From Streptomyces sp. NBC_01197 (GTDB lineage: Bacteria > Actinomycetota > Actinomycetes > Streptomycetales > Streptomycetaceae): a stretch of DNA of 64,000 bases. Both the position numbers and the translations under genes were made by a program. Numbering within the stretch: position 1 is the stretch's first letter; every line of letters begins with the position of its first letter. The notes beneath the pieces were generated by a model. That model was not told the DNA's origin. It worked only from the letters and a program-made list of their open reading frames with translations, and did not search any database. The stretch lies in NCBI RefSeq assembly GCF_036010505.1, contig NZ_CP108569.1:5385001-5449000 (forward strand). The letters are read 5' to 3'. Positions 1-64,000 of the stretch are shown piece by piece.

Positions 1-863
1 ACCCAGTGCCGGCGGTCCTCACGGTGCCAGGGCCGGACCTCGACCCTGGCCCAGTCGTAGACGCGTGGCCCGTGGGCTCCGTTGCCGCAGGAACGACGCT
101 TCCACTTCTGCCTCGGCAGCCCGGGAAACAGGTCATGGACGGGATGATCCATGGCCCAGCGGGTCACGACCGTGTCGTGCCGGGTGGTGGCCATGACGTG
201 GAAGACGTCAGCCCGCTCGAGCTCGGTCCGCCAGCCCTTGCTGAAACCGTAGGCGGCGTCCGCCGTCACCCACCGGAACGGGATCTTCTCCGTGATCGCC
301 CGGCGGACCATCGTCTTGGCGATGGCCACCTTCGTCTCGAAGGCGACCGCGGCCTCGATGCCCGCGGCCCGGCAGCGTTGCCGGTCATCGGTCCATGATG
401 TGGGCAGATACAGACGCCGGTCGATCAACGTGCGGCCGCGTTCGCCGGCATAGGCGAGGAAGACGCCCACCTGGCAGTTCTCTGTCCGTCCCGCCGTTCC
501 CGAGTATTGGCGCTGGACCCCGGCCGAGCGGACCCCCTTCTTCAGGAAGCCCGTGTCGTCCACGATCAGCACCGCACCGGGGTCACCCAGTTGCTCGACC
601 ACATAGTCACGCACGTCGTCCAGGACCTCATCGGCGTCCCAGTCACATCGGTTCAGCAGCCGGTGCATCCGGTCAGGGCTGCCATGCCCAGCCTCCTCCG
701 CGAGCGTCCAGCCGTTCTTCCGCTCCAACGGCGCTATGAGCCCCCGCATATACGCCAGCGCCGACTCCCGCGGCTCCGACCGGGCAAACCGGTGCACGAA
801 CCGCTCATGCACCTCACCCAGACCCGCCGCCCACACCCTCACATCACCAAGTACCCCACCCAT
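1..863 (-). CDS. IS701-family transposase, 3' end outside window
   Basis: The minus strand is open from ATG at 863 to the left edge, so the C-terminus is missing. The translation has the N-terminal region typical of IS701 transposases, then VLIVDDTGFLKKG (first catalytic Asp of the DDE set) and WVTADAAYGFSKGW (second). The enzyme would cut and paste its own element. It lies at the extreme left, beside a gene that ends exactly at the element boundary. The family call is confident from these motifs; the subgroup is not determined. The missing third acidic residue should lie beyond the window. Confidence 0.85.
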   Translation of the reverse strand, partial: MGGVLGDVRVWAAGLGEVHERFVHRFARSEPRESALAYMRGLIAPLERKNGWTLAEEAGHGSPDRMHRLLNRCDWDADEVLDDVRDYVVEQLGDPGAVLIVDDTGFLKKGVRSAGVQRQYSGTAGRTENCQVGVFLAYAGERGRTLIDRRLYLPTSWTDDRQRCRAAGIEAAVAFETKVAIAKTMVRRAITEKIPFRWVTADAAYGFSKGWRTELERADVFHVMATTRHDTVVTRWAMDHPVHDLFPGLPRQKWKRRSCGNGAHGPRVYDWARVEVRPWHREDRRHW

Positions 864-916
864 AACCAGCCCAACGACCAACCTGGCCACCAGTCACGTC
901 AAACGCCGTTGCAGTA
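1..916 (-). mobile_element. IS701-family insertion sequence, right portion
   Basis: The transposase gene plus about 50 bp up to roughly 916 form the right portion of the element. Read inward, the outer end starts GTACTGCAACGGCG, which I take as the terminal inverted repeat. The left end is not in the window, so the repeat partner and the 4-bp target duplication expected for IS701 cannot be checked. The next gene on the same strand stops within 3 bp of this boundary, which suggests that insertion may have trimmed its 3' end. Confidence 0.6.
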
Positions 917-1336
917 CTAAGTGGACAGGGCGACTGGATCTTCACCCTCGATCTGAACTTTGACCTGCGGTGGGATGGGGCTGCCCATGGCCCCGGACAT
1001 GGTGAACTCACACGCCGCACCAGGCACTAGGTCAACCGGCATATCCGGCAGTTCGATGAAGGCTGGCAGACCATCGGCCAGGATGGTCACACCCTTGGCG
1101 TCCCCGTCGCCGACATTCCGAAGCTGCCAGAGGTGACCTCGTGGGTTGCGAAGTTCTAGCCGCGGCCGGGGCCGGGCAGCCTCGCGGCGTTCCTCGGCCT
1201 CTTCCTGCTGTAACGCCAATGCCGCTTCAGCCGCGTCCGCAGACCGCTTGCTGTCCTTCCGGGCCATCGCGGCCACACCGCCCGCGGCGATAGAGATCAC
1301 CAAAGCACCCCACGCGGGCGCGTCTCCCCACTCCAT
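917..1336 (-). CDS. Hypothetical membrane-anchored protein, possibly truncated by IS
   Basis: This 139-aa product is not a family I can name. I chose the ATG at 1336 because the upstream part of the frame is Arg-rich and not protein-like. The N-terminus (MEWGDAPAWGALVISIAAGG) is one hydrophobic helix. It is followed by an Ala/Glu-rich helical segment (about residues 25-50) and then a beta-rich domain of the kind found in many small Streptomyces membrane proteins. The stop codon coincides with the edge of the IS701 element, so the natural C-terminus may be longer. It points away from the portal gene and could be a prophage accessory gene. Confidence 0.6.
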   Translation of the reverse strand: MEWGDAPAWGALVISIAAGGVAAMARKDSKRSADAAEAALALQQEEAEERREAARPRPRLELRNPRGHLWQLRNVGDGDAKGVTILADGLPAFIELPDMPVDLVPGAACEFTMSGAMGSPIPPQVKVQIEGEDPVALST

Positions 1337-1457
1337 ACAGCCTCCCCGATCGGCGACACGGTAGGTCGAAAAGTGGGGGCGCCGTGACCGGACGCGTAGA
1401 GGTTCTCCAACCCGTAACCTGATCTTGCGGCGCGGGGCCGACTGCCTGGAGGGCACC

Positions 1458-3296
1458 GTGGGCTTCCGCGAGCTGATCACCGACGCCTGGAGCTGGCTGG
1501 ACTACAAGCCGGTCATGGCCGACCCGCGCCGCCCTGGCCGCAACGCCTGGGCGGAGCTGACCTCATCGTGGGTTCCCGACGAGGACCTGCGGCGCCTGGC
1601 TGCCTACCGGCTGCTCGCCGCGTACGACTCCAACCAGGCCGGTCAGGTCGCCGCGATCACCGGGGACGACGAAGCGGGGATCGAGCGCCGCGAACTCGGC
1701 GACGCCTCGAAGCTCGTGGACACCGCGCTCGGCTACCTCCTCGGCTCTGAGCAGACCATCACGGTCGCGGGAGCGGAGCACGCCGACGATGAACCGACGG
1801 CAGAGGCCGCCATGGCGCTTGCGGTGCAGGAGAAGCTGAGGGCGTGGGCGGAGAAGGAGCTGCTGCCGCTGCGTATCCAGCAAGCCGAGCGGACCGCGAT
1901 CCTGTTGGGCGACGCGGTCTACAGCCTCGCGTGGGACCCGGCGAAGGGCCGCGTCCTACTGCGCACCTGGGACCCTGGCTTGTACTTTCCGGAGTGGCCC
2001 GAGGATGGTGAGCAGGACGGCGCTGAGTTCCCGGTACGAGTGCACCTGGCGTGGGAGTTGCCCGAGGACGAGCGGCGCGGCCTGAAAGCTCGGCTCCGCC
2101 GCGTCACCTACGAGCTCGGCCCCATCGCTCCGGCCAGCCGGCGGGGCGTGGCCAAGGACGGTCGCGCCCTGCGCGAGTACGTCTATGGAGAAGACGGCGA
2201 ACCCGTCCCCGGTAAGGGCGACACCCTCAATTCCGAATCCGGCGCGATCACCCGCACTTACCCGTGGGCGCCGCGCCGACGAACGCCGTGGACCTGCTAT
2301 CTCACGGACGGGGAATGGGAGTTGGACGATCTCAAGTACGCCGACATCCTGTACGACCTGCCCATGCACAAGGCGACCTATCGCGTCCGCTCGGACGGTG
2401 AACTCCTCGACCGGCTCGACTTGATGGCGGACTTCATCCCCCTCGTCCACGTCACCAACAGCATCCCGGCCAGCGGCGAGCACTGGGGCAAGCCCACCGT
2501 GGCCACCGTGCTCCAGGCCCTGGATGAGCTGTCCGCCACCGACACCGACAGCTCCGGAGCCTCTGCCACCACCGGATCCCCGATCATCGGCCTGGCCGGG
2601 GCGCGGCTGCCCATCGACCGTGCCACCGGCCAGCCCCTCCCGGTGAAGGTCCGGGCCGGGACGGTGTGGCAGCTCAACGACAACGGACGCATGGACGTTC
2701 TCGACACCTCCGCCCAGCTCGCCGAACTGCGCTCCCGCGTCGACCACATCCTCGACCGGATCGCGGCGAACAGCCGCCTCACCGCCGCCGGCCTGGGAAC
2801 CCTCGACCCCACCGCCCTGCCCTCCGGATACGCACTGCAACTCGCACTCGGTCCGCTGGATACGCTCGTCGCCGCCATGCGCCTGGCCCGAACCCACAAG
2901 TACGCCGTCCTGCTGCGCATGGTGCAACGACTCCACCAGGCCGGACAGGCAGACGGCTGGCCCGCGGGCGAGTCACTTCCCGCGCGCCTGATGTGGGGAC
3001 CGCACACCCCGACCGACCGTGCTGCTGTCCTGGATGAGGTGGTCAAGGGCGTTGGCGCCGGAGTCCTGTCCGTGGAGACCGGCATTCGCATGCTGATCGA
3101 TGCCGGGTACCCCATCGATGACGCTAAAGCGGAGATCGAGCGCATCCAGGCGCGCGCGTTCGAAGCCGCTGCACGGTTGGCTGACGCCACAGGCGATAAC
3201 GCCGCGGTGCGTGAGTACCTCGGTCTTCCCGAGACAGGGGCGGAGCACCCGGGGATCAGCCTTATATCCGATTCTTCGGATGAAGATGGTTATTGA
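1458..3296 (+). CDS. Phage portal protein
   Basis: This 612-aa protein would form the dodecameric portal ring at the capsid vertex through which DNA is packaged. It has the size and character of actinophage portals: an N-terminal alpha/beta region, a central beta-rich block around residues 130-210 (LLRTWDPGLYFPEW), and a helical C-terminal stem rich in Ala/Arg. I prefer GTG 1458, preceded by GGAGGGCACC, over the TTG 33 bp upstream, which has no Shine-Dalgarno. The order portal, scaffold, decoration, capsid downstream supports the call. No terminase gene lies between it and the left edge, which is unusual for an intact phage. Confidence 0.85.
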   Translation: MGFRELITDAWSWLDYKPVMADPRRPGRNAWAELTSSWVPDEDLRRLAAYRLLAAYDSNQAGQVAAITGDDEAGIERRELGDASKLVDTALGYLLGSEQTITVAGAEHADDEPTAEAAMALAVQEKLRAWAEKELLPLRIQQAERTAILLGDAVYSLAWDPAKGRVLLRTWDPGLYFPEWPEDGEQDGAEFPVRVHLAWELPEDERRGLKARLRRVTYELGPIAPASRRGVAKDGRALREYVYGEDGEPVPGKGDTLNSESGAITRTYPWAPRRRTPWTCYLTDGEWELDDLKYADILYDLPMHKATYRVRSDGELLDRLDLMADFIPLVHVTNSIPASGEHWGKPTVATVLQALDELSATDTDSSGASATTGSPIIGLAGARLPIDRATGQPLPVKVRAGTVWQLNDNGRMDVLDTSAQLAELRSRVDHILDRIAANSRLTAAGLGTLDPTALPSGYALQLALGPLDTLVAAMRLARTHKYAVLLRMVQRLHQAGQADGWPAGESLPARLMWGPHTPTDRAAVLDEVVKGVGAGVLSVETGIRMLIDAGYPIDDAKAEIERIQARAFEAAARLADATGDNAAVREYLGLPETGAEHPGISLISDSSDEDGY

Positions 3297-4133
3297 GAGG
3301 CGACGTCTCGAATTTTAGACGTCCGACGGTAGTTGCCTCTTCTTTCGATCGCGTGCGAACCCAACGAAGCTGAGCACCAAGAATTTCACCCCAAGTGAAG
3401 GAATGATAATTCCCGCCACGAGCCAGGTTGTCCCCCACCATCCACGATCCCCGTCAGGATCCATGATTGGAATCCAGAGGAAGTTGCTCGCAATGATAGC
3501 GAGCCATTTGCCGGTTTCTTTGGGGATTCTGCCGGCTCTAAATTCGAAAAAAATGGTTAGTGCCATCAAGAGCATGAAGGAGTAGAGGCCTGCTACCCAT
3601 GACACTGGGGCGGGGTTCCCGGAACCCTCGGCGAATCGGATTTGTCGGGGCCACTCCCACAGCATGATCAAGACCAACATTTGCACGGGGAAGGAGCGTC
3701 GCAAATCTTTTGCGAAGACGTGGAGGCGGTCTTCGTGTCGAAGGGCGAAGTCCGCCATTCCTTCGTACAGCGGATTGGGCGCCGTCTGGGGGTCGAGCCC
3801 CTGTCTGGCGCGGACCGCTTCGGTCAGCGCCTCTTCCTCGGTCGACGCCCGGATGCGCATTTTGGCATCTCCTGCGTAAGCTGCCATTTCTGTGTAGAAC
3901 TCGTGGAGCGTGTCCGCGTTGAGTCGCGAGGTTTTAGGTACCTGAACCCAGCTGGGACTCTTTTCGGCGGACCGTAACTGTTCGGTGAGGTTGACCCAGA
4001 AGAGTTCTCTTTTTTGCATGTCGTATACGACGCCAACGATTGGAATGCGACTTTGCGTCCAATCATCAAAATGCGCTTCAACGGGCACCGCGTAGCCGTT
4101 ACTGAGGTTGAACTCGGGATGTCGTGCTGATGG

Positions 4134-4805
4134 TCAGGCGGGGCGGATGGTCAGGCCGGTCTCGGTGAGACAGCCGTCGATGAGGTGGCTGCGGTACTGG
4201 ATGTGCCGCAGGCCGCGCCGGACGGTCTGGACGAGGTGTTCGGGGGTGCTGAAGGCGACGTTCGAGAGCCATCCGCGCCGTAGGAGTGACCAGATGCCCT
4301 CGACGGGGTTGAGGTCGGGTGCGTAGGGCGGCAGGTAGTAGATGGTCAGCCAGTCGCGGGTTTCGGCGAACTCTCTCAGGCCGGCTGCTTTGTGGACGTT
4401 GAGGTTGTCCCAGATGAGCACGATGGGGCCGTCGAGCTGCTGGTGGGCGGAGATCAGCAGGTCGCGGTAGTCGCGCCAGGAGAAGCTCTTGCGCCCGTCA
4501 CGGTTGCCGTCGTCGCGGCGGGGCCGGTAGACCAGCCTCGACCGGTGGCCGGGTTTGTAGCAGGTCAGCGCTGCGATGGATATGCGCCTGCGGGAACGGC
4601 CGCGGACGCGGACCACCGGGGTGCGGCCGCGTGGCGACCATGTCTTTGCGTGCGGCGGCGTCATGGAGAAGCCGGCTTCGTCTTCGAAGACGAGCCAGGC
4701 TCCATGGGCCGCCGCGAGCCTTCCGCGCAGGGCCACACCTCCTTGACCCACCCCGCGACCGCGTCGTCGTCCCGCTCCATCGCTCTGCGGGCCGGTACCT
4801 GGCAA
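4134..4805 (-). CDS. IS630-family transposase, second frame (DDE domain)
   Basis: This frame encodes the catalytic DDE domain. It shows WLVFEDEAGFS (first Asp), VLIWDNLNVHKA (second) and LPPYAPDLNPVEGIW (final acidic residue), the standard IS630 triad. The genuine protein part starts near VALRGRLAAAHGAW; the residues before it are out-of-frame read-through of the first frame, so this ORF probably has no start of its own. The fused enzyme would be about 340 aa, the normal IS630 length. The gene reads on the same strand as the DUF4365 gene it interrupts. Confidence 0.88.
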   Translation of the reverse strand: MPGTGPQSDGAGRRRGRGVGQGGVALRGRLAAAHGAWLVFEDEAGFSMTPPHAKTWSPRGRTPVVRVRGRSRRRISIAALTCYKPGHRSRLVYRPRRDDGNRDGRKSFSWRDYRDLLISAHQQLDGPIVLIWDNLNVHKAAGLREFAETRDWLTIYYLPPYAPDLNPVEGIWSLLRRGWLSNVAFSTPEHLVQTVRRGLRHIQYRSHLIDGCLTETGLTIRPA

Positions 4806-5200
4806 GACCAGCCGTTGCGCACCAGCAGCTTGCGCACGCCCTGGATCGTGTATGTCAGGTGAAAGCGTCGGCCGATCACCGTCGTGACCCGGGCAAGCGT
4901 CCAGCGCTGGTCCTGCCAGCCATGCGCGGCCGGGCCTTTGGCCAGCTCCGCTTCAAGCTGCGTGAACTGCTGATCGCTCAGTTTCGGCAGCGACGCTGGC
5001 CCCTGCGACCGCAAGGATCGCGGGCCGCCCTCGGCCCACGCGTGACGCCATCGCTGGACCGAGCGGACACTGACCCGCAGATCTCTGGCGATCGCGGTAC
5101 TACCCTCGCCCAGGGCGAACCGCTCGGCCGCCTTGAGCCGTAACTCTTCGCGAAACTGCTGTCGTTCGGCGGTCAGCCCGCCCCCTTGTGGATACCGCAT
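4661..5200 (-). CDS. IS630-family transposase, first frame (HTH part)
   Basis: This 179-aa product is the DNA-binding half of the transposase. It has an N-terminal helix-turn-helix region (STAIARDLRVSVRSVQRWRH) and a second winged-helix region (WTLARVTTVIGRRFHLTY), ending a few residues into the wrong frame. The catalytic half is in an overlapping minus-strand frame (4134-4805). The shift must occur near 4740, around GWVKEVWP in this frame. Many IS630 elements make the full enzyme by programmed frameshift, so this is probably a normal arrangement; simple mutation is the alternative. Confidence 0.85.
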   Translation of the reverse strand: MRYPQGGGLTAERQQFREELRLKAAERFALGEGSTAIARDLRVSVRSVQRWRHAWAEGGPRSLRSQGPASLPKLSDQQFTQLEAELAKGPAAHGWQDQRWTLARVTTVIGRRFHLTYTIQGVRKLLVRNGWSCQVPARRAMERDDDAVAGWVKEVWPCAEGSRRPMEPGSSSKTKPASP

Positions 5201-5620
5201 GACTCCGGTGATACCGCAGCCACCGACCAGTCGTCACCCCTTACGACACCACGAGTTCAGCCTCAGTAGCTCTCTTGTATTTTTTGCCGCTCTTTACCTG
5301 GATGGCGATCCAGTAGCCGGTCCTCTTGCCGTGGCGTGTGAAATTCACGATCATGTCTTCGCCGTGATCATTTCCGCCGTCGATCTCCTGGACGAGGTGG
5401 TTGTCCTCTTCGAGGAGTGTTCGTAGGGCGTTGACGCCAGCCCTCTCAATTCGGCGGCTGGAGCGCACCGTTGACACTTGTCCCCCTCAAGTCAGCGATC
5501 ACCCAGGATACTCACCGCCGCTGACAGGCGGCTACGGTGTGACCCAGTCTCGTGGGTGCTCAACAGCCGTCCCGCTCGTCAGCGCTAAACTGATCATCGG
5601 CGCGGGGGCGCTGGAGACCT

Positions 5621-6322
5621 GTGGATGGTTCACGCATGACGCGCCCTTCGCTCCCCAATCCGCTTGAACTGGTCGGGCGCCGCCGTGACGGGCGGCCGAT
5701 CTACCCGATCCTCGGTGCTTCTCCCGAGGATGACTCCAACAAGCCCGACGACGACAGCGGCTCGGCTGTCGGTTCGGTTACGCAGGAGGATCTTTCGCGG
5801 CTGCTGGCCCGCGAGAAAACGCAAGGCGGACGAGCAGCCGTGAAGAAGCTGCTCGGCGATCTTGGCTTCGACAACTCCGAGGCGCTGAGCGAGTTCATCA
5901 CCACGAAGCGCGACGCCGAGCAGGCCGCGCTGACGGAGGTCGAACGCCGGGAGCAGGCTGCCGAGGAGAAGCTGAGGACGGCCGAGGCCCGTGAGGCTCA
6001 GGCCGCAGCCAGGGAGCGCGCCGCCATCCGGCGAGCCGCCCTCGCAGGACTCGGCTCAGCCGGAGAAGACCTCGGCGATGCGATCCTCCTCATCGACCGC
6101 GTGCTGGATGACCAGCCGGACGCCGACGAGGAAGCGGTGGCTGCGGCTGCCGAGCAGTTGAAGGAACGACGGCCGGAGCTGTTCGGTCAGAGCCGCGAGA
6201 CCTCGCCCGCCGCTCCCGGTGGTTCTCCCGCCGGCGGCCCGCCGTCGCGCGGCGGAGTACCGCCCAAGCCCGGAGAGGCCGGATTGGAGATGGCGCGGCG
6301 TCGAGGATTCGTCACTGGCTGA
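5621..6322 (+). CDS. Phage capsid scaffolding protein
   Basis: This 233-aa protein is acidic and helical, with a long Ala/Glu/Arg coiled coil at about residues 95-150 and a disordered Gly/Pro-rich C-terminus. That is the usual composition of scaffolding proteins, which shape the procapsid and then leave it. It lies just before the decoration and major capsid genes, the normal place for a scaffold. GTG 5621 has GGAG four bases upstream; ATG 5636 (MTRPSLPNPL) is a plausible alternative start. The call rests on composition and position because scaffolds diverge quickly. Confidence 0.75.
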   Translation: MDGSRMTRPSLPNPLELVGRRRDGRPIYPILGASPEDDSNKPDDDSGSAVGSVTQEDLSRLLAREKTQGGRAAVKKLLGDLGFDNSEALSEFITTKRDAEQAALTEVERREQAAEEKLRTAEAREAQAAARERAAIRRAALAGLGSAGEDLGDAILLIDRVLDDQPDADEEAVAAAAEQLKERRPELFGQSRETSPAAPGGSPAGGPPSRGGVPPKPGEAGLEMARRRGFVTG

Positions 6323-6470
6323 CCAACTCAGCGACGTCATGGCGCACGCTATGACCCCACCGGCGGGACAGCCGGACATGGGGACCACGCCCCTCACGCC
6401 TCCCGTGGACGGCGCCACCGCCAGGTGAGTGTGCGAATCCGATTCGCTTCACGTCCACGGGAGGACGGCT

Positions 6471-6890
6471 GTGACACTCCAGCCCATCACCACGTCGACG
6501 TCGTACACCGCCGACCGGGCCTGGCTCGCGGCACTGCACGGCACCGACTCCACCGAGACCATCACGCTCGACATGTCGAAGCTGACCGCGGGCACGCATA
6601 CCGCCGCGTCGACCGACACAACCCAGCCGTACAGCCGAGTCCTGTCCGGCGTGCCCGTCGGAAAGATCACGGAGAGCGGCCTGTACGGGGCCTTCGATCC
6701 GACGGCGACTGATGGCCGCCAGAGCCTCGCTGGTCACGTCTTCGCCGAGGCGCTGTTCGCGCCGACCGCCACGAAGGTGCCTGCCGCGCTCCTCTGGCAC
6801 GGCGTCGTGGTCGCTGCGAAGGTCCCCGGCGGTATCGACACCTCCAAGGTTGCCCCGTCGGTGACCGGCCCCCAGATCCGGTACGTGTGA
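6471..6890 (+). CDS. Phage head decoration protein
   Basis: The 139-aa product begins at GTG 6471 behind GGGAGGACGGCT, giving VTLQPITTSTSYTADRAWL. It has the short beta-rich layout of lambda gpD-like capsid decoration proteins, ending WHGVVVAAKVPGGIDTSKV. It is followed 13 bp later by the major capsid gene, and decoration plus GpE-type capsid is the conserved actinophage pair. It would bind the outside of the expanded capsid and stabilise it. In-frame codons upstream of 6471 lack a ribosome site. Confidence 0.75.
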   Translation: MTLQPITTSTSYTADRAWLAALHGTDSTETITLDMSKLTAGTHTAASTDTTQPYSRVLSGVPVGKITESGLYGAFDPTATDGRQSLAGHVFAEALFAPTATKVPAALLWHGVVVAAKVPGGIDTSKVAPSVTGPQIRYV

Positions 6891-6903
6891 GAGGCGGACG
6901 ACG

Positions 6904-7959
6904 ATGACCATGCAGGACCTGATCAAGAACGTCGCTGCCCGCGACCTCACAACCTTCGCCCGCGCCATCCCCTCACCGGCCGATCACCTGCTCACCAAGG
7001 ACGGCGGGATCATCCCGACGTTGGAGCAGGACGAGGTGAAGTGGCGGGTCAAGGACAACGGCCGGTACGTCAACGTGGCGAAGTACCGCGCGTTCGACGC
7101 CAGCGTGCCTTTCGCGTCCCGCGAGGCGTGGCAGACGACCCGCGAGGGCATGCTGCCGCCGCTGGGGCAGAAGCTCCTCGTCGGCGAGCAGGAGCAGATC
7201 CTTCTTGAGGCTTCGCGCGGCGCGGACGAGGACCGGCTGATCGAGCTGCTGTACGACGACACCGAGCGGCACGTCGAGGCGATCCGATCCCGCGTCGAAC
7301 TCGCCTGGGGTGACGTCCTGGTCGACGGCAAGTTCTCGCTCATCGGAGAGAACGGTCTCACCACGGAGGTCGACTGGGGTGTGCCGGCGGGCAACCTGCC
7401 GACTGCGCCGAAGCTGTGGTCGGATCCCACCTCCGACCCGATCAAGGACGAGCTGGCGTGGATTCAGTATCTGGATGACCGAGGCGCGCCCTACCCCGAA
7501 CTGGTGGTCACCAGCCGGAAGGCGTTCAGCTTCCTGGCCGCCAACAACAGTTACCGGGCGGCCTACTACGGCTCGGTGAACCCCTCGAACACGCCGACCT
7601 CCACGCTGACCCCGCAGCAGATCAACGTGGTCCGCGACAACTACGGCCTGCCCCCGATCACCTTCTACAAGGGGCAGGTGCGCGTCGACGGCGTGCAGAC
7701 CAAGGTGCTGCCGGAGGACCGCTGGATCATGCTTCCCCCGGACCGTACGAAGTGGGGGCAGACCATCTTCGGCGTGACGGCCGAAGGGCTGGCCCTGTCG
7801 CGCGGCACGAACCCGGAGATCACCAGGGAGGACCGGCCGGGCGTCATCATCACCCGCGGCGCGCAGGACGACCCGGTGCAGATCTGGACCAAGGGTGCAG
7901 CAGTCGGCATGCCGGTGCTGCACACGCCGGACGCTCACATCGTGGCGAAGGTGATCTGA
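6904..7959 (+). CDS. Major capsid protein, GpE-like
   Basis: This 351-aa protein fits the lambda GpE-type capsid family in length and layout. It has an N-terminal arm, a core with DRLIELLYDDTERHVEAI, a middle stretch PELVVTSRKAFSFLAANNSYRAAY, described here by its key residues, and a C-terminal segment with DRPGVIITRGAQDDP and WTKGAAVGMPVLHTPDAHIV. It would assemble the icosahedral shell with the portal. ATG 6904 follows GAGGCGGACG. The stop overlaps the next start (ATGA), showing translational coupling. Confidence 0.9.
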   Translation: MTMQDLIKNVAARDLTTFARAIPSPADHLLTKDGGIIPTLEQDEVKWRVKDNGRYVNVAKYRAFDASVPFASREAWQTTREGMLPPLGQKLLVGEQEQILLEASRGADEDRLIELLYDDTERHVEAIRSRVELAWGDVLVDGKFSLIGENGLTTEVDWGVPAGNLPTAPKLWSDPTSDPIKDELAWIQYLDDRGAPYPELVVTSRKAFSFLAANNSYRAAYYGSVNPSNTPTSTLTPQQINVVRDNYGLPPITFYKGQVRVDGVQTKVLPEDRWIMLPPDRTKWGQTIFGVTAEGLALSRGTNPEITREDRPGVIITRGAQDDPVQIWTKGAAVGMPVLHTPDAHIVAKVI

Positions 7960-8234
7960 TGGGCCGCCGCCTTGCGACCGCGGTCCACGTCCTGCATCCG
8001 GTCACGCATGAGTGGCTGGTTCTGGAGCCGGGAGACGAGCCGGACGGTGAGCTGGCCGCCGAGATCACCAACCCGTACGCGTGGGAGGACGGCGAAGAAC
8101 CGGCCGAGGGCGACGAGGCGCGGGAGGAGTCCGGGCTGACAGCCTTCGGCTTCACCGCGCCCCGGGAGCCCGAGCCGGAGCCGACCGGCCCGAAGCGCCG
8201 CAGAAGGGCCGCCGACTCCGGCACCACCGCGTAG
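7959..8234 (+). CDS. Small phage head-region protein of unknown function
   Basis: This 91-aa product overlaps the capsid stop by ATGA and is therefore co-translated with it. The first 40 residues look folded (TAVHVLHPVTHEWLVLEPGD). The rest is acidic and then Pro/Arg-rich, ending in a basic patch (KRRRRAADSG). Small genes of this type often follow the major capsid gene in Streptomyces phages. I cannot name the family. A minor head or capsid-associated role is inferred from position only. Confidence 0.65.
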   Translation: MGRRLATAVHVLHPVTHEWLVLEPGDEPDGELAAEITNPYAWEDGEEPAEGDEAREESGLTAFGFTAPREPEPEPTGPKRRRRAADSGTTA

Positions 8235-8305
8235 GCACACGAGACCGGCTCGGCCCGCCTCGTCCGCGTCCGGGCGGGGCGGGCGACGGCTATCCAGGAG
8301 CACTG

Positions 8306-8632
8306 ATGGACCCGATCCTTCTCGCCTGGCTGCGGGCGCAGCTCGGCACGGCCACAGACGAAGTGGACCTCGCCACCCGGTACGCACGCCTGGGCCGGGC
8401 CCGGGCGGTCGTCGCTGAGGTCCTGGCAGAGCGCCGAGCCAAGCTGCTCGCCGAGCCGCTGCGCATGACGGTCGACGGCGTGGTCACCATCGACCAGAGC
8501 AACAATCTCGCAGGGCTGGAACGCCAGATCGCTGGCCTCACCGAACTCGTCGCACCGGATGATCCGGCAGCGGGAGAGGCGAGCGCCGACTTGGTGACAG
8601 CACCTCTTCTGCCGTCTTGGCGTACGAGGTAG
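8306..8632 (+). CDS. Hypothetical phage head-tail region protein
   Basis: This 108-aa, mostly helical protein starts at ATG 8306, preceded by CCAGGAGCACTG. It reads MDPILLAWLRAQLGTATDEV and has Ala/Arg/Glu-rich helices up to residue 60, then a linker. Its place between capsid and MuF-like genes and its size suggest an adaptor or head-completion protein, but no family motif is evident. It ends eight bases before the GTG of the next gene, so it is part of the head operon. Confidence 0.65.
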   Translation: MDPILLAWLRAQLGTATDEVDLATRYARLGRARAVVAEVLAERRAKLLAEPLRMTVDGVVTIDQSNNLAGLERQIAGLTELVAPDDPAAGEASADLVTAPLLPSWRTR

Positions 8633-8639
8633 GGCGGCC

Positions 8640-9455
8640 GTGCCGTACGAATGGCCGCCGCTGGTGCCGGGGGACCCTGATGAGGTCGCGCGCCGGGTTG
8701 CAGCCGTACTCGACGAAGCCTGGCAGCGCCTGGCGGCCAAGCAGCGGGAAGCGATCGCTAAGTTCGCCGACAATCCACGAACGCCCTACACCTTGCGGAC
8801 CTTGGAGGAGTTCAAGCGGGCGATCAGGGAGTTCCGTCAGCGCGTCGACCAGGAAGCGAGACAGTTCGTACAGCGGCAGCTGTCTCAACTGTATGAGGAG
8901 GGCGGACGGGTGGCCGCCGAGGCCCTGGGAGTGACCTTCACGTGGACCACGTTTCACCGTGACGCGCTCCAGTCGCTCGCGGCAGACTCCTACGGCGACT
9001 TCCTGCGCCGCTCCGAAGAGGCGGAGCGGATGGCCAGCCAGTTCTACCGCGCCGCGCGGGAGGCTGCGCGCCGCGAAGTGTCGTTGCTAGCCGCAGGCAA
9101 CATGACCGCGAAGCAGGCCGCCAAGAACCTCGCCGAACGGCTCGCCGCCAAGCATCAGCTGACACATGTCGTCTACCGCAACGGGACGCGAGTGCCGGTG
9201 CGGGCCTGGGCCGAGGCCGCCACCCTGGCCAAGTCGGCCGTGGCCTACAACGCCGGCACCCTCAATCGCACCCGTCAGGCCGGCGTCACCGTGGTGGAGG
9301 TCTTCGACGGCTTCGACTGCGGCTGGACGTCTCACCAGGACCCCGACAAGGCCAACCGGACGCTGCGCAGCGTGGAGGAAGCAGCGGACTGGCCGATCAG
9401 CCATCCGAGGTGCCGTCGCGGGTTCGGCCCGCGGCCAGATGTGGATGCGTTATAA
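8640..9455 (+). CDS. MuF-like minor head protein
   Basis: This 271-aa product has a long helical N-terminal half and a C-terminal domain typical of phage minor capsid (MuF-type) proteins. That domain shows NRTRQAGVTVVEVFDGFDCG, SHQDPDKANRTLRSVEEA and HPRCRRGFGPR. Such proteins sit inside the head near the portal and may be ejected with the DNA. GTG 8640 is the first start in the frame. It is the last head gene before about 12 kb of host-type DNA; the phage structural order resumes at 21,957. Confidence 0.8.
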   Translation: MPYEWPPLVPGDPDEVARRVAAVLDEAWQRLAAKQREAIAKFADNPRTPYTLRTLEEFKRAIREFRQRVDQEARQFVQRQLSQLYEEGGRVAAEALGVTFTWTTFHRDALQSLAADSYGDFLRRSEEAERMASQFYRAAREAARREVSLLAAGNMTAKQAAKNLAERLAAKHQLTHVVYRNGTRVPVRAWAEAATLAKSAVAYNAGTLNRTRQAGVTVVEVFDGFDCGWTSHQDPDKANRTLRSVEEAADWPISHPRCRRGFGPRPDVDAL

Positions 9456-9572
9456 CGGCGGCCTGCGGGCTCGCTTGCCCTATTTGCGAGTTGTGATTCT
9501 GGCTCAACTTCCGTGCGGCGCATGTCGAGAGGAGTCGGTGCGAACCGCGCTCGTACGAACAGGGCGGTTTGA

Positions 9573-10460
9573 TCAGAGGATGCCCTTCCACGACCATGGC
9601 CGCGGACCGGATCGACCGCGAAGGCAGTCGACCCGGTACTGCGCTTGGCTGATCCACTCCCCGTGTCCAGCTGCATGCTGGGCGGCGTAAGTCGCCATCC
9701 GCAGTTCCCTGGCACCTGCGAGGATGCGATAGCCCTCCCAGGCCGTGACGTCGTACCCATAGGCCTCACAGAACTGCTCGTACTCTCGTGCAGTGACTGC
9801 CGCGGTCGTCTTCGCGCGTACGGCGGTAGACACGAGATCCCACTCCGGGGGGCCGATAGAGAAACGCTCCAGATCCATCATCAGAGCCCCGTCGCCCGTG
9901 TGGACGAAGTTGCCGGGCCAGGCATCGCCGTGCACAGCCCGGTCGGGGAGGCCCACCGGCCGCTCTGTCCAGGCCGCTGCGAGGTCATGGTGAAGGCCGC
10001 GTAGCCAGTCTTTGTCATTTTCAGGGATCGTGGCGGCGGCTTGCAGCCGCTCGTCCACCCGGACGAATGGATCGAGGTACCCCAGCTCGATGTCTGGCAC
10101 GGGCAACGAGTGGAGTCGTGACAGGAGGCGGGCCAGGTCGTGAACCGACCCGTGTTCCTGATGCGGGAGTTCCGCCCAGAAAGTCACGGGCCTCCCCTCG
10201 ACTTCAACTGGTTGCTCCACGTCGACCAGACGGACGGCCGGGACATCCTCCCGAGCGAGCCAGCGTGCTACGCGCACCTCACGGGCCGCCGCACTGCCCT
10301 GGCCGGTGCGGGCGATCCGCACGATCACCTGTTGCCCTGGGAGCCGCCATATTTCGTTCTCGGCCAGGCGCACAGATTCGGCTGACGAGGCATCCAAGCC
10401 CACGGCAGAACAGGCTTGTTGGAGAGCCCGCCGTGCGGGCTCGTCTTCGGAGTGGGTCAT
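9573..10460 (-). CDS. Phosphotransferase of the APH/choline kinase family
   Basis: The 295-aa protein has a kinase-like fold of the aminoglycoside phosphotransferase family. It has an N-terminal nucleotide-binding lobe (EIWRLPGQQVIVRIAR), the catalytic loop VHGDAWPGNF with HGD and the downstream Asn, and the metal-binding ALMMDLERF. It would transfer phosphate from ATP or GTP to a small hydroxylated substrate that cannot be told from sequence. It overlaps the XRE regulator gene by 4 bp, a pairing I recall from Streptomyces chromosomes. Antibiotic resistance should not be assumed. Confidence 0.8.
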   Translation of the reverse strand: MTHSEDEPARRALQQACSAVGLDASSAESVRLAENEIWRLPGQQVIVRIARTGQGSAAAREVRVARWLAREDVPAVRLVDVEQPVEVEGRPVTFWAELPHQEHGSVHDLARLLSRLHSLPVPDIELGYLDPFVRVDERLQAAATIPENDKDWLRGLHHDLAAAWTERPVGLPDRAVHGDAWPGNFVHTGDGALMMDLERFSIGPPEWDLVSTAVRAKTTAAVTAREYEQFCEAYGYDVTAWEGYRILAGARELRMATYAAQHAAGHGEWISQAQYRVDCLRGRSGPRPWSWKGIL

Positions 10461-11860
10461 GCTGAGACCGTAGCGGTGATGCGTTCCCGCAGGCCTGACG
10501 CCTCCTGAACCTTCTGGTGTCTGGCTGCGAAGTGGCCGAGCTGTCGGAGATCGTCGGCCGCCCGTCGGGACGTGAGCCGGCCGACCTCGTCCAAAGCGTC
10601 GTGTCCGATCAGCGCCGCCTGCCGCGGATCGCCCTTCGCCATCATCAGGGCGGCAAGCTTCGTACGGGAGATCGCTCGGGACCGTTTGAAGGAGTCGGAG
10701 TGTCCCTTGACCGCCATGTTGAACCGGCCTGCTGCCCTACCTGGGTCTTGCCCCGCCAGGATGGCGAGGTCGAATAGCGCGTGGGCTGTGTCCCCGTTGT
10801 GCTGCGCTGCGTCGTAGTAGGCCATCCATGGAGGGTCCTCGGATGGGCGTGCGCGCGTGAATGCCTCGTCCGCAGCCCCGACCGCAGCCATGGTGTCCCG
10901 GACATTGCCCATCTTCCCGAAGGCGCGGGCGCGTGCGGTGTGCAGCATCGCCTGTTCCGTAGCGGTCAGACGGTCGGAACGCACAAGTCCCTTCTCGGCG
11001 TAGGTGAGGCCGTCGTCTGGCGAGCCGATCCACACAGCCTGCCGAGCGAGGAAGGAGTAGGTCTTGGCACGCAGGTGCCAGTCTCCGGCCTCCTCGGCGC
11101 AGTCGGCTGCGAACTTGAACGTCTTGGTGGCTTCGCCGTGGTGGTAGGCGTCGAAGGCCGATGCGCCGACGACGATTCCGAGCCGTGAGACGGCCGCGAA
11201 CAGGTCGGCGCGTAGGTGCTCGGCGCAGTGCACTTGCAGTAGCCCGGCGGACCATTGCATCGCGCTGCTGGCCACGTCACGGACCATGCCGCCGCCGCCT
11301 AGCTTGTTGTCCATTCCGCTGATAGCGGTGGCGGCTGCCAACACCTGGTCGATCTGGCCGAGGCTGACACTCTCGGGGAGGGAGAGACCAGAGGGGGCGA
11401 AGGCTTGCGTGAGGTCTATGGGGGCGAAGGCGGCTAGGCCGCTGACTTGGAGGAACGAGCGTCGGTCCACTGGCTCATGGCTCCCGGGGAGAGGAGATGG
11501 TTCGTCTCCGCTCAGGATGCGGCTTGACCGCGCCTGAGCTGTTCCTTCCCTCCTACCCGCTGCGTGTTTATCGGCATCAGCCTGCTTTTTATCGGCATCG
11601 CGGTTGCCGAAGACCATCGGCCAAGCGCGGTCGAAGAACCCTCCAGTCTCGAAATAGGCGTCGAGCCGTTGGGCCACATCACGGCGACAGCTCGGGTACT
11701 TCCCCTTCTCGATCGCCAAGATCATGTCGTCGCTGACCTGGACTAATCGCCCCAGAGTTGCGGCGGACAAGCCCGCCGCCTTCCGTAGCTCGCGCAGCTC
11801 GTTCCCGAACCACTCCTGGGGCGAAGCCCCTGGGTTGAGGTCTTTCATTGGCTGCGGCAT
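10457..11860 (-). CDS. XRE-family regulator with TPR-like C-terminal domain
   Basis: I place the start at ATG 11860, preceded by AGGGGCAGGGA; the longer upstream frame is not protein-like. The 467-aa product has an HTH at about residues 17-70 (AAGLSAATLGRLVQVSDDMI) and a low-complexity linker with a DADKKQADADKH repeat. Next comes RRSFLQVSGLAAF, then a long helical domain resembling tetratricopeptide repeats. This is a standard Streptomyces regulator layout. It is divergent from an ATP-binding anti-sigma-like gene and overlaps the kinase gene, so the three probably act as a unit. An inverted repeat just upstream (11,881-11,908) may be its operator. Confidence 0.85.
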   Translation of the reverse strand: MPQPMKDLNPGASPQEWFGNELRELRKAAGLSAATLGRLVQVSDDMILAIEKGKYPSCRRDVAQRLDAYFETGGFFDRAWPMVFGNRDADKKQADADKHAAGRREGTAQARSSRILSGDEPSPLPGSHEPVDRRSFLQVSGLAAFAPIDLTQAFAPSGLSLPESVSLGQIDQVLAAATAISGMDNKLGGGGMVRDVASSAMQWSAGLLQVHCAEHLRADLFAAVSRLGIVVGASAFDAYHHGEATKTFKFAADCAEEAGDWHLRAKTYSFLARQAVWIGSPDDGLTYAEKGLVRSDRLTATEQAMLHTARARAFGKMGNVRDTMAAVGAADEAFTRARPSEDPPWMAYYDAAQHNGDTAHALFDLAILAGQDPGRAAGRFNMAVKGHSDSFKRSRAISRTKLAALMMAKGDPRQAALIGHDALDEVGRLTSRRAADDLRQLGHFAARHQKVQEASGLRERITATVSA

Positions 11861-11880
11861 TCCCTGCCCCTGAAGTCGTT

Positions 11881-11908
11881 GATGCCGATATTTCGAGCTG
11901 TCGGCATC
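11881..11908. promoter_or_regulatory. Inverted-repeat operator candidate in divergent promoter
   Basis: GATGCCGA and TCGGCATC form a perfect 8-bp inverted repeat with a 12-bp spacer, 21 bp upstream of the XRE start. The same GATGCCGATA core occurs twice more inside the XRE gene (11,567-11,578 and 11,588-11,599, read on the minus strand), 21 bp apart. Autoregulation by the XRE protein is inference. Confidence 0.4.
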
Positions 11909-12070
11909 AGGTACTGCACGCGATCGGTGCGCTCTGTCTGAATGGTTGCTGATCGGTTCGGTTCCAGTACACACCGCAACCGGAGCTTGTTGAAGCGGTT
12001 CCGGTGGAACGGAAGGAACAGGGTGCAACTTCTCCTCGATACACGCGAACAAGGCGCTTCCATTCCAGCC

Positions 12071-12499
12071 ATGTCCAGAAGCGTGAGCGGCCAACTCGAC
12101 ATGACATTCAACGTTCGTGCCGAAGACCTGGGCACCGTGCGGGACATAGTCCAAGCGCATCTGTGCCTGTGGCGCATCGACAGCGGAAGCATTGACCTCC
12201 TGCTGATTGTGGTCAATGAGCTGCTGACCAACGTCATACAGCACACAGCGGCAGACGGTGACGGGGCCCGGATGGCCAGCCTGCTGCTTCAAAAGGTTCC
12301 TGATGGCGTGACCGCAATCGTTCGTGATCAGGACCGCTGTCCGCCCGCCCGCACGGCCTCGGCCGGCCTGCTCGCCGAAGGGGGCCGCGGTCTGATGCTG
12401 GTGCGGGCCCTGGCGAACGACATGTCTGTGTCCATCACTCCGGCCGGCAAAGACGTCTGGGTCTTTATCGCAGCCCCAATTGAACCCGAGCGTTCCTAA
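12071..12499 (+). CDS. ATP-binding protein, anti-sigma-like histidine kinase fold
   Basis: The 142-aa product is a stand-alone HATPase domain of the RsbW/SpoIIAB type. It has the N-box LLLIVVNELLTNVIQHT and later G-rich EGGRGLMLVRAL. Such proteins are common in Streptomyces next to XRE regulators, as here, and are thought to control partner regulators or sigma factors. ATG 12071 (MSRSVSGQLDMTF) is chosen; upstream in-frame residues are Arg-rich and unlike the family. It is divergent from the XRE gene and followed by DUF6415 and DUF6302 genes on the same strand. Confidence 0.8.
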   Translation: MSRSVSGQLDMTFNVRAEDLGTVRDIVQAHLCLWRIDSGSIDLLLIVVNELLTNVIQHTAADGDGARMASLLLQKVPDGVTAIVRDQDRCPPARTASAGLLAEGGRGLMLVRALANDMSVSITPAGKDVWVFIAAPIEPERS

Positions 12500-12532
12500 C
12501 CCCTCGCAGTCGGCGCCGTATCAGGAGATCCG

Positions 12533-13012
12533 ATGTCACTCACCGTTCTGGCCCCGCAGGCCAACGTGGTTTCCGCGCGCCACGGCAGGTCCGTGGCTGC
12601 CCGGTGGACACCGCCACTCGACGCGGACGGCTTGATGCGTCTCCTGGAAGCCGTCAGAGCGTGGACCCCACTTGACGTCGAGGCGATCTTCACCGACCTG
12701 GACATGGCCATCGGCTACATCGTGGAAGCAGGCACCTCAGAGGTCACCGCAGCGCCCGAGGCCCCGACGGTGGAGCTGGTCGACCGCCTGTGTGGCCACC
12801 TGATCAGGCTCAGCGACATCGCCGTCGCCGACCAGAAGGACCCGCCCACGAAGGTCATGGTGGCGCTCATCGAGCGCGGCCGAACCGTGCGAGAGGAGCC
12901 CGCCCCCGACTGCCAACGGACGGCCGTGGCTCGTGCCAGGAGTCTGGCCTTCCTGCTGTCCGACCTGGCCGAACTGCTGATCGAGGCACAGATCATCGGG
13001 GACGGTGCATGA
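12533..13012 (+). CDS. DUF6415-family protein
   Basis: The 159-aa helical protein resembles the DUF6415 family that accompanies XRE/ATP-binding gene sets in Streptomyces. It shows PPLDADGLMRLLEAVRAW, a central helical stretch with LVDRLCGHLIRLSDIAVAD, and AVARARSLAFLLSDLAELL near the end. Database names mention natural product biosynthesis, but I know of no defined biochemical role. The stop overlaps the next start (ATGATG). It is one of a short host-like run within the prophage. Confidence 0.7.
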   Translation: MSLTVLAPQANVVSARHGRSVAARWTPPLDADGLMRLLEAVRAWTPLDVEAIFTDLDMAIGYIVEAGTSEVTAAPEAPTVELVDRLCGHLIRLSDIAVADQKDPPTKVMVALIERGRTVREEPAPDCQRTAVARARSLAFLLSDLAELLIEAQIIGDGA

Positions 13013-13497
13013 TGCACGACCCCAACGCCCGCAAACACCCGCCGGTGTCGGTCACGCTGATGCGGTTCCCGGCCGATGCGTACGGCTACGAGCTGTACGC
13101 AGCACGCCTCGCGGACCCCAGGCTCCTGGAGAGCAGTCTCGCTCTGCGGCTCCTACGAATCCCGTTCCTCGCCGTGCCGGTCGGCGGCTCCCGGCTCGGC
13201 GGCTTCTACCGCGTGCCCTGCATCTGCTTCGCCCTTAAGGTCAGCGACTTCCTCCGCGGCAGGGACGGCTTCCCGCACCCGAGCCTGCGGTGGGTGTCCT
13301 CGCCGCACTCTTGCTACGCCGTGGAATGGGGCGAGAAACCCCCCGCCCTCTGGGGAAACGACAACCCCATCACGCTGGGGCGGTTCTACGGCTGGACCAA
13401 CTCCGCGATAGCCGGATCCGTCGCGAAGTACGCCGCGCAGCACGGCCCCCGAACACCCTCTTCGGCGACCAACCACCGCTCCCCCGCGGGTCCATAG
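13009..13497 (+). CDS. DUF6302-family protein
   Basis: This 162-aa product starts at ATG 13009, overlapping the previous stop. Conserved-looking segments are VTLMRFPADAYGYELYAARL, LRLLRIPFLAVPVGGSRLGG and VEWGEKPPALWGNDNPITLG. These suggest DUF6302, a family seen next to DUF6415 and DUF5999 genes in Streptomyces. Its function is unknown. The C-terminal 25 residues are low-complexity. The family call is from memory of motif style, so moderate confidence only. Confidence 0.6.
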   Translation: MMHDPNARKHPPVSVTLMRFPADAYGYELYAARLADPRLLESSLALRLLRIPFLAVPVGGSRLGGFYRVPCICFALKVSDFLRGRDGFPHPSLRWVSSPHSCYAVEWGEKPPALWGNDNPITLGRFYGWTNSAIAGSVAKYAAQHGPRTPSSATNHRSPAGP

Positions 13498-13557
13498 GGC
13501 CGCCGAAGAGGGCTCCCTTTCCCCCTGCCTGCACCATCGACCAGGAAGTGACGCCGC

Positions 13558-13758
13558 ATGTGCCAGCACCAGCCCCCCTGCCCCGCCTCTGTCAGGCCGG
13601 ATCGCGAAGCGGCCAAGCCGGTGGCCCGCGATCACGTCATGGGCTGGACGCTGCTGTGCAACGGCGTCCTGTGCTTCGAGGACACCGGCGAGATCCTGCC
13701 GAGCGGAAAGATCATCGCCCCACACCGCCCCACCGACGCAGTGGTGGCAGCGGCGTGA
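13558..13758 (+). CDS. DUF5999-family small protein
   Basis: The 66-aa protein begins MCQHQPPCP and contains GWTLLCNGVLCFEDTGEILP and IIAPHRP. This matches my memory of DUF5999, a small Cys-containing family common in Streptomyces and usually near XRE and ATP-binding regulator genes. The two early cysteines (CQHQPPC) could bind metal. Its function is not known. The start follows a GAAGTGACGCCGC leader. It overlaps the next gene's GTG at 13755 and so is likely co-translated. Confidence 0.75.
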   Translation: MCQHQPPCPASVRPDREAAKPVARDHVMGWTLLCNGVLCFEDTGEILPSGKIIAPHRPTDAVVAAA

Positions 13759-14417
13759 ACGAGAAGACGTGCCCGGTTCCCTACATCACCGCTCGGGTTG
13801 GGGAGGAGGCGGACTCCTTTCTCTCCCTGCGGGCCACGTTCGACTCCGCCGGCGTTGCGCGCCTCGGCTACTGGGACGAAACCAGGGACGACCGTGATGT
13901 TCGTCGCGTGCTCTGGGGCCGCGTCTCACAGTCGATCGGGGTCGACGGGCTGCCGTCTGGTGAACCGAGGTGGCGACTGGTCCACCCTGCCCGTCAGCGC
14001 GAGTGCATGCTCGGGCTGCGGTGTCAGGTCTGCGTCGGAGACACCCGGACGCCCGAGGGCATCCTTTTTCTGGAGAGCGCGAAGAACGGCATGCCCGCGA
14101 CGGGTGCCCCCGTACGCTCTGCTCAGCCTCCGGTCTGTTTGCGTCACGCGCGCGTGGCTGCGAAACGGTGTGACCACCTCGCAGAGCACGGACACGTCGC
14201 GATCCTGGCGCAGAGTGCTCCCCTCTACGGGGTCATCGGGACGCCTTACGCGTACACCAGCAGCGGCCTTCAGGCGCTGGCAGGCGACGACACCCCCGTC
14301 CCGTACGGCGACCCTGCCCTGCGATGGTTCCTCGCCTCCCAGCTCGTACGCACTCTGCGCGCATTCACCGTCGTGGACCTGGATGACCTCGTACCCCCAC
14401 TGACTCCGGCCGTGTGA
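13755..14417 (+). CDS. Hypothetical Streptomyces-type protein
   Basis: The 220-aa product starts at GTG 13755, inside the end of the DUF5999 gene. It has two Cys-rich spots, LGLRCQVCVG around residue 90 and PVCLRHARVAAKRCDHL around residue 130, which could form a zinc site. A folded C-terminal stretch LRWFLASQLVRTLRAFTVVD follows. I do not recognise a named family. Overlap with the DUF5999 gene and conserved strand suggest it belongs to the same regulator set. Confidence 0.65.
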   Translation: MNEKTCPVPYITARVGEEADSFLSLRATFDSAGVARLGYWDETRDDRDVRRVLWGRVSQSIGVDGLPSGEPRWRLVHPARQRECMLGLRCQVCVGDTRTPEGILFLESAKNGMPATGAPVRSAQPPVCLRHARVAAKRCDHLAEHGHVAILAQSAPLYGVIGTPYAYTSSGLQALAGDDTPVPYGDPALRWFLASQLVRTLRAFTVVDLDDLVPPLTPAV

Positions 14418-14585
14418 CCCCTGCACGCGGCCGGTTCCCGCCGGGGCGAGACCCCGAGTCCGCCCCGCGGGAGGCCCGTGCCGTTCCACCGCTCTCCCGA
14501 GCGGTACGGGCCCCTGCACATCGATCCGTACGCGCCAGACAGACCCCGCAGGCTGAAGCGGCGACCGCCGCAGTAGGAGGACGTA

Positions 14586-15524
14586 ATGCCCGAGATCGTG
14601 AATGCTGGCCGAGACTGTTTCATTGACCTGCCGGAAGAGCTGATAGACGACCTGATCGATATGGGAAGAGCCTTCCCCGCTTGGAGCGTGGACGGCTCCT
14701 TCCTGTCGGCCTCCACGATCGTGCGGTACCGGACCAACCTGGGTTCGATACCGCTTTTCCCTGAAATCAGGGATGCTCTACTCGCCAAGCTGAACGTTGC
14801 AGCTGGCGGTTACGCCGTGGTGCGTCTGGGAGCCATCGTGCAGGCTCTGGGGGTCGGGGAGCAGTTCTTGCGCTTGGCGACGGCGATTCTTGCCGAAGTG
14901 GCGGTCCCTTTTCAGCCCTTCCGGCGATGGCCGCTGTGGAAGGAGATCGGGACCAATCTCAATGCGAATCCGGGACTGTCCACGGGGACGGGGTACAACG
15001 CATTCCACATGGACTTGGTCAACGTGACCCAGCCGCCGGACTACACGACGCTTCTGTGTGTCCGGCCCGACCCGCTCGGTGCCGGCGCGAGCATCCTTTC
15101 CGACGCTCGCGCGGCCGTATCGCGCTTGGCGCCGGCAAGCCGCACGCTCCTGTCCGAGGAGGCGTATAGCTACGGATCGTTCTTCGATCTGTCTGACGTC
15201 GGCAAGGAGTACAGCCCGTTCCCCGTCCTGGATGGGGAACGGGCCCACCTCGGATTCGTTCGGTTCACCGCCAAGATGCTCGTCGAGTCCGGACTCGGCG
15301 AGGAACACGCCCGTGCGGCCAGGGAACTCGCGGACCAGATGGTCGCCGGCCAGGTCTCCTTCACACTCCAGCGCGGTGACTTCTTGATCGTGAACCAGCA
15401 CCGCTGGGTCCACGGGCGCGAACCGCTCGGCGCCGGCCAGCAAGCTGTCGCACCCGAGGCCCGCCGCTTGCTGCTCCAGCTGTTTCTGCGCAGCGCAGAA
15501 GCCACCGGACCAGCTGCCTCGTAG
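14586..15524 (+). CDS. TauD/clavaminate-synthase-like 2OG-Fe(II) dioxygenase
   Basis: The 312-aa protein has the features of an Fe(II)/2-oxoglutarate oxygenase. The iron ligands appear as AFHMDLVN (H141, D143) and a distal His in NQHRWVHGREPLG (H272 or H276), with R278 as a likely 2OG ligand. A TFdA/TauD-like core lies between them. The substrate is unknown; relatives hydroxylate amino acids or sulfonates. ATG 14586 follows GGAGGACGTA. It precedes, on the opposite strand, a GT2 and nucleotide-sugar genes, so a role in small-molecule or glycan tailoring is possible. Confidence 0.75.
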   Translation: MPEIVNAGRDCFIDLPEELIDDLIDMGRAFPAWSVDGSFLSASTIVRYRTNLGSIPLFPEIRDALLAKLNVAAGGYAVVRLGAIVQALGVGEQFLRLATAILAEVAVPFQPFRRWPLWKEIGTNLNANPGLSTGTGYNAFHMDLVNVTQPPDYTTLLCVRPDPLGAGASILSDARAAVSRLAPASRTLLSEEAYSYGSFFDLSDVGKEYSPFPVLDGERAHLGFVRFTAKMLVESGLGEEHARAARELADQMVAGQVSFTLQRGDFLIVNQHRWVHGREPLGAGQQAVAPEARRLLLQLFLRSAEATGPAAS

Positions 15525-15560
15525 GCGGTGCGCGGGTCTCTGGCCAGGTTGTTGAGGGTC

Positions 15561-16334
15561 CTAGATCCGCGAGTTGCGCAGCGACTGGTACACCGCGCCG
15601 GCCAGCGCCCGCGTCGCCCGCGGAACCGACAGTCCCTCGTGCTCGCGGTACAGCTCCCAGTTGTACGGGACGAGCGACAGCTTGTTGGAGGACAGTGATC
15701 CCGCCTGGTGGGCCCTGTACACGGCGAGCGGCTCGGACAGACCCCGGGCATGAGCGCCATCGCGCATGATCGACAGCCACAGGGCGTAGTCCTGTCGCTT
15801 CCGCATCTCCGGCATCAGCCTCGTGCCCAGGACGTTGCGGTCGTACATGGCGGTCAGGGCCCCGATGTGGTCCTGGACCAGCATCGCGCGGTAGTCCACG
15901 TGTTCACGCGCGCGGACTACACGCCCGTTCGGGATGAAGTCGGTGCTCTCGCCGTCGTAATCGGCGTCCATCTTGAAATAGCTGGTGAACGTCAGGGGCG
16001 CACTACCAGCAGCCGCGAATGCGATTTGCCGCTCGGCCTTCTCCGGTAGCCACATGTCGTCGCTGTCGAGGAAGGCGATGTAGTCCCCCCGGGCCCGTTC
16101 GATGGCGAGGTTGCGTGCCCGGCCGGCACCGCCCCGTTCGGGTGCCAGTTCCGGCAGGACGCGCTTGTCCTGCTGGGCGAACTCCATGAGCAGGTCCATG
16201 GAGCCATCGGACGACTGGTCGTCGGTGATCAGCAGCTCCAGGTCGCTGTGGGTCTGCGTGAGCACCGACCGGATTGCTGGGCCGAGAGTGGCTGCCGAGT
16301 TGTACACGGGCATCACGACAGACACCAGGGGCAC
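15561..16334 (-). CDS. Family 2 glycosyltransferase
   Basis: The 257-aa protein has a canonical GT-A fold. The N-terminal strand is VSVVMPVYNSAATLGPAI, the acidic nucleotide-binding positions are in LLITDDQSSDGS, the metal-binding motif is FLDSDDMW, and there is a late RQDYALWL acceptor-side motif. It would transfer a sugar from a nucleotide donor to a glycan or lipid in the cytoplasm or at the membrane. It has no membrane helix. It is divergent from the nucleotide-sugar dehydrogenase gene, with 65 bp between starts. Confidence 0.88.
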   Translation of the reverse strand: MPLVSVVMPVYNSAATLGPAIRSVLTQTHSDLELLITDDQSSDGSMDLLMEFAQQDKRVLPELAPERGGAGRARNLAIERARGDYIAFLDSDDMWLPEKAERQIAFAAAGSAPLTFTSYFKMDADYDGESTDFIPNGRVVRAREHVDYRAMLVQDHIGALTAMYDRNVLGTRLMPEMRKRQDYALWLSIMRDGAHARGLSEPLAVYRAHQAGSLSSNKLSLVPYNWELYREHEGLSVPRATRALAGAVYQSLRNSRI

Positions 16335-16399
16335 AGTGCTTCTCCTTGCTCAGCCAGAACGACGGTCCATTCAAGCACTGCGATCGAGTAGGAGCTGCC

Positions 16400-17656
16400 A
16401 TGCATATTGTTATCGCTGGTCAGGGCTATGTGGGACTGCCGCTGGCCGTACGCGCCGCAGAGGTGGGCCACCGTGTCGTCGGCTACGACGTGGACCCGCA
16501 TCGCGTCCGTCAGCTTGCCGCTGGTGAGTCGTACGTGGAGGACGTGGCATCGGCGCGGCTCCGCGCCGTGCTGGATACCGGGGCCTACCGCGTGACCGAC
16601 GATGCCGACGCGCTGCCCGCGTTCGACCTCGCGGTTATCACCGTGCCGACCCCGCTGCGGGACGGGGTGCCCGACCTGACCTACGTCGAGGCCTGTGCCC
16701 ACACGCTCGGCGAGCACCTGCGCTCCGGCGCGACTGTGATCTTGGAGTCCACGACCTACCCCGGTACTACCGAGGAACTGTTGCTGCCGATCTTGGAGAA
16801 GACGTCCGGGCTGACTGCCGGTGCGGACTTCCACCTCGGCTTCAGCCCCGAGCGCATCGACCCGGGAAACAGGTTGTGGCCGTTCGAGAAGACACCCAAG
16901 GTGGTCTCCGGCATCGATGCCGCATCGCTTGACGCGGTCAAGGGCTTCTACGACAGCATGGTGGAAACCACGGTCCCGGTCTCCGGAACGCGAGTGGCCG
17001 AGCTGACCAAGCTGATCGAGAACACGTTCCGACACGTCAACATCGCGCTGGTCAACGAGATGGCGATGCTCGCCAGGCCGCTCGGCGTGAACCTATGGGA
17101 TGCGATCGACGCCGCCGCATCCAAGCCCTTCGGCTTCATGCGCTTCACCCCCGGTCCCGGCGTCGGAGGACACTGCCTTCCGATCGACCCATCGTTCTTC
17201 TCGTGGAAGGTGGAACGCGCGGCCGGGGTCCCGTTCCGGTTCGTGGAACTCGCCAACGACGTGAACGCCCACATGCCTGACTACGTGGTTCGGCGGCTCA
17301 TGGAGGCGTTCAACACGCGCCGTATGGCTGTCAGCGGATCTCGTGTATTACTGCTTGGGCTGGCCTACAAGCCCAACACCTCCGACGCACGCGAGTCGCC
17401 GTCGGGGCGGGTCGCTGAGCTATTGCTCAACCTCGGCGCCGAGGTGCGTGGCGCGGACCCGCACGTCGTAGACGACATCCGCACCGACAGACGCCTGACC
17501 CGGGTAGTAGCGACCGCGGAGGAGATCGCGGCATCCGACGCCGTCGTCCTGCTCACGGACCACACGGGATTCGACTACGAGACGGTCCTTGAGCACGCGC
17601 CGTACGTGCTCGACTGCCGCAACCGACTCTCCGGCGCCAACGTCGATGTGCTGTAA
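16400..17656 (+). CDS. Nucleotide-sugar 6-dehydrogenase (UDP-Glc/ManNAc DH family)
   Basis: The 418-aa protein oxidises a UDP-sugar to the uronic acid with two NAD+. The NAD-binding motif is MHIVIAGQGYVGLPLA, the catalytic lysine region KLIENTFRHVNIALVNE, the active-site Cys GPGVGGHCLPIDP, and the C-terminal domain begins VLLLGLAYKPNTSDARESP. Overall it resembles WecC/TuaD-type enzymes. ATG 16400 has AGGAGCTGCC upstream. The product could feed the divergent GT2. A partial RmlD-like gene overlaps its 3' end, suggesting a once larger sugar cluster. Confidence 0.88.
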   Translation: MHIVIAGQGYVGLPLAVRAAEVGHRVVGYDVDPHRVRQLAAGESYVEDVASARLRAVLDTGAYRVTDDADALPAFDLAVITVPTPLRDGVPDLTYVEACAHTLGEHLRSGATVILESTTYPGTTEELLLPILEKTSGLTAGADFHLGFSPERIDPGNRLWPFEKTPKVVSGIDAASLDAVKGFYDSMVETTVPVSGTRVAELTKLIENTFRHVNIALVNEMAMLARPLGVNLWDAIDAAASKPFGFMRFTPGPGVGGHCLPIDPSFFSWKVERAAGVPFRFVELANDVNAHMPDYVVRRLMEAFNTRRMAVSGSRVLLLGLAYKPNTSDARESPSGRVAELLLNLGAEVRGADPHVVDDIRTDRRLTRVVATAEEIAASDAVVLLTDHTGFDYETVLEHAPYVLDCRNRLSGANVDVL

Positions 17657-18170
17657 GCGACGCCACTGGAGAGCCGACCTCAGAGCGACCCTGCTCGCCG
17701 CACTACCGCCCACGCCCTGCAACACCCCCTTCGAGAGGATCGACAGGACCACTCTCATCATCGGCGGCAGTGGCTTTCTGGGGGCCGAACTGGTCAGGCA
17801 GGCGTGCGCGGCCGGCCGCCCTACAGCCGCGACGTATGCGACCAGGCCCGGCGACACCTCCCATGCCGTATGGAACCCGCTGGATTTGCGAGACCACGAT
17901 CGCCTGGACGCCCCGGCAGACGAAGTTCGCCCACGTCTCATCGTGAACACATCGAGCGGCGGGGTCGACTGGGCGGCCACGGCAAAAGGCCCCACCCACC
18001 TGGCGATGATCGCGGCCAAGAACCGAGTCCGCATGGTCCATGTGTCCACCGACGCCGTCTTCTCCGGCGCTGACATCAACTACAACGAGGCCGCCCTCCC
18101 GGACCCCAACACCCCGTACAGCGCAGCCAAAGCAGCAGCCGAGACCGGCATCCTCGCGGCGCCGTGCTAG
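17646..18170 (+). pseudogene. RmlD-like sugar reductase/epimerase, 3'-truncated
   Basis: The product has a Rossmann start (TLIIGGSGFLGAELVRQA) and a catalytic YxxxK (TPYSAAKAAAETG), as in RmlD-type dTDP-4-dehydrorhamnose reductases. Complete enzymes run to about 290 aa; this frame stops shortly after the YxxxK, losing the substrate-binding half. The stop touches the 3' end of the convergent ABC-3C ATPase gene, so the arrival of that cassette probably removed the rest. The first 45 residues before the Rossmann motif look like spurious extension. Confidence 0.75.
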
Positions 18171-19993
18171 TGCCTGGGGAAGAAGCCCGCTCTGCCGCTC
18201 GTCGTTCCCGTGAAGTGGTAGGTAGCGGCCTCGGAGAGCACCTTGGTAGGCGGGTCGCCGTTTTCGATGATTATGGCCTGGCCGGGGAAGGACAGCATGT
18301 CCTTGTAGAACCGGTCCACGACGGTGGAGGTCAGCTCCACATCGTCGATGTCGTCAGGCTCGGGGTCGCGATAGGTGACCACCGGGGAGTCCAGGACAAC
18401 GAAGCCGAGATGGTGCAGATCCCGATCCATGCAGAAACGAGCCAGCGCCGTAGTGAACGCCGAGTGCAGGACCGAGCGCATCCCCTTGCCACGCTCTATC
18501 CGCTTGCGGCCGCCGGCGCGGATTTCGGCGTAATACTGGTCGTATTCCGCGTGGTCGGCGGCCGGCACCTGCCAAGCGTCGAGAATCTGTTGGAGGATGG
18601 AGTCGAAATCACCCAATGTGGCGGTAGGGATGTGCTGAGCGGGGCGCGTCGTGGCGACGGCGCCTTCTCCGACAAGCCGGGACTTCTTGTCGTCCAGCTC
18701 GGCAATGCGGGCTTGCAACTCCAGTTCTCGCTCAACGACGGAGCGTTCCTCGACCAGGTCTTCGACGTCGGAGCGCAACGCGGCGATCCCCCCTTCCAGC
18801 TCCTCGATTACCTGATCCCATACCCCTATGTCGGATTGCCACTGCACCCTGCGGTTCATCAAAGCCGTCTGCTCACCATCCAGATCGGAGATGGTGGGCA
18901 GCAGGTCAGAGAGCAGTGTGGTGGTCTTGGCGGCTTCTGCTTCAACGGCAGTGTGCAGCTGTGTGGATTCTTCCAGGCGGTGGTTGGGCTGCTGGTGCTC
19001 GCGCTCAGCGCCGCAGAACGGGCAGGCCCCAATCTTGAAGTAGCCCAGGATGCTGCCCGCTTCGTTGACCATGGCCAGCCGTTCCAGGTCCGAACGGTAC
19101 TGCGCCTCCAGCAACTTGAAGCGCCGTAGCAGGTCGCTGACCTCGGTCAGCCGCTCATCGAGCGCGGCCAGCTGGCGGGCAGTTTCCATGCGGGCGTCGA
19201 CCGCTTCACGGTGAGACTCGTTGGTCTGGCGCAGCGGCGCAGACTGCTCGTCCAGCGCGGTACGGATCCGAATGTGCCGGTCGCGGAGCTGGCGCTCGTT
19301 CTCCTGCGTACGGAGTTTGGACGAGAGATCGAGGACTAGCTGGTCCAGCAGCTGTACCTGGCCTTTGTGGACGCGACGCTGCCCGGCGTTGGGGCCGGTG
19401 TCCACGGCCGGATCGCCTTCCCCAGTGACCAGGAACCGCATCACCGACAGCTCCGCAGTGCGCGTATTGGCCGTCCCTGTGCGCAGCACTGGGGGTACGT
19501 CGCCGACCATACGGTTTTCGGTGACAAGAGCCAGATGTAGCAGATCGGCCAGAGCCAGGGGGCGGGTGCCGCCGGCCTCGTTCTTGCGGATCAGGACCTC
19601 GTCCAGACCCAGCTCGCGCAGCATATGGATGGACAGGCTGTTGCGGCTGCGGACGTTATGGACCGCGGTCACGGACGCATCCGGCATCTCTGTCACGTAG
19701 GCACGCAGGTCCGCGTAGTAGAGGAAGATGCTGTTGCTGTCGGGAGCGCGCAGCAGGGTCAGTGGGCTGCCGTTCGGCATCAGCAGGCCCAGCAGGATCT
19801 GCGTGTAGCCCTCGCTCTCGGGGACCATCGCGAGGTCGGCTCCGCCCAGCATGTACTCGATCGACTTCACGATGAAGGACTTGCCAGTGTCGGAGGTGCC
19901 GTAAATGACGGTCAGCTCCGGGCCGAAAATGATCTGCGCCGGGGGACGGTCGGCCCCGCAGTAGGTCAGGTGGGTCAGTTGCAGTTCACTCAC
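18167..19993 (-). CDS. ABC-3C system SMC/Rad50-like ATPase
   Basis: The 608-aa protein is an ABC-type ATPase with coiled coils. Walker A is GTSDTGKS (residues 32-39). Two long coiled-coil arms (about 215-310 and 340-440) flank a CPFC zinc-hook-like motif (C324, C327). The C-terminal half has RGKGMRSVLHSAF and Walker B GFVVLDSP (D535). It is the third gene of a three-gene minus-strand operon with a winged-helix middle component and a nuclease-fold protein. Literature on ABC-three-component systems predicts that such ATPases sense invading nucleic acid and license the effector. It overlaps the middle-component gene by 8 bp. Confidence 0.88.
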   Translation of the reverse strand: MSELQLTHLTYCGADRPPAQIIFGPELTVIYGTSDTGKSFIVKSIEYMLGGADLAMVPESEGYTQILLGLLMPNGSPLTLLRAPDSNSIFLYYADLRAYVTEMPDASVTAVHNVRSRNSLSIHMLRELGLDEVLIRKNEAGGTRPLALADLLHLALVTENRMVGDVPPVLRTGTANTRTAELSVMRFLVTGEGDPAVDTGPNAGQRRVHKGQVQLLDQLVLDLSSKLRTQENERQLRDRHIRIRTALDEQSAPLRQTNESHREAVDARMETARQLAALDERLTEVSDLLRRFKLLEAQYRSDLERLAMVNEAGSILGYFKIGACPFCGAEREHQQPNHRLEESTQLHTAVEAEAAKTTTLLSDLLPTISDLDGEQTALMNRRVQWQSDIGVWDQVIEELEGGIAALRSDVEDLVEERSVVERELELQARIAELDDKKSRLVGEGAVATTRPAQHIPTATLGDFDSILQQILDAWQVPAADHAEYDQYYAEIRAGGRKRIERGKGMRSVLHSAFTTALARFCMDRDLHHLGFVVLDSPVVTYRDPEPDDIDDVELTSTVVDRFYKDMLSFPGQAIIIENGDPPTKVLSEAATYHFTGTTSGRAGFFPRH

Positions 19994-20447
19994 GGTGGCC
20001 CTCGCCGGGCGTGGATGCGAACAGGGAGCCGTTCACGAGCTCCGCAGTGGCCTCGCGTACGTCGATGCCAGGGGCCCATTGGTGCACGGCCCACTTGGCA
20101 CGCTCACGCAGCCGCCCCACATAGGGGGTTTCGAGGATGTCGACGAATGCGGGCCCACGGTCGGTCGCCCGGTAGACAAGACCCGTTTCGTCGGCTTCGG
20201 CGCCGGCGAGCCCGGCACGGATGAGTACGAGGAGCGCCTGCTCCAGCACGGTGCGCTTCATGCCCAGCTCTCCGGAGTGCCCGGGCAGCGAGGGGTGGAG
20301 GGAGGGCGGGCCGTCGTGGTCGCCGCTATGCAGGACGGCGTGGTCGAGGACGGCCAGCTGCGCCAGGTCGAGCGGCTGGGGATGGCTCTCGGCCAGCAGC
20401 ACCAGCGCCCGCACCCCGATCTCCAGTGGACTGTTGAGCGGATTCAT
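19986..20447 (-). CDS. ABC-3C system middle component
   Basis: The 153-aa protein matches the small middle component of ABC-three-component systems. It opens MNPLNSPLEIGVRALVLLAE, a hallmark N-terminal pattern, and follows with a winged-helix-like body (KRTVLEQALLVLIRAGLA) and a C-terminal helix. It overlaps the upstream effector gene by 4 bp and the ATPase gene by 8 bp, so all three are translationally coupled. It is thought to bridge the ATPase and effector. No catalytic residues are seen. Confidence 0.85.
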   Translation of the reverse strand: MNPLNSPLEIGVRALVLLAESHPQPLDLAQLAVLDHAVLHSGDHDGPPSLHPSLPGHSGELGMKRTVLEQALLVLIRAGLAGAEADETGLVYRATDRGPAFVDILETPYVGRLRERAKWAVHQWAPGIDVREATAELVNGSLFASTPGEGHRE

Positions 20448-21541
20448 GCGGCTCCCCCTTCCTCACACCATGTCAGTCGGTAATCGTTCGCCAGGTGATG
20501 GCATACCCCCATACGGTCCAGGGGCCGCACAAAACGAGTAAGAACTGTCTGTGTCAGCGCAACGCCCCCAGCCGCTTCCAGCACATCCTGCAACCGGTCC
20601 CAGCCGAGCTCGTAACGCTTGTCGCACACCTCTACCGCAACGGTGCAGACGTCGTCCATGACCGCATTGAAGTGTCCTTCGGGATAGGCGTCCCGGGCGA
20701 AGCGCCGCAAGGATTCGGCGCTGTAGAACGCCTCGCGCTGGCGCCGCATGTGCTTACTGGCCGTAGGGTGCTGCGCGACCAGCTCCAGCGTGTTCGCCGC
20801 CGACTTCCATCGCTCTGCATACACCTGCACCAGCTGCCGAACGTAACGCGCCTCCTCCGCGTCATGCTCGTCCGGGGGCGTCATGATCGCAGGGCGTTCG
20901 CGCTGCTCGTCGGGAAACCGCATCGTCCAGTACGGGGTGGTCTTGTGCTGCTCCAGCATTTGGTCCATGTCGATCGGCGAGAACATGGAAAAATCCGTCT
21001 GCTCGGCCAGCTTGGTCAATTCCTGGCGCTGATCGGCCGTCAACCGGGTGATGACCTCATCACTCGTTGACGCCAGCTCCGCCAGGAACTTCACACGGGT
21101 CTGTTCCGGCTTCGCCAGCGCATCGCGCAGGGTGCGGGCGAAGGCGGGGGCGACGAACACGTACCGGATGGGCCGAACGAAATGCCCCAGTACCGCTCCG
21201 GCGAACATCTTGCGGATCTCGCCGGCTGCTGTACTCCAGTTCAAGGCGCTCTTGTAGCGCTTGCACTGGTAGTTGTCCCACGGCCCTTCCAGTCCTTGCA
21301 CGCTGCGGTAGGCGGCCACGTCGATGCCGTGGTCCCCGGTGCCGCCTTGGCGCTCAACGCGTTCATAGTCCGGTTCGAGGGCTGGAACCCATTCCTTGAC
21401 GAACTCCTCGAACTCGTCCGGGTCGTACCCGAAGACGATCTTCTTGGGGCTCGGCATGTACGGGAACTGCATCGCCGGGCGCTGGAGTACCAGCGGCGGT
21501 TCAGCGGGACCGCCTTGTGGCGCACGCGTCTGGTCCGACAC
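20444..21541 (-). CDS. ABC-3C system effector with REase-like domain
   Basis: I place the start at GTG 21541, preceded by GGGGGGAAC, giving 365 aa; the longer frame adds unlikely residues. Residues 40-110 have a PD-(D/E)XK pattern: acidic helix DEFEEFVKEW, then GDHGIDVAAYR (D74) and YQCKRYK (Q92-x-K94). The rest is helical and ends in a C-terminal domain (LDRMGVCHHLANDYRLTW) that would contact the middle component. It is the first gene of the operon. The family suggests DNA cleavage on activation; nuclease activity is inference. Confidence 0.85.
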   Translation of the reverse strand: MSDQTRAPQGGPAEPPLVLQRPAMQFPYMPSPKKIVFGYDPDEFEEFVKEWVPALEPDYERVERQGGTGDHGIDVAAYRSVQGLEGPWDNYQCKRYKSALNWSTAAGEIRKMFAGAVLGHFVRPIRYVFVAPAFARTLRDALAKPEQTRVKFLAELASTSDEVITRLTADQRQELTKLAEQTDFSMFSPIDMDQMLEQHKTTPYWTMRFPDEQRERPAIMTPPDEHDAEEARYVRQLVQVYAERWKSAANTLELVAQHPTASKHMRRQREAFYSAESLRRFARDAYPEGHFNAVMDDVCTVAVEVCDKRYELGWDRLQDVLEAAGGVALTQTVLTRFVRPLDRMGVCHHLANDYRLTWCEEGGAA

Positions 21542-21956
21542 GTTCCCCCCTCGTGCAGCCCGGTCGGTTGCCGTGCAACGGCTGTGACTAGGGATATCAC
21601 TGATCGATCGTTCACAAAAGAGGTACCTTTGAGACACCGACGGTGACGGCGGAGCGATTCAACACACAACCCACGCGCAAATCAGGTCGGGAGCCAACGG
21701 CACCTCCGCCGCGGCGGGCAGGTGGTCTTGGAAGTCCCTGACGAAGCGGTGAACGACGCAGACGCGCCGAAACGGATCGATCTGCCGCTAGACGGCCGAC
21801 CTCATCCTTCGCCTGAGAGATCTGGGATGGGGTCATGAGGGCCGCGTTGCCATTGAAGATAGTCCACGCAGGTCAGCAGCCGTCGCTGGACTAACTTCGC
21901 TGTCAAAGGACATCAGAGAAGCTGAGCCATCAGAGACTCCCGCTACGCTCGAACGT
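21542..21956. other. Intergenic junction between cargo and phage tail-side genes
   Basis: These 415 bp hold the leader of the ABC-3C operon on the left and a possible coding remnant on the right. The plus-strand frame at 21,647-21,838 reads QVVLEVPDEAVNDADAPKRI and ends with TGA. It is compositionally coding-like but has no good start, so it may be the 3' end of a phage gene cut off when the cargo arrived. No clear IS end or attachment repeat was seen here. Confidence 0.4.
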
Positions 21957-21957
21957 A
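21935..21957 (+). promoter_or_regulatory. Possible leaderless promoter (TACGCT) at ATG 21957
   Basis: A TACGCT hexamer lies seven bases before ATG 21957, and no Shine-Dalgarno precedes that start. A near-identical arrangement (TACGCT plus six bases) precedes ATG 22856. In Streptomyces such spacing is typical of leaderless transcripts starting at the A of ATG. No convincing -35 is visible. Confidence 0.35.
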
Positions 21958-22388
21958 TGAGCGCGCCTACTGAAGGGCTGACTCTGGGGGCCGTCAGCGC
22001 GATCGTCGAGAAGAAGATCCTCACCAACAAAATCCGTATCTATCGGCCTGGCGAGCCGGTCTTCAACCCGGCCACGGGGCAGTACGAGCCCGGACCGCCC
22101 GTCACCATCTACGAAGGCCCGGGTGCGATCTTCCCCACCGGCGGCCCTTCCGTGGTCCTGCACCTCGCCGGACAGGCGTATATAGACGACACCCCGTCCC
22201 GCTATCGGCTGCTCACTCCGTTGTCGGCGCCGGTCGCCTCGCGCGAGGACACCGTGGCTGTCGTTGAGGCTGAAGACGAGTCGGCTATCGGCCGGACGTG
22301 GCGTGTGATTGATATCGGGGAGACCTCCACCCTGAGCATCGTCCGTACGACCTGGGTCGACCAGAACACCCAGACGACAGGAGCGTGA
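21957..22388 (+). CDS. DUF6093-family head-tail connector, copy 1
   Basis: The 143-aa beta-rich protein shows KIRIYRPGEPVFNPATGQYE, TIYEGPGAIF and RYRLLTPLSAPVASREDTV, then WRVIDIGETSTLSIVRTTW. This pattern is that of DUF6093, a head-tail joining protein in actinophages. The next gene is a homologous copy with the same YEGPGA and YRLLTPLSAPV motifs. It is the first phage gene after the host-type insertion. It has no ribosome site but a TACGCT box just upstream. Confidence 0.75.
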   Translation: MSAPTEGLTLGAVSAIVEKKILTNKIRIYRPGEPVFNPATGQYEPGPPVTIYEGPGAIFPTGGPSVVLHLAGQAYIDDTPSRYRLLTPLSAPVASREDTVAVVEAEDESAIGRTWRVIDIGETSTLSIVRTTWVDQNTQTTGA

Positions 22389-22389
22389 A

Positions 22390-22815
22390 GTGACCACGGC
22401 GTTCGATCCGGAGGAAGTGCGCAAGGAGCTGGAAGCCAAGCTCCTGCTCGACACGGTGCGAGTCACCCGACCAACGGGCACGCCGGCACTCGACCCTGAC
22501 ACAGGGCTCCTCGGAGGAGTACCCGCAGACCTGGTCTACGAGGGTCCAGGTGCCATGCTGTCGGGGCACGGCCAGGTGACTGCTGAGGGGATCGTCGGCA
22601 AGCAGTGGCTTGACGACACGGTCTCCTGGTACCGGCTGCTGACACCGCTCAGTGCGCCTGTGCCAGCCCGGTACGACCAGGTTGAGGTGATCGTGGCGCA
22701 CTCGGGCAACGCGGCAACAGGTGGGCGGGTCTGGCAGGTCCTCGACCCGGCCGAAGCGTCAACCGTGGAGCTGGTGCGCGTGACGAGACTGGACGAGATC
22801 ACGCCGCCGTCCTGA
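22390..22815 (+). CDS. DUF6093-family head-tail connector, copy 2
   Basis: This 141-aa paralogue of the preceding protein begins at GTG 22390, one base after its stop. Shared motifs include VYEGPGAMLSGHG, YRLLTPLSAPVPARYDQVEV and WQVLDPAEASTVELVRVTR. Tandem duplication of a head-completion gene is uncommon; the two may form a hetero-oligomeric ring, or one may be a variant used for specificity. It sits in the expected slot between the capsid genes and tail genes. Confidence 0.75.
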   Translation: MTTAFDPEEVRKELEAKLLLDTVRVTRPTGTPALDPDTGLLGGVPADLVYEGPGAMLSGHGQVTAEGIVGKQWLDDTVSWYRLLTPLSAPVPARYDQVEVIVAHSGNAATGGRVWQVLDPAEASTVELVRVTRLDEITPPS

Positions 22816-22855
22816 GGTGAACCGGAGTGTCCGGGAATCGCCCTACGCTAAATGT

Positions 22856-23260
22856 ATGGAGATCACGGACACTCCGCCCGCCGACCTTCAGCAGGTCAGG
22901 GTTACGGCGGACGGCAGCAATGCTTCGATACGGATAGATGGAACCGACTACTCGCACGTCGTGTCGGGATACACGATTCACCAACAGGCGGGCCAAGCAC
23001 CCGATTTGGTCCTCCAGGTCGCGCGGGGCAGGACCAGCCCTGACTTCAAGGGCCATGCCAGGGTCGCCGTAGGAGTCCCGTACGAGCCGGGACCGGCAGC
23101 CGCCCACTTCCTCTCAGTCATCGACGCCGGGCTGCTGGAGAGAGCGGCGCTGGCCCGCCCGGACATGGACGGCGGTCCGCACGGCTTCACCAAGGCCATA
23201 TTGGCGCAGCTCCAGCAGTGGGCGCGGGGGGAGTTCGACCAAGCCCAGGGGGTGAGCTGA
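22856..23260 (+). CDS. Hypothetical phage head-tail region protein
   Basis: The 134-aa product is read from ATG 22856 (MEITDTPPADLQQVRVTADG); a GTG at 22817 would add 13 residues. It has a beta-rich N-terminal half (IRIDGTDYSHVVSGYTI, DLVLQVARG) and a short helical end. I do not recognise the family. It overlaps the next start (ATGA at 23260), placing it in the connector operon. A TACGCT box six bases upstream and no ribosome site suggest it may be leaderless. Confidence 0.6.
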   Translation: MEITDTPPADLQQVRVTADGSNASIRIDGTDYSHVVSGYTIHQQAGQAPDLVLQVARGRTSPDFKGHARVAVGVPYEPGPAAAHFLSVIDAGLLERAALARPDMDGGPHGFTKAILAQLQQWARGEFDQAQGVS

Positions 23261-23691
23261 TGGCATCCCCGCGTAACCCGCACCCGAACGCGCACCGGTC
23301 GGCGGGTTCGTACAGCAACGCGCCTCAGATTGCCGCCTTGTTGAATGCCCGTGCGGCAGCCGCGCTCCCTGCGGTGGCCAGCGTCGTGCAGCACTACGCC
23401 ATGCTGCTGGAGACGGCCATCAAGGCCAACGCGAGCGGTCGGCCAGGGCCGAAGGCGCCGACGGGTGACTACCGTCGTTCGTGGACCCACGAGTTCTCCA
23501 CCAGTGGGCTCAACGTTGAGGCGATCGTCGGGACCAACAAGCCGCAGAGCAGGCGCCTGGAGTACGGCTTCGTCGGGGCCGACAGCCTCGGACGGATCTA
23601 CAACCAGCCGCCGTACCCACATGTGGGGCCCGCTGTCGAGCAGGTCCGTCCAGCCTTCCTGGCCGCGGTCGGAGCGGCGGTGGGTGACTGA
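23260..23691 (+). CDS. HK97 gp10-like head-tail joining protein
   Basis: The 143-aa protein has the helical N-terminus and beta-hairpin core of HK97 gp10-type neck/tail-completion proteins. It shows HYAMLLETAIKANASG, GDYRRSWTHEF and RRLEYGFVGADSLGRIYNQP, a typical GF.G.DS.GR.Y.Q.PYPH signature, with PHVGPAVEQVRPAFLAA at the C-terminus. It would complete the connector before tail joining. ATG 23260 overlaps the previous stop and its own stop overlaps the next ATG. Confidence 0.75.
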   Translation: MASPRNPHPNAHRSAGSYSNAPQIAALLNARAAAALPAVASVVQHYAMLLETAIKANASGRPGPKAPTGDYRRSWTHEFSTSGLNVEAIVGTNKPQSRRLEYGFVGADSLGRIYNQPPYPHVGPAVEQVRPAFLAAVGAAVGD

Positions 23692-24122
23692 TGGCCGTAT
23701 CCGGGCGAGTGCTCAGTCTCGCGGTCCAAGCGATGCTCGCCAGCTCGACGGGCCGGTCCTGCGGGTACGGAACGGCGCCCACTTCCAGCAGCCTGCCAAC
23801 TGGCACGGCGACCCCGTACAGCGTGCTCTACCCAGTCGGGTCGATCAGCGACGGGCCGCCCTTCGGAGACGCCAGTGCAGATGCCCGAATCGTCTACCAG
23901 GTCACGTCAGTTGCTACGACGGCCGAGCAGGCGGAGTGGATGGCCGACAAAGTCCGCGCGGGCATCCTCGCCCGAACCCCGCTCGGCTACACCTACCCGA
24001 TCGCTGCCGCCGGCTACGTGGTCATGTCCCGTGAACTGGACAAAGAGGAAGGCGTGGCCGTCGCCAGCGGCGTATACAGTTACGTTCAGCGGTTTGCGAT
24101 CGAGGTCACCACTCTCGGCTGA
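23691..24122 (+). CDS. Tail terminator / minor tail completion protein
   Basis: This 143-aa protein starts at ATG 23691, overlapping the previous stop. It has an N-terminal helix, a central beta region with PYSVLYPVGSISDGPPFGD and ARIVYQVTSVATTAEQAEWM, and a final strand VYSYVQRFAIEVTTLG. This layout and position, just upstream of the major tail protein, are those of gpU-like tail terminators, which cap the tail tube and set its joining interface. The assignment is from pattern and synteny. Confidence 0.72.
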   Translation: MAVSGRVLSLAVQAMLASSTGRSCGYGTAPTSSSLPTGTATPYSVLYPVGSISDGPPFGDASADARIVYQVTSVATTAEQAEWMADKVRAGILARTPLGYTYPIAAAGYVVMSRELDKEEGVAVASGVYSYVQRFAIEVTTLG

Positions 24123-24254
24123 CCGCCGCACCTCACCGCGGAGGCCCATCGCGGACGCCCGACCACTCGGTACGGGCTGACTCCCAGCTTGATCTGTTGG
24201 GGACGGGCCTGCCGTATTTCGGGGCTTTCAGCGTCCCCGGAGAGTGAGAGTCGC

Positions 24255-24749
24255 GTGGCAACCACGCAGCAGCGTTTCATGCGCCGAGGCACCACCCTCT
24301 TCTACTTCCTGCAGAAGATCGCGTCCGACGACAACGTTCCCACCCGCGCCGAACTCGGGCCCACCAACGCCACGAACCTGTCGGACACCATCTCCGACGT
24401 CGAGGGCTGGTCGTTGGAGAACACTCCGATCGATACCCCGGACATGGGGTCGACGTTCGCCACCACCATCCCCGGCGAGGACAAGGCGGACAACAGCGCG
24501 CTGACGTTCTACGAGGACAAGGTCAACGACGACGTCGAGACTCTGCTGTCCAAGGGCGTCATCGGCTTCATCGCCATCCTGCGCAAGGGCGACGTGCCGC
24601 AGTCCAAGTCGCTCGATGTGTTCCCCATCCGAGTCGGTAGCCGAAGCCCCTCGTACAGCACCGCTTCCGAACCTGCGAAGTTCAAGGTCACCTTCGGCAT
24701 CACCGACGAGCCCACCCTCGACGCCGCGGTGCCGGCGAAGACAGTCTGA
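24255..24749 (+). CDS. Major tail (tube) protein
   Basis: I use GTG 24255 (VATTQQRFMRRGTTLFYFLQ), giving 164 aa; upstream in-frame sequence looks non-coding. The protein has the beta-barrel style of siphophage tail tube subunits, with ISDVEGWSLENTPIDTPDMG, TIPGEDKADNSALTFYED and a C-terminal KFKVTFGITDEPTLDAAVP. It would polymerise around the tape measure. It is followed by tail chaperone genes, as expected. The 130 bp upstream has no obvious gene. Confidence 0.82.
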   Translation: MATTQQRFMRRGTTLFYFLQKIASDDNVPTRAELGPTNATNLSDTISDVEGWSLENTPIDTPDMGSTFATTIPGEDKADNSALTFYEDKVNDDVETLLSKGVIGFIAILRKGDVPQSKSLDVFPIRVGSRSPSYSTASEPAKFKVTFGITDEPTLDAAVPAKTV

Positions 24750-24763
24750 GCCGGGGCTGCCGC

Positions 24764-25375
24764 ATGACCACCACAGCGATATCCGAACCCCCGGCGACGG
24801 CCGTCGCCCGCGACGCCCACTGGTCGGCGAAGATGGCGCGGCTGAAAGCTCGTAAGCTCCCCGAGCGCAGCCTTCGCATGTGCGATGACGACCAGGCGAA
24901 GAAGAACGTCACCGACGCAGCAATGGAACTTGCTAAGGCCCGCACTGCGGCCCGGGCACAGTCCATAGAGCAGGGCGTCTCGGAGGCCGACCGTGAGGAC
25001 TGGACGGTAGCCCAACCGGATGTAGTTGCCGCTCAGCTCCGACTTGAAGCTGTCGAACTGGCCTTGGACGAGGTGACGGTCGTCCTGACGTTTCGGGCTC
25101 TGCCGCGACCTGCCTGGGAGCAGCTTCTGCGTGACCACTCTCCGACGGAGGCCCAGGCCGACCAGGGCATGGAGTACAACGTGGAGACCTATCCGGCCGC
25201 CCTCATCTCCGCCTGCCACATCGAGCGGAACGAGCTGGATGAGGTGGTTCCCGGCATGAGCGAGCAGGATGCGCAGGAACTCCTTGACGCCTGGCCGGAC
25301 TCCGAGGCGAAGGCGCTCTTCACCTGCGCCCTGTTGGTCAACCAGACGCTGCGAGCTGATCTGGGAAAAGGCTGA
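24764..25375 (+). CDS. Tail assembly chaperone, short (gpG-like) form
   Basis: The 203-aa protein is the unshifted product of the tail chaperone locus. It is helical, with AKKNVTDAAMELAKARTAAR, a central domain TVVLTFRALPRPAWEQLLRD and a C-terminal part ending FTCALLVNQTLRADLGKG. It lies between the major tail and tape measure genes. The last codons contain GGGAAAA, where a -1 slip would extend it into the next frame. Such proteins coat the tape measure during assembly and are absent from the virion. Confidence 0.85.
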   Translation: MTTTAISEPPATAVARDAHWSAKMARLKARKLPERSLRMCDDDQAKKNVTDAAMELAKARTAARAQSIEQGVSEADREDWTVAQPDVVAAQLRLEAVELALDEVTVVLTFRALPRPAWEQLLRDHSPTEAQADQGMEYNVETYPAALISACHIERNELDEVVPGMSEQDAQELLDAWPDSEAKALFTCALLVNQTLRADLGKG

Positions 25376-25707
25376 TCTCCGACCCGGGCTTCCGCGCGGA
25401 GATGGAGGTCTGCGCTTCGCACGGCATCCCGCACTCGCAGTTCACGGGGGCGGGGGAGGGGCGATGGTCGGCGCTCGACCGCGCGAAAGCCGTCTCCTTC
25501 CTTGCCTACTCGCGGTCGGTGTGCGAGGGGTGCGGGACCCGGCCGGAGGAGTGGGACGACGACGCGGGTGGCCACCGCTTCGCCTACGTGACTGAAACAC
25601 ACCGGTGCGTCGGGTGCGAGCTGATCGCGATGGAGCAAGAGCAGGTCCCGGATGGTCCGGAGGGGCGTGGGGTGAAGGTCGGGCTTCGGCCCAGGAAGAA
25701 GGCGTAG
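24764..25707 (+). CDS. Tail assembly chaperone, -1 frameshifted (gpGT-like) form
   Basis: A -1 slip at 25363-25369 fuses the gpG-like protein to the downstream frame through LGKRLISDPGFRAEMEVCAS and continues to 25707, for about 314 aa. The extension has a Cys-rich domain with CEGCGTRPEEWDD and HRCVGCELIAME (two CxxC pairs, a likely zinc ribbon). Without the slip, the downstream frame has only a weak internal ATG at 25402. This expression mode is nearly universal in long-tailed siphophages. Confidence 0.8.
25363..25369 (+). promoter_or_regulatory. Programmed -1 frameshift site GGGAAAA
   Basis: The heptamer is phased as G GGA AAA in the zero frame, the X XXY YYZ arrangement, six bases before the in-frame TGA. 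It closely matches the lambda G-T slippery site GGGAAAG. The G-rich sequence that follows could slow ribosomes, but I did not find a strong hairpin. Confidence 0.75.
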
Positions 25708-25710
25708 CCA

Positions 25711-28700
25711 GTGGCTGGGGCCTACACCCTGTACGTCCAAGTTCAGGCCGGTGTCTCCGGGCTGGTTGGCGGCCTGCGCACAGCGGCCGGTCAGGTCACC
25801 GCTTTCGGTGGGCAGGTCCGCCGACTCGATGGTGACCTCAACGGGCTCGCGGCCCGGTCGGAGCGGACTCGCCGCGCGATGGCCACCGGGTTCACCGTGA
25901 TGGGCGTTGCTCTCGGCGGTGCGTTCGTGATGGGCGTGCGTAGCGCCATCGAGCTTGAGAAGCACATGGCGAACGTCATGACGATCTCGCAGGAGATCAA
26001 CAACACCAACATCGAGCAGTTCACGAACCAGATCGTCGACCTGAGTACCCAGCTCCCGCAGTCCGCTGACCAGCTGGCCGAGGGTTTGTACCAGATCGTC
26101 AGTACCGGGTTCGACGGCGCAGACGCGATGACGATCCTCCGTGTGGCCGCGCGGGGTGCCGCAGCGGGCCTGACCACCACCGAGACGTCGGCCCGGGCCC
26201 TGCTCGGTGTGCTGAAGGCGTACGGCATGGACGCCTCCCAGGCGAACGACGTCATGGACACCATGTTCCAGACGGTCAACTACGGCGTGGTGTCGTTTGA
26301 CGAGTTGGCGCAGCAGCTCGGAGACGTCGTTCCGATGGCAGCCGCCGCGGGCGTCACATTCGACGACATCAGTTCCGCGCTCGCTGCTGTCACCCTGTCG
26401 GGCATTCCCGCAGCAGAGGGTGTGACGGCGCTCAACATGCTGCTCACGCGGATGATGAAGCCCACTCAGGAGCTGTCCGCCATGATCAAGGGCTTCGGCT
26501 ACGAGTCTGCCTCGGCCGCCCTTCAGCAGGACGGTTTGTACGTGGTCATGCAGAAGGTACGCAACGCCACCGGCGGAAGCGCGGATCAGCTGGTCCCTCT
26601 GCTCAGGGACATCCGCGCGGTGAGAGCTGCGCTCGCCCTGTCGGCGGCCGACGGTGAGAACTACGCCACCGTGTACCAGGGGATCAGCCAGGAAGTGCAG
26701 CGGGCTGGTGCGACGCAGAAGGCGTATGCGATCCAGATGGACACGACCGCCGGCCAGTGGAGCTTGTTCCGAAACCAGGCCCAGGCCCTTGGCATTGACA
26801 TGGCGCGGGTGCTCTTGCCTGCTTTGCAGACGGCGGGGGAGTTCCTGAACGTGCTCGCCGGTGCGGTCAACGACCTGCCCGGACCGGTGAAGTCACTGAT
26901 GGGCGTCCTGATAGCCCTGTCGGCGGTGGCGATGCTGGGGAAGGCCGCGTTCCTACGTTTCGGTGCGCAGCTCACGGCATTCCGCACCGAACTGGCCGCA
27001 GCGAGAGCGGGAGGATCGGCGCTCCCCGCGGTCTTGAGCGGCGCGGGGATCGCAGTCGGAGCCCTCACTGCCCTTATGGCCGTCGGGGTGGGCGTCTATG
27101 CCGCCTACTCGGCGAGCAAGCAGAAGGCGAAGGCTGCTACCGACGAACTGGTCGATGCCCTCCGTAAGGAACGTGATGAGGGCGAGCAGGGCGCGGGACT
27201 GCGGACGCTGACTGAACAGCTCACCAACAGCGACGACGTGAAGAAGCTGAAGGACGCCGGGGTGGACGTGGCGACGGCCATCGATGCGATCACTTCCGGT
27301 GGCCAGAAACTCCGACAGCTCAAGGAGGAGCTGGCCAGTGCGAAGGCAGCGTCATGGGAGGTCGCCGGGGGGACCTACACCTATGACATCTCCTTCGACC
27401 GGGCCAAAGGGGTGCTGGACAAGCAGCACAAGATCTGGTCGAACGCGGTCAAGAAGGAGAGCGACCTTGCCGCGAATATGGCCATCGTCAACAACAAGAT
27501 CGAGCACAACCGGCGGGAGCTGCTGGGCGCGTGGGATCTCACACAGTCCCTGCCTACGGACAAGACGGGGTCGCCCCAGTTCACCGACCAGATGGAGGCG
27601 ATGGGCAAGTCTCTCGCGTCCATCGTTGACCCCGCCAAGGCGTGGAAGGCCGCACAGGACAAGGTCGCAGAGGCCAACCGGCAGGCAGGCCGGTCAGCCG
27701 ACGTCTCCAAGGCATCCCTGTCCGACTACGTCCAGGAGCTGCAGAAGCAGCTCAAGGCACAGCGGGAGTTCCAGAAGAACCTGGGGGAGCTCGCTTCCGA
27801 GGGGCGCCTTGATCTCGCCGACCACTTCTCCGATCTCGGGCCGGACTCGGCGCCGCTCCTCGATGAGCTCGTGAAGCAGTTGCAGCACGGGAAGGGCAAG
27901 GTTGCCGACGAGCTCGAATCGATCATCCGGGAGTCGTCGGCGCGAGCCACTCCGGCCTTCCGCGCAGGCATGGAGCAGCTGCCCGCGATTTCCGCGAAGT
28001 ACGGGAAGAAGACCGCCGAGGCGTGGGCGGACGCGTCTGCGACCAATGACCCGGGCAAGCTGGCACGGGTCATGAGGGACATGACGGTTGCCGACATGTC
28101 GAACGCGGCGAAGAGGCTGCCCAAGGCTGCGGCCGCACAGCTCGAACAGGGCATGAGCCTGCTCGCCGACGTCTCCGCCAAGTTCGGGAAGGAAGCGTCG
28201 ACGTCCCTCGCGCAGTCGTTCCTGAAGGGCGACGTCGAAGATATCCGTACGCAGCTCGGATACCTCTACGGCGCGGACATGCCGATCGAGGCACCGGATC
28301 TGTCAGGTGTGACGGGAGCCTTCAAGGCGGCGGGGATCCAGTCGAACGCCGAGTGGTCGGGAATGCTCAGTCTCATCGTGGCTGTCTCCCAGACCAAGGG
28401 CACGGCCGCCGCAGCCGCCCTGACCTCGGCGCTGCTGTCGGGGAACATGGCAGCGGTCAAAAACCAGCTCGACGCGATCGGAGCTTCCGTGGGGAGGATC
28501 CCCGGGAGCAAGAACATTGCGATCAGCGTGTCCAAGCCGCCGTCGGTGAACATCCCTGTGTACTTCGCGTACAAGAATGCCCCGTATTCACCGACCGGAA
28601 CCCACGGACCGTACGCGAACGGCTACCAGGGCTTGGCTGAGGCTGACGGCGGAGTGGTGTCGTACTACGCCAATGGCGGTGTTCGGAAGGGGACCGAGCA

Positions 28701-30072
28701 GCACATTGCCCAGATCGCACGGGGTGGCTCATGGCGGGTGTGGGGTGAGGACGAGACCCAGGGCGAGGGTTATGTGCCCCTGGCGGTGAGTAAGCGCCCC
28801 AGATCCCGCGCCATCACGGAAGAGATCGTGCGCCGTCTGGGCGGCGACCCGGCCGGCATCGAGTGGAACGCGCAGGGCGGTGTCACCGACTGGACGTACG
28901 ACCCGGCGACCGGGTCGCTGTACTCCTCCTCGGACGCGGGAGACGCCGGACACAAGACGAAGAAGGTCAAGAAGCGGGTCAAGGGCAAGAACGGGAAGTG
29001 GACGACCAAGGTCACCGAAGTCGACTACTTCGATGAGGGCGCCGTTGAGAGGAAGCTGAAGGCGAACAGCAGGGCCAACCAGGTGTGGGCGAAGGACCTC
29101 TCCACAGTGGCTGACCGGGCGGGCGCTGACGTCGCAGATGCTCTGGCGTCGATGGGCGAGGACGGGATCGCCCTCACGAAGAAGATGGCGCGCGGTTCGA
29201 AGAAGTACGTCGATGAGATGGCGAAGGAGCTTCGCGGCCTGGCCGCTGAGGCGAAAGCGAGCCTGACGGACTACGTCCGCCAGCTCAACAAGGCCACCGG
29301 AGCTGACGACGCCTTCGCCCGGAACCTGGCGACCCTCGCCGGTAAGGGGTACGGAGACCTCGCCAAGCAACTGGCAGCGCAGGACGACCAGGCCGCCATG
29401 GAGCTTGCAGCGGCTGCGGTGAAGGACAACAAGAAGGCGTCGGCGGCGAATTCCGCAGCGAAGAGGGCGAACACCGCCCTCACATCGGATCAGGTCGCGG
29501 ACCTCGTGTCGATCATCGCCGCTGTTAAGTCCAGCAGGACCGGCTTGCACGATGTTGCGGAGACGACGGGACTTGATGAGGACAGCGTCATCGAGACTGC
29601 GACCAAGGGCCTTGGGCAGATCAAGAGGGCCCTGGGCGGGCGGGGCGACAGGTTCGTGTCCGACCTCAGCCGCGCCAACCGTGGCCTGTCGTACGCGAAC
29701 GGCGGGATTCTCACCCCTGGCCTGTACGCCACCAGTAACGGGCTCGTGCGGTTCGCCGAGCCCCAGACAAGCGGCGAAGCCTTCATCCCCCTCGGGGGAG
29801 CCCAACGGGATTCAGCGACCGCGGTACTTCGTGACGTGGCCGGACGGTTCGGATACCACCTCACCTCGCGGGGTGTGAGCGGGCCGAGCCGCCTCGTGGA
29901 CGCCCGGCCTGCCGCCGGGGTTCAGGTGGTGGTCGTGCGTGAGCAGCCGGCGGCACTCGTCGGGTCGATGCCCGTCACTGTCACCGGCGGCGCCGACCGG
30001 GATACGGCCGACACCGTCGGCTTCGAGATCATGCGCCGCCTTCGGAACGCGCAGCGCGGAGGTCGCATCTGA
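25711..30072 (+). CDS. Tail tape measure protein
   Basis: At 1,453 aa this is the longest gene of the window, and its length sets tail length. The N-terminal part carries the TP901-type core (LPQSADQLAEGLYQIVSTGF, GVTALNMLLTRMMKPTQELS), then hydrophobic helices near residues 370-470 (AGIAVGALTALMAVGVGVYA). The C-terminal half is repetitive: a SDYVQELQKQLKAQREFQKN unit near residue 670 recurs as TDYVRQLNKATGADDAFARN near residue 1,190. It lies between chaperone and distal tail genes. GTG 25711 follows GGAAGAAGGCGTAGCCA. Confidence 0.95.
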   Translation: MAGAYTLYVQVQAGVSGLVGGLRTAAGQVTAFGGQVRRLDGDLNGLAARSERTRRAMATGFTVMGVALGGAFVMGVRSAIELEKHMANVMTISQEINNTNIEQFTNQIVDLSTQLPQSADQLAEGLYQIVSTGFDGADAMTILRVAARGAAAGLTTTETSARALLGVLKAYGMDASQANDVMDTMFQTVNYGVVSFDELAQQLGDVVPMAAAAGVTFDDISSALAAVTLSGIPAAEGVTALNMLLTRMMKPTQELSAMIKGFGYESASAALQQDGLYVVMQKVRNATGGSADQLVPLLRDIRAVRAALALSAADGENYATVYQGISQEVQRAGATQKAYAIQMDTTAGQWSLFRNQAQALGIDMARVLLPALQTAGEFLNVLAGAVNDLPGPVKSLMGVLIALSAVAMLGKAAFLRFGAQLTAFRTELAAARAGGSALPAVLSGAGIAVGALTALMAVGVGVYAAYSASKQKAKAATDELVDALRKERDEGEQGAGLRTLTEQLTNSDDVKKLKDAGVDVATAIDAITSGGQKLRQLKEELASAKAASWEVAGGTYTYDISFDRAKGVLDKQHKIWSNAVKKESDLAANMAIVNNKIEHNRRELLGAWDLTQSLPTDKTGSPQFTDQMEAMGKSLASIVDPAKAWKAAQDKVAEANRQAGRSADVSKASLSDYVQELQKQLKAQREFQKNLGELASEGRLDLADHFSDLGPDSAPLLDELVKQLQHGKGKVADELESIIRESSARATPAFRAGMEQLPAISAKYGKKTAEAWADASATNDPGKLARVMRDMTVADMSNAAKRLPKAAAAQLEQGMSLLADVSAKFGKEASTSLAQSFLKGDVEDIRTQLGYLYGADMPIEAPDLSGVTGAFKAAGIQSNAEWSGMLSLIVAVSQTKGTAAAAALTSALLSGNMAAVKNQLDAIGASVGRIPGSKNIAISVSKPPSVNIPVYFAYKNAPYSPTGTHGPYANGYQGLAEADGGVVSYYANGGVRKGTEQHIAQIARGGSWRVWGEDETQGEGYVPLAVSKRPRSRAITEEIVRRLGGDPAGIEWNAQGGVTDWTYDPATGSLYSSSDAGDAGHKTKKVKKRVKGKNGKWTTKVTEVDYFDEGAVERKLKANSRANQVWAKDLSTVADRAGADVADALASMGEDGIALTKKMARGSKKYVDEMAKELRGLAAEAKASLTDYVRQLNKATGADDAFARNLATLAGKGYGDLAKQLAAQDDQAAMELAAAAVKDNKKASAANSAAKRANTALTSDQVADLVSIIAAVKSSRTGLHDVAETTGLDEDSVIETATKGLGQIKRALGGRGDRFVSDLSRANRGLSYANGGILTPGLYATSNGLVRFAEPQTSGEAFIPLGGAQRDSATAVLRDVAGRFGYHLTSRGVSGPSRLVDARPAAGVQVVVVREQPAALVGSMPVTVTGGADRDTADTVGFEIMRRLRNAQRGGRI

Positions 30073-30974
30073 TGGCCACGATCACGAAGGACGGCCAGTA
30101 CGACTTCGCCGGGGTTCTCCTCGGCCCCGGGACGCCCTATGTGGTGTCAGAAGTGACCGGGCTGGGAGCGCCGGAGCTGCGCACGCAGGACGTCGACCTG
30201 GCGACGGACGACGGGGCGTTTCCGGGGGTGGACTACTTCAAGCCCAGGGAAGTGACGCTGGAGGTCGGGATACGCACGCCGGATGACCCTTCGGCGGCCG
30301 TTGACGACCTGGCGGTGCTGAACGCGGCGATTGCCATGCCTTCGATCCGGCGAGACGCCGGGGATCTTGCCGTTCTGCGTGTCCGCTGGCCAGGCCGCGG
30401 CGGTATCCGCCGCCTTTACGGGCGGGCGCGCCGGCTGGAGACGGCGACGATGTCGCAGGCCAAGTTCGGCTGGATTCCGCTGACCTTGTCCTTCACCGCG
30501 ACGGACCCGGTGTGGCACGACGAGCCAGAGCAGCAGCTCAGTCTGCCGCTGTCGATTGCTTCAACCACGCTCGGGTTCAAGGCGCCGCTGAAGGCCCCGA
30601 TCACTACGGGTGTGGTGGACCCGCAGCTGCGCTCCGGGTGGGTGGCGAACGCCGGCGACTCCCCGGCCTGGCCCACTCTGACGATCAAAGGCCCCGTGTC
30701 GAATCCGGTGATCCACCTGGCGGGATCCACGCGGCGGGACATCGAGCTGAACCTCACGGTCCGCACAGGGGAAGTCCTCCAGATCGAGACCCGGCCCGGA
30801 ACCCGATGGGTGCTCCTGGACGGCGCCAACGCCTCCAACGCCCTGACCCGTTCCTCCCGCCTGGATCTCTTTCGTATCCCACCGGGGGCCTGCGAGATCA
30901 GCTGGTCCGCGTCCGACTACACCAACGCAAGCCGCCTGACCGTCGCGTGGCGCGACGCCTACACCGCCCTGTAA
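30072..30974 (+). CDS. Distal tail protein (Dit-like)
   Basis: The 300-aa protein overlaps the tape measure stop (ATGA). It has the N-terminal belt domain of siphophage distal tail proteins (DFAGVLLGPGTPYVVSEVTG, DDGAFPGVDYFKPREVTLEV) and a C-terminal jelly-roll/galectin-like region (PTLTIKGPVSNPVIHLAGST, YTNASRLTVAWRDAYTAL). It would form the hexameric ring joining tube to baseplate. Synteny directly after the tape measure supports this. Confidence 0.82.
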   Translation: MATITKDGQYDFAGVLLGPGTPYVVSEVTGLGAPELRTQDVDLATDDGAFPGVDYFKPREVTLEVGIRTPDDPSAAVDDLAVLNAAIAMPSIRRDAGDLAVLRVRWPGRGGIRRLYGRARRLETATMSQAKFGWIPLTLSFTATDPVWHDEPEQQLSLPLSIASTTLGFKAPLKAPITTGVVDPQLRSGWVANAGDSPAWPTLTIKGPVSNPVIHLAGSTRRDIELNLTVRTGEVLQIETRPGTRWVLLDGANASNALTRSSRLDLFRIPPGACEISWSASDYTNASRLTVAWRDAYTAL

Positions 30975-30986
30975 GGAGCAACTCGC

Positions 30987-31919
30987 ATGACGCTGATACA
31001 GCCACCGCTCATGGTCAACGGCGCAACGCACAGTGCCCGTGTGCTGCGAATGATGACCCGAAACTTGGCCTGGTCGAACCAGGGGGTCATCGAGGGCAAC
31101 GACCTCAAGGTGCGACAACTGACCACACCCGGAGCGGGGGTTCGGGTAGGCGACGGTGCTGCGACCCTCATGGGCGCGATGTCCCGCAGCCAGGGGGCGT
31201 ACACGCAGACCAACGTCGGCGACAGCACGGTGCCGATCGCACCGACCGGAGCGAGCGCCCGCAACGATCTACTCGTCTTGCGAGTGCAGGACCCCGAATA
31301 CGAGGGTGTCTTGGACCCAGCGAAGGACGACATCGGGTTCTTTGACGTGATCCCTGGTGTCTCGTCCACGGCCACTACCGCGCCCGCGGGCATGACCGCA
31401 ATCGGATTGGCCCGGATCCAGATCCCGGCGAACACAGCGACGATCACTGACGGAATGATCAAGGACGTCAGGAAGATCGCCAACCCGCGCAGGGAGCGGC
31501 GGCTGCTGACAGCGTTCCCCAACGCGATGAGCCAACTGACGTACTCCGACAACAAGTGGCACACGTGGCCGACGGCGGCCAGCTGGTCGGTGACCATCCC
31601 GCCGTGGGCTGCGACCGCCACTCTGATGGTGACGATCGCGGGCCTGCGGATGTCGAAGGCCAACGTCTTCGCCCGGATGCAGACCAGCATCGGCGGTGAC
31701 CTCGGCCAGGACACGTACATCGACGACAACCAGGGATCAGCGATCCGCCGACAGACCGTGATGATCGCCGACACCGTAACCATCTCTGCCGGGCAGCGCG
31801 GCACCACCCAGTCACTCAAGCTGTCGACGTACATGTACAAGTCCGAGACAGGGGATCTGTCGGTCGACGTCGGCACTTCCATCGTCGCGGACTTGGAGTT
31901 CGTGGAGGGCCTCAGCTGA
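30987..31919 (+). CDS. Minor tail protein
   Basis: The 310-aa product is beta-rich and Thr/Ala-rich. It begins MTLIQPPLMVNGATHSARVL and has a central fold with NDLLVLRVQDPEYEGVLDPA and GLARIQIPANTATITDGMIK. This pattern occurs in actinophage minor tail proteins encoded between Dit-like and hub proteins. The C-terminal third (VTISAGQRGTTQSLKLSTYM) may be a trimeric carbohydrate-binding domain. It overlaps the next gene start. The exact role is inferred from order. Confidence 0.7.
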   Translation: MTLIQPPLMVNGATHSARVLRMMTRNLAWSNQGVIEGNDLKVRQLTTPGAGVRVGDGAATLMGAMSRSQGAYTQTNVGDSTVPIAPTGASARNDLLVLRVQDPEYEGVLDPAKDDIGFFDVIPGVSSTATTAPAGMTAIGLARIQIPANTATITDGMIKDVRKIANPRRERRLLTAFPNAMSQLTYSDNKWHTWPTAASWSVTIPPWAATATLMVTIAGLRMSKANVFARMQTSIGGDLGQDTYIDDNQGSAIRRQTVMIADTVTISAGQRGTTQSLKLSTYMYKSETGDLSVDVGTSIVADLEFVEGLS

Positions 31920-33010
31920 TGTCGTACCGGTACATCACTGCGCGGGCACTGAGTGGCGACGTGCTGGCCTGGAATCTTCCCCTTCACGACGTGGAGTTCG
32001 GGCCCGCCCTTAGCGCCGCCGGCACCTTCACCGGCGCGGTCGCACCCCGACTTCAGAACCTGGTACGCACCCAGGTGGACGCCGGGGACACCTGGCTGTA
32101 CGTGGAGCGGGATGGCCGTCTCTTGTGGGGCGGGCTGTTGTGGCGGGCAATCGCGGAAGGCTCTGAGATGCGGGTGGAGGCGGCCGGCCCGGGCTCGTAC
32201 CCGCACCGCCGTTACGACCTGCACGGTCAGCTCAACGGACGAGGCCCGTACGTCAACGCCGACCCATGCACGGTGATCCGTGACGTCTGGCGCTACCTGC
32301 AAGAGCAACCCGACGGTGACCTCGGTGTCGTCGTGGACGCCACGGAGTCGCAGACGACCGTCGGCACACCGGCAGAGCCGTACCGTACCGACTGGTGGGA
32401 GGCGCCTCTGCTTGGCGACGTCATCGATGACATGACGGCCGTCGAGGGCGGCCCGGAGTGGACCGAGTCGCTGTCCTGGTCAGGCGAGGTACCCCGTCAC
32501 CGGATCCGTATCGGCTGGCCGAGGCTCGGCACCCGCAGGACGGACATCGCGTTCGAGACGGGGATCAACATCGTTTCCAACGTGCCGGTGGAGTACGACG
32601 CGGACCAGGCCGCCCAGGCCGTGATCGCGCTCGGCGCCGGTGAAGGGCGCAGCAGGCGCCGGGTCGTCGATGCTGTGCGCAACGGACGCTTGCGCCTGGA
32701 GTCACTCGTCGAAGCTCCCGCAGAGAAGGCGCAGGATCGACTCGCCGCGCGCGCCCGCACCGAGCGGGTCTCACGCCAGGTCGTCGGCGAAGTCACCGAG
32801 ATCGCTGTTCGGGATCACCCGGCTGCGCCCATCGGGTCGTGGCAGATCGGTGACGACGTGCGGGTGAGGGTGCACGACGAGTGGACGGACTATGACGCCT
32901 GGTCGCGCATCGTCTCGTACCAGATCAGCCCCGGATCCGAGGATGAGAGCGAGAGGGCAGTGCTCCAGATTCAGCGGGCCGACCGCTTCACGTATGGAGG
33001 GCAGGGGTGA
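31919..33010 (+). CDS. Minor tail protein, baseplate hub-like
   Basis: This 363-aa product has the style of actinophage tail-tip hub proteins: an N-terminal strand-rich part with WLYVERDGRLLWGGLLWRAI, a middle helical part (RRVVDAVRNGRLRLESLVE) and an OB-like end (WQIGDDVRVRVHDEWTDYDA). It starts within the ATG overlap of the previous stop and ends 3 bp into the next gene. It would bind the distal ring and close or open the tube. Confidence 0.72.
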   Translation: MSYRYITARALSGDVLAWNLPLHDVEFGPALSAAGTFTGAVAPRLQNLVRTQVDAGDTWLYVERDGRLLWGGLLWRAIAEGSEMRVEAAGPGSYPHRRYDLHGQLNGRGPYVNADPCTVIRDVWRYLQEQPDGDLGVVVDATESQTTVGTPAEPYRTDWWEAPLLGDVIDDMTAVEGGPEWTESLSWSGEVPRHRIRIGWPRLGTRRTDIAFETGINIVSNVPVEYDADQAAQAVIALGAGEGRSRRRVVDAVRNGRLRLESLVEAPAEKAQDRLAARARTERVSRQVVGEVTEIAVRDHPAAPIGSWQIGDDVRVRVHDEWTDYDAWSRIVSYQISPGSEDESERAVLQIQRADRFTYGGQG

Positions 33011-35133
33011 ACGCGGAGGTAGCGCGGCTGGCTGCTCGGGTTGCGGAGCTGGAACGGCGTCTTGCCGCGGCCTCGCGCACCTCACGGCTGGCGTACTCGA
33101 GCATCGAAAACGGTGCGATCGACGTGTACGACGAGGATGGGGGTCTGCGCGGCGCCATCGGGCAGCAGCCTGACGGCACGACCGGGGCTGTGGCAGTGAA
33201 CGGCCCGCCGCCACCGACGCCAAGCGCCCCGCTGGCGGAACCGGCGCTCGCAGGGTTGCGGGTCACGTGGGACGGCGGCTTCATCGACGCCTTGGCCCCG
33301 CCGCTCGACCTGACGCGCGTACAGGTCCACCTGTTGACCTCGGTGGACGCGGTGCCGGATGTCCGGTGGCCGGCGGCCACGATTGAGGCGGCGTCTGGGG
33401 CTTCTGTCACGATCGCCCTGTCTTCCTATACGGGCTTGTTCGTGCGGCTCGTCGCCGTCAACACCTCCGGCATTCCCGGACCGGCATCTGCCGCGGTGGC
33501 CGCACAGGCCCGCCAGGCTACGGGCCCCGACCTCGCCGCAGGATCGGTGGACCTCACGCGTACCACGGGCGCTCTCGCCGACTCGGCCCGCCGGACTTAT
33601 ACCGACAGCCTCGATGACCCGACCGCGTGGGCCGTCACCACGAAGGGACCTGGCGCCGAGTGGACGTACGAGTCGGGACTCGGAGACGCGGAGACGGGCA
33701 ACAGCGTCGGCCAGGCCGTCGGGCACATCCGGCTGCAAGGAACGAGCCCCATTCCGTACGACCCGACCGCTCTGTACCGAATCAGCGCGCGCGTGAGAGC
33801 TACGGTCCCGGGCGAGGGCGGCCTGGACACCCTGTACTTCGGAGTCATGGGCCTCGCCGCGGACGGCGTCACCATGGTCAACGCCACCGGCGCCGACGCG
33901 ACCGCATCGCAGTACTACGTGGGCGCTTCCAGGGTGGCGCTGCCCACCAGCAGCGGGTGGACGACGTTCGCCGGGTACCTGAAGGGCCGCGCCGATCCCA
34001 CCGGGAAGGGCAGCAGCGCGGAGGCCCACGACCCTCGCCAGCCAGCACTGGCGCACGACAAGGTGCGTTACATCACCCCGTATTTCCTGCTGAACTACGA
34101 GTCGAGATCCGCGACCTCAGCGGCGACCATGCAGGTTGATGCGCTCCAGATCGAAGCGATCCACACGGGTGCAGTGGGACCGGAGAACCTGGTCGCGGGA
34201 TCTGTAACCGCGACTGCGCTGTCGGCGGATGCCATCACCGGGAAAGTCGTCACTGGCGGCACAGTGCGGACGGGGACGAGCGGACCACGGCTCATCATGG
34301 CTCCCGAAGCGGCGGGATCAGGCGTGCCCGGAGTCGCGATGTACTCAGGACATCCGCAGGAAAGCGGCCCCGGCATGTTCAGCTCCAACACGGTGAGCGC
34401 GGGCGGCACGGTCGTACCGGAAGTGCGGATCGCTGCGCCGACGACGGACGACGGCCCAGCCCTCATGTGGCTGCGCTCACCGGCGCTGGGAAGCGGTGCT
34501 GGATTCCGGCTCGACACCAACTTCCGGAGGTCGTTCTGCTTCATTGACGCCATGGGCGGGACGGACAACAGCACCTCCGAGATCAAACTCTTCGCACAGA
34601 ACGGCACAGTCGGGCCCGCGTCGATACTCCTGTTGCGCGGCGACCAGGCGGCACTGAGTTCCGGTCTGGTCAAGCTGAACATCACACCTGACGGTATGAG
34701 CGCAACGGGCAGGGTGCAGTTCAACGGGGGAATCACCGTCGAGAAGGACGGCCTGGTCCACATGCGCGGAGGCGGCATCCTGGTGGACGGTTCTCCCTCC
34801 TGGACAAAGCTCTCGCTCAAGTCCGGTTTCACGCACGGCGACGGCGACGCCCGGTGGCGGGAGATCACCATCGCCGGGCAGCGATTCCTTCAGATGGCCG
34901 GAACGGTCAACGTGACGGCGTCGGGCGGCCTCACAGCCGACGCTGTTTTCGCGGCGCTCACGTCCTTCACTCCCTCCTACAGCGTGCCCGCTCCCGTGGG
35001 GCGCAACAACGCCGCCGGCGTAGCCGCAACCAGAATTTCGTGGGGCGTAGACGGCTCCTTCACCGTCTACAACACCACCGGCAGCAACGTTAAATGGTTC
35101 AGCCTGGAGTCCGTCCTCCTCTCCCTGGAGTGA
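33007..35133 (+). CDS. Tail fibre / receptor-binding minor tail protein
   Basis: The 708-aa protein is the last tail gene. It opens with a short coiled coil (VARLAARVAELERRLAAASR), then an FN3-like segment (residues 75-170) and a jelly-roll carbohydrate-binding-like segment (180-380). Next comes a linker VTATALSADAITGKVVTGGT of the kind preceding fibre shafts, and a C-terminal tip. This modular order fits a host-recognition fibre. GTG 33007 overlaps the hub gene. Receptor identity is not predictable. Confidence 0.78.
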   Translation: MNAEVARLAARVAELERRLAAASRTSRLAYSSIENGAIDVYDEDGGLRGAIGQQPDGTTGAVAVNGPPPPTPSAPLAEPALAGLRVTWDGGFIDALAPPLDLTRVQVHLLTSVDAVPDVRWPAATIEAASGASVTIALSSYTGLFVRLVAVNTSGIPGPASAAVAAQARQATGPDLAAGSVDLTRTTGALADSARRTYTDSLDDPTAWAVTTKGPGAEWTYESGLGDAETGNSVGQAVGHIRLQGTSPIPYDPTALYRISARVRATVPGEGGLDTLYFGVMGLAADGVTMVNATGADATASQYYVGASRVALPTSSGWTTFAGYLKGRADPTGKGSSAEAHDPRQPALAHDKVRYITPYFLLNYESRSATSAATMQVDALQIEAIHTGAVGPENLVAGSVTATALSADAITGKVVTGGTVRTGTSGPRLIMAPEAAGSGVPGVAMYSGHPQESGPGMFSSNTVSAGGTVVPEVRIAAPTTDDGPALMWLRSPALGSGAGFRLDTNFRRSFCFIDAMGGTDNSTSEIKLFAQNGTVGPASILLLRGDQAALSSGLVKLNITPDGMSATGRVQFNGGITVEKDGLVHMRGGGILVDGSPSWTKLSLKSGFTHGDGDARWREITIAGQRFLQMAGTVNVTASGGLTADAVFAALTSFTPSYSVPAPVGRNNAAGVAATRISWGVDGSFTVYNTTGSNVKWFSLESVLLSLE

Positions 35134-35484
35134 GAGCCGAGCAGGGGGCCGAGTCGGCAGGGGGTAATCGCATCATCTCGGCCACGCGAATTCCGCAACA
35201 ACCCTGAGTAAAACCTATCGATCGGCTACCCCCGGTCGATTTGGGTGGCTACTGAGTCCGCGTTAATGGGTGGCTCGGTGGTCGCCCGAATCGCGGTAGA
35301 TGCGGCGCATTGGATATGTTTAGGGTAGTTCAAATGCTATTAGCAAGTTTTAGATATTTTGCATCACCCTGCGTGTTCATGCTTAAACGTTTCGTCGAAT
35401 GGGGTTGTGGTGGTGCGTGGGTCGTGTGAGGATCAATTCGTCGACAGGGGGTCGACAACGCATTCGCAAACGGGGGTGAAACAC
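35134..35484. other. AT-richer intergenic leader before the peptide gene
   Basis: About 350 bp separate the tail operon from the peptide gene. The region is clearly less GC-rich than its surroundings, as expected of transferred cargo. It contains a possible promoter (TTCAAA at 35329-35334, 16-bp spacer, TAGATA at 35351-35356). No tail terminator with a long stem was found. No supported gene lies here. Confidence 0.4.
35329..35356 (+). promoter_or_regulatory. Candidate promoter of the peptide cassette
   Basis: TTCAAA and TAGATA are spaced by 16 bp, about 130 bp upstream of the peptide ATG, giving a long 5' leader. Both hexamers depart from consensus, so this is only a candidate; the next AT-rich box is downstream of the peptide gene. 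Confidence 0.3.
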
Positions 35485-35568
35485 ATGGAGACTTCCAACG
35501 AGGCGCTTGTTGTCGTTGTGGAGAACGAGGGCGAGTCCCTCCTCTGCTTCGACACGGTTCCCGACTAG
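35485..35568 (+). CDS. 27-aa putative RiPP precursor peptide
   Basis: ATG 35485 follows ACGGGGGTGAAACAC, a good ribosome site eight bases upstream. The peptide is acidic, begins METSNEALVVVV, and ends LLCFDTVPD, with one Cys seven residues from the C-terminus. It is followed by a strong hairpin and then DUF6065, SagB-type dehydrogenase, MFS and GNAT genes, the pattern of a short ribosomal peptide gene ahead of its modification and export genes. An acidic leader with a short Cys/Thr/Asp core is plausible. I do not recognise the sequence, and it could be an unrelated small ORF. Confidence 0.55.
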   Translation: METSNEALVVVVENEGESLLCFDTVPD

Positions 35569-35578
35569 TTCGGGACCT

Positions 35579-35614
35579 CTAGTCGGCGCCACCGGTAAGG
35601 TGAGCGCCGACTAG
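35579..35614 (+). terminator. Hairpin/attenuator after the peptide gene
   Basis: CTAGTCGGCGC and GCGCCGACTAG form a perfect 11-bp stem with a 14-nt loop, 10 bp after the peptide stop. It is followed by CCCTTTATAAT rather than a long T-run, so partial termination or RNA stabilisation is likelier than full termination. Such hairpins often separate highly expressed precursor genes from modification genes. Confidence 0.6.
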
Positions 35615-35619
35615 CCCTT

Positions 35620-35625
35620 TATAAT
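35620..35625 (+). promoter_or_regulatory. Perfect TATAAT -10 box before DUF6065 gene
   Basis: TATAAT lies immediately after the hairpin and 32 bp before the DUF6065 start. A -35 match at 16-18 bp upstream is weak because the hairpin arm occupies that position. If active, the promoter would overlap the hairpin and let the enzyme genes be expressed independently of the peptide gene. Confidence 0.4.
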
Positions 35626-35656
35626 ACGACTAGCGGCGAATCGCCGAGCGGGAAAC

Positions 35657-36442
35657 ATGGATGAATTGGGCGACTGGGAATCTTTGCCGGATGTAGGCGA
35701 TCACTCCCTTTCTGCATATCGACTCCAGCGAGGCCCAGATATGCAGCTGGAGCCCGCTGGTCACGCGCGCGCCTGGATGGATGAGACATTCAAGCGAAAC
35801 GCGAACCGATGTCTCCCGCTGCTGATAGCGAATCAGGCTGGATGGTGGCTCCGTAACAGCCAGGAATTTTCGGTCATTTGGCGCGGTGGGCAGTCACCCG
35901 CAGATCTGAAAATTACCTACGAGGATGCCAGCCTTCCCGCGCCGGCGGAGAGCATATTCGGACATGGAATCGTATCCTTCAGGATTCCATATTTCTTCAG
36001 GACTTCCCCGGGGTGGAACCTCCTGGTGCGAGGCCCCGCGAACTTTCCTAAAGACGGTGTTAGTCCTCTTGAAGGGCTGATCGAGACCGACTGGACACCA
36101 GCCTCGTTCCTCATGAGTTGGCAGGTGACGCGCTCCGATGCGCGAATCTCTTTCGCGGCTGATGATCCCATTTGCATGGTCGTTCCTCAGCGCCGTCATC
36201 AATTGGAATCGTTCCGCCCGACACAGTCCTCTCTGGATCACATGCCGGATGATATTGAATATCAGGAGTGGCGGCGATCTCGGGATGAATTTCGCAAACG
36301 GGCCCAGATTCCAGGGACCCCCGAGTACGGCGCCCGGTGGACCCGGGACTACATGATCGGTAGGCACCCGGACGGCTCTCTCTTCGGGGAGCATCAAAGG
36401 CGCCTCCGCCTTCGTAATTTCGAGACCGAAAACCGGGACTAG
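35657..36442 (+). CDS. DUF6065-family protein
   Basis: The 261-aa protein matches my memory of DUF6065. The segments are LSAYRLQRGPDMQLEPAGHA, RAWMDETFKRNANRCLPLLI followed by ANQAGWW, IVSFRIPYFFRTSPGWNLLV, GPANFPKDGVSPLEGLIETDW and CMVVPQRRHQLESF. This family has no established biochemical role that I know of. Here it sits directly after a short peptide gene and before a SagB-type dehydrogenase, which suggests a peptide- or metabolite-modifying enzyme. ATG 35657 lacks a strong ribosome site but gives the expected N-terminus. The codon use is less GC-rich than the phage genes. Confidence 0.78.
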   Translation: MDELGDWESLPDVGDHSLSAYRLQRGPDMQLEPAGHARAWMDETFKRNANRCLPLLIANQAGWWLRNSQEFSVIWRGGQSPADLKITYEDASLPAPAESIFGHGIVSFRIPYFFRTSPGWNLLVRGPANFPKDGVSPLEGLIETDWTPASFLMSWQVTRSDARISFAADDPICMVVPQRRHQLESFRPTQSSLDHMPDDIEYQEWRRSRDEFRKRAQIPGTPEYGARWTRDYMIGRHPDGSLFGEHQRRLRLRNFETENRD

Positions 36443-36454
36443 GTAGCATTTATC

Positions 36455-37567
36455 ATGCAGGTGCGTGCAGTAAACCCTGTATTTGTGAGCATGGACGGTG
36501 CGGAAATATTCGCATCTTCCCCACTTGTCCCTAAGCGCGTCCGCCTCCACCCTAAGATCGCTGAACTGGTCATTTCGGCCCGAGAGTCGACTGACCTGGA
36601 TTTGTTGACCGGGGGAGACGAGCAGATTCGTCAAGCCGCCCTTAGCCTGCTTTCGCTCGGTTTCCTCACCGAAACGGACGGAGCCGACGCGGATGGAAAG
36701 GGAGAGACCGTTGGGGTCCCCAGTCCGTGGCGGCAGTGGGGCAACCTCGCGTGGCTCTTCCATACATCGATCCGTAATGCCCCGTTTGTGCGCGGCAGCG
36801 AGCACGAGATCCCCGAGTACTTTGAGCGGCTCGCGGAGCGCGGGGAGAAACCTGCCAACAGTAAAGCTCTTGCGGACGACGGTGAGATTGTCTTCCTGCC
36901 CCGAGTTTGGGCCGACATGAACGACAGTTTCAAGTCGGTTCTGGAAGGGCGAAGGACCCATCGCGACTTCAGTGATGAGCCCATCGCGATCGATGAATTC
37001 TCCTCGCTGCTCCATTACACATTCGGTCCGTTGAGATTCGTCGACGCTGGCAGCATGGGGGTGCTTCAGCTGCGTGCCAGCGCCTCAGGGGGAGCGCGGC
37101 ATGAAGTAGAGGCATAACTCGTGATATTCAACGTGACGGGACTGGTGCCTGGCGTCTATCGCTACGACGCCATCCGTCACGGTCTGATTCCTGTAGGTGA
37201 AGAGGTATCTCGCGCCGAGATTCAGCGGGTGATCCACGACCAGACCATTGCTGCGGGTGCTGCCTTCTGCGTCTTTACCACAGCGGTCGCCTCACGGATG
37301 GCTTGGAAGTATCCACACCCGAGGGCCTACAAGATACTTCTGCACAACGTCGGCCACCTGTCGCAGGTCTTCTCCATGACTGCGGCGGCACTCGGCCTCG
37401 GGGCATCTTTGACCGGGGCGTTCCGCGACGACGACGTCGAGAAAATCTGCCGTCTTGACCAGGCCGACGAGTTCCCGACGTTCTTCATGGCCTGCGGTGC
37501 ACCGCTCGTCCAGGGTGACGGAATGCCGCACCGCTACGTTGCGCCCGGCCGTTCCTCCAAGCAGTAG
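36455..37567 (+). pseudogene. SagB-type dehydrogenase with internal nonsense codon
   Basis: Two frames in the same register, 36455-37117 and 37118-37567, are separated by a single TAA at 37115-37117. Together they give a 370-codon SagB/nitroreductase-like enzyme. Its parts are an N-terminal winged-helix-like domain (VRLHPKIAELVISARE), the FMN-binding start LEGRRTHRDFSDEPIAIDEF, ASGGARHEVEA-stop-LVIFNVTGLVPGVYRYDA, and a C-terminal ALGLGASLTGAFRDDDVEK. The TAA sits where the family normally has Tyr in SGG..HP.E.Y. SagB enzymes oxidise azolines in RiPP pathways. A GTG at 37121 could start the second half. Alternatives are a sequencing error, stop read-through, or a true pseudogene. Confidence 0.8.
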
Positions 37568-37588
37568 AAGACCGAGAAAGAAGACGAC

Positions 37589-38863
37589 GTGGCCGCCGGC
37601 AAATACTCTCTCCTGCCGATGAAGCACGAGGCTTTCAAGAACGTCGCTGCGGGCCGCTTCATCAGCTTCCTGGGAAACGGGATTGCCCCGGTCGCCCTCG
37701 CGTTCGCGGTTCTGGACCTTACCGGCTCAGCAGCCCAGCTTGGTGCTTTGGTCGCCGTGCGTGCCCTAACCAGCACCATCGTCATGCTCTATGGCGGTGT
37801 ACTGGCGGACAGGATGCCACGCGCTCTCCTTATGCAAGGGTCGTCACTAGCGGCTGGGTGTGTCCAGGCTGTTGTGGGCCTCGCGCTCATCTATAGCTTC
37901 TGCTCAATGCCGCTGCTCTTTGTCCTCGCGTCCCTGAGCGGAGCACTTTCGGCACTGGCAATGCCGAGCAGTATGGCGGTCGTCCCCCAGACTGTGCCGA
38001 AGGATTTGCTGCCACAGGCCAATGCTTTGCTCCGCCTGTCGACGAACCTTGCCCTCGTTATCGGATCGTCTATCGGCGGAATTCTCGTGGCGGCCTGGGG
38101 TTCCGGCTGGGGACTGATCGTGGATGCTGCGACCTACGTGTTCGCCGCCTACCTGTTCAGTCGCGTGAAGACGACGGGGCAGGTCAAGCTGCCCAAGCGG
38201 GGGAAGCTGCTGTCGGACATGCGGGAAGGGTGGTCCGAGTTCGTCTCGCACACCTGGTTGTGGATCGTCGTTCTGCAAGCCACTGTCTGGCAGGCCGTGT
38301 GGGCGGGATCGATCCAGGTCCTCGGGCCCGTTATCGCCTTGCATGACATCGGTAAGGCGGCTTGGGGGCTTGTGCTCGCTTCCTACACCGCCGGCACCAT
38401 CGCAGGCGGCCTGGTCGCCCTGCGCTGGAGGCCTCAGCGGGGGGTGGCAACGGGCGTTGCAATGACGGCGGTCAGCGCGATCCTTCCACTTGCACTCGCA
38501 TTCAGCGCTCGCCCGGTGCTTCTCATGGCCGCAGGTTTCCTAGCGGGCCTCTCGATGGAGCAGGTCATGGTTGCCTCTGGGGCGGCTGTCCAAAGCACGA
38601 TCGCTCCGGATCGGCTGGCACGTGTGGCCTCGTTCCAAATCATCGGATCCTCTGCCGCCATCCCGGTAGGGCAGGCACTCGCCGGGCCTCTAGCGGACAA
38701 CATTGGGACGCGAGACCTTCTCGTCGTGGGTGGGCTAGTGATTGTCCTCGCGGCGACCCTCTCGGTCTCCAGCCGGAGTGTGCGGGAAGTGGGCGTTTCT
38801 ACCAACAGCCCGAAAGCACTTCCCGCCACCGAAAACCAGTCAGCTTCGGAGAAGACATCATGA
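37589..38863 (+). CDS. MFS transporter
   Basis: The 424-aa protein has about 12 hydrophobic segments. A cytoplasmic loop motif GGVLADRMPRALLM lies after the second helix, the usual MFS signature, and resembles EntS-type exporters. It would export a small product by proton antiport across the membrane. GTG 37589 is 21 bp after the SagB frame and the stop overlaps the GNAT start (ATGA), so it is co-expressed with the cassette. As the only transporter, it is the likely exporter of the cassette product. Confidence 0.9.
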   Translation: MAAGKYSLLPMKHEAFKNVAAGRFISFLGNGIAPVALAFAVLDLTGSAAQLGALVAVRALTSTIVMLYGGVLADRMPRALLMQGSSLAAGCVQAVVGLALIYSFCSMPLLFVLASLSGALSALAMPSSMAVVPQTVPKDLLPQANALLRLSTNLALVIGSSIGGILVAAWGSGWGLIVDAATYVFAAYLFSRVKTTGQVKLPKRGKLLSDMREGWSEFVSHTWLWIVVLQATVWQAVWAGSIQVLGPVIALHDIGKAAWGLVLASYTAGTIAGGLVALRWRPQRGVATGVAMTAVSAILPLALAFSARPVLLMAAGFLAGLSMEQVMVASGAAVQSTIAPDRLARVASFQIIGSSAAIPVGQALAGPLADNIGTRDLLVVGGLVIVLAATLSVSSRSVREVGVSTNSPKALPATENQSASEKTS

Positions 38864-39357
38864 GCAGCACCAGTGGACAGGTCGATCTGGTCCCAATGAC
38901 GCCTCAGGACTACGAGTCCTACGTCCCGTACGTCCTCGCGGACTACGCGTCCCGCACGTCTGGGGCAGGGGTGGTTTCGCGCGCGGACTCGGAAGCCCGC
39001 GCCCACCGAGAATTCACCAGGTTGCTCCCTCAAGGCCTCGACACCCCAGACAACACTCTCTGTGTGATCACCGTGGATGGAGAGGAACGACCTGTGGGGC
39101 GGCTCTGGTACGCGCTCAGAGGCGCAGGTGAGCAGCGCTACGCCATGATTCTCAATGTTGAGGTGGACGCCGAGTACCGCGGGCAGGGGTACGGAAGGTC
39201 CGTTATGCGGGCGTGCGCACAATCCGCCCGCGCGGAGGGAGCTCTCAGTCTGCGGATCAACCTGCTGGGGGAGGACATCCACAACAAGAAGCTCTATGAG
39301 AGCCTCGGGATGACCGAAATGAGTGTCCTGATGAACTGGGACATAGGCAAGGAGTAG
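38860..39357 (+). CDS. GNAT N-acetyltransferase
   Basis: The 165-aa protein has a GNAT fold. It shows RLWYALRGAGEQRYAMILNV, then the acetyl-CoA loop YRGQGYGRSVMRACAQSARA (R/Q-x-x-G-x-G/A) and LYESLGMTEMSVLMNWDI at the C-terminus. It would transfer an acetyl group from acetyl-CoA to an amine, and could modify the peptide product or protect the host from it. It overlaps the MFS gene by 4 bp and ends 62 bp before a strong terminator, closing the cassette. Confidence 0.88.
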   Translation: MSSTSGQVDLVPMTPQDYESYVPYVLADYASRTSGAGVVSRADSEARAHREFTRLLPQGLDTPDNTLCVITVDGEERPVGRLWYALRGAGEQRYAMILNVEVDAEYRGQGYGRSVMRACAQSARAEGALSLRINLLGEDIHNKKLYESLGMTEMSVLMNWDIGKE

Positions 39358-39418
39358 CGGGGGCGATCCAGAGTTGGTCCGTAGACCGAGTTGGGCGAAC
39401 CCCCTCAGTCAGATTGCA

Positions 39419-39446
39419 GGGCCCACCCGGATTGCCAGGTGGGCCC
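39419..39446 (+). terminator. Terminator after the peptide cassette
   Basis: GGGCCCACC and GGTGGGCCC form a perfect 9-bp GC stem with a 10-nt loop, 62 bp after the GNAT stop. There is no long T-run, as usual in Streptomyces. It separates the cassette from the lysis genes. Confidence 0.75.
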
Positions 39447-39587
39447 TCTGCGTGTGCTGGGAGGCCTGATCAGGGGGGTGTGTGTACGCCGGGATCTGCA
39501 TGCAGTGTTCCGCGAGGGCCGTTGGGTGTCGGTGGGGCCGCAGTAGAGTGAGTGCGGCGCGGGGCCGCTGCTTGTTGAGGAGTGCCA

Positions 39588-39908
39588 GTGTCCGCGCCCA
39601 CTCAGGACCCCACCCCGTGGGAGCTGCTGCGCGCCATGCAGCAGATGCGTGACGACCTGCGCTCCGACTTCGCAGACTTCGCCTCCCGGCTGGCTGAAAT
39701 GGTCACTAAAGAGGCGTACACCGCAGACCGCCGCACCGATGAACTGCGGCTTCGGGCTCTGGAATCCGACCTGGCGGACGTGAAGGCCGAGCGGGACCGG
39801 GAGTTGTCGGAGCGGAGCACGAACCGGAGGCTGGCCATCTCTGCGATCATTGCCCCGATCGTCGTAGCGTTGATCACTACCTGGCTGATCGCGGGCCAGG
39901 GAAAATAG
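39588..39908 (+). CDS. Small membrane-anchored lysis-region protein
   Basis: The 106-aa product starts at GTG 39588, seven bases after GAGG; GTG 39582 is possible. It has an Asp/Arg-rich coiled coil (about residues 20-78) and one C-terminal membrane helix (ISAIIAPIVVALITTWLIAG). Proteins of this shape precede endolysin genes in many actinophages and may be holin- or spanin-like accessories. Topology suggests the coiled coil is cytoplasmic or periplasmic depending on insertion. The name is inferred from position. Confidence 0.72.
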   Translation: MSAPTQDPTPWELLRAMQQMRDDLRSDFADFASRLAEMVTKEAYTADRRTDELRLRALESDLADVKAERDRELSERSTNRRLAISAIIAPIVVALITTWLIAGQGK

Positions 39909-39951
39909 GACCGCAGTACGAAGCAGGCGCGGGGGAGAAGCAGGACGCGCC

Positions 39952-40812
39952 ATGACCGATCCCTGGCTGCCCGGGGCGGAGCGGCATCCGCTCAGAGACA
40001 CCGCACCCACCGACAAGCAGTACCCGCCTAAGGTGCTCTGGCACATCACCTGGGACAAGAACGCCACAGCCTCCAAGCCCGCCGACCTTGTGCCGTTCAG
40101 CAACCTCGTGCGGTACTTCACGGGCGGCGGCTCTTCGGCGGCCCCGCATCTGCTCTGGGACCCTTTCAGCGGCAGGATCGCCCAGTTCTATCCGGCGACC
40201 AGCCGCTCCAAGTCGGTAGTCGACCTGGCCGGTGGCACCCGCACCAACCGGGCCGGAAAGGTCGTCATCCAGGTGGAGACCCTGTTCTTTCCACACTGCC
40301 GTGTCGGCGGCAAGACATACGCCACAGTCGCTGACACCCCGTGCAAGGGCCTGGATAAGATCCTTGCGTGGACCGGTGGCTGGGGCGTGCCGGACACCTG
40401 GCCCATGGGCAAGCCGACCTGGAAGGCCAACCGCAGCGAGCGCGTGTGGGAGACCAAGGGAGGCCACTACGGCCATGGCCAGGCCCCCGAGAACGGTCAC
40501 ACGGACCCCGGCCCGATGCCGAACTGGCCGAGCAAGAGCCCTCAGGCGCCGAAGCCCAAACCGAAACCGACACCGCACCCATTTCCTGGCGCGTCTGCCT
40601 TCGGACCGGGGAAGAGCAACGCCCACATCCTGTTGCTCGGCCAGCAGCTCGTAAGGAAGGGGTTCGGGTCCCACTACAAGGTCGGGCCGTCGAAGGACTG
40701 GGGCGAGGCCGACCGTCTCAACGTCGCGGCCTTCCAGCACCACCAGGGCTGGAAGGGATCGGACGCTGACGGCTACCCCGGTCCTGAGACGTGGCGCCGG
40801 CTGTTCAAGTAA
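39952..40812 (+). CDS. Endolysin, amidase-like with peptidoglycan-binding domain
   Basis: The 286-aa protein has an N-terminal domain resembling amidase folds (VLWHITWDKNATASKPADLV, with H31, and GKVVIQVETLFFP). After a Pro/Lys linker (APKPKPKPTPHPF) comes a C-terminal peptidoglycan-binding repeat, AHILLLGQQLVRKGFGSHYK to WGEADRLNVAAFQHHQGWKG and DGYPGPETWRRLFK. It would cut the cell wall at lysis; the bond cleaved is not certain. It has no signal peptide, so it needs the adjacent holin-like protein. ATG 39952 is 43 bp after the previous stop. Confidence 0.85.
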   Translation: MTDPWLPGAERHPLRDTAPTDKQYPPKVLWHITWDKNATASKPADLVPFSNLVRYFTGGGSSAAPHLLWDPFSGRIAQFYPATSRSKSVVDLAGGTRTNRAGKVVIQVETLFFPHCRVGGKTYATVADTPCKGLDKILAWTGGWGVPDTWPMGKPTWKANRSERVWETKGGHYGHGQAPENGHTDPGPMPNWPSKSPQAPKPKPKPTPHPFPGASAFGPGKSNAHILLLGQQLVRKGFGSHYKVGPSKDWGEADRLNVAAFQHHQGWKGSDADGYPGPETWRRLFK

Positions 40813-40841
40813 CCAGGCGCGGGGGCGATCTGGAGAAGAAG

Positions 40842-41096
40842 ATGAACCTGTACGCATCCCTGCTGCGCACCGGCGTCCCGGCCGCAGTGGGATGGCTCGT
40901 TGCCGTGGCGCTGCGCCACGGTCTCGACCTGGACGAGACGGCTCTCACCGGAGTACTGACCCCGACGGTGACGTTCGCCTACTACGGGGCCTTCCGGTTC
41001 GCGGAGGAGCAAGTGTCGCCGCGATTCGGCTGGCTCCTCGGCTACGCGCGACCGCCCAAGTACGAGCTTGCGAGGGCCGTGCTCCCCCGGACCTGA
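40842..41096 (+). CDS. Holin-like membrane protein
   Basis: I start this at ATG 40842, preceded by TGGAGAAGAAG, giving 84 aa. It has two hydrophobic segments (LLRTGVPAAVGWLVAVALRH and LTGVLTPTVTFAYYGAFRFA) and a charged C-terminal tail. The size and position right after the endolysin fit a two-helix holin that opens the membrane at lysis. A longer upstream frame exists but has no ribosome site. It is the last late gene and is followed by a terminator. Confidence 0.78.
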   Translation: MNLYASLLRTGVPAAVGWLVAVALRHGLDLDETALTGVLTPTVTFAYYGAFRFAEEQVSPRFGWLLGYARPPKYELARAVLPRT

Positions 41097-41137
41097 CAGG
41101 GAGGGGCGTCGCCGGGCCGTCTCCCCGAGCATGGAAG

Positions 41138-41165
41138 AAGGCCCCCGCTTCGCGGCGGGGGCCTT
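41138..41165 (+). terminator. Late-operon terminator
   Basis: AAGGCCCCCGC and GCGGGGGCCTT form a perfect 11-bp stem with a 6-nt TTCGCG loop, 42 bp after the holin-like gene. It ends the lysis transcript and separates late from early genes. A copy of ACCTCTTGGA follows at 41168. Confidence 0.85.
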
Positions 41166-41232
41166 CGACCTCTTGGAAGCACCCACACTACCGTGCCACC
41201 GAGGGGGTGCGGGCGGCTCACCTCTCCCTGGT

Positions 41233-41247
41233 TAGAATCTATATGCA
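41233..41247 (+). promoter_or_regulatory. Promoter candidate with inverted phage operator core
   Basis: TAGAAT at 41233-41238 is followed by CTATATGCA, the reverse complement of the TGCATATAG core found in five early promoters. It is 36 bp before GTG 41274. No good -35 is visible, so the site could be an operator rather than a stand-alone promoter. Confidence 0.45.
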
Positions 41248-41273
41248 GAGGTTCGTGACCGGGAGGCGATGGA

Positions 41274-41861
41274 GTGGCGGGCGCAGACAGCTCAGACGTG
41301 AGGAAGCCGTACTTGGCCGGCGGTGCCGAGTTCGCGGCTCTCTACGACGTGAAGCGGCTCCAGGTAAGTCAGTGGATCAGCCGGGATAACCGGCTCGACT
41401 ACCGGTACGCCAAGATCGTCAGCGGCTCACCCTACTGGCTTCTCCAGTTCGCGAAGAGCTTCGGGGCGACCACGCCCCGCCCGAAGCAGCTCAACGAGGT
41501 GGTACTCGCGCGCCTGGTCGAGGAGCAGAGTCCGGGGCGTTGGGTAACCGAGGTCGATCAGCTTCCACCGTTGGTGGGGCAGGCCGAGCTCGTGGCCCTG
41601 TTTCGGCTGCCGTCGGCGGCGCTGCTTCGGAAGGCGATGAGTACCGGCCGACTGCGCCCTGCCGACTACACGCTGTCCGGATCGCCGATCTGGCTCCTGG
41701 AGCCGTTCGTTGCCGATGCGCCCGCTCTTCAGGCCAGCGCCCGCGGGGTGGACTGGGTAACGGACGACAGGGTGTTGGCTGCCCTGCGGGAGGGCAGCTA
41801 CGACGGCCCGGGGTCGAAGATCACCCCGCGTGGGCCTGCTGCGCGGAAGGCTGACAACTAG
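41274..41861 (+). CDS. Putative phage regulator with duplicated winged-helix domains
   Basis: The 195-aa protein contains two similar DNA-binding-like units. One is LAGGAEFAALYDVKRLQVSQ ending ..SGSPYWLL (residues about 14-60); the other is LVGQAELVALFRLPSAALLR ending ..SGSPIWLL (about 100-145). Each resembles a MerR/AlpA-type winged helix in which a turn is followed by a GSPIWLL strand. GTG 41274 follows GGGAGGCGATGGA. It is the first gene of the early region and lies between two promoter/operator copies, so it is a good candidate for controlling them. That role is inference. Confidence 0.65.
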   Translation: MAGADSSDVRKPYLAGGAEFAALYDVKRLQVSQWISRDNRLDYRYAKIVSGSPYWLLQFAKSFGATTPRPKQLNEVVLARLVEEQSPGRWVTEVDQLPPLVGQAELVALFRLPSAALLRKAMSTGRLRPADYTLSGSPIWLLEPFVADAPALQASARGVDWVTDDRVLAALREGSYDGPGSKITPRGPAARKADN

Positions 41862-41883
41862 GCCGTAGCTAGTGGGAGTTGTT

Positions 41884-41946
41884 TTGATTCCACCTCCGTT
41901 TGCATATAGAATAGAAGCGTACTCGTTGGGGGTGCGCTTCTATTCT
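41884..41946 (+). promoter_or_regulatory. Early promoter with overlapping hairpin/mirror operator
   Basis: TTGATT (41884-41889), a 17-bp spacer and TAGAAT (41907-41912) lie within TGCATATAGAATAGAA. AGAATAGAAGCG (41908-41919) is repeated in perfect inverse as CGCTTCTATTCT (41935-41946), so the transcript would begin in or near a 12-bp stem. This may be an operator dyad, an RNA hairpin, or both. The next supported gene starts at TTG 42135. Confidence 0.65.
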
Positions 41947-42064
41947 TTCGGGGGGTGCCATGTCGGCCGAGCGATCCGCGGTCGCCGGGCGCGGTGTGCG
42001 GCAGGGCGGGTTGGCGTCCCACTCTTGCCGGGGGCCGCCCGCCGGTGCCCGGGGCGCTTGTTGA

Positions 42065-42093
42065 TCGACATTTCCGTTGGGCAGAGATAGATT
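42065..42093 (+). promoter_or_regulatory. Second early promoter candidate
   Basis: TCGACA (42065-42070) and TAGATT (42088-42093) are spaced by 17 bp, 42 bp before TTG 42135. The downstream ATAGATTCCAAC resembles the reverse complement of the site at 41233 (ATAGATTCTAAC). Strength is uncertain. Confidence 0.35.
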
Positions 42094-42134
42094 CCAACAC
42101 CCCACAGTGCCAGGTCTATTCCTGTGAGGGAACC

Positions 42135-42479
42135 TTGCCGATTCAGCAGCCGCCGTTGTTCGGCACCATCCAGCCCGTCCGCCACCCCGCCGACGTTGGT
42201 GACCTGTCCATCCAGCAGAGGTTCGAGGCGTTCCACACCCTCAACCCCTGGGTGCTCAAGGCGCTGGCCCGGATGACCGCCGACTGCGCAGAGCAAGGGT
42301 TCGGCCGTATCGGCATCGGAATGCTCTTCGAGCTCCTGCGCTACCAGTACGGCGCGGCGACCCGGGGTGACGAGTTCGCGCTGAACAACGACTACCGCTC
42401 CCGGTACGTCCGGCTCCTGCTGGTCGACCACCCGGAGTGGACACCCCTATTCCAAGTCCGCGCCCTGCGCGCGGACTGA
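42135..42479 (+). CDS. Conserved actinophage hypothetical protein
   Basis: I start this at TTG 42135, behind GTGAGGGAACC, giving 114 aa. The sequence FEAFHTLNPWVLKALARMTA, then RIGIGMLFELLRYQYGAATR and FALNNDYRSRYVRLLLVDHP matches a protein I know from many actinophage early regions, where it precedes recombination genes. It appears fully helical. No function is known to me. It is 22 bp before the Sak4-like ATPase gene. Confidence 0.72.
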   Translation: MPIQQPPLFGTIQPVRHPADVGDLSIQQRFEAFHTLNPWVLKALARMTADCAEQGFGRIGIGMLFELLRYQYGAATRGDEFALNNDYRSRYVRLLLVDHPEWTPLFQVRALRAD

Positions 42480-42501
42480 CACGACCTCTTGGAGCCAGAT
42501 C

Positions 42502-43593
42502 GTGAACGCACCCGCGGGCGCCTCAAAGCCGCCCGCCCTCAAGCTCAAGACCCGCAAGCCGACCGGCATCGTTCCGTGGCCGCTGATCCTCATCGAAGGG
42601 GAAGAAGGCGCCGGCAAGACCTACTCGGCGGCCCAGTTCTCCGCCTCCGAGCGCATCGGCCAGATGTACTGGATCGACCTCGATGAGGGATCGGCCGACG
42701 AGTACGCGGCGATCGAGGGAGCAAACTACCTGATCATCGAGCACGACGGCACCTATCGGGACATCCTCGAACAGGTCGAGGCCGTGCACGCCGAAGCGCG
42801 GCGTGCGGCAGCAGCCGGAGAACCGCCGGTCGTCCTGACTATCGACTCCGGGTCGGCCCTGTGGCGAATGCTGACCAACTGGACGTACGAGCGGGGCCGC
42901 AGGACACGCAAGAACCGGAAGCTACTGCAGGAGGACCCCGACGCCGCTTTCGACATCGGCCGGAACCTGTGGAACGACGCGGTCGAGCGGTGGAGCAGGA
43001 TCGTCTACCTGCTCCGTACTCTCCCCGGCATTGCCATCATCCTGGCCCGCGGCAAACAAGTCAGTGCCACGGACGATAACGGCCAGCCGATCCAGAGCCA
43101 GACGGAGTGGAAGGTCTCAGCCCAGAAGGACCTGGGTTTCGACTCCACCTGCTGGGTGCGCATGAAGCGCGACGCCGACCCGCAGATCGTCAAGGTGCGG
43201 TCCCTGCGCATGCGCGTGGAGCAGAGGAAGCCCCTGACCCTGCGGGACTTCAGCATCGAGGACCTGGTCTTCAACGGCCTGGGCTGCTCTATCGAGTCCC
43301 AGCCGCGCGTCATGCCCGCGCTGTCCGGAGACCTGGTTCAGCCGTGGCTGACCCGCATCGCCGAACTCACGGACAAGGAAACCCTCGGCGCGGTGTGGCG
43401 CTCCGTCCCCGACCCGGCCAACCGCCTCAGCCGGGACGAGATCGCCACTGTCCGTGCCGCCACAGAGCAGAGGGCGGCCGAGCTGGACAACCCACGTTCG
43501 GAGATGGGCGACGGCCCACTGGCCGACGCCGACAAGCTCCGCGCCGCCGCCAAGCGGAAGGCCGCCGAGCAGGACGCGGACGCCGAGCAGTGA
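42502..43593 (+). CDS. Sak4-like RecA-fold ATPase
   Basis: The 363-aa protein has a RecA/AAA-type core. Walker A is GEEGAGKT (33-40), a Walker B-like strand is PVVLTIDSGSALW, and a downstream IAIILARGKQVSATDDNG carries sensor-like residues. This is the pattern of phage Sak4/AAA_24 ATPases that act in single-strand annealing or recombination. The C-terminal 60 residues are Lys/Ala/Asp-rich. It lies next to a Cas4-like nuclease, a common phage recombination pair. GTG 42502 follows CCTCTTGGAGCCAGATC. Confidence 0.8.
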   Translation: MNAPAGASKPPALKLKTRKPTGIVPWPLILIEGEEGAGKTYSAAQFSASERIGQMYWIDLDEGSADEYAAIEGANYLIIEHDGTYRDILEQVEAVHAEARRAAAAGEPPVVLTIDSGSALWRMLTNWTYERGRRTRKNRKLLQEDPDAAFDIGRNLWNDAVERWSRIVYLLRTLPGIAIILARGKQVSATDDNGQPIQSQTEWKVSAQKDLGFDSTCWVRMKRDADPQIVKVRSLRMRVEQRKPLTLRDFSIEDLVFNGLGCSIESQPRVMPALSGDLVQPWLTRIAELTDKETLGAVWRSVPDPANRLSRDEIATVRAATEQRAAELDNPRSEMGDGPLADADKLRAAAKRKAAEQDADAEQ

Positions 43594-43624
43594 CCGGCCC
43601 GAACTCACCTCTTGGAGAACTCCC

Positions 43625-44755
43625 ATGTCCGTAGCCACCATCGTTGACGGCGCCGCACCGTCCATCTGGGACGCCGCCCATGACGTCGACGCCCGCCGTC
43701 CCCGCTCCCTACAGACGCAGCTCGGCGCATCCGACACGGTGTGCGGCCGACGCGCCGCCTACATCCTGCATGGCGTCACTCCGACCGACAACGCCGACAA
43801 GCGCGCCGCGATCCTCGGCACGTTCATCCACTACGGGCTGCTGGAGTCGGCGCGTACGGAGTACGGCTGGCTGGTGGAGCGCAGCGTCCAGGACGGTCTG
43901 ATCCGGGGGCATGTCGACGTCGTCCAGCTCGACGCGGCTACGGCCGCCCGCCTGCCCGCCCGGCACAGACCGGCGATACCCGCCGACGTGCTCACCGTGG
44001 AGGACGTGAAGACGAAGTCCACGTACATGTGGGACCGCGTCCTCCGATACGGTGCTACGGCCGCCGAGCTGCGCCAGGTCTACCTGTACGCGGGCGCGCT
44101 GCACGAGTGCGGGTTCGAGAACGTGCCCGGCCAGCGGTACCTGTCCCGCCTGGGGCCACTCGACATCGGCCGCATCCGCTTCCGCTTCATCAACCGTGAC
44201 AGCGGCGCGGAGCACATCCAAGAGATCGAGTTCGACCCCCAGCGGGCCGCCGAGGCCCAGTGGTGGGTGGAGCGCGTGCGCGAGACCAGCGATCCCGAAG
44301 CGATGCCGCGCGACTTCAATGGGCCCGGCCTGGACGCCATCTGCGACTACTGCCCCTTCCGTTCCCTGTGCTGGCCGGGTACTGCGCCGGGTGTACCGGA
44401 GCAGACGGCCCTCATTCACAACGACGACGACCGCGAGCAGGCGCTCATCGAGTACGTGAAGGGCCACGAACTCGCCAGCGAGGGCAACCGCGTCAAAAAC
44501 TTCGCGCGCAAGAAGCTGGACCGGTCCCCGGCCGGGGTCTACGGGCCCAACAAGCTCTCCTGGCGGGGCGGGAACGATGAGGAGAAGGACGACGTGGAGG
44601 CGATGGTCGACCTCCACGAGATCGCGGGCATCTCGGTGCCCATGAGGCCGGACGCGGATCGCATGGTCAAGAACCTCAAGGCGGCGGGGCTGCCCGTGCC
44701 GCGGCGGAAGACCGGGAAGAAGACGGCCCCGGTCATCAACGTCGCGCCGGCCTGA
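43625..44755 (+). CDS. PD-(D/E)XK Fe-S nuclease (Cas4/AddB-like)
   Basis: The 376-aa protein has H69 in LGTFIHYGLL, D98 in RGHVDVVQLD, an E126/D127-x-K129 motif in TVEDVKTKS, and a QVYLY helix. Cysteines C40 and then C240, C243, C249 (AICDYCPFRSLC) are spaced as in 4Fe-4S AddB/Cas4 nucleases. It would resect DNA 5' to 3' for recombination with the upstream ATPase. ATG 43625 follows CCTCTTGGAGAACTCCC. The C-terminal 100 residues are an extra Lys-rich domain. Confidence 0.82.
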   Translation: MSVATIVDGAAPSIWDAAHDVDARRPRSLQTQLGASDTVCGRRAAYILHGVTPTDNADKRAAILGTFIHYGLLESARTEYGWLVERSVQDGLIRGHVDVVQLDAATAARLPARHRPAIPADVLTVEDVKTKSTYMWDRVLRYGATAAELRQVYLYAGALHECGFENVPGQRYLSRLGPLDIGRIRFRFINRDSGAEHIQEIEFDPQRAAEAQWWVERVRETSDPEAMPRDFNGPGLDAICDYCPFRSLCWPGTAPGVPEQTALIHNDDDREQALIEYVKGHELASEGNRVKNFARKKLDRSPAGVYGPNKLSWRGGNDEEKDDVEAMVDLHEIAGISVPMRPDADRMVKNLKAAGLPVPRRKTGKKTAPVINVAPA

Positions 44756-44774
44756 CGCGGAACCCGACTCTTCA

Positions 44775-44801
44775 GCCCCGCCCGTTCACGACGGACGGGG
44801 C
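44775..44801 (+). terminator. Intercistronic GC hairpin
   Basis: GCCCCGCCCGT and ACGGACGGGGC pair in an 11-bp stem with one mismatch and a 5-nt loop, 20 bp after the nuclease gene. It belongs to a set of similar hairpins between early genes; termination, attenuation or RNA processing are possible. Confidence 0.45.
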
Positions 44802-44843
44802 GCCCCGTCCTGCCGCCATGCTCGTACCGCCCCAAGGGGAACC

Positions 44844-45827
44844 GTGTCCATCCAACTGATGATCGCGGCGGCGTATCTGCCGCCCGATGTGCTCAGCCAG
44901 AGCCAGAAACTCGCCCTCATGAAGATCGCGGACAGCGCCGACGATGAGACGCGTCTCGCGCGGCCCGGCCTTACCCGTCTCGCGGCCTGGGTCGGTGTGA
45001 CCGACAAGCGCGCCATCACCATCGTCACGGAGCTGATAGCCAAGGGCCTCGTCGAACGCGTCGAGATCGGCAAGGCGGGCCGTTCTGCGGTCTACCGTGT
45101 CTTCCCGCTCGGCGTACCGCCGACGCCCAGCACTCCGGACCTCAAGGCGGCTGCGGAAGCCCGCAGGGCCGCTCCCAAGAACCCCCGCAAGGCCCGTTCC
45201 GGAGTCGTGCGTTCGACACCGGCCAAGCCCGCGATGACGTATCAGGACGTCGAGGCCCGCGAGGCCGAACGGCAGCAGAAGGCGGAAAAGCCCCAGGTGA
45301 AAGCAGGGTTCCACGCGGGGAACCCTGGGGAGGGTGCAGGGTTCCACGAGGGGAACCCGGAGGAGTCAGAAGACCGGGTTCCACCGGTGGAACCCGATGA
45401 GTTTCACGGGGGGAACCCACTGGGTTCCACCGGTGAAACCCCTTCCTTTCCTGGTCCTTCCTCTGTTCTTCCTTTCCCCCCTACCCCCACGGCTGACGCC
45501 GTAGGGGAGCCTGTGTCCGCCCCGACGGACACCCCGTCGCCCGACCCCGGGACTCCGCCGCAGAAGGGCTGTGCGCGCCACCGGGGGCGTCCCGCTGCCT
45601 CCTGTCGTGGATGCGGCACCAACCCGCGCGCAGAGCGCCAGAGAGAGCGGGAGGAGGCCAAGGCGGCGGAGCGCCAGGCGCACGGGCACTTCTGGAACGA
45701 GTGGCACGAGGACGCTGCCAGTCGCCGTCAACAGGTCGAGGAGCGGACCGAGTCGCTGGAGGCCGCCCGCAAGGCCGCGCGTCAGGCGGTGCTCGAATCG
45801 AAGGCCCGTAGGCAGCAAAAAACTTAG
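44844..45827 (+). CDS. Phage replication initiator-like wHTH protein with internal iterons
   Basis: The 327-aa protein has an N-terminal winged helix (SQSQKLALMKIADSADDETR, LTRLAAWVGVTDKRAITIV) like phage replication initiators. A repetitive middle carries FHAGNP, FHEGNP and FHGGNP units, and the end is basic and coiled with a CxxC pair (ARHRGRPAASCRGCG). The repetitive part is encoded by five palindromic repeats (45306-45441), so it probably contains the replication origin, as in lambda O. GTG 44844 starts the frame after CAAGGGGAACC. Partner helicases are not obvious in the window. Confidence 0.75.
   Translation: MSIQLMIAAAYLPPDVLSQSQKLALMKIADSADDETRLARPGLTRLAAWVGVTDKRAITIVTELIAKGLVERVEIGKAGRSAVYRVFPLGVPPTPSTPDLKAAAEARRAAPKNPRKARSGVVRSTPAKPAMTYQDVEAREAERQQKAEKPQVKAGFHAGNPGEGAGFHEGNPEESEDRVPPVEPDEFHGGNPLGSTGETPSFPGPSSVLPFPPTPTADAVGEPVSAPTDTPSPDPGTPPQKGCARHRGRPAASCRGCGTNPRAERQREREEAKAAERQAHGHFWNEWHEDAASRRQQVEERTESLEAARKAARQAVLESKARRQQKT
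45306..45441. repeat. Five palindromic iterons, origin candidate
   Basis: Copies start at 45306, 45339, 45376, 45399 and 45422, each a version of GGGTTCCAC-nn-G/T-GGGAACCC, 20 bp with dyad symmetry. Spacings are 33, 37, 23 and 23 bp. A nearly pure pyrimidine tract of about 50 bases (45439-45490) follows immediately and could ease unwinding. Location inside the initiator gene matches lambdoid origins. Confidence 0.7.
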
Positions 45828-45856
45828 GCTCCCGAAAGAATATTTCGCCAAGAATC

Positions 45857-45888
45857 TGGACATCCGTAGTAATGCATATAGAATAGAA
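45857..45888 (+). promoter_or_regulatory. Early promoter, TGCATATAGAATAGAA type
   Basis: TGGACA (45857-45862), 16-bp spacer and TAGAAT (45879-45884) within TGCATATAGAATAGAA (45873-45888). The site is 42 bp before ATG 45931 and is one of five near-identical copies. AAGAATATTTC upstream makes the region locally AT-rich. Confidence 0.75.
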
Positions 45889-45930
45889 CCACAAGGAGGG
45901 GGAAAGGCCCCCTCGGACCGGAAGGACGAC

Positions 45931-46359
45931 ATGAGCTACCTGCCCATCCTTCGCCGCCAGCACAAGGGCGCGATCGTGCTCGACAGCAGCGCCGCCGCTC
46001 ACGAGCAGATCCGCACCCTCGCCGACCTCTACCGCGAAGACGCCGAAGGTGTCGGCGACATGCTCATCCAGATAGCCGACCTCAAGGACCAGGCCGAGCG
46101 TGAGCGTGACCTCGACGGCCTCGGCCATGCCGAGCACGTCCGGGACGAGATCGTCGCCGAACTCCTCAACGAGATCGGCGGCGCGGAGACCCACCTCGAC
46201 CCCCGCGACAACCACCACGCCCTCATGCAGGCGCGCAGCCTCGCCTACCAGGCTCGGTGCATCGCCGACGCGGCCCAGCGGCGCGCCGAGGAGTTGGCGG
46301 TCTTCACTGCCGTCGCTCGGGGGGCGCGGGAGGAGCGCCGGAGGCCCCCCGTCTGCTAG
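45931..46359 (+). CDS. Hypothetical early protein, helical
   Basis: The 142-aa product starts at ATG 45931 after GGAAGGACGAC. It is almost wholly helical and acidic, with LADLYREDAEGVGDMLIQIA, EHVRDEIVAELLNEIGGAE and a final basic Arg-rich tail. No family is recognised. It is the first gene after a phage-type promoter, so it should be strongly expressed early. Confidence 0.68.
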   Translation: MSYLPILRRQHKGAIVLDSSAAAHEQIRTLADLYREDAEGVGDMLIQIADLKDQAERERDLDGLGHAEHVRDEIVAELLNEIGGAETHLDPRDNHHALMQARSLAYQARCIADAAQRRAEELAVFTAVARGAREERRRPPVC

Positions 46360-46437
46360 TCCGGGCGTTCAATCCGTTCCAAAATAGATCCCAACTCTGT
46401 ACTGCCGAGTGGCACAAGACCTCTTGGAGAGAAACCC

Positions 46438-47091
46438 GTGAGCAACGAACTCGCGCAGATGGCCCCGATGCCCGTGCACCGCAACACCGACGACCCGCTG
46501 TGGAGGAAGCTCTGGAACGCGTACGAGCCGGTCATCACCGCGCTGCGGCGCATCCCGCTCGTGACCGACGTCGAGATCAGCGGCGGCATGTTCGGCATCA
46601 CCGCGCAGCTCACCGACGGATCGCACCTGTGGATCTCGTCGGTCGGGGAATTGCCCCTTGACCCCAAGGAGGTCGAGGGCTGGCACGTCAGGCGCGGGCA
46701 CGAGGACACCCCGACCGTCGACGAGTTGGTCTACAACTCCACCGAGGATGGCGAGCACGCGCAACACAGCAACAACGTCGTGCCCCTCCTCCGGGCCATC
46801 AGCGCCTTCGTCACCGAGCGGCGCCTCGCTCCCAGGCGCATCGACCTCGTGGCGGTCCAGATCGACGGCGTGACTAGGAAGCACAAGCGCATCAGCCAGG
46901 TCGTCCAGGGCCCCTTCGACGACCGGCATGCGGCCGTCAAGGAGTACGGCTACACCACCCATGGGCTCATCCAGGACGGCTGGCGCTGCATTCACGAACA
47001 GGGCGGCGTGGACTGGCCGCTCACCGTTTGGGAGCTGAACGGCGAGATCGCCACCGTCTACCTCGCCCACGTCGGTCAGGCCAGCGCCTGA
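46438..47091 (+). CDS. Hypothetical early protein
   Basis: The 217-aa product starts at GTG 46438, behind ACCTCTTGGAGAGAAACCC. It has a mixed alpha/beta composition, with LWRKLWNAYEPVITALRRIP, VDELVYNSTEDGEHAQHSNN and a C-terminal PLTVWELNGEIATVYLAHV. I cannot name a family. It overlaps the next gene's ATG (TGATG) and so is co-translated with it. Confidence 0.68.
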   Translation: MSNELAQMAPMPVHRNTDDPLWRKLWNAYEPVITALRRIPLVTDVEISGGMFGITAQLTDGSHLWISSVGELPLDPKEVEGWHVRRGHEDTPTVDELVYNSTEDGEHAQHSNNVVPLLRAISAFVTERRLAPRRIDLVAVQIDGVTRKHKRISQVVQGPFDDRHAAVKEYGYTTHGLIQDGWRCIHEQGGVDWPLTVWELNGEIATVYLAHVGQASA

Positions 47092-47309
47092 TGCCCGGGA
47101 CCGAGATGCGCCAGCCGAGCGCCGTCGAGGAGACCGCCAATCGTCCGTGCAACTGCGTATTCGCCCACGCACGGAACGACGAGGAGCGAGCGCAGGCACA
47201 GGCCGCGCTGGACAACGCGCTGAAGACCAACGACGCCCACGCCGTGCTCGTCGCCTGCATGCAGCTCATGCAGCCCTGCCCGGCGCGCGATGAGCCGGTG
47301 ACGCGATGA
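47091..47309 (+). CDS. Small hypothetical early protein
   Basis: This 72-aa product overlaps the previous stop by ATG 47091. It contains a helical Glu/Ala-rich centre (HARNDEERAQAQAALDNAL) and Cys residues at both ends (RPCNCVF, CMQLMQPCPA). No family is recognised. Its stop overlaps the next small gene, consistent with a coupled set of small early genes. Confidence 0.6.
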   Translation: MPGTEMRQPSAVEETANRPCNCVFAHARNDEERAQAQAALDNALKTNDAHAVLVACMQLMQPCPARDEPVTR

Positions 47310-47461
47310 CCGCCGTCTACGCCCTACTCGCGCTCGCTGTCGGCGTGGGCATCGGCTTCACCGTGATCGTCATCGGCGACCTCCGTTGGGAGGCCCGCAA
47401 CCGGCTCCCGCGGTGCTCCACCTGCGGCGAACAGCACCACCGCCACGCCGTCCACCGCTGA
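47306..47461 (+). CDS. Small membrane protein with CxxC pair, 51 aa
   Basis: ATG 47306 overlaps the preceding stop and TGA is at 47459-47461. The N-terminus is one membrane helix (AVYALLALAVGVGIGFTVIV) and the cytoplasmic tail has CSTCGEQHHRHAVH, a likely metal site. Coupled translation and a clear helix support it as real. Its function is unknown. Confidence 0.6.
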   Translation: MTAVYALLALAVGVGIGFTVIVIGDLRWEARNRLPRCSTCGEQHHRHAVHR

Positions 47462-47465
47462 ACAC

Positions 47466-47489
47466 TGTCCGGCCCGGCGTCAGGCCGGA
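47466..47489 (+). terminator. Intercistronic GC hairpin
   Basis: GTCCGGCC and GGCCGGAC form a perfect 8-bp stem with an 8-nt loop. It is followed directly by the ACCTCTTGGAGA motif and the next gene start, the same arrangement as at 48013. Confidence 0.5.
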
Positions 47490-47518
47490 CAACCACAGAC
47501 CTCTTGGAGAACACCCTC

Positions 47519-48001
47519 GTGGGATACCAGATGTACCTGCAGACCCTTGCCGGCCAGCCCGCCGACGGAGACGAGAACCGCTTCCTCTTCGCGTGGACGG
47601 CGCTGCCGCGAACACTCGACGTCATGGCCAACTTCGGGATGCTCACCGAGTTGCCCGTGCCCTCAGCCCCCACTTTGTCCGCCTACGGTCTGGCGGTCCA
47701 GGACTTCCAGCCCGGCGCCCAGCCCGACCAGGCGACGGCGAACCGCATCGCGGAGTACCGGGCCGCGTACCAGGCCGTCATGAACGCTGCGGAGACCGAG
47801 CCGACCGGCATCCCGGTCTACAAGCTCGTGAACAACGACGGCTTCCTCGTCACCGTCGCTGAGATCAGCGCGGCGCTGAGCGCCTACGAGGCCCACCCGA
47901 GCGTGGACATCGCTGAGATGCCCGTGGGCGATCCGACGTGGCGGTACTGGACGGCGTTCCTGCGCCGCGCACAGACACACGGCGGCTTCCGCACGCACTG
48001 A
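47519..48001 (+). CDS. Hypothetical early protein
   Basis: I use GTG 47519 (VGYQMYLQTLAGQPADGDEN), eight bases after the GGAG of ACCTCTTGGAGAAC, giving 160 aa. The protein is mostly helical, with TANRIAEYRAAYQAVMNAAE and a C-terminal PVGDPTWRYWTAFLRRAQ. It is not a family I can name. It is followed by a strong GC hairpin and the methyltransferase gene. Confidence 0.65.
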   Translation: MGYQMYLQTLAGQPADGDENRFLFAWTALPRTLDVMANFGMLTELPVPSAPTLSAYGLAVQDFQPGAQPDQATANRIAEYRAAYQAVMNAAETEPTGIPVYKLVNNDGFLVTVAEISAALSAYEAHPSVDIAEMPVGDPTWRYWTAFLRRAQTHGGFRTH

Positions 48002-48012
48002 TCCCGGCCATC

Positions 48013-48039
48013 GCCCGGCCCCGCCTCGCGGGGCCGGGC
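48013..48039 (+). terminator. Intercistronic GC hairpin
   Basis: GCCCGGCCCCGC and GCGGGGCCGGGC form a perfect 12-bp stem with a 3-nt loop, 12 bp after the previous stop and 9 bp before ACCTCTTGGAGAA. It may limit read-through into the methylase gene or stabilise the upstream RNA. Confidence 0.55.
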
Positions 48040-48071
48040 TCCGCAGAACCTCTTGGAGAACGACCACCACC

Positions 48072-49568
48072 ATGGCCAAAGTCATCGACCTGCTGTGCGG
48101 CGCAGGAGGCAGCAGTACCGGACTCGTCGAAGCCGGATACGAACTGATCCTCGGGATCAACCACTGGCAACTCGCCATCGACACGCACGCCGCGAACCAC
48201 CGCAATGCCGATCACGCCTGCATCGACATCTCCGGCTTCCCGATGCGCTACCTGCCCAACGCCGACATGCTGTGGGCATCGGTCATCTGCACCGAGATCA
48301 GCCCCGCGGGCGGACGGCGGCGTGAGACCAACCAGATGGATCTGCTCGACCTGATCGACGAGGGCGAGGACTGGGAGGCCCTGACCAAGGACGCCTTCGA
48401 ACGCACCCGGGTCACCGGCTGGTGCGTCGTCCGGGCAGCCGAGGCCAAGCGGTTCAAGGCCATCGTCGTGGAGAACGTGGTCGAGTTCGGTCTCGACTGG
48501 ATCTTGTTCCCGAAGTGGCTCGAAGCGATGGAACTCCTCGGCTACCAGTACCAGATCGTGTCCGTGAGCAGCGCCCACGTCGGCGACGACGTCAATCTGC
48601 GCGCCCCGCAGTGGCGCGACCGGATGTACGTGGTCTTCACCCTCAAGACCATGCGCAAGCCGGACCTGAAGCCCAGGCCGCTGGCCCCTTGTGTGGACTG
48701 CGGCGAGGACGTGCACGCCGTTCAGTCGTGGAACGTCGAAGGTGTACGGATCGGGAAGTACCGGCGCGACTACATCTACCGCTGCCCCAACGCCCGCTGC
48801 CGCCACGCCATGGTCGAGCCGTACGTCCGCCCGGCCAGCGACATCATCAACTGGGACGACCTCGGCACGCGCATCGGGGACCGCAAGAGGCCCCTCGTGG
48901 ACACCACGATGGACCGCATCCGCAGTGGTCTCAGCAAGTTTCCATACCGCCCCAGCTCGATCACCCTCACCCACGGCAAGGAGGGCAGTGACCGGGCGTA
49001 CGCCGTCGAGGATCGACCCCTGCCGACCCGCACCGCCAAGCAGGGTGACGCCTTGCTCGTGCCGACTGGCGGCTCGTGGAACACCGACGCCGTCCCCGTT
49101 GACGTACCCCTGCGCACTCGCACCACCCGCGAGAGTGAAGCCCTCCTGACGGTGGACCCGTTCATCATCGAATTCCGGAACCACGCCACCGCCAGCCCCG
49201 CGAGTAGTCCGCTGAGCGGCATCACCGCGCAAGGCAATCACCACGGCCTGGTCACCCACGCCGGCCGAGTGCCCGAGCAGGCGCGGAACACCCTCGTCGT
49301 GCCGTACCGCAAAAGCGCGGTGAAGACGGCCGCCGAACCCGTCCACACCCTCTCCACCCGTGACTCGGCCGCCCTGGTCCGCTCCGCACCGGACATCAAC
49401 GACTGCTACTTCCGCATGCTCAAGCCTCGCGAACAGCTCGAAGGGCAGCGGCTTCCCAGGAAGTACATCGTCTACGGCACCCAGGCCGAACAGACCATGC
49501 TGGCGGGCAACGCGGTCTCCGTCAACGTCGCGCGGTGGATAGGCGAGCGATTGGAGCACGTCCTGTGA
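48072..49568 (+). CDS. C5-cytosine DNA methyltransferase-like protein
   Basis: The 498-aa protein has motif I DLLCGAGGSSTGLVEAG and motif VI VVENVVEF of cytosine-C5 methylases, with SAM-binding and target-recognition parts. Motif IV is SVICTEIS (C73): the cysteine is present but the usual Pro before it is replaced by Ile, as in a divergent actinophage subgroup. A central insert has CVDCGEDVHAVQS and CPNARCRHAM, a possible zinc ribbon. C-terminal AGNAVSVNVARW is motif X-like. It probably methylates phage DNA against host restriction; activity needs testing because of the altered motif IV. Confidence 0.85.
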   Translation: MAKVIDLLCGAGGSSTGLVEAGYELILGINHWQLAIDTHAANHRNADHACIDISGFPMRYLPNADMLWASVICTEISPAGGRRRETNQMDLLDLIDEGEDWEALTKDAFERTRVTGWCVVRAAEAKRFKAIVVENVVEFGLDWILFPKWLEAMELLGYQYQIVSVSSAHVGDDVNLRAPQWRDRMYVVFTLKTMRKPDLKPRPLAPCVDCGEDVHAVQSWNVEGVRIGKYRRDYIYRCPNARCRHAMVEPYVRPASDIINWDDLGTRIGDRKRPLVDTTMDRIRSGLSKFPYRPSSITLTHGKEGSDRAYAVEDRPLPTRTAKQGDALLVPTGGSWNTDAVPVDVPLRTRTTRESEALLTVDPFIIEFRNHATASPASSPLSGITAQGNHHGLVTHAGRVPEQARNTLVVPYRKSAVKTAAEPVHTLSTRDSAALVRSAPDINDCYFRMLKPREQLEGQRLPRKYIVYGTQAEQTMLAGNAVSVNVARWIGERLEHVL

Positions 49569-50017
49569 CCGGATCCCGCAGCGTCCTGCCCGGCACCCAC
49601 GTCACCGACCACGCACCCTGCTGGGGCGATCCCGACTTTGCCGTAGCCGACGACAGATGGAAGACCGGCCAGGACCTGGTCGCCATATGCGAACCCGTCC
49701 TCTACGTCTGTGGCGGCTGCCCGTTTAGAGCCGCCTGCATTCGGCAGGTTCTCCCGGCCAAGAACGACTTCGACGGCGTGTGCGGCGGGCGTATCTGGCT
49801 CAACGGCGTGATCGTCCACGCCCTGCCGGGTGCCGATCCCGCCGAGTTCCCGCCCGCGGTCATCCGCAAGACGTGTGGCACCGCCGCCGGGTCGCGCGCC
49901 CACCGGAGAGCCGTCGAGCAGCAGTGCCCGGGGTGCGAACCCTTCTACCGGCCCGGCCCTAATCCGCTGGACGACGAGGACAACACGCGACAGCTCGAAC
50001 TCCCCGACGTCGCCTGA
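49565..50017 (+). CDS. WhiB-like transcription factor
   Basis: The 150-aa product starts at GTG 49565, overlapping the methylase stop. Cysteines C19, C49, C52 and C58 have the C-x29-C-x2-C-x5-C spacing of WhiB-like Fe-S proteins (APCW...CGGCPFRAAC). These are followed by DGVCGGRIW in place of the usual GVWGG turn. WhiB-like proteins bind an Fe-S cluster and sigma factor; phage members such as that of TM4 interfere with host WhiB-dependent sporulation and can exclude superinfection. The C-terminus is unusually long and acidic. Confidence 0.82.
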   Translation: MTGSRSVLPGTHVTDHAPCWGDPDFAVADDRWKTGQDLVAICEPVLYVCGGCPFRAACIRQVLPAKNDFDGVCGGRIWLNGVIVHALPGADPAEFPPAVIRKTCGTAAGSRAHRRAVEQQCPGCEPFYRPGPNPLDDEDNTRQLELPDVA

Positions 50018-50094
50018 ACGAAGAAGGACGCATGCCCCACAACCAACACACCTGACCTTCTGCGCAGGCACCACTCCTCAGGACAAGGAAGACC

Positions 50095-50439
50095 ATGAAC
50101 AAGAACCTCCTCATCGACGAAGTCGCATCGAAAATCGGCAACCGGGCCGCCGCGGCGGAGGCGGTCGAAGCCGTCTTCGACTCCATCGTCCGCGCAGTCA
50201 CCGAAGGAAAGAGGGTGCGCGTCACCGGCTTCGGCTCCATCGCACCGGTGGAGCGGCCGGCCCGCGCAGCGCGGAACCCCCAGACCGGCGAACGCGTGCT
50301 CGTGAAGGCCACCCGCGCGGTCCAGTTCCGCCCCGGAGCCTCCTTCAAGGCGCTGGTCGACGGCACCAAGAGCCTCCCGGAAGAGGGCAGCGCCATCAAG
50401 AAGGCTCCCAAGACGCCGCGCAGCAAGGCGGTGCGCTGA
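50095..50439 (+). CDS. HU-family DNA-binding protein
   Basis: The 114-aa protein has the HU fold: MNKNLLIDEVASKIGNRAAA helices, VTEGKRVRVTGFGSIAPVER, and the DNA-binding arm with RNPQTGERVLVKATRAVQF. A Lys/Pro-rich tail (KKAPKTPRSKAVR) extends it, as in shortened HupS-like proteins. It would bend and compact phage or host DNA and could assist replication. It follows AGGACAAGGAAGACC and overlaps the next gene. Confidence 0.9.
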   Translation: MNKNLLIDEVASKIGNRAAAAEAVEAVFDSIVRAVTEGKRVRVTGFGSIAPVERPARAARNPQTGERVLVKATRAVQFRPGASFKALVDGTKSLPEEGSAIKKAPKTPRSKAVR

Positions 50440-50873
50440 TGCGCGACGAGATAGCGGACCAGGTCTGGGACGCCGTCGACCACTGGGTGGAAGGACGCCA
50501 TGAGGAGTCCGTGCAGATCCTCGCCACGCTGGCACAGACGCAGACGCCATCGATGATGTACGGGGTCGCCTGCGGCATCGCCACCGTCGCCAGAGCCGCG
50601 CTGACGAAGATGCACGGTCACCAGTCCCACGACTGCTTCTGGGGCATCAAGACCCCGGACGGGTCACGGCCGGAGGACAGGGTTCCCCCGCACCACTTGT
50701 TCGCTGCGCGGTTCATCGCTGCCAACCTCAACAACGACAAGGACACGGCCCTGGCTCTCTATAAGGCTGCCTGCGCCTCGGACGCCCCTGAACTTTGGCC
50801 CGCATGCATGCACATGCTCCTCGCGGCGACGGGAGAAGCCGTGCTTGCCGCCACTGCGGGGGGCGACCGGTGA
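50439..50873 (+). CDS. Hypothetical early protein
   Basis: The 144-aa product starts at ATG 50439 (TGATG overlap with HU). It is helical, with AVDHWVEGRHEESVQILATL, VACGIATVARAALTKMHG and WPACMHMLLAATGEAVLAA. No family is recognised. The stop overlaps the GTG of the resolvase-like gene, so the three genes are probably translated together. Confidence 0.65.
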   Translation: MRDEIADQVWDAVDHWVEGRHEESVQILATLAQTQTPSMMYGVACGIATVARAALTKMHGHQSHDCFWGIKTPDGSRPEDRVPPHHLFAARFIAANLNNDKDTALALYKAACASDAPELWPACMHMLLAATGEAVLAATAGGDR

Positions 50874-51319
50874 ACGGTGTGGCCGCGCACTCAGCCGATA
50901 CCGAGACGACGGACTGGTTCGACGGATTGCCAGGGCGCCGCTTCAGGGTGGCCATGCCCCCGCGGTTGCTGCTCATCAACTCCAACCAACGGCTTCACCA
51001 TCACCGTCGCGCAGACATCACCAAGGTCCTGCGGCGCGCGGCCTGGGCAGCCTCGCGGGGCGTCCCGCATCTGGAGCGAGCCCACATCGTCGGCGTACTG
51101 CATCCCGAAGGCCGGCAGAGGCGAGACCCGGCCAACTGGTATCCGAGCTTCAAGGCATGCGTCGACGGGCTCGTGGACCAGGGCGTGCTGGACGACGACG
51201 ACCACACGAGAGTCGTCGGACCGGACATGAGGCTCGGCCACGTGGTCAGCGGGCCGCGCCTCGTCATCCACATCCGGGAACTCGCAATAGCAGGCACCCC
51301 CGCTGAACTGCGGAAATAG
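50870..51319 (+). CDS. RusA-like Holliday junction resolvase
   Basis: The 149-aa protein resembles phage RusA-type endonucleases. LLLINSNQRLHHHRRADITK corresponds to the N-terminal LN-x-R-x-H-W region, and YPSFKACVDGLVDQGVLDDD followed by DHTRVVGP to the catalytic K...D-x-L/D-x-G...DDD segment. It would resolve branched DNA during recombination and packaging. GTG 50870 overlaps the previous stop. Conservation of the acidic residues is good, but the fold call is by eye. Confidence 0.72.
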   Translation: MNGVAAHSADTETTDWFDGLPGRRFRVAMPPRLLLINSNQRLHHHRRADITKVLRRAAWAASRGVPHLERAHIVGVLHPEGRQRRDPANWYPSFKACVDGLVDQGVLDDDDHTRVVGPDMRLGHVVSGPRLVIHIRELAIAGTPAELRK

Positions 51320-51353
51320 CACACACGTTGATCAAGAAAATCCGCCCGAAATC

Positions 51354-51385
51354 TTGCAAACCCCTCTGATGCATATAGAATAGAA
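51354..51385 (+). promoter_or_regulatory. Early promoter, TGCATATAGAATAGAA type
   Basis: TTGCAA (51354-51359), a 16-bp spacer and TAGAAT (51376-51381) inside an exact TGCATATAGAATAGAA (51370-51385). It lies between the resolvase gene and a 16-bp GC hairpin, about 95 bp before TTG 51479. Confidence 0.78.
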
Positions 51386-51413
51386 CCATCAAGAGGGGGG
51401 ACCCCACCCGAAC

Positions 51414-51457
51414 TCCGCCCGGCGGCCGGTGACATCACAACCCGGCCGCCGGGCGGA
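51414..51457 (+). terminator. Perfect 16-bp intercistronic hairpin
   Basis: TCCGCCCGGCGGCCGG and CCGGCCGCCGGGCGGA are exact inverse copies with a 12-nt loop. It lies in the 5' leader of a promoter that starts only about 30 bp upstream, so it may attenuate or protect that transcript rather than end an upstream one. Confidence 0.6.
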
Positions 51458-51478
51458 CCTGCGCCAAGGAGCCCGCAA

Positions 51479-51880
51479 TTGCCGCACGACCCCTGCCCGC
51501 CAGCAGACCGGCAGGTCTGCAAGGCCACCCGCGACCTCGCCCGCGCTCTACTGAAGCGCATGGCCGAGAAGGCGGCCAGAATCGAACCCCGCATCCGGAC
51601 GCTCGTCGCCACCACCACCGAAGACCCGGGCGACTACATCCTGTGGCGCCTGCACGGCGATAACGGTCGTCTTCTCTTCCAGTTCGACCACCAAAAGCCA
51701 GGCCCCGCCTTCGGCAGCCTCACCGCCGACCTGTGCCTGCTTGCCCGCCTCGCCGACCTGCACGCCCACCCGCCCGGCTACTTCTACGTCCATCCGCAGC
51801 CCGACCCCCGCGACATCGCAGTCCCTCTGCCCTCCAACCCCCGGGGCCTCGCCCCGCGCACGATCGGACCGCTTCAGTGA
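51479..51880 (+). CDS. Hypothetical early protein
   Basis: The 133-aa product starts at TTG 51479 behind CAAGGAGCCCGCAA. Its core is DLARALLKRMAEKAARIEPR and TEDPGDYILWRLHGDNGRLL, and then FQFDHQKPGPAFGSLTADL. This suggests a small alpha/beta protein. No family is recognised. Its stop overlaps the PP2C gene start (GTGA), so the two are coupled and may work together. Confidence 0.6.
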   Translation: MPHDPCPPADRQVCKATRDLARALLKRMAEKAARIEPRIRTLVATTTEDPGDYILWRLHGDNGRLLFQFDHQKPGPAFGSLTADLCLLARLADLHAHPPGYFYVHPQPDPRDIAVPLPSNPRGLAPRTIGPLQ

Positions 51881-52947
51881 TCGCCACAACCCCTGCTCTG
51901 CTCGTCCACCCCGACGGCCGGGTTGACGAGATCATCCTCAACTCCCGCCGCCCCGACCAGCTGAGCTGCATCAGCTTCCACGTCGATCAAGCGCGCACCT
52001 ACCCGCTCGGCCGCAGAGCCGTCGTGCACGCCGGCCGGAACAGGGAGACGGTCAACAGCGCCGCCCAGCAGGCGTGGATGAGCATCACCGACGGCAGTCG
52101 CCCACCCATCCTGCGCGGGCCCGTCATGATCACCGGCCCCGCCGATCGCGGCGGTGACTTCGCCCCGCTGCCCGCCCCGAGCGCCGAAGCTGTGCTCCGA
52201 ACTTCGCGCCTGCTGCTGGACACGTTCGCCGCGGCGCCCGGAGTAAGCGCGGCACAGCATCAAGGCGGACGCGCCCACCAGTGCGACGCCTACGCGATCA
52301 AGCGCGACAAGGCCAGCGGCCGCTGGGCCTTCGCAGTGCTCGATGGCGTCGGCGACACTGACGACGCCCGCCGCTTCGCCCGCCGGTTCGCGCCGTACGT
52401 CGCCCGAGCCGCAGCCCTGTACTGCGACCCCGCCCGAGCCCTCGCTGCGGCACGCATCCAGGCCAGGGACGAGAACCGGTGGGACTTCGACCCCGCCACC
52501 GACCCCAGCGCCGTCGCGGTCGTCGCCGTGGCCGACCAGCGGTCGCCGCTCATCCGCTTCGCCTGGTGCGGCGATACACGGGCCTACCGGCTCGCCCCCA
52601 CCGGCATGGCCGTCCCGCTCACCCGGGACCACAACTACGCCGAGGAGCTGCGGGCTCGCGGCCGCACCCCGGGACCGTATGACCGGAACTTCATCACCTC
52701 CTGCCTGATGCGAGGCCCCATCGCCTCAGGTGCTGTCAAGCGGAAGTACGCTCGCCGACTGCTGCTGTGTACCGACGGTGTTCACGTGCCCCTGGAAGAG
52801 CGGGCGCGCGGAGTCGAGGACATCCTCGACTTCGCCACTGATGCCAAAGACGCGGCCACCATGTGTGTCGGCGACGCCATGAAGGCGGTCGGGTCGGACG
52901 TTCCGGACAACGCCACGGCTCTGGTCGTGGACTTCCCTCAGAGCTAG
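51877..52947 (+). CDS. PP2C-type protein phosphatase with N-terminal DUF3846-like domain
   Basis: The 356-aa protein has a PPM/PP2C catalytic domain over residues about 120-356: DAYAIKRDKASGRWAFAVLD-GVGDT, PSAVAVVAVADQRSPLIRFA, WCGDTRAYRL, PLTRDHNYAEEL, LLLCTDGVHVPL and DNATALVVDF. The metal-binding Asp positions are present. The first 80 residues (LLVHPDGRVDEIILNSRRP) resemble the small DUF3846 fold. A phage-encoded Ser/Thr phosphatase could reverse host kinase signalling or dephosphorylate host regulators; that is inference. GTG 51877 overlaps the previous stop. Confidence 0.85.
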   Translation: MIATTPALLVHPDGRVDEIILNSRRPDQLSCISFHVDQARTYPLGRRAVVHAGRNRETVNSAAQQAWMSITDGSRPPILRGPVMITGPADRGGDFAPLPAPSAEAVLRTSRLLLDTFAAAPGVSAAQHQGGRAHQCDAYAIKRDKASGRWAFAVLDGVGDTDDARRFARRFAPYVARAAALYCDPARALAAARIQARDENRWDFDPATDPSAVAVVAVADQRSPLIRFAWCGDTRAYRLAPTGMAVPLTRDHNYAEELRARGRTPGPYDRNFITSCLMRGPIASGAVKRKYARRLLLCTDGVHVPLEERARGVEDILDFATDAKDAATMCVGDAMKAVGSDVPDNATALVVDFPQS

Positions 52948-52990
52948 CCCCCTATTCCCTGCCCGAATGAGGGCCGCACCGCGCTTCGAA

Positions 52991-53006
52991 TGCACATAGA
53001 AAAGAA
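52991..53006 (+). promoter_or_regulatory. Diverged early promoter/operator copy
   Basis: TGCACATAGAAAAGAA differs from the common core at two positions. It lies 47 bp after the PP2C gene and 32 bp before ATG 53038. No clear -35 is seen, so it may act as an operator or weak promoter. Confidence 0.5.
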
Positions 53007-53037
53007 GCGCGCGGCCTGCTCCTGACTGGAGGCACCC

Positions 53038-53385
53038 ATGCCACCCCGCAACGCGGTACCCATCATCAACACCCCCGAGCACCACTACGGCGCCATGATC
53101 CTCACCCTGCTCACCCGCGCGCCCGACGACGCCACCCTCAAGGCCGCCGTCCACCTCGCCGACAACGCCGCTATCGCCGCCTGGGCGTTGCGCCCCGACG
53201 CCCTCGTGACGCTCACCGTCGAGCAGTACCGGCAGCTCCTCGACTACGCCGCCGCCCCCCAGGTCCTCGACCTGGCCCTGTACCTCGGCGGCAACAGAAA
53301 GCGCATCCGCACCCTCGCGGACCACATCGCCCGGGAGATCACCGAACTCCTCACCCACTACGCGCCGCCGAAGACGCAGAACTGA
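53038..53385 (+). CDS. Hypothetical early protein
   Basis: The 115-aa product starts at ATG 53038 after GACTGGAGGCACCC. It is helical: MILTLLTRAPDDATLKAAVH, AAIAAWALRPDALVTLTVEQ, then YRQLLDYAAAPQVLDLALYL. No known motif is seen. It follows a diverged promoter/operator copy and is the first gene of a run of small early genes. Function is unknown. Confidence 0.65.
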   Translation: MPPRNAVPIINTPEHHYGAMILTLLTRAPDDATLKAAVHLADNAAIAAWALRPDALVTLTVEQYRQLLDYAAAPQVLDLALYLGGNRKRIRTLADHIAREITELLTHYAPPKTQN

Positions 53386-53422
53386 AGCCCGGCCAGCGCC
53401 ACCACAACCGAAGGAGAGCTCC

Positions 53423-53704
53423 GTGACCAGTCCAATCCCCACGTGGTGGGTCATCTACCACGAACCCACTCCCGCCGAGATCGAGATCGTCACAGTCGAA
53501 CCCGCACCCAGCGAGCCCGAAACCCAGGACAAGAGGTGCGCCGAATTCGTCCAGGCCGGACAGCACGCCTACGTCATCACCGCGCCCGATGCGGACACCG
53601 CTGGCGACATCGCCCTGCGCGTCTGGGCGGAAGAACTCGTCGCCAGCCCGGCGCGCCTGGCCGCAGCCGACACCTACAACGCCGCCAACCAGCTCACCAA
53701 CTAG
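53423..53704 (+). CDS. Small hypothetical early protein
   Basis: The 93-aa product starts at GTG 53423 behind GAAGGAGAGCTCC, a strong ribosome site. It begins VTSPIPTWWVIYHEPTPAEI and has a later AGQHAYVITAPDADTAGDIA followed by LRVWAEELVASPARLAA. The pattern of strands then helices looks like a small alpha/beta domain. No family is recognised. Confidence 0.62.
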   Translation: MTSPIPTWWVIYHEPTPAEIEIVTVEPAPSEPETQDKRCAEFVQAGQHAYVITAPDADTAGDIALRVWAEELVASPARLAAADTYNAANQLTN

Positions 53705-53721
53705 ACCCCTTGGAGAAGAAC

Positions 53722-54321
53722 ATGCTCAACCTCGCTTCGGAGATCCTTTACGCGAGCCTCGTCAGCCGACTGGGCGTCGACCGCGCTGCCGCTGAGAGCG
53801 CGCTGCTCGCCACCCTTGAGCACTTCCACATTGAGTCCCACAACCCAGCGGTCGTCCGCGCCGGACTCTCGCCCGCCGACTACATGGACACGGTCATGCA
53901 GACGGCCCGCTTCGCGGCCACCCTCTCCTCCGCCGCACTCATGGCGGACGGCAGAGACGCTGACGCCCGGCTGAACTGGAAGGCGTACGTACAGCGGGAG
54001 ATAGCGGTGGCAGAGCGTGCTCAGCAGGCCGTCCCCCCGACCGCCCTCCTCGGCGACCCCGCCTCGATCCACCGCGTCGGCCGCCGACTGGGCCTCAGCG
54101 ACGAGCAGACCGACCGGTTCGTGCCGGGCATCGTTCTCACGCTCGCCACCGGATACCCGTACCGCTGCGCCCACCAGCGTCACATGAGCCTGACCGACAT
54201 CCTCGCGCAGGTGACCACCGAGGATCTGACCGAACTGCTTGAACACACCGCTCTGTCGGCCGCCGGGCTCACCGAGGAAGCCGCCGAGATGCTCCGCCGC
54301 ATGATGCGCGCAGCGCGCTGA
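53722..54321 (+). CDS. Hypothetical early protein
   Basis: The 199-aa product starts at ATG 53722 after ACCCCTTGGAGAAGAAC, a variant of the repeated pre-start motif. It is helical, with SEILYASLVSRLGVDRAAAE, DPASIHRVGRRLGLSDEQTD and LTDILAQVTTEDLTELLEHT near the C-terminus, which ends in Arg-rich helices. No family is recognised. A hairpin follows 12 bp after the stop. Confidence 0.65.
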   Translation: MLNLASEILYASLVSRLGVDRAAAESALLATLEHFHIESHNPAVVRAGLSPADYMDTVMQTARFAATLSSAALMADGRDADARLNWKAYVQREIAVAERAQQAVPPTALLGDPASIHRVGRRLGLSDEQTDRFVPGIVLTLATGYPYRCAHQRHMSLTDILAQVTTEDLTELLEHTALSAAGLTEEAAEMLRRMMRAAR

Positions 54322-54332
54322 CCCCCTCATCC

Positions 54333-54362
54333 GTGGCGGCCCGTAACCACGCGGGCCGCCAC
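54333..54362 (+). terminator. Intercistronic GC hairpin
   Basis: GTGGCGGCCCG and CGGGCCGCCAC form a perfect 11-bp stem with an 8-nt loop, 12 bp after the preceding stop and 40 bp before the N6-methylase-like gene. Confidence 0.55.
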
Positions 54363-54402
54363 GGTCCGACGCCCCGAAACCCGACGATCCTGGAGAAACG
54401 GC

Positions 54403-55461
54403 ATGAGCCAGCTCGACCTGTTCGCCGACGATGACACTCCCGGCGAACCCCCAGCCCCGCCCGCCCCCGCAGCGCCGCCCCGCAAGTACCTCACCGACCT
54501 CCCGCCGGCGCCCACTCCCGTCACCGTGTCGGCCAAGGCCCGCCCCAAGCTGGCCACGGTCAAAACCAAACTGAGCCACTACCGCCCCTCGTTGGGAAGC
54601 CCGCACGCCACCGCCTTCGACATAGCCGAGGCCGTCAGCTACGCCTGGCACCACGCCCAGGGCGGGGCGGGCATCGAAGTCCCCATGGGGGTGGTGGCCA
54701 CCCTTGCCCTGTGGCCCCTGCGCGGCCCGGATGCCTACCTCGCCGCCGACTGGTGGCTCAGTCTCGATGACGACCAGCTCCTCACGGCCTTCCGCGAATG
54801 CTGGGCGCGCTGGTGGATCATGCGCCCCGACCTCATCGACCGGGCCACACCACTACACAAGTGGGTTGACGACGAGGAGCCGGGGCCGAATCGCGCTCGC
54901 GCCGTCAGGGCCGTGGTCGAGGCCGCCCTCACCCGGGGGCTGCTGCACCTGACCAGTAGCGATGACCCCGACTCTCGCTCCACTACAGACGTGATGGGCA
55001 CGCTGCTGGCCGTCATGCGCTCCCAGGGCGCCCACGACGCTCTCGCGGAGGTCCACACGCCCCCGGAAGTCGCCTACCTCATGGCCCGCATGCTCCTCGA
55101 TGACACGCAGCTCCAGCCCGGTATGAAGTTCGATGAGCCCGCCGGTGGAACCGGTGGCATGTACCGCGCCGCTGCGCAGGTGATGCGGGAAAAGGGCATC
55201 GACCCGCACGACTTCGGGTGGTCGCTGACCGACATTGACGAACTCGCTGCTGCCGGGGCCGCCGTCAACGCAATCATCTGGGACCTCGGCCCGAGCGTCC
55301 TGATCGCCTGTGGTGACACCCTGCACGACGGCAACTTGCCAGCGAAGGCCGCTCAGCAGGCGCTCGACTCCTTCGCGCGGCGCGACGAGCTGCACTCGCA
55401 GGCCGTCTTCCTCGCGGCGCTCCAGAAGGTCGAGACGCTGGTGCGCGGCATAGCAGCCTGA
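54403..55461 (+). CDS. N6-DNA methylase-like protein lacking NPPY
   Basis: The 352-aa protein has a disordered N-terminus, a helical middle and a SAM-binding motif DEPAGGTGGMYRAAAQVMRE, followed by FGWSLTDIDELAAAGAAVN and SVLIACGDTLHDGNLP. This is the HsdM-type N6-adenine methylase core up to motif III. The (N/D)PP(Y/F) catalytic motif expected next is absent, and the chain turns into Ala/Gln helices and ends. It may be a modified enzyme, a SAM-binding regulator, or inactive. ATG 54403 follows CTGGAGAAACGGC. Confidence 0.7.
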   Translation: MSQLDLFADDDTPGEPPAPPAPAAPPRKYLTDLPPAPTPVTVSAKARPKLATVKTKLSHYRPSLGSPHATAFDIAEAVSYAWHHAQGGAGIEVPMGVVATLALWPLRGPDAYLAADWWLSLDDDQLLTAFRECWARWWIMRPDLIDRATPLHKWVDDEEPGPNRARAVRAVVEAALTRGLLHLTSSDDPDSRSTTDVMGTLLAVMRSQGAHDALAEVHTPPEVAYLMARMLLDDTQLQPGMKFDEPAGGTGGMYRAAAQVMREKGIDPHDFGWSLTDIDELAAAGAAVNAIIWDLGPSVLIACGDTLHDGNLPAKAAQQALDSFARRDELHSQAVFLAALQKVETLVRGIAA

Positions 55462-55498
55462 TCAGGTCGGATGCCCCTCAAATCTCTCGTGGGTGATC

Positions 55499-55530
55499 TT
55501 GACCCCGCCCTGAATGCATATAGAATAGAA
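55499..55530 (+). promoter_or_regulatory. Early promoter, TGCATATAGAATAGAA type
   Basis: TTGACC (55499-55504), 16-bp spacer and TAGAAT (55521-55526) within TGCATATAGAATAGAA (55515-55530). It is the closest match to a housekeeping-sigma promoter and lies 20 bp before ATG 55551, behind AAGGAAAGGGG. Confidence 0.8.
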
Positions 55531-55550
55531 CCAAGGAAAGGGGTTCTCCT

Positions 55551-55739
55551 ATGACCTACAAGCGAGGCGACCGCATCGCGCTCGTCCACACCACCGACCC
55601 GCACACCGGCCTCACCGAAGGAGACGAGGGAACCGTCCGGCGGTACGACGTCAACCTCGCCCAGCTCTCCGTCGACTGGGACAGCGGCTCCAAGCTCTCG
55701 ATGCTCCTGGACGACGGCGACGAGGTGCGCCCCGCATAG
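55551..55739 (+). CDS. DUF4314-family protein
   Basis: The 62-aa protein has the SH3-like DUF4314 pattern: KRGDRIALVHTTDPHTGLTE, GDEGTVRRYD, LSVDWDSGSKLSMLLDDGDE. Members are small proteins of phages and plasmids with unknown role. It lies just downstream of the best early promoter copy, so it should be strongly expressed. The ribosome site is AAGGAAAGGGG. Confidence 0.8.
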   Translation: MTYKRGDRIALVHTTDPHTGLTEGDEGTVRRYDVNLAQLSVDWDSGSKLSMLLDDGDEVRPA

Positions 55740-55744
55740 CCCGC

Positions 55745-55775
55745 CGCGCCCGCCCCGCGCGCTGGGGCGGGCGCG
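55745..55775 (+). terminator. Intercistronic GC hairpin
   Basis: CGCGCCCGCCCC and GGGGCGGGCGCG form a perfect 12-bp stem with a 7-nt loop, 5 bp after the DUF4314 stop. It is followed by ACCTCTTGGAGA and the next gene, repeating the hairpin-then-motif module. Confidence 0.58.
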
Positions 55776-55809
55776 ACGTCACACCAGCAGACCTCTTGGA
55801 GACACGCCC

Positions 55810-56748
55810 ATGCTCATCACCGACGCCGCAGTCCGAGAAACGGCGGCCACCCTTGCCCAGAGCCTTGGAGGAGACTGGATTCTCGACCCGGAAGCACCCG
55901 CTGACGGCGCAGCCCACCTGATTTACAGCGACGGGCGAGCCATCAGCTTTCGTCCCGTCCTCGGCGGAGCCACCGTTCAGCTCTGGATCACCGGCAACGC
56001 CGCGCCCACGCTGCCGGATGGGGCGACCCTCGCCGAACGCGCTTCCCACGAGGCGCACATCACCGCGCGCCTTCCCGAGGGTCACCGCTACAACAGGGCG
56101 ACCACCCTCGTCACCGAGGAAGAGGAAGACCCCGCCGCCATCATCCTGCGAACCCTCGAAGACGATCTCCTCCCCGCCTTCGAGTACAAGCCACGCTACG
56201 TCGGGCACCGACCGTGGATAGACCTCTTCGACAACGCCCTCGCGGCCGTCGCCGCCGAGCGCGACACCTCGCCGGCCGACGATCCCAGCAGCGAAGGCGA
56301 ACCCACACCAGAAGCCGAGCCGGAACGTGAGCCCGAGCCGGTCACGGAGGTCGAGGGTCAACCGGACGACGTGCCCGAGCCGATCGCACAGGCCAAGCCG
56401 GACCCCGACATCGAGGTCGAGCGGGGGCCGGATGACGGGTCCGGGTCGGCCGCCGACATCGCGCCCGACCCGGAGCCGGTTGATGACGTCGCCCCGGACC
56501 TGGACCCAGACGTCGAAGTCGCGGTCGAGGCGCACGCTAAGCCAGAGCCTGTGCCGGACGCGGAGATGCAGGCGAACACCGAGAGTGAAGGCGACCAAGG
56601 AGGCGATACCGAGACGGCAGCCGTCGTCCAGCCCGAAGCAGGCGCGGACCCCGAACCGGCCCGAACAGACGAGCAGCCCGGACCTACCGCGACTCGGCGC
56701 CCCCGCAAGCGCACGCCCAAGCGGCGCCCGAAGGCCAACACCAACTGA
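55810..56748 (+). CDS. Hypothetical protein with long acidic domain and basic tail
   Basis: The 312-aa protein has a folded N-terminal third (TLAQSLGGDWILDPEAPADG, TVQLWITGNAAPTLPDGATL, EEEEDPAAIILRTLEDDLLP). It then has about 140 residues dominated by Glu, Asp and Pro (for example PEPVTEVEGQPDDVPEPIAQ) and finishes in a basic Arg/Lys tail (RRPRKRTPKRRPKANTN). The acidic region could mimic DNA or bind basic proteins; the tail could bind nucleic acid. No family is recognised. ATG 55810 follows ACCTCTTGGAGACACGCCC. Confidence 0.65.
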   Translation: MLITDAAVRETAATLAQSLGGDWILDPEAPADGAAHLIYSDGRAISFRPVLGGATVQLWITGNAAPTLPDGATLAERASHEAHITARLPEGHRYNRATTLVTEEEEDPAAIILRTLEDDLLPAFEYKPRYVGHRPWIDLFDNALAAVAAERDTSPADDPSSEGEPTPEAEPEREPEPVTEVEGQPDDVPEPIAQAKPDPDIEVERGPDDGSGSAADIAPDPEPVDDVAPDLDPDVEVAVEAHAKPEPVPDAEMQANTESEGDQGGDTETAAVVQPEAGADPEPARTDEQPGPTATRRPRKRTPKRRPKANTN

Positions 56749-56763
56749 CTCGTAGGACTCGAC

Positions 56764-56788
56764 AGGGGCGCGGCACCGCCGCGCCCCT
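56764..56788 (+). terminator. Intercistronic GC hairpin
   Basis: AGGGGCGCGG and CCGCGCCCCT form a perfect 10-bp stem with a 5-nt loop, between the acidic protein gene and the last phage gene. Confidence 0.52.
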
Positions 56789-56799
56789 CCCGGAGCGCC

Positions 56800-57336
56800 A
56801 TGATCAACGACACCGGAGCCATAGCCCGCCAGCGTCACTACACGTCCCTCCGGAACACCGACAGGGAAATCCTCCGTAAGACCTGGTCCATCGGATACGG
56901 CGACCCCGGCTACACCACACAGCTCGGCACCCCACCGGAACCCAGCACCCGACACGCGGCGACGTCCATATACAAGATCATCACTGACGCCCTGTGGTTG
57001 CACCGCGGCGCCTGCCTCGCCTGTCCATGGGAGGGGCCGGACCAGCGCCGCCGAGACGCAGCGATCGAAGACGCTCACGACCACACCCACCCCGAGTGGC
57101 GCAACCTCCCGATTCTGGACCGGGCTCCGAGCAACAAGGGGTCCCGGATTTGGTGGCTCCACGTGCGCGCGAGATATCCGGAAGGCTGGTTCGACGCCGG
57201 CGGGCCCCTTCGGCTCTACGCGGTACCGCCCTTCGACCGGCATCAGGCGGGAGCGGCCCCAGGCGGGGGATTCCTCCTCCACGCGGCGCGTCCCAAGCAG
57301 CAGCCACCTGGCGACCGGCAGCTCACCCTGGAATAA
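56800..57336 (+). CDS. DUF6349-like phage protein
   Basis: The 178-aa protein resembles a family (DUF6349 in my memory) found in Streptomyces phages and elements. The features are DALWLHRGACLACPWEGPDQ (two Cys), AAIEDAHDHTHPEWRNLPIL (His-rich), WWLHVRARYPEGWFDAGGPL and a C-terminal basic part. The Cys and His residues could form a zinc site. It is the rightmost phage gene, followed by a 14-bp-stem terminator. Confidence 0.68.
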   Translation: MINDTGAIARQRHYTSLRNTDREILRKTWSIGYGDPGYTTQLGTPPEPSTRHAATSIYKIITDALWLHRGACLACPWEGPDQRRRDAAIEDAHDHTHPEWRNLPILDRAPSNKGSRIWWLHVRARYPEGWFDAGGPLRLYAVPPFDRHQAGAAPGGGFLLHAARPKQQPPGDRQLTLE

Positions 57337-57390
57337 GGGGGACCGGCCGGATAAAGTGACGCAAGACGTCTGGCCTGCATGAACGGCCAC

Positions 57391-57424
57391 AGAGGCTCCG
57401 CCCCGGTTCAGGGGCGGAGCCTCT
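57391..57424 (+). terminator. Terminator of the early operon
   Basis: AGAGGCTCCGCCCC and GGGGCGGAGCCTCT form a perfect 14-bp stem with a 6-nt loop, 54 bp after the last phage gene. It is strong and marks the end of the prophage early transcripts. Confidence 0.82.
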
Positions 57425-57658
57425 ACGCGTTGGAAGGGAAATCCGCTGCGGGGGAGTTCTACCGCCTGCTCCGAGCTGCCGCGATCGTCGCCAGGTCGTT
57501 CAGCACGGCCCTCGTGGGGACTCGTTGGGGACACGTTGGGGACGCAAGGACAGGAACAGACTGACAAAGGTTCGAGAGCGCCAGCACGCGCCGTGTGCTC
57601 TGAGCTGGGAAAACGTCAAGAATCAGCGTAGAAGGGCAAGGGCCGCCAAGATCCTAAA

Positions 57659-57704
57659 AGGACTCATAATCCGTCGGCCGTGGGTTCGAGTCCCACCCGC
57701 CCCA
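57659..57704 (+). other. attR candidate: 3' fragment of a CAU-anticodon tRNA gene
   Basis: The sequence GGACTCATAATCC is an anticodon arm with loop CTCATAA (anticodon CAT). It is followed by a variable loop, the T-arm GTGGGTTCGAGTCCCAC and an acceptor 3' strand CCGCCCCA. The 5' half of the tRNA is missing upstream, where the sequence is phage-like. This is what integration at a tRNA 3' end leaves at the distal junction; the intact tRNA should sit at the left end, outside the window. Elongator Met or Ile2 cannot be told apart without the 5' half. Confidence 0.8.
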
Positions 57705-57744
57705 CCGCGAAGTTCCCCCAGCGAATCGTTTCTACCTGCGGAAA

Positions 57745-57792
57745 CGAATGAACGGGGGTCACCACTCCAGGGTGGTGACCCCCGTTCATTCG
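57745..57792 (+). terminator. Very strong terminator downstream of tRNA fragment
   Basis: A perfect 21-bp inverted repeat (CGAATGAACGGGGGTCACCAC and its complement, first arm 57745-57765, second 57772-57792) encloses a 6-nt loop. It begins 41 bp after the tRNA fragment and is probably the native terminator of that tRNA gene, now on the chromosome side of attR. Confidence 0.85.
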
Positions 57793-58522
57793 TTCAGACC
57801 AAGATCCAGGGGACGCACAGGGGACGCGGGGATGGATCAGGGGACACAGAGGCCCTCGTGCCGCCGTCGGTCGCCTGTTCGGAGCACGGCGAGCGGCCTT
57901 CCGGCTGTGTGGCAGGCCCGTCGGCAGCGCCCACCCTTCGAGGCCCCGGAGCTTCGGAGCGGGTGAGGGCGAAGCGCGTGAGTGAGAAGTCCGGCCGCTG
58001 TTCCTTCGGGTGGTGGTCGACGGCGACGCCGTTCTGACCGGGCCGACTCGGGGACCGCCGGCACGGTGCGCTCCTGGAAGGGATGTCGCGGGGGACGACG
58101 GCCATGACCGCTTCTGCCTCGGCCCGCATCCACTCGGGCAGCCGGCTCAACTTACGTGACACCGTCAGCATCTGTTACGGCAACAGCCCCGTCTCTTGAG
58201 GAGTTCGAAGCCGGCCGGCCGAAGTCCGGCGCTTGAGCATCCTGATCCGATTGACGTGACCCTCGAGTCGGTCGAGAGGCGCTTGGTGCGGAAGCTGGCG
58301 CGAACTCGCCGGTGGCTGCCGGTGAATCCGAGTTGTCGTGCGCGGAGTGGACGTCAGTGCGGCGCAGGGTTGTGTCGGTAAGCGAACCGGCTGGGTGCAG
58401 TGTCCGTGTGGCTGTGCCATGGGGAGGCTCCACGCTCCTTCTCCTCCGTCTCCTTCTTGCTGAACTTGCTGAAACGGCATGAGTCTTTGCCGTACTGGCG
58501 CGAGGGGTCGCAAGGTGGCCGT
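57793..58522. other. Chromosomal region without a supported gene
   Basis: About 730 bp contain no frame with convincing coding character. There are three GGGGAC copies in AGGGGACGCACAGGGGACGC and CAGGGGACAC (about 57811-57855) that echo three in GTGGGGACTCGTTGGGGACAC on the phage side (about 57515-57545). They could be integrase arm sites or remnants. The end of the region carries the operator of the next gene. Confidence 0.4.
58466..58490 (+). promoter_or_regulatory. Operator/promoter site of the flavoprotein gene
   Basis: TTGCTGAAACGGCATGAGTC with TTTGC following is repeated, with 20 of 25 bases identical, at 60183-60207 in front of the XRE-cupin gene. A second TTGCTGAA half-site precedes it. 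It lies 33 bp before ATG 58523. It is the likely binding site of the XRE-cupin regulator. Confidence 0.55.
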
Positions 58523-59581
58523 ATGAGTGAGAACGAGCGGTTGCGCGCGGATGGTCAGGTGTGGGATGTCGTGGTGGTCGGGGGTGGAGCGGCTGGTCTG
58601 TCGGCTGCTCTGACCTTGGCTCGGGTACGCCGGTCGGTCGTGGTCATCGATGCGGGTGAGCCCCGCAACGCTCCGGCTGTGGATGTCGGTGTGCACGGCG
58701 TTCTGGGGCGTGAGGGCATTTCTCCGCTGGAGTTGCTGCGGCTGGGGCGGGCGGAAGTCGCCTCGTACGGGGGGCGGGTCGTCCCGGGCCGAGTGGCACG
58801 GGTGCATCGGGACGGTGCGGAGTTCTCGGTGGTGACCGAGGGCGGGCAGCGGGTACGGGCTCGGCGTGTTCTGGTGACGACGGGACTGGTGGACGAGCTG
58901 CCGGAGGTGCCGGGCCTGGCTGAGCGGTGGGGGCGCGATGTAATGCACTGCGTGTACTGCCACGGCTGGGAGGTCCGTGACCGGGCGATCGGGGTCCTGG
59001 GCAGCTTCCATCAGGCGCTGCTGTTCCGGCAGCTCTCGCGGGACGTCACGCTGTTCCGGGACACCGGGACAGGGCTCACGGAGGAGCAGTGGGAGCAACT
59101 GGCGGCTCTGGGTGTCGGTGTGGTGGAGGGTGAGATCGGCGGTCTGGAGATTGACGGCCAGGACAGGCTGGCGGCGGTGCGTCTGACTTCGGGCGTGGTG
59201 GTGCCGGTGCGGGAGTTGGTGGTCGCGCCGCGCTTCGTGGCGCGGACCGGTTTCCTCGACGGGCTCGGCCTCACGGTGCGGGAGCACCCGATGGGGTTCG
59301 GCGAGCAGGTAGCGGTGGACGCCTCCGGGTTCACCGGGGTCGAGGGGGTGTGGGCGGCCGGGAACGTCAGTGACGTGCTGGCGGGTGTACCGGCCGCGGC
59401 GGCGGCCGGCGTCACCGCGGCCGCGGCGATCAACATGGATCTGCTGACGGCCGGCGCCCGCGGGGCTGCCGCGTCCCGCGAGCACGGCGGAGTGTTCGGC
59501 GGGGCGATGGAAGCAGAGGTGTCGCGGCGTGTGCTGGGCACGCGCGTCCACGGTCTGGAGTCCCGGTTCGACCACGGCTGA
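58523..59581 (+). CDS. FAD-dependent oxidoreductase, thioredoxin-reductase-like
   Basis: The 352-aa protein has an N-terminal FAD motif VVVVGGGAAGLSAALTLAR, a redox-like CVYC pair in VMHCVYCHGWEVRDRAIGVL, an NADPH-domain stretch and a C-terminal GVWAAGNVSDVLAGVPAAA FAD motif. It is a low-molecular-weight thioredoxin-reductase-like enzyme. The electron acceptor is unknown. ATG 58523 follows GTCGCAAGGTGGCCGT. It is convergent with the XRE-cupin gene that shares its operator and lies near sulfur-handling genes. Confidence 0.85.
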   Translation: MSENERLRADGQVWDVVVVGGGAAGLSAALTLARVRRSVVVIDAGEPRNAPAVDVGVHGVLGREGISPLELLRLGRAEVASYGGRVVPGRVARVHRDGAEFSVVTEGGQRVRARRVLVTTGLVDELPEVPGLAERWGRDVMHCVYCHGWEVRDRAIGVLGSFHQALLFRQLSRDVTLFRDTGTGLTEEQWEQLAALGVGVVEGEIGGLEIDGQDRLAAVRLTSGVVVPVRELVVAPRFVARTGFLDGLGLTVREHPMGFGEQVAVDASGFTGVEGVWAAGNVSDVLAGVPAAAAAGVTAAAAINMDLLTAGARGAAASREHGGVFGGAMEAEVSRRVLGTRVHGLESRFDHG

Positions 59582-59599
59582 GGCCCGCGGGGTGCCGGT

Positions 59600-60172
59600 T
59601 CAGGTGGCGCGGGCCTTGAGGTGGGCCCGCTCTCCCTGGGGCCCGAACAGGACGAGGAGTTCCACGGTCCGCTTGTCGTCCGGGCCGAGCCAGTGGGGGA
59701 CGTGGGTGTCGAACTCGGCTGCCTCGCCGGGCTTGAGGACCACGGTCTTCTCGCCCAGGAGCAGCCGGAGCCGGCCGGCCAGGACGTAGACCCATTCGAA
59801 GCCGTCGTGGGTCTTGAGCTCCGGTTGTGTTCCGGGGCTGGGTGGGATCAGCAGTTTGTGGGCCTGGGCGCCGCCGGGGCGGCTGAGCGGCACATACGTG
59901 ATGCCGTCCCGGACGACGGGCTTCAGATGGATGCGCGGGTCTCCGGTGCGGGGTGCGCCGACGAGTTCGTCCAGGGGCACCGCGTAGAGCTCGGCGAGCG
60001 GCAGCAGCATTTCCAGGGTCGGCTTGCGGGTTCCGCCTTCGAGGCGCGAGAGCGTGCTCTCGTTGATCCCTGTCTCCTCTGCGAGCCCGGCCAGAGTCAG
60101 CCCGCGCCGACGGCGCAGCTCCCGCAGTCGTGGCCCGACGGCCTCCAGTCTGTCCTGCTTCGCGTTATCCAT
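59600..60172 (-). CDS. XRE-family regulator with cupin domain
   Basis: I use ATG 60172 (MDNAKQDRLEAVGPRLRELR), 12 bp inside the longest frame. The 190-aa protein has an N-terminal HTH (LTLAGLAEETGINESTLSRL) and a C-terminal cupin sensor domain (DGFEWVYVLAGRLRLLLGEK, PGEAAEFDTHVPHWLG). Such proteins usually repress nearby genes and respond to a small molecule bound in the cupin. Matching sites lie over its own start region (60183-60207) and at the flavoprotein promoter, implying autoregulation and control of that gene. Confidence 0.85.
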   Translation of the reverse strand: MDNAKQDRLEAVGPRLRELRRRRGLTLAGLAEETGINESTLSRLEGGTRKPTLEMLLPLAELYAVPLDELVGAPRTGDPRIHLKPVVRDGITYVPLSRPGGAQAHKLLIPPSPGTQPELKTHDGFEWVYVLAGRLRLLLGEKTVVLKPGEAAEFDTHVPHWLGPDDKRTVELLVLFGPQGERAHLKARAT

Positions 60173-60182
60173 ACCCACCACC

Positions 60183-60207
60183 ATGCTGAAACAGCATGGA
60201 GCTTTGC
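60183..60207 (-). promoter_or_regulatory. Operator at the XRE-cupin promoter
   Basis: ATGCTGAAACAGCATGGAGC with TTTGC following contains GCTGAAACAGC, a short dyad, and is the partner of the site at 58466-58490. It lies directly upstream of the regulator start, suitable for self-repression. Confidence 0.55.
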
Positions 60208-60331
60208 AACTTCCACAACGGCAGACGCATGGTCGTCACCGCGGGCCTACCCGGTGAAGGGCCCCGAACCGGCGTCTCCTGTATCGGCCGTTCGCCGCGA
60301 ACCTCTCCGGTCCGAGCGGCACGTCAGAAGC

Positions 60332-60379
60332 CAGTTTCCTTACGGCCCAGTTTCCTTACAGCCCGGTTCCTTACAGAAC
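60332..60379. repeat. Three tandem 16-bp repeats upstream of ABM-rhodanese gene
   Basis: CAGTTTCCTTACGGCC, CAGTTTCCTTACAGCC and CGGTTCCTTACAGAAC follow each other at 60332, 60348 and 60364. They end 14 bp before ATG 60394. The array could be an operator or an RNA leader element; the 16-bp period is not a whole helical turn. Confidence 0.55.
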
Positions 60380-60393
60380 AGCGGAGGCAGCAG

Positions 60394-61089
60394 ATGGGAA
60401 ATCGCCATGTCGTGATCATTCCGATCGAGATCGACGAGGAGAACGAAGGCTCGTATCTCGACGCCTGGCAGAGCGCCGCAGAAGTGATGGCCACTCAACC
60501 CGGGTTCATTCGGACGTACATGTTCCGCACGATCGTTCCGGGGAGCACATTCCTTCTCGTCAACGTGGCGGAATGGGAGTCCACCTCTCACTGGGAAGAG
60601 GCGATGAACGTCTGCCCGATGCTGGGACAGCAGATAGCCGTCGCCCATGCCTCGAACTACGAGGCGATCCGGACGGTCCTGCCCGCCACCGAGCAGATCC
60701 TGAGCCCCGGCCACGGTCACACACCCCCGGACCTGTCTCCTGCCGATACGCATCGTCGCGTCGTGGACGGGAAGCTCACGCTGGTCGATATCCGGGAAGA
60801 CGATGAATGGGCGGCGCGTCACCCCGCCGGCGCCGTCCACGCCGCGCTCAGCACGCTGCCGGCCTCGCTGTCAGATCTGCCCGACGGTCCTCTGGCGTTC
60901 GTATGCCGCACGGGCACACGCAGCGTGCGAGGCGGCGAGCAGGCGATCCGCGCAGGCCGGTCCGCCGTCTACAGCGTGGCGGGCGGCCTTGAGGCATGGG
61001 AAGCGGCGGGGCTGCCGGTCACCCTCCCCGACCGCGAGGACGCGGCGAACAACGGCGACCGTGCCAAAGCCGCGGTACGTGAGGACTGA
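60394..61089 (+). CDS. Antibiotic biosynthesis monooxygenase-rhodanese fusion
   Basis: The 231-aa protein joins two domains. Residues 1-100 form an ABM-type ferredoxin-like domain (HVVIIPIEIDEENEGSYLDA, PGFIRTYMFRTIVPGSTFLL). Residues 125-215 form a rhodanese (LTLVDIREDDEWAARHPAGA, active-site Cys in LAFVCRTGTRSVRGGEQAI). It would move sulfane sulfur, coupled perhaps to a small-molecule sensor or oxygenase domain. ATG 60394 follows GCGGAGGCAGCAG. The next gene is a truncated persulfide-dioxygenase-like gene, so a sulfide detoxification role is likely. Confidence 0.85.
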   Translation: MGNRHVVIIPIEIDEENEGSYLDAWQSAAEVMATQPGFIRTYMFRTIVPGSTFLLVNVAEWESTSHWEEAMNVCPMLGQQIAVAHASNYEAIRTVLPATEQILSPGHGHTPPDLSPADTHRRVVDGKLTLVDIREDDEWAARHPAGAVHAALSTLPASLSDLPDGPLAFVCRTGTRSVRGGEQAIRAGRSAVYSVAGGLEAWEAAGLPVTLPDREDAANNGDRAKAAVRED

Positions 61090-61155
61090 CGGAAGCAGAA
61101 CCGGCGGATGACCGTCGAACACGCTCCCCAGCGCCATTTCAGAAGGAGCAACACC

Positions 61156-61491
61156 GTGTTTTTTATCGACACCCTGGAGTTCGAGGGCCTGGGCAACCGC
61201 AGTTACCTGGCCGGGGGTCCGAGAACAGCGGTCGTGGTCGATCCGCCGCGGGACATCGACCAGGTGATAGCCACCGCCGCCCGGCGAGGGGTGCGCATCG
61301 CCTACGTGGCCGAGACGCACGTGCACAACGACTACGTCACCGGCGGGCTGGAACTGGCCCGCCTCACCGGTGCCCGCTACCTGGTCCCGGCCGACGCCGA
61401 CGTCCCACCCTGGGACTGTGCGCGTGCTTCCCGGGAGCGGACGCTCGGGGGGCTCTTCGACTGGGACAGTCGTGAAATGGCTGGTTTCTAA
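61156..61491 (+). pseudogene. MBL-fold persulfide-dioxygenase-like gene, 3'-truncated
   Basis: GTG 61156 follows AGAAGGAGCAACACC. The 111-aa product has the start of a metallo-beta-lactamase sulfurtransferase (FFIDTLEFEGLGNRSYLAGG) and the metal motif ETHVHNDYVTGGLELARLTG. It stops after about a quarter of the usual length, losing the other metal ligands and any rhodanese domains. Its end abuts the convergent quinone oxidoreductase gene, so the missing part was probably deleted by recombination. Confidence 0.8.
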
Positions 61492-62501
61492 GCGACCGTG
61501 AGGACGATCTTGCCCTGGATGTGCCCCCGGGCGGCGCGTTCGTGCGCTGCTCGGGCATCCGCGAGCGCAAACGTGCTGTCGATCGCGACGCGGACCGTGC
61601 CCGTGTCGAGCAGGCGTCCGAGTTCGGCGAGCTGAGCGCCGTTCGAGCGGACCTGGGTGGCCGTGACCGTGACACTCAGCTCGGCGGTCTCTTCTTCGTC
61701 GAAGTCGCCGAAGAATACGGGGAATTGGGCGCCGCCGCGCTTGAGCGTGCGCAGGAAGCGCCTGCTGTCGGGGCCGCCGACGGCGTCGAGAACGAGGTCG
61801 ACGTCGTGTACGAGTTCCTCGGGGCGACTCTTGGTGTAGTCGATGAACTCGTCGGCGCCGAGCTCGCTCAGAAACGATTCGTGCGCGCCCGATGCCACCG
61901 CGATGACACGTGCGCCCTTCCACTTCGCCAGCTGTAGGGCGAGGTGCCCCACGCCGCCCGCGGCGCCGTTGATGAGCACCGTCGTGTGGGCGTCGAGTGG
62001 CACCGGGCGATGCTTCGCCGCCTGGAAGGGCGACGGGTGATCGTGCCCGAGCTCGATCAGGAACTGCCACGCGGTGAGCCCGGCCATGGGCGCCCCGGCG
62101 GCGTGCACGTGATCGATACCGGCCGGCTTGAGTGCGAGGTCCGAGGCGGGCGCGGCCACGTACTCGGCATAGGTGTGGCCGTCGAAGCTGGGGAAGCGAA
62201 GGAGACCGAAGACTTCATCGCCGACGGAGAAGCCGTCCACATCCGCGGCGACGGCCTCGACGACGCCCGACAGGTCCGTCCCCGGAATCACGGGCAGGTC
62301 GAACTTCGGCCTCGTCTCCGGAGGCAGGTTGGACATACCGTCGCGCAGGTACCAGTCGGGGGGATTGATGCCGGCCGCGTGCACCCGGACCAGCACCTCG
62401 CCCGGCCCCGGCTCAGGAATCGGCACCTCGTCGTACCGCAGAACCCCGGGGCCGCCGTGCTCATGGAGCCGGATCGCCCTCATCGTGTGTTTCGGCATCA
62501 T
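61488..62501 (-). CDS. Zinc-less MDR-family quinone oxidoreductase
   Basis: The 337-aa protein starts at ATG 62501 after GCAGGAGAAA. It has the GroES-like N-terminal domain (LRYDEVPIPEPGPGEVLVRV, PGTDLSGVVEAVAADVDGFS) and a nucleotide-binding AAGGVGHLALQLAKWKGARV. No structural zinc cysteines are seen, as in quinone reductases. It would reduce a quinone or enone with NADPH. It is divergent from a TetR gene with paired operator repeats between, so it is probably induced by its substrate. Confidence 0.88.
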   Translation of the reverse strand: MMPKHTMRAIRLHEHGGPGVLRYDEVPIPEPGPGEVLVRVHAAGINPPDWYLRDGMSNLPPETRPKFDLPVIPGTDLSGVVEAVAADVDGFSVGDEVFGLLRFPSFDGHTYAEYVAAPASDLALKPAGIDHVHAAGAPMAGLTAWQFLIELGHDHPSPFQAAKHRPVPLDAHTTVLINGAAGGVGHLALQLAKWKGARVIAVASGAHESFLSELGADEFIDYTKSRPEELVHDVDLVLDAVGGPDSRRFLRTLKRGGAQFPVFFGDFDEEETAELSVTVTATQVRSNGAQLAELGRLLDTGTVRVAIDSTFALADARAAHERAARGHIQGKIVLTVA

Positions 62502-62556
62502 TTTCTCCTGCTCGCGCTGCGGGATACGCTTATCCGGATCGGCGGTCCACATAAAC

Positions 62557-62591
62557 GGACCACTGATCCGAATATATGGACCACTGATCCG
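62557..62591. promoter_or_regulatory. TetR operator direct repeats
   Basis: GGACCACTGATCCG occurs twice, at 62557-62570 and 62578-62591, 21 bp apart, or two helical turns. The pair lies in the 108-bp gap between the divergent oxidoreductase and TetR genes. Control of both is likely. Confidence 0.7.
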
Positions 62592-62609
62592 GATAGTCAA
62601 GAGGGACAG

Positions 62610-63212
62610 ATGCGGGCCGACGCCAGGAAGAACCGCGACCACCTGCTCGCAGTAGCGGGGGCAGCCATCGCCGAGCAAGGCGTCGACGTGTCACTGCGCG
62701 ACATCGCCCGCAGGGCCGATGTCGGTCTCGCTACGCTGCTGCGGCATTTCCCGACGCGCGAGGCGCTGCTCGATGCCCTGCTCCGCACGAGCTTCGACGA
62801 ACTGACCGTAAAGGCCGGCGAGTTCGAGGCGTCGAGCTCACCCGTAGACGCTCTCGTTTCGTGGCTGCGCGACTGCGTCGCGTGGACAACCGAGTATCGG
62901 GGCGTGACCGTACTGATGGCAGCCGCCATCGAGGACACCGAATCCGCTCTCCATGCCTCGTGTGTCACCCTGCGCGCAGCCGGTGCGCGGCTCCTCACCC
63001 GTGCCCAGGCCGTGGGCATGGCCAGGAGCGATATCGATGGCACCGATCTGTTCGCGCTGGTGGCGATGCTCGCCTGGCTCGGCGATCAGCCCGCCCTCGC
63101 GCCACGCGCCGATCGCCTCTCCGGGGTTGTCGCGAGCGCGATCCTGACGAGCGCAGGCAGCAGCCAGGCCGGGATCCCCTTCGAAGCGCGCCCTGATCGT
63201 GCTGATCCGTGA
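62610..63212 (+). CDS. TetR-family regulator
   Basis: The 200-aa protein has the TetR DNA-binding helix set (DVSLRDIARRADVGLATLLR-HFPTREALL) followed by a helical ligand domain. It starts at ATG 62610 after GAGGGACAG. It is divergent from the quinone oxidoreductase gene and probably represses it. The effector is not known; such pairs often respond to reactive electrophiles or dyes. Confidence 0.9.
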   Translation: MRADARKNRDHLLAVAGAAIAEQGVDVSLRDIARRADVGLATLLRHFPTREALLDALLRTSFDELTVKAGEFEASSSPVDALVSWLRDCVAWTTEYRGVTVLMAAAIEDTESALHASCVTLRAAGARLLTRAQAVGMARSDIDGTDLFALVAMLAWLGDQPALAPRADRLSGVVASAILTSAGSSQAGIPFEARPDRADP

Positions 63213-63270
63213 GGTGGGGGACGCGGCCGGCGGGCGGTTTCGGTGTGCTCGCCGGCGCCGGCGGCTCGGG

Positions 63271-63931
63271 TCAGGCGTTCGCCCGTACGGTCGCCACGAT
63301 GTTCTTGTCCAGTGCCGCGCGTACCAGCGCCGCCGCGAGGACAGCGGGGCCGTGCCGACCCGTCGGGCCGCGCCTGTTGCGCCAGCTCCGCCAAGTTCGC
63401 CGGTGACGTCGGCAGGCCCAGCTGCTCCGCTCCCTGCAGCGCCTTCTTGTCGAGGTACGGCGCTGTCTCCGGCCACACCTCCTGCGCCTCGCGCAGGAAG
63501 ATGTCCGCGCCGGTCGGACCGATGCCGGGTGTCCGGCGAAGCCCGTCCCGCAGCGCGTCGAGATCGCCGTCGGCCGACCGGCGAAGGCGCCGGAGATCGC
63601 CGGCGTACGTATCGAGCAGCAGCTCTGCCCCGTCGGCGAGCTGGGTGGCGGTCTTCTCGTCGTAGCGGCGGTACCCGCCCTCCCCGAGTGCGTCCACGCG
63701 TTGCTGCCAGGTCGCTTCGAGCATGTGGCGCGGGGTGCGCATGCCGTGTGCGAAGAGAGCCTGTGCGGCGGCCACCGCGACGGACGCCCTGATCCGGGCG
63801 CTCAGCAGGTGACTGAGCACCAGGAGTTGGTACAGGGGCTGCGGGGTGTCCCGCAGCCGGATGCCCGCCTCGTCGGCGAACGTCCTGCCGTGCTCCGTGA
63901 GCAGGGCCTCCATCGTCCTACGGTGGTTCAC
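63271..63931 (-). pseudogene. HhH-GPD-type endonuclease, frameshifted
   Basis: From GTG 63931 the protein has an endonuclease III-like fold (LLVLSHLLSARIRASVAVAA, RTPGIGPTGADIFLREAQEV, APYLDKKALQGAEQLGLP). Near 63385 it loses register; the continuation in the -1 frame (VLAAALVRAALDKNIVATVR-ANA, stop at 63271) is the expected C-terminus. A single base change would restore about 219 aa. The change could be a sequencing error. Without the shift the frame runs into low-complexity sequence. Confidence 0.65.
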
Positions 63932-64000
63932 GACCGGTCGTCCCCTCCTGGCGTCGAGCTGCTCGGCCCCCGCCGGGCGGATCAACCTGCGGGGACGTAC

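What the first reader, a model, noticed from the sequence alone, without database searches (positions are those of the whole stretch)
35485..39357. Possible new peptide natural-product cassette carried between tail and lysis genes
A 27-aa ORF with good ribosome site (METSNEALVVVV...LLCFDTVPD), a hairpin, DUF6065, SagB-type dehydrogenase, MFS exporter and GNAT enzyme form a compact same-strand set of lower GC, bounded by a terminator. SagB enzymes normally oxidise azolines made by YcaO cyclases, but no YcaO is present. DUF6065 has no known activity, so this may be a RiPP class with a different first step. Location in phage late genes suggests a moron.
Basis: partly seen in the sequence, partly recalled or inferred. 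Interest (0 to 1): 0.78.

Follow-up and report, generated by a model that had tools for sequence, protein, structure and literature searches.

The report
Short-peptide gene cassette in a prophage
A virus dormant in a Streptomyces-like genome carries a small gene set that looks built to make, chemically alter and export a very short peptide; the tiny peptide gene is conserved in relatives, although one enzyme gene here is interrupted by a stop.

Summary
The 27-aa ORF (35485-35568), hairpin, DUF6065, SagB, MFS and GNAT genes lie on one strand between phage tail and endolysin genes. SagB is split by an in-frame TAA. No YcaO match in the genome. The short ORF is real: another genome has the same peptide (20 of 27 residues) and hairpin, intact SagB, MFS, GNAT and a 3' remnant of DUF6065. 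Same-genus relatives of this SagB have a short ORF (18-34 aa) upstream at 15 of 20 places under two criteria; for 14 of these places it is 10 of 14 against 2.3% of random windows. The dehydrogenase is ThcOx-like with one N-terminal clamp-like domain. Partner enzymes vary: DUF6065, JmjC, radical SAM plus methyltransferase, methyltransferase plus carbamoyltransferase. DUF6065 lies within 5 kb of RiPP-type genes at 6 of 11 actinobacterial loci, this one included, but its pairing with SagB was seen only here, plus the remnant. SagB-like genes with predicted precursors and ATP-grasp enzymes are in print (PMC8939145). Best reading: a mobile, YcaO-free RiPP-like pathway, possibly inactive in this copy. 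No product or chemistry is shown.

The parts
35485..35568 (+). 27-aa precursor-like peptide METSNEALVVVVENEGESLLCFDTVPD
   Evidence: homologue in the L063 genome (20 of 27 residues; 5 synonymous and 7 non-synonymous codon changes; dN/dS 0.31), conserved upstream GGGGGTGAAA, leader-like segment shared with L041/L062 and L189
35580..35613 (+). hairpin between the peptide and the enzyme genes; inferred attenuator or partial terminator
   Evidence: z -4.5; same hairpin in L063 (z -3.3) with a paired change seen by eye
35657..36442 (+). DUF6065 protein (PF19541), 261 aa
   Evidence: E 7e-79; model, pLDDT 82.8; dUTPase-like fold
36455..37117 (+). SagB/ThcOx-like dehydrogenase, N-terminal piece (220 aa), ends at in-frame TAA 37115-37117
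   Evidence: intact relatives exist
37121..37567 (+). SagB/ThcOx-like dehydrogenase, C-terminal piece (148 aa, GTG start, same frame)
   Evidence: TIGR03605 80 bits (cut-off 78.4); dN/dS 0.108 against L063
37589..38863 (+). MFS exporter-like protein
   Evidence: PF07690; 81% identical in L063
38860..39357 (+). GNAT acetyltransferase (ATGA overlap with MFS); inferred self-protection or tailoring
   Evidence: PF00583; 74% identical in L063; of 22 SagB neighbourhood loci only L063 has it by tblastn at 1e-3
39416..39451 (+). GC-rich hairpin after the cassette, weak terminator candidate
   Evidence: z -1.8; not listed
33007..35133 (+). phage tail protein upstream of the cassette
   Evidence: phrog_5911 E 7e-8 (weak); synteny
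39952..40812 (+). endolysin downstream of the cassette
   Evidence: phrog_17214 E 4e-76

Best explanation
A mobile, YcaO-free RiPP-like biosynthetic cassette carried as prophage cargo. Shown: a conserved very short peptide gene, a stable hairpin, DUF6065, a ThcOx/SagB-family dehydrogenase (interrupted here), an MFS protein and a GNAT, on one strand. Inferred: the acidic N-terminal segment (VVE-EG) is a leader bound as a strand by the peptide-clamp/RRE-like domain at the start of the dehydrogenase. DUF6065 modifies the C-terminal core (LLCFDTVPD) or helps position it, and the FMN dehydrogenase then oxidises the core (Calpha-Cbeta desaturation, or oxidation of whatever DUF6065 makes). The product is trimmed by host proteases and exported by the MFS protein; the GNAT protects the producer or caps the product. 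The hairpin keeps peptide transcript above enzyme transcript. In this strain the dehydrogenase is either two reinitiated pieces or dead.
Against: SagB has an in-frame stop. Intact DUF6065-SagB pairing seen once in 392 genomes, and L063 has lost most of DUF6065. No RiPP gene was recognised near DUF6065 at 5 of 11 actinobacterial loci (not all neighbours annotated), nor, by eye, at the 6 of 32 non-actinobacterial loci that I read. An MFS relative is near SagB at only 7 of 21 places by tblastn at 1e-3 (L189 and L191 are one place). Two SagB places in G352 have a YcaO near: one adjacent, one about 13.5 kb from L062. No protease gene recognised in the cassette. Five of 20 places lack a short ORF by my criteria. 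No expression, mass or activity data.
Confidence: 0.66

Rival explanations
1. The peptide-SagB system is a real RiPP-like pathway, but DUF6065 is a passenger with an unrelated role.
For: No DUF6065 match at any of 22 other SagB neighbourhood loci, nor in the genomes of the same-genus ones. The family is large (1851 proteins at E<=0.001), and the 6 non-actinobacterial loci read look like housekeeping contexts (by eye).
Against: DUF6065 lies inside the operon here and was in the ancestor of the L063 cassette; it is within 5 kb of RiPP-type genes at 5 of the 10 other actinobacterial loci.
Confidence: 0.3
2. The short ORF is a regulatory leader peptide whose translation controls the hairpin, not a precursor.
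For: A strong hairpin follows it directly; the ORF is short.
Against: Tandem copies with their own ribosome sites, a shared N-terminal segment with changing C-termini, fewer non-synonymous than synonymous changes per site (dN/dS 0.31, only 27 codons), and the clamp-like domain of the dehydrogenase.
Confidence: 0.12
3. The cassette is a decaying remnant in this strain and makes nothing (compatible with the best explanation for the family).
For: In-frame stop in SagB. The nearest relative is broken in another way, lacking most of DUF6065.
Against: The piece after the stop shows no relaxed constraint against L063 (dN/dS 0.108, against 0.122 before the stop and 0.103 for the MFS gene); a GTG lies one codon after the stop; the other genes are open.
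Confidence: 0.45
4. SagB works on a small molecule, as in nocobactin-type siderophore loci, and the short ORF is incidental.
For: A SagB-type dehydrogenase accompanies some nocobactin clusters (PMC7413640, passages).
Against: No NRPS gene in the cassette; short ORFs recur before SagB; a peptide-maturase-like radical SAM accompanies the L189 SagB.
Confidence: 0.07

Closest known systems
Cyanobactin oxidase ThcOx / SagB-family azoline dehydrogenases
   Different: No YcaO match in this genome; one clamp-like domain rather than two; 18-34 aa precursors
ATP-grasp 'branch 6' loci with SagB-like nitroreductase and predicted precursors (PMC8939145, passages)
   Same: Predicted precursors without known leader motifs beside a SagB-like enzyme; radical SAM and other partners; predicted to lie possibly outside known classes. 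L111 of this study has an ATP-grasp gene, a short ORF and SagB
   Different: No ATP-grasp gene in the cassette of this window; DUF6065, JmjC and the acidic VVE-EG peptides are not in the passages I saw; whether its precursor clusters overlap mine was not tested
[quoted passage not shown]
   Same: SagB-type dehydrogenase and a small peptide gene
   Different: The YcaO that makes azolines is missing
RRE-JmjC proteins with bacterial relatives in RiPP-like contexts (PMC12710340, passages)
   Same: JmjC genes beside the SagB and peptides of L064-L067
   Different: The passages I saw do not name SagB as partner of those JmjC proteins
NCBIfam TIGR04511 putative peptide maturation dehydrogenase
   Same: Highest-scoring NCBIfam model for P0122 (123 bits) and three other members tested
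   Different: All below its cut-off of 240 bits
Cyclodipeptide oxidase AlbA (nitroreductase family)
   Different: Aligned only over residues 151-365; acts on cyclodipeptides
dUTPase fold
   Different: No Pfam dUTPase hit at E<=1; profile comparison not significant (weak test)

Membership tests
RiPP pathway | Conserved small peptide gene beside peptide-modifying enzyme genes | tested here: met
   By sequence only:
RiPP pathway | Leader recognised by the enzymes, core modified | tested here: inconclusive
   Shared N-terminal segment and differing C-termini and clamp-like domain fit; no binding or modification tested
RiPP pathway | Modified, cleaved product demonstrated | not testable with these tools
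   No mass or expression data
LAP/TOMM | YcaO cyclodehydratase in the cluster | tested here: not met
   No PF02624 match at E<=0.001 in the 99.96% complete genome
SagB/ThcOx dehydrogenase | TIGR03605 domain above cut-off and ThcOx-like fold | tested here: met
SagB/ThcOx dehydrogenase | One uninterrupted enzyme in this strain | tested here: not met
   In-frame TAA 37115-37117
TIGR04511 | Score above 240 bits | tested here: not met
   32.8 and 84.8 bits for the two pieces; P0122 123.4 bits
RRE / peptide clamp | bbb-aaa winged-helix domain that binds the leader | tested here: inconclusive
   Secondary structure of the model fits; the region aligns with ThcOx from its residue 115, within its second clamp domain; binding not tested
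DUF6065 (PF19541) | Profile match above gathering score | tested here: met
   265 bits, cut-off 26.6
dUTPase | PF00692 sequence match | tested here: not met
   Only PF19541 at E<=1; fold similarity only
Prophage moron | Cargo in phage late genes, absent from related phages | tested here: met
   10 related prophages share the tail-lysin order; none of 67 fetched viral loci has the cassette proteins by tblastn at 1e-3
Prophage moron | Own promoter and terminator | tested here: inconclusive
   No sigma-70-like promoter found; terminator weak
Graspetide-like ATP-grasp pathway (branch 6) | ATP-grasp ligase gene in the cluster | tested here: not met
   No ATP-grasp match among the cassette proteins

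The most novel reading that the evidence does not exclude
A new RiPP class: precursors of only 18-34 residues whose N-terminal segment docks on a clamp domain fused to a ThcOx-like dehydrogenase, mostly without YcaO. The first-step enzyme is exchangeable (DUF6065 of dUTPase-like fold, JmjC oxygenase, radical SAM with methyltransferase, methyltransferase with carbamoyltransferase, ATP-grasp). DUF6065 would be a general peptide-tailoring enzyme, also used beside lasso-like, lanthipeptide-like and radical SAM clusters, and the class moves on prophages and plasmids.
Probability: 0.35. Interest if true: 0.78.

Novelty: new variant of a known kind. Interest (0 to 1): 0.57.

Why it matters
It would separate SagB-type oxidation from YcaO chemistry, give peptide-linked contexts in which to look for the activity of DUF6065 (1851 relatives; no activity known to me), and point to very short precursors that annotation can miss: the short ORF of the one named record examined is not in its gene table (that table is incomplete). 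The substrates are 18-34 aa, so tests with synthetic peptides are cheap.

Tried and rejected
hhalign of DUF6065 against 13 dUTPases of 13 genomes gave no support (Prob 2.1%). One of the 13 extracted sequences was a wrong frame, and the script stopped before its other comparisons and control, so the test is weak. The window SagB, MFS and GNAT against the 33 DUF6065 loci and five more: no hit at 1e-3. Class-wide this SagB was in 2 of 296 genomes at 1e-50, own genome included; relatives of G352: only G352 itself of 61. Phage records: no DUF6065, no DNA match to the cassette, one partial SagB match. Viral contigs, pattern scans: one distant DUF6065, one weak partial SagB. NCBIfam: no family for 7 of 8 short peptides; the eighth had a sub-threshold FxLD lanthipeptide match, E 0.12. 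PADLOC: nothing for the five cassette proteins. Rfam: nothing at gathering scores. Literature: 0 papers hold DUF6065. Searches gave listings (one listed none). I read passages of five papers, and PMC8939145 does describe SagB-like genes with predicted precursors and ATP-grasp enzymes.

Rows dropped. The filter also listed ORFs in L051, L056, L059 and L061 that I did not count, for position, strand or lack of resemblance. The criterion counts one doubtful case (L115); four places fail it (L113, L116, L120, L121). L116 has a fitting 23-aa ORF without the required ribosome site, and L121 lies beside a YcaO. L043/L064 has only a 48-aa candidate about 1.8 kb upstream, not counted.
Full report
What is there. 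The window is G000:C1:5385001-5449000 of a 7.7-Mb genome, Streptomyces-like by the names of close relatives of its proteins (the genome itself is unnamed). Between a phage tail gene (33007-35133) and an endolysin gene (39952-40812) lies a one-strand set: a 27-aa ORF at 35485-35568, a stable hairpin, DUF6065, a SagB-family dehydrogenase, an MFS protein and a GNAT. Their GC is 0.58-0.63 against 0.67 for the window. The dehydrogenase is interrupted by an in-frame TAA at 37115-37117; a second ORF in the same frame begins with GTG at 37121. A profile search found no YcaO in the genome at E<=0.001.

The short ORF is real. A second genome, G179 (by its contig length the genome of P0124, Streptomyces sp. 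NBC_00464; an inference), has SagB without a stop, MFS and GNAT in the same order, 71/83%, 81% and 74% identical, and before them a 27-aa ORF, MEATNETLVAVVENEGDSLLCFDDIPD. The peptides agree at 20 of 27 residues. The genes differ by 5 synonymous and 7 non-synonymous codons of 28, stop included; dN/dS is 0.31 on 27 codons. The hairpin after the stop codon is kept in both, z -4.5 and -3.3, with a paired change. About 65 bases of the 3' end of DUF6065 remain before SagB in that genome (alignment score 56; the best of 2000 random stretches scored 25), so the ancestral cassette had DUF6065 and that copy lost most of it.

A family of short peptides before SagB. A profile of this SagB (A2) matched 21 places in 19 of 392 same-genus genomes at E<=1e-40, own genome included. 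Of the 6 closer non-window places, 5 have a short acidic ORF with a ribosome site by the filter (L041, L042, L045, L046, L047; not L043). Of the 14 others, 10 have an ATG ORF of 17-36 aa with a ribosome site in the 450 bases upstream, against 121 of 5195 random windows of the same loci (2.3%). That control belongs to the second criterion only. Examples are MKKMDIAAKPVEGRSIKIHFQR, MRRIEMKHRIAIRADRPRAGEGSTWNWTWAYRQA and MREIEIKPVPVKREERRTGGLLYK. L066 and L067 have two and three copies of an 18-aa peptide, MDIVIIEDREVVAHHPSL or nearly so, each with its own ribosome site. The named plasmid of Streptomyces sp. NBC_01281 (L189) has a 33-aa ORF, MEHIEQTQVADEQIEVVEFEGESLTMLDLNGNC (my reading, translated), then radical SAM, methyltransferase, SagB and MFS genes. 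Six acidic peptides align on a VVE/IVE/IIE segment and, the closest ones aside, differ after it.

Partners differ. L064, L065, L066 and L067 have JmjC-domain genes, L062 a methyltransferase and a carbamoyltransferase, L189 a radical SAM protein closest to peptide maturases but below their cut-offs, and L111 an ATP-grasp gene. By tblastn at 1e-3 with the window proteins, of 22 SagB neighbourhood loci (L189 and L191 being the same place, so 21 places), none has DUF6065, 7 places have an MFS relative and one, L063, the GNAT. YcaO: 10 of 18 of these genomes have no match, one only a match below the cut-off, and 7 have matches above it. In G352 one YcaO is adjacent to the second SagB (L121) and one is about 13.5 kb from L062; by the coordinates the others are on other contigs or at least about 120 kb away.

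Phage context. Ten related prophages (L122-L131, endolysin 63-79% identical) keep tail, small gene and endolysin in order (for L122, L127 and L128 the printed rows begin within the tail genes). Between tail and small gene 5 of 10 (L122, L124, L125, L127, L128) hold extra ORFs of 120 aa or more by a simple ORF caller, some with defence-like domains. None of 67 fetched viral loci encodes the cassette proteins by tblastn at 1e-3.

State of this copy. The part of SagB after the stop shows dN/dS 0.108 against G179, similar to the part before (0.122) and to MFS (0.103), so decay is recent or the piece is still used. I cannot tell which.

In print. PMC8939145 (passages) reports, for one branch of ATP-grasp enzymes, predicted precursors without known leader motifs next to a SagB-like nitroreductase, with radical SAM and also YcaO partners at other loci, and predicts pathways possibly outside graspetides. 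L111 here fits that picture. PMC12710340 (passages) notes JmjC proteins in RiPP-like contexts. In PMC10783134 (passages) SagB-like genes are discussed mainly together with YcaO. None of the passages I saw mentions DUF6065 or the acidic peptides. I saw no supplements.

Verdict. Its 'DUF6065-SagB class' is too narrow: the recurrent unit is short peptide plus clamp-dehydrogenase, and DUF6065 is one partner among several. Nothing here shows a product.

Noticed in passing
L122-L131, stretch before locus position about 9600: The stretch between tail and lysis genes is a variable cargo site in related prophages; L122 and L128 carry AAA-domain proteins, and L122 and L124 carry proteins resembling SAVED/HNH defence effectors.
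   Followed up: partly
window 9573-21637: A second non-phage-looking stretch between head and tail genes: APH-family protein, TauD-type oxygenase, family 2 glycosyltransferase, UDP-glucose-dehydrogenase-like gene, and an ABC-3C CTD6/Mrr-type protein.
   Followed up: partly
L099, L101, L102: DUF6065 lies with asparagine synthase, PqqD-like and lasso-like precursor ORFs, e.g. MRDYSAPQLTIVGSLERLTAQ....
   Followed up: partly
L066:8015-8168 and L067:7603-7859: Tandem 18-aa peptides ending HHPSL or HHPSK, each with its own ribosome site, before SagB and JmjC genes.
   Followed up: partly
L114:4611-4715 and L118:4244-4348, in loci turned so that SagB is on +: 34-aa ORFs ending WNWTWAYRQA before SagB; Trp-rich ends unlike the acidic peptides.
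   Followed up: no
L121 (G352:C10): A SagB relative with a YcaO gene next to it, unlike the other places of the group.
   Followed up: no
L040: One viral contig holds a distant DUF6065, with a second weaker match on the same stretch.
   Followed up: no
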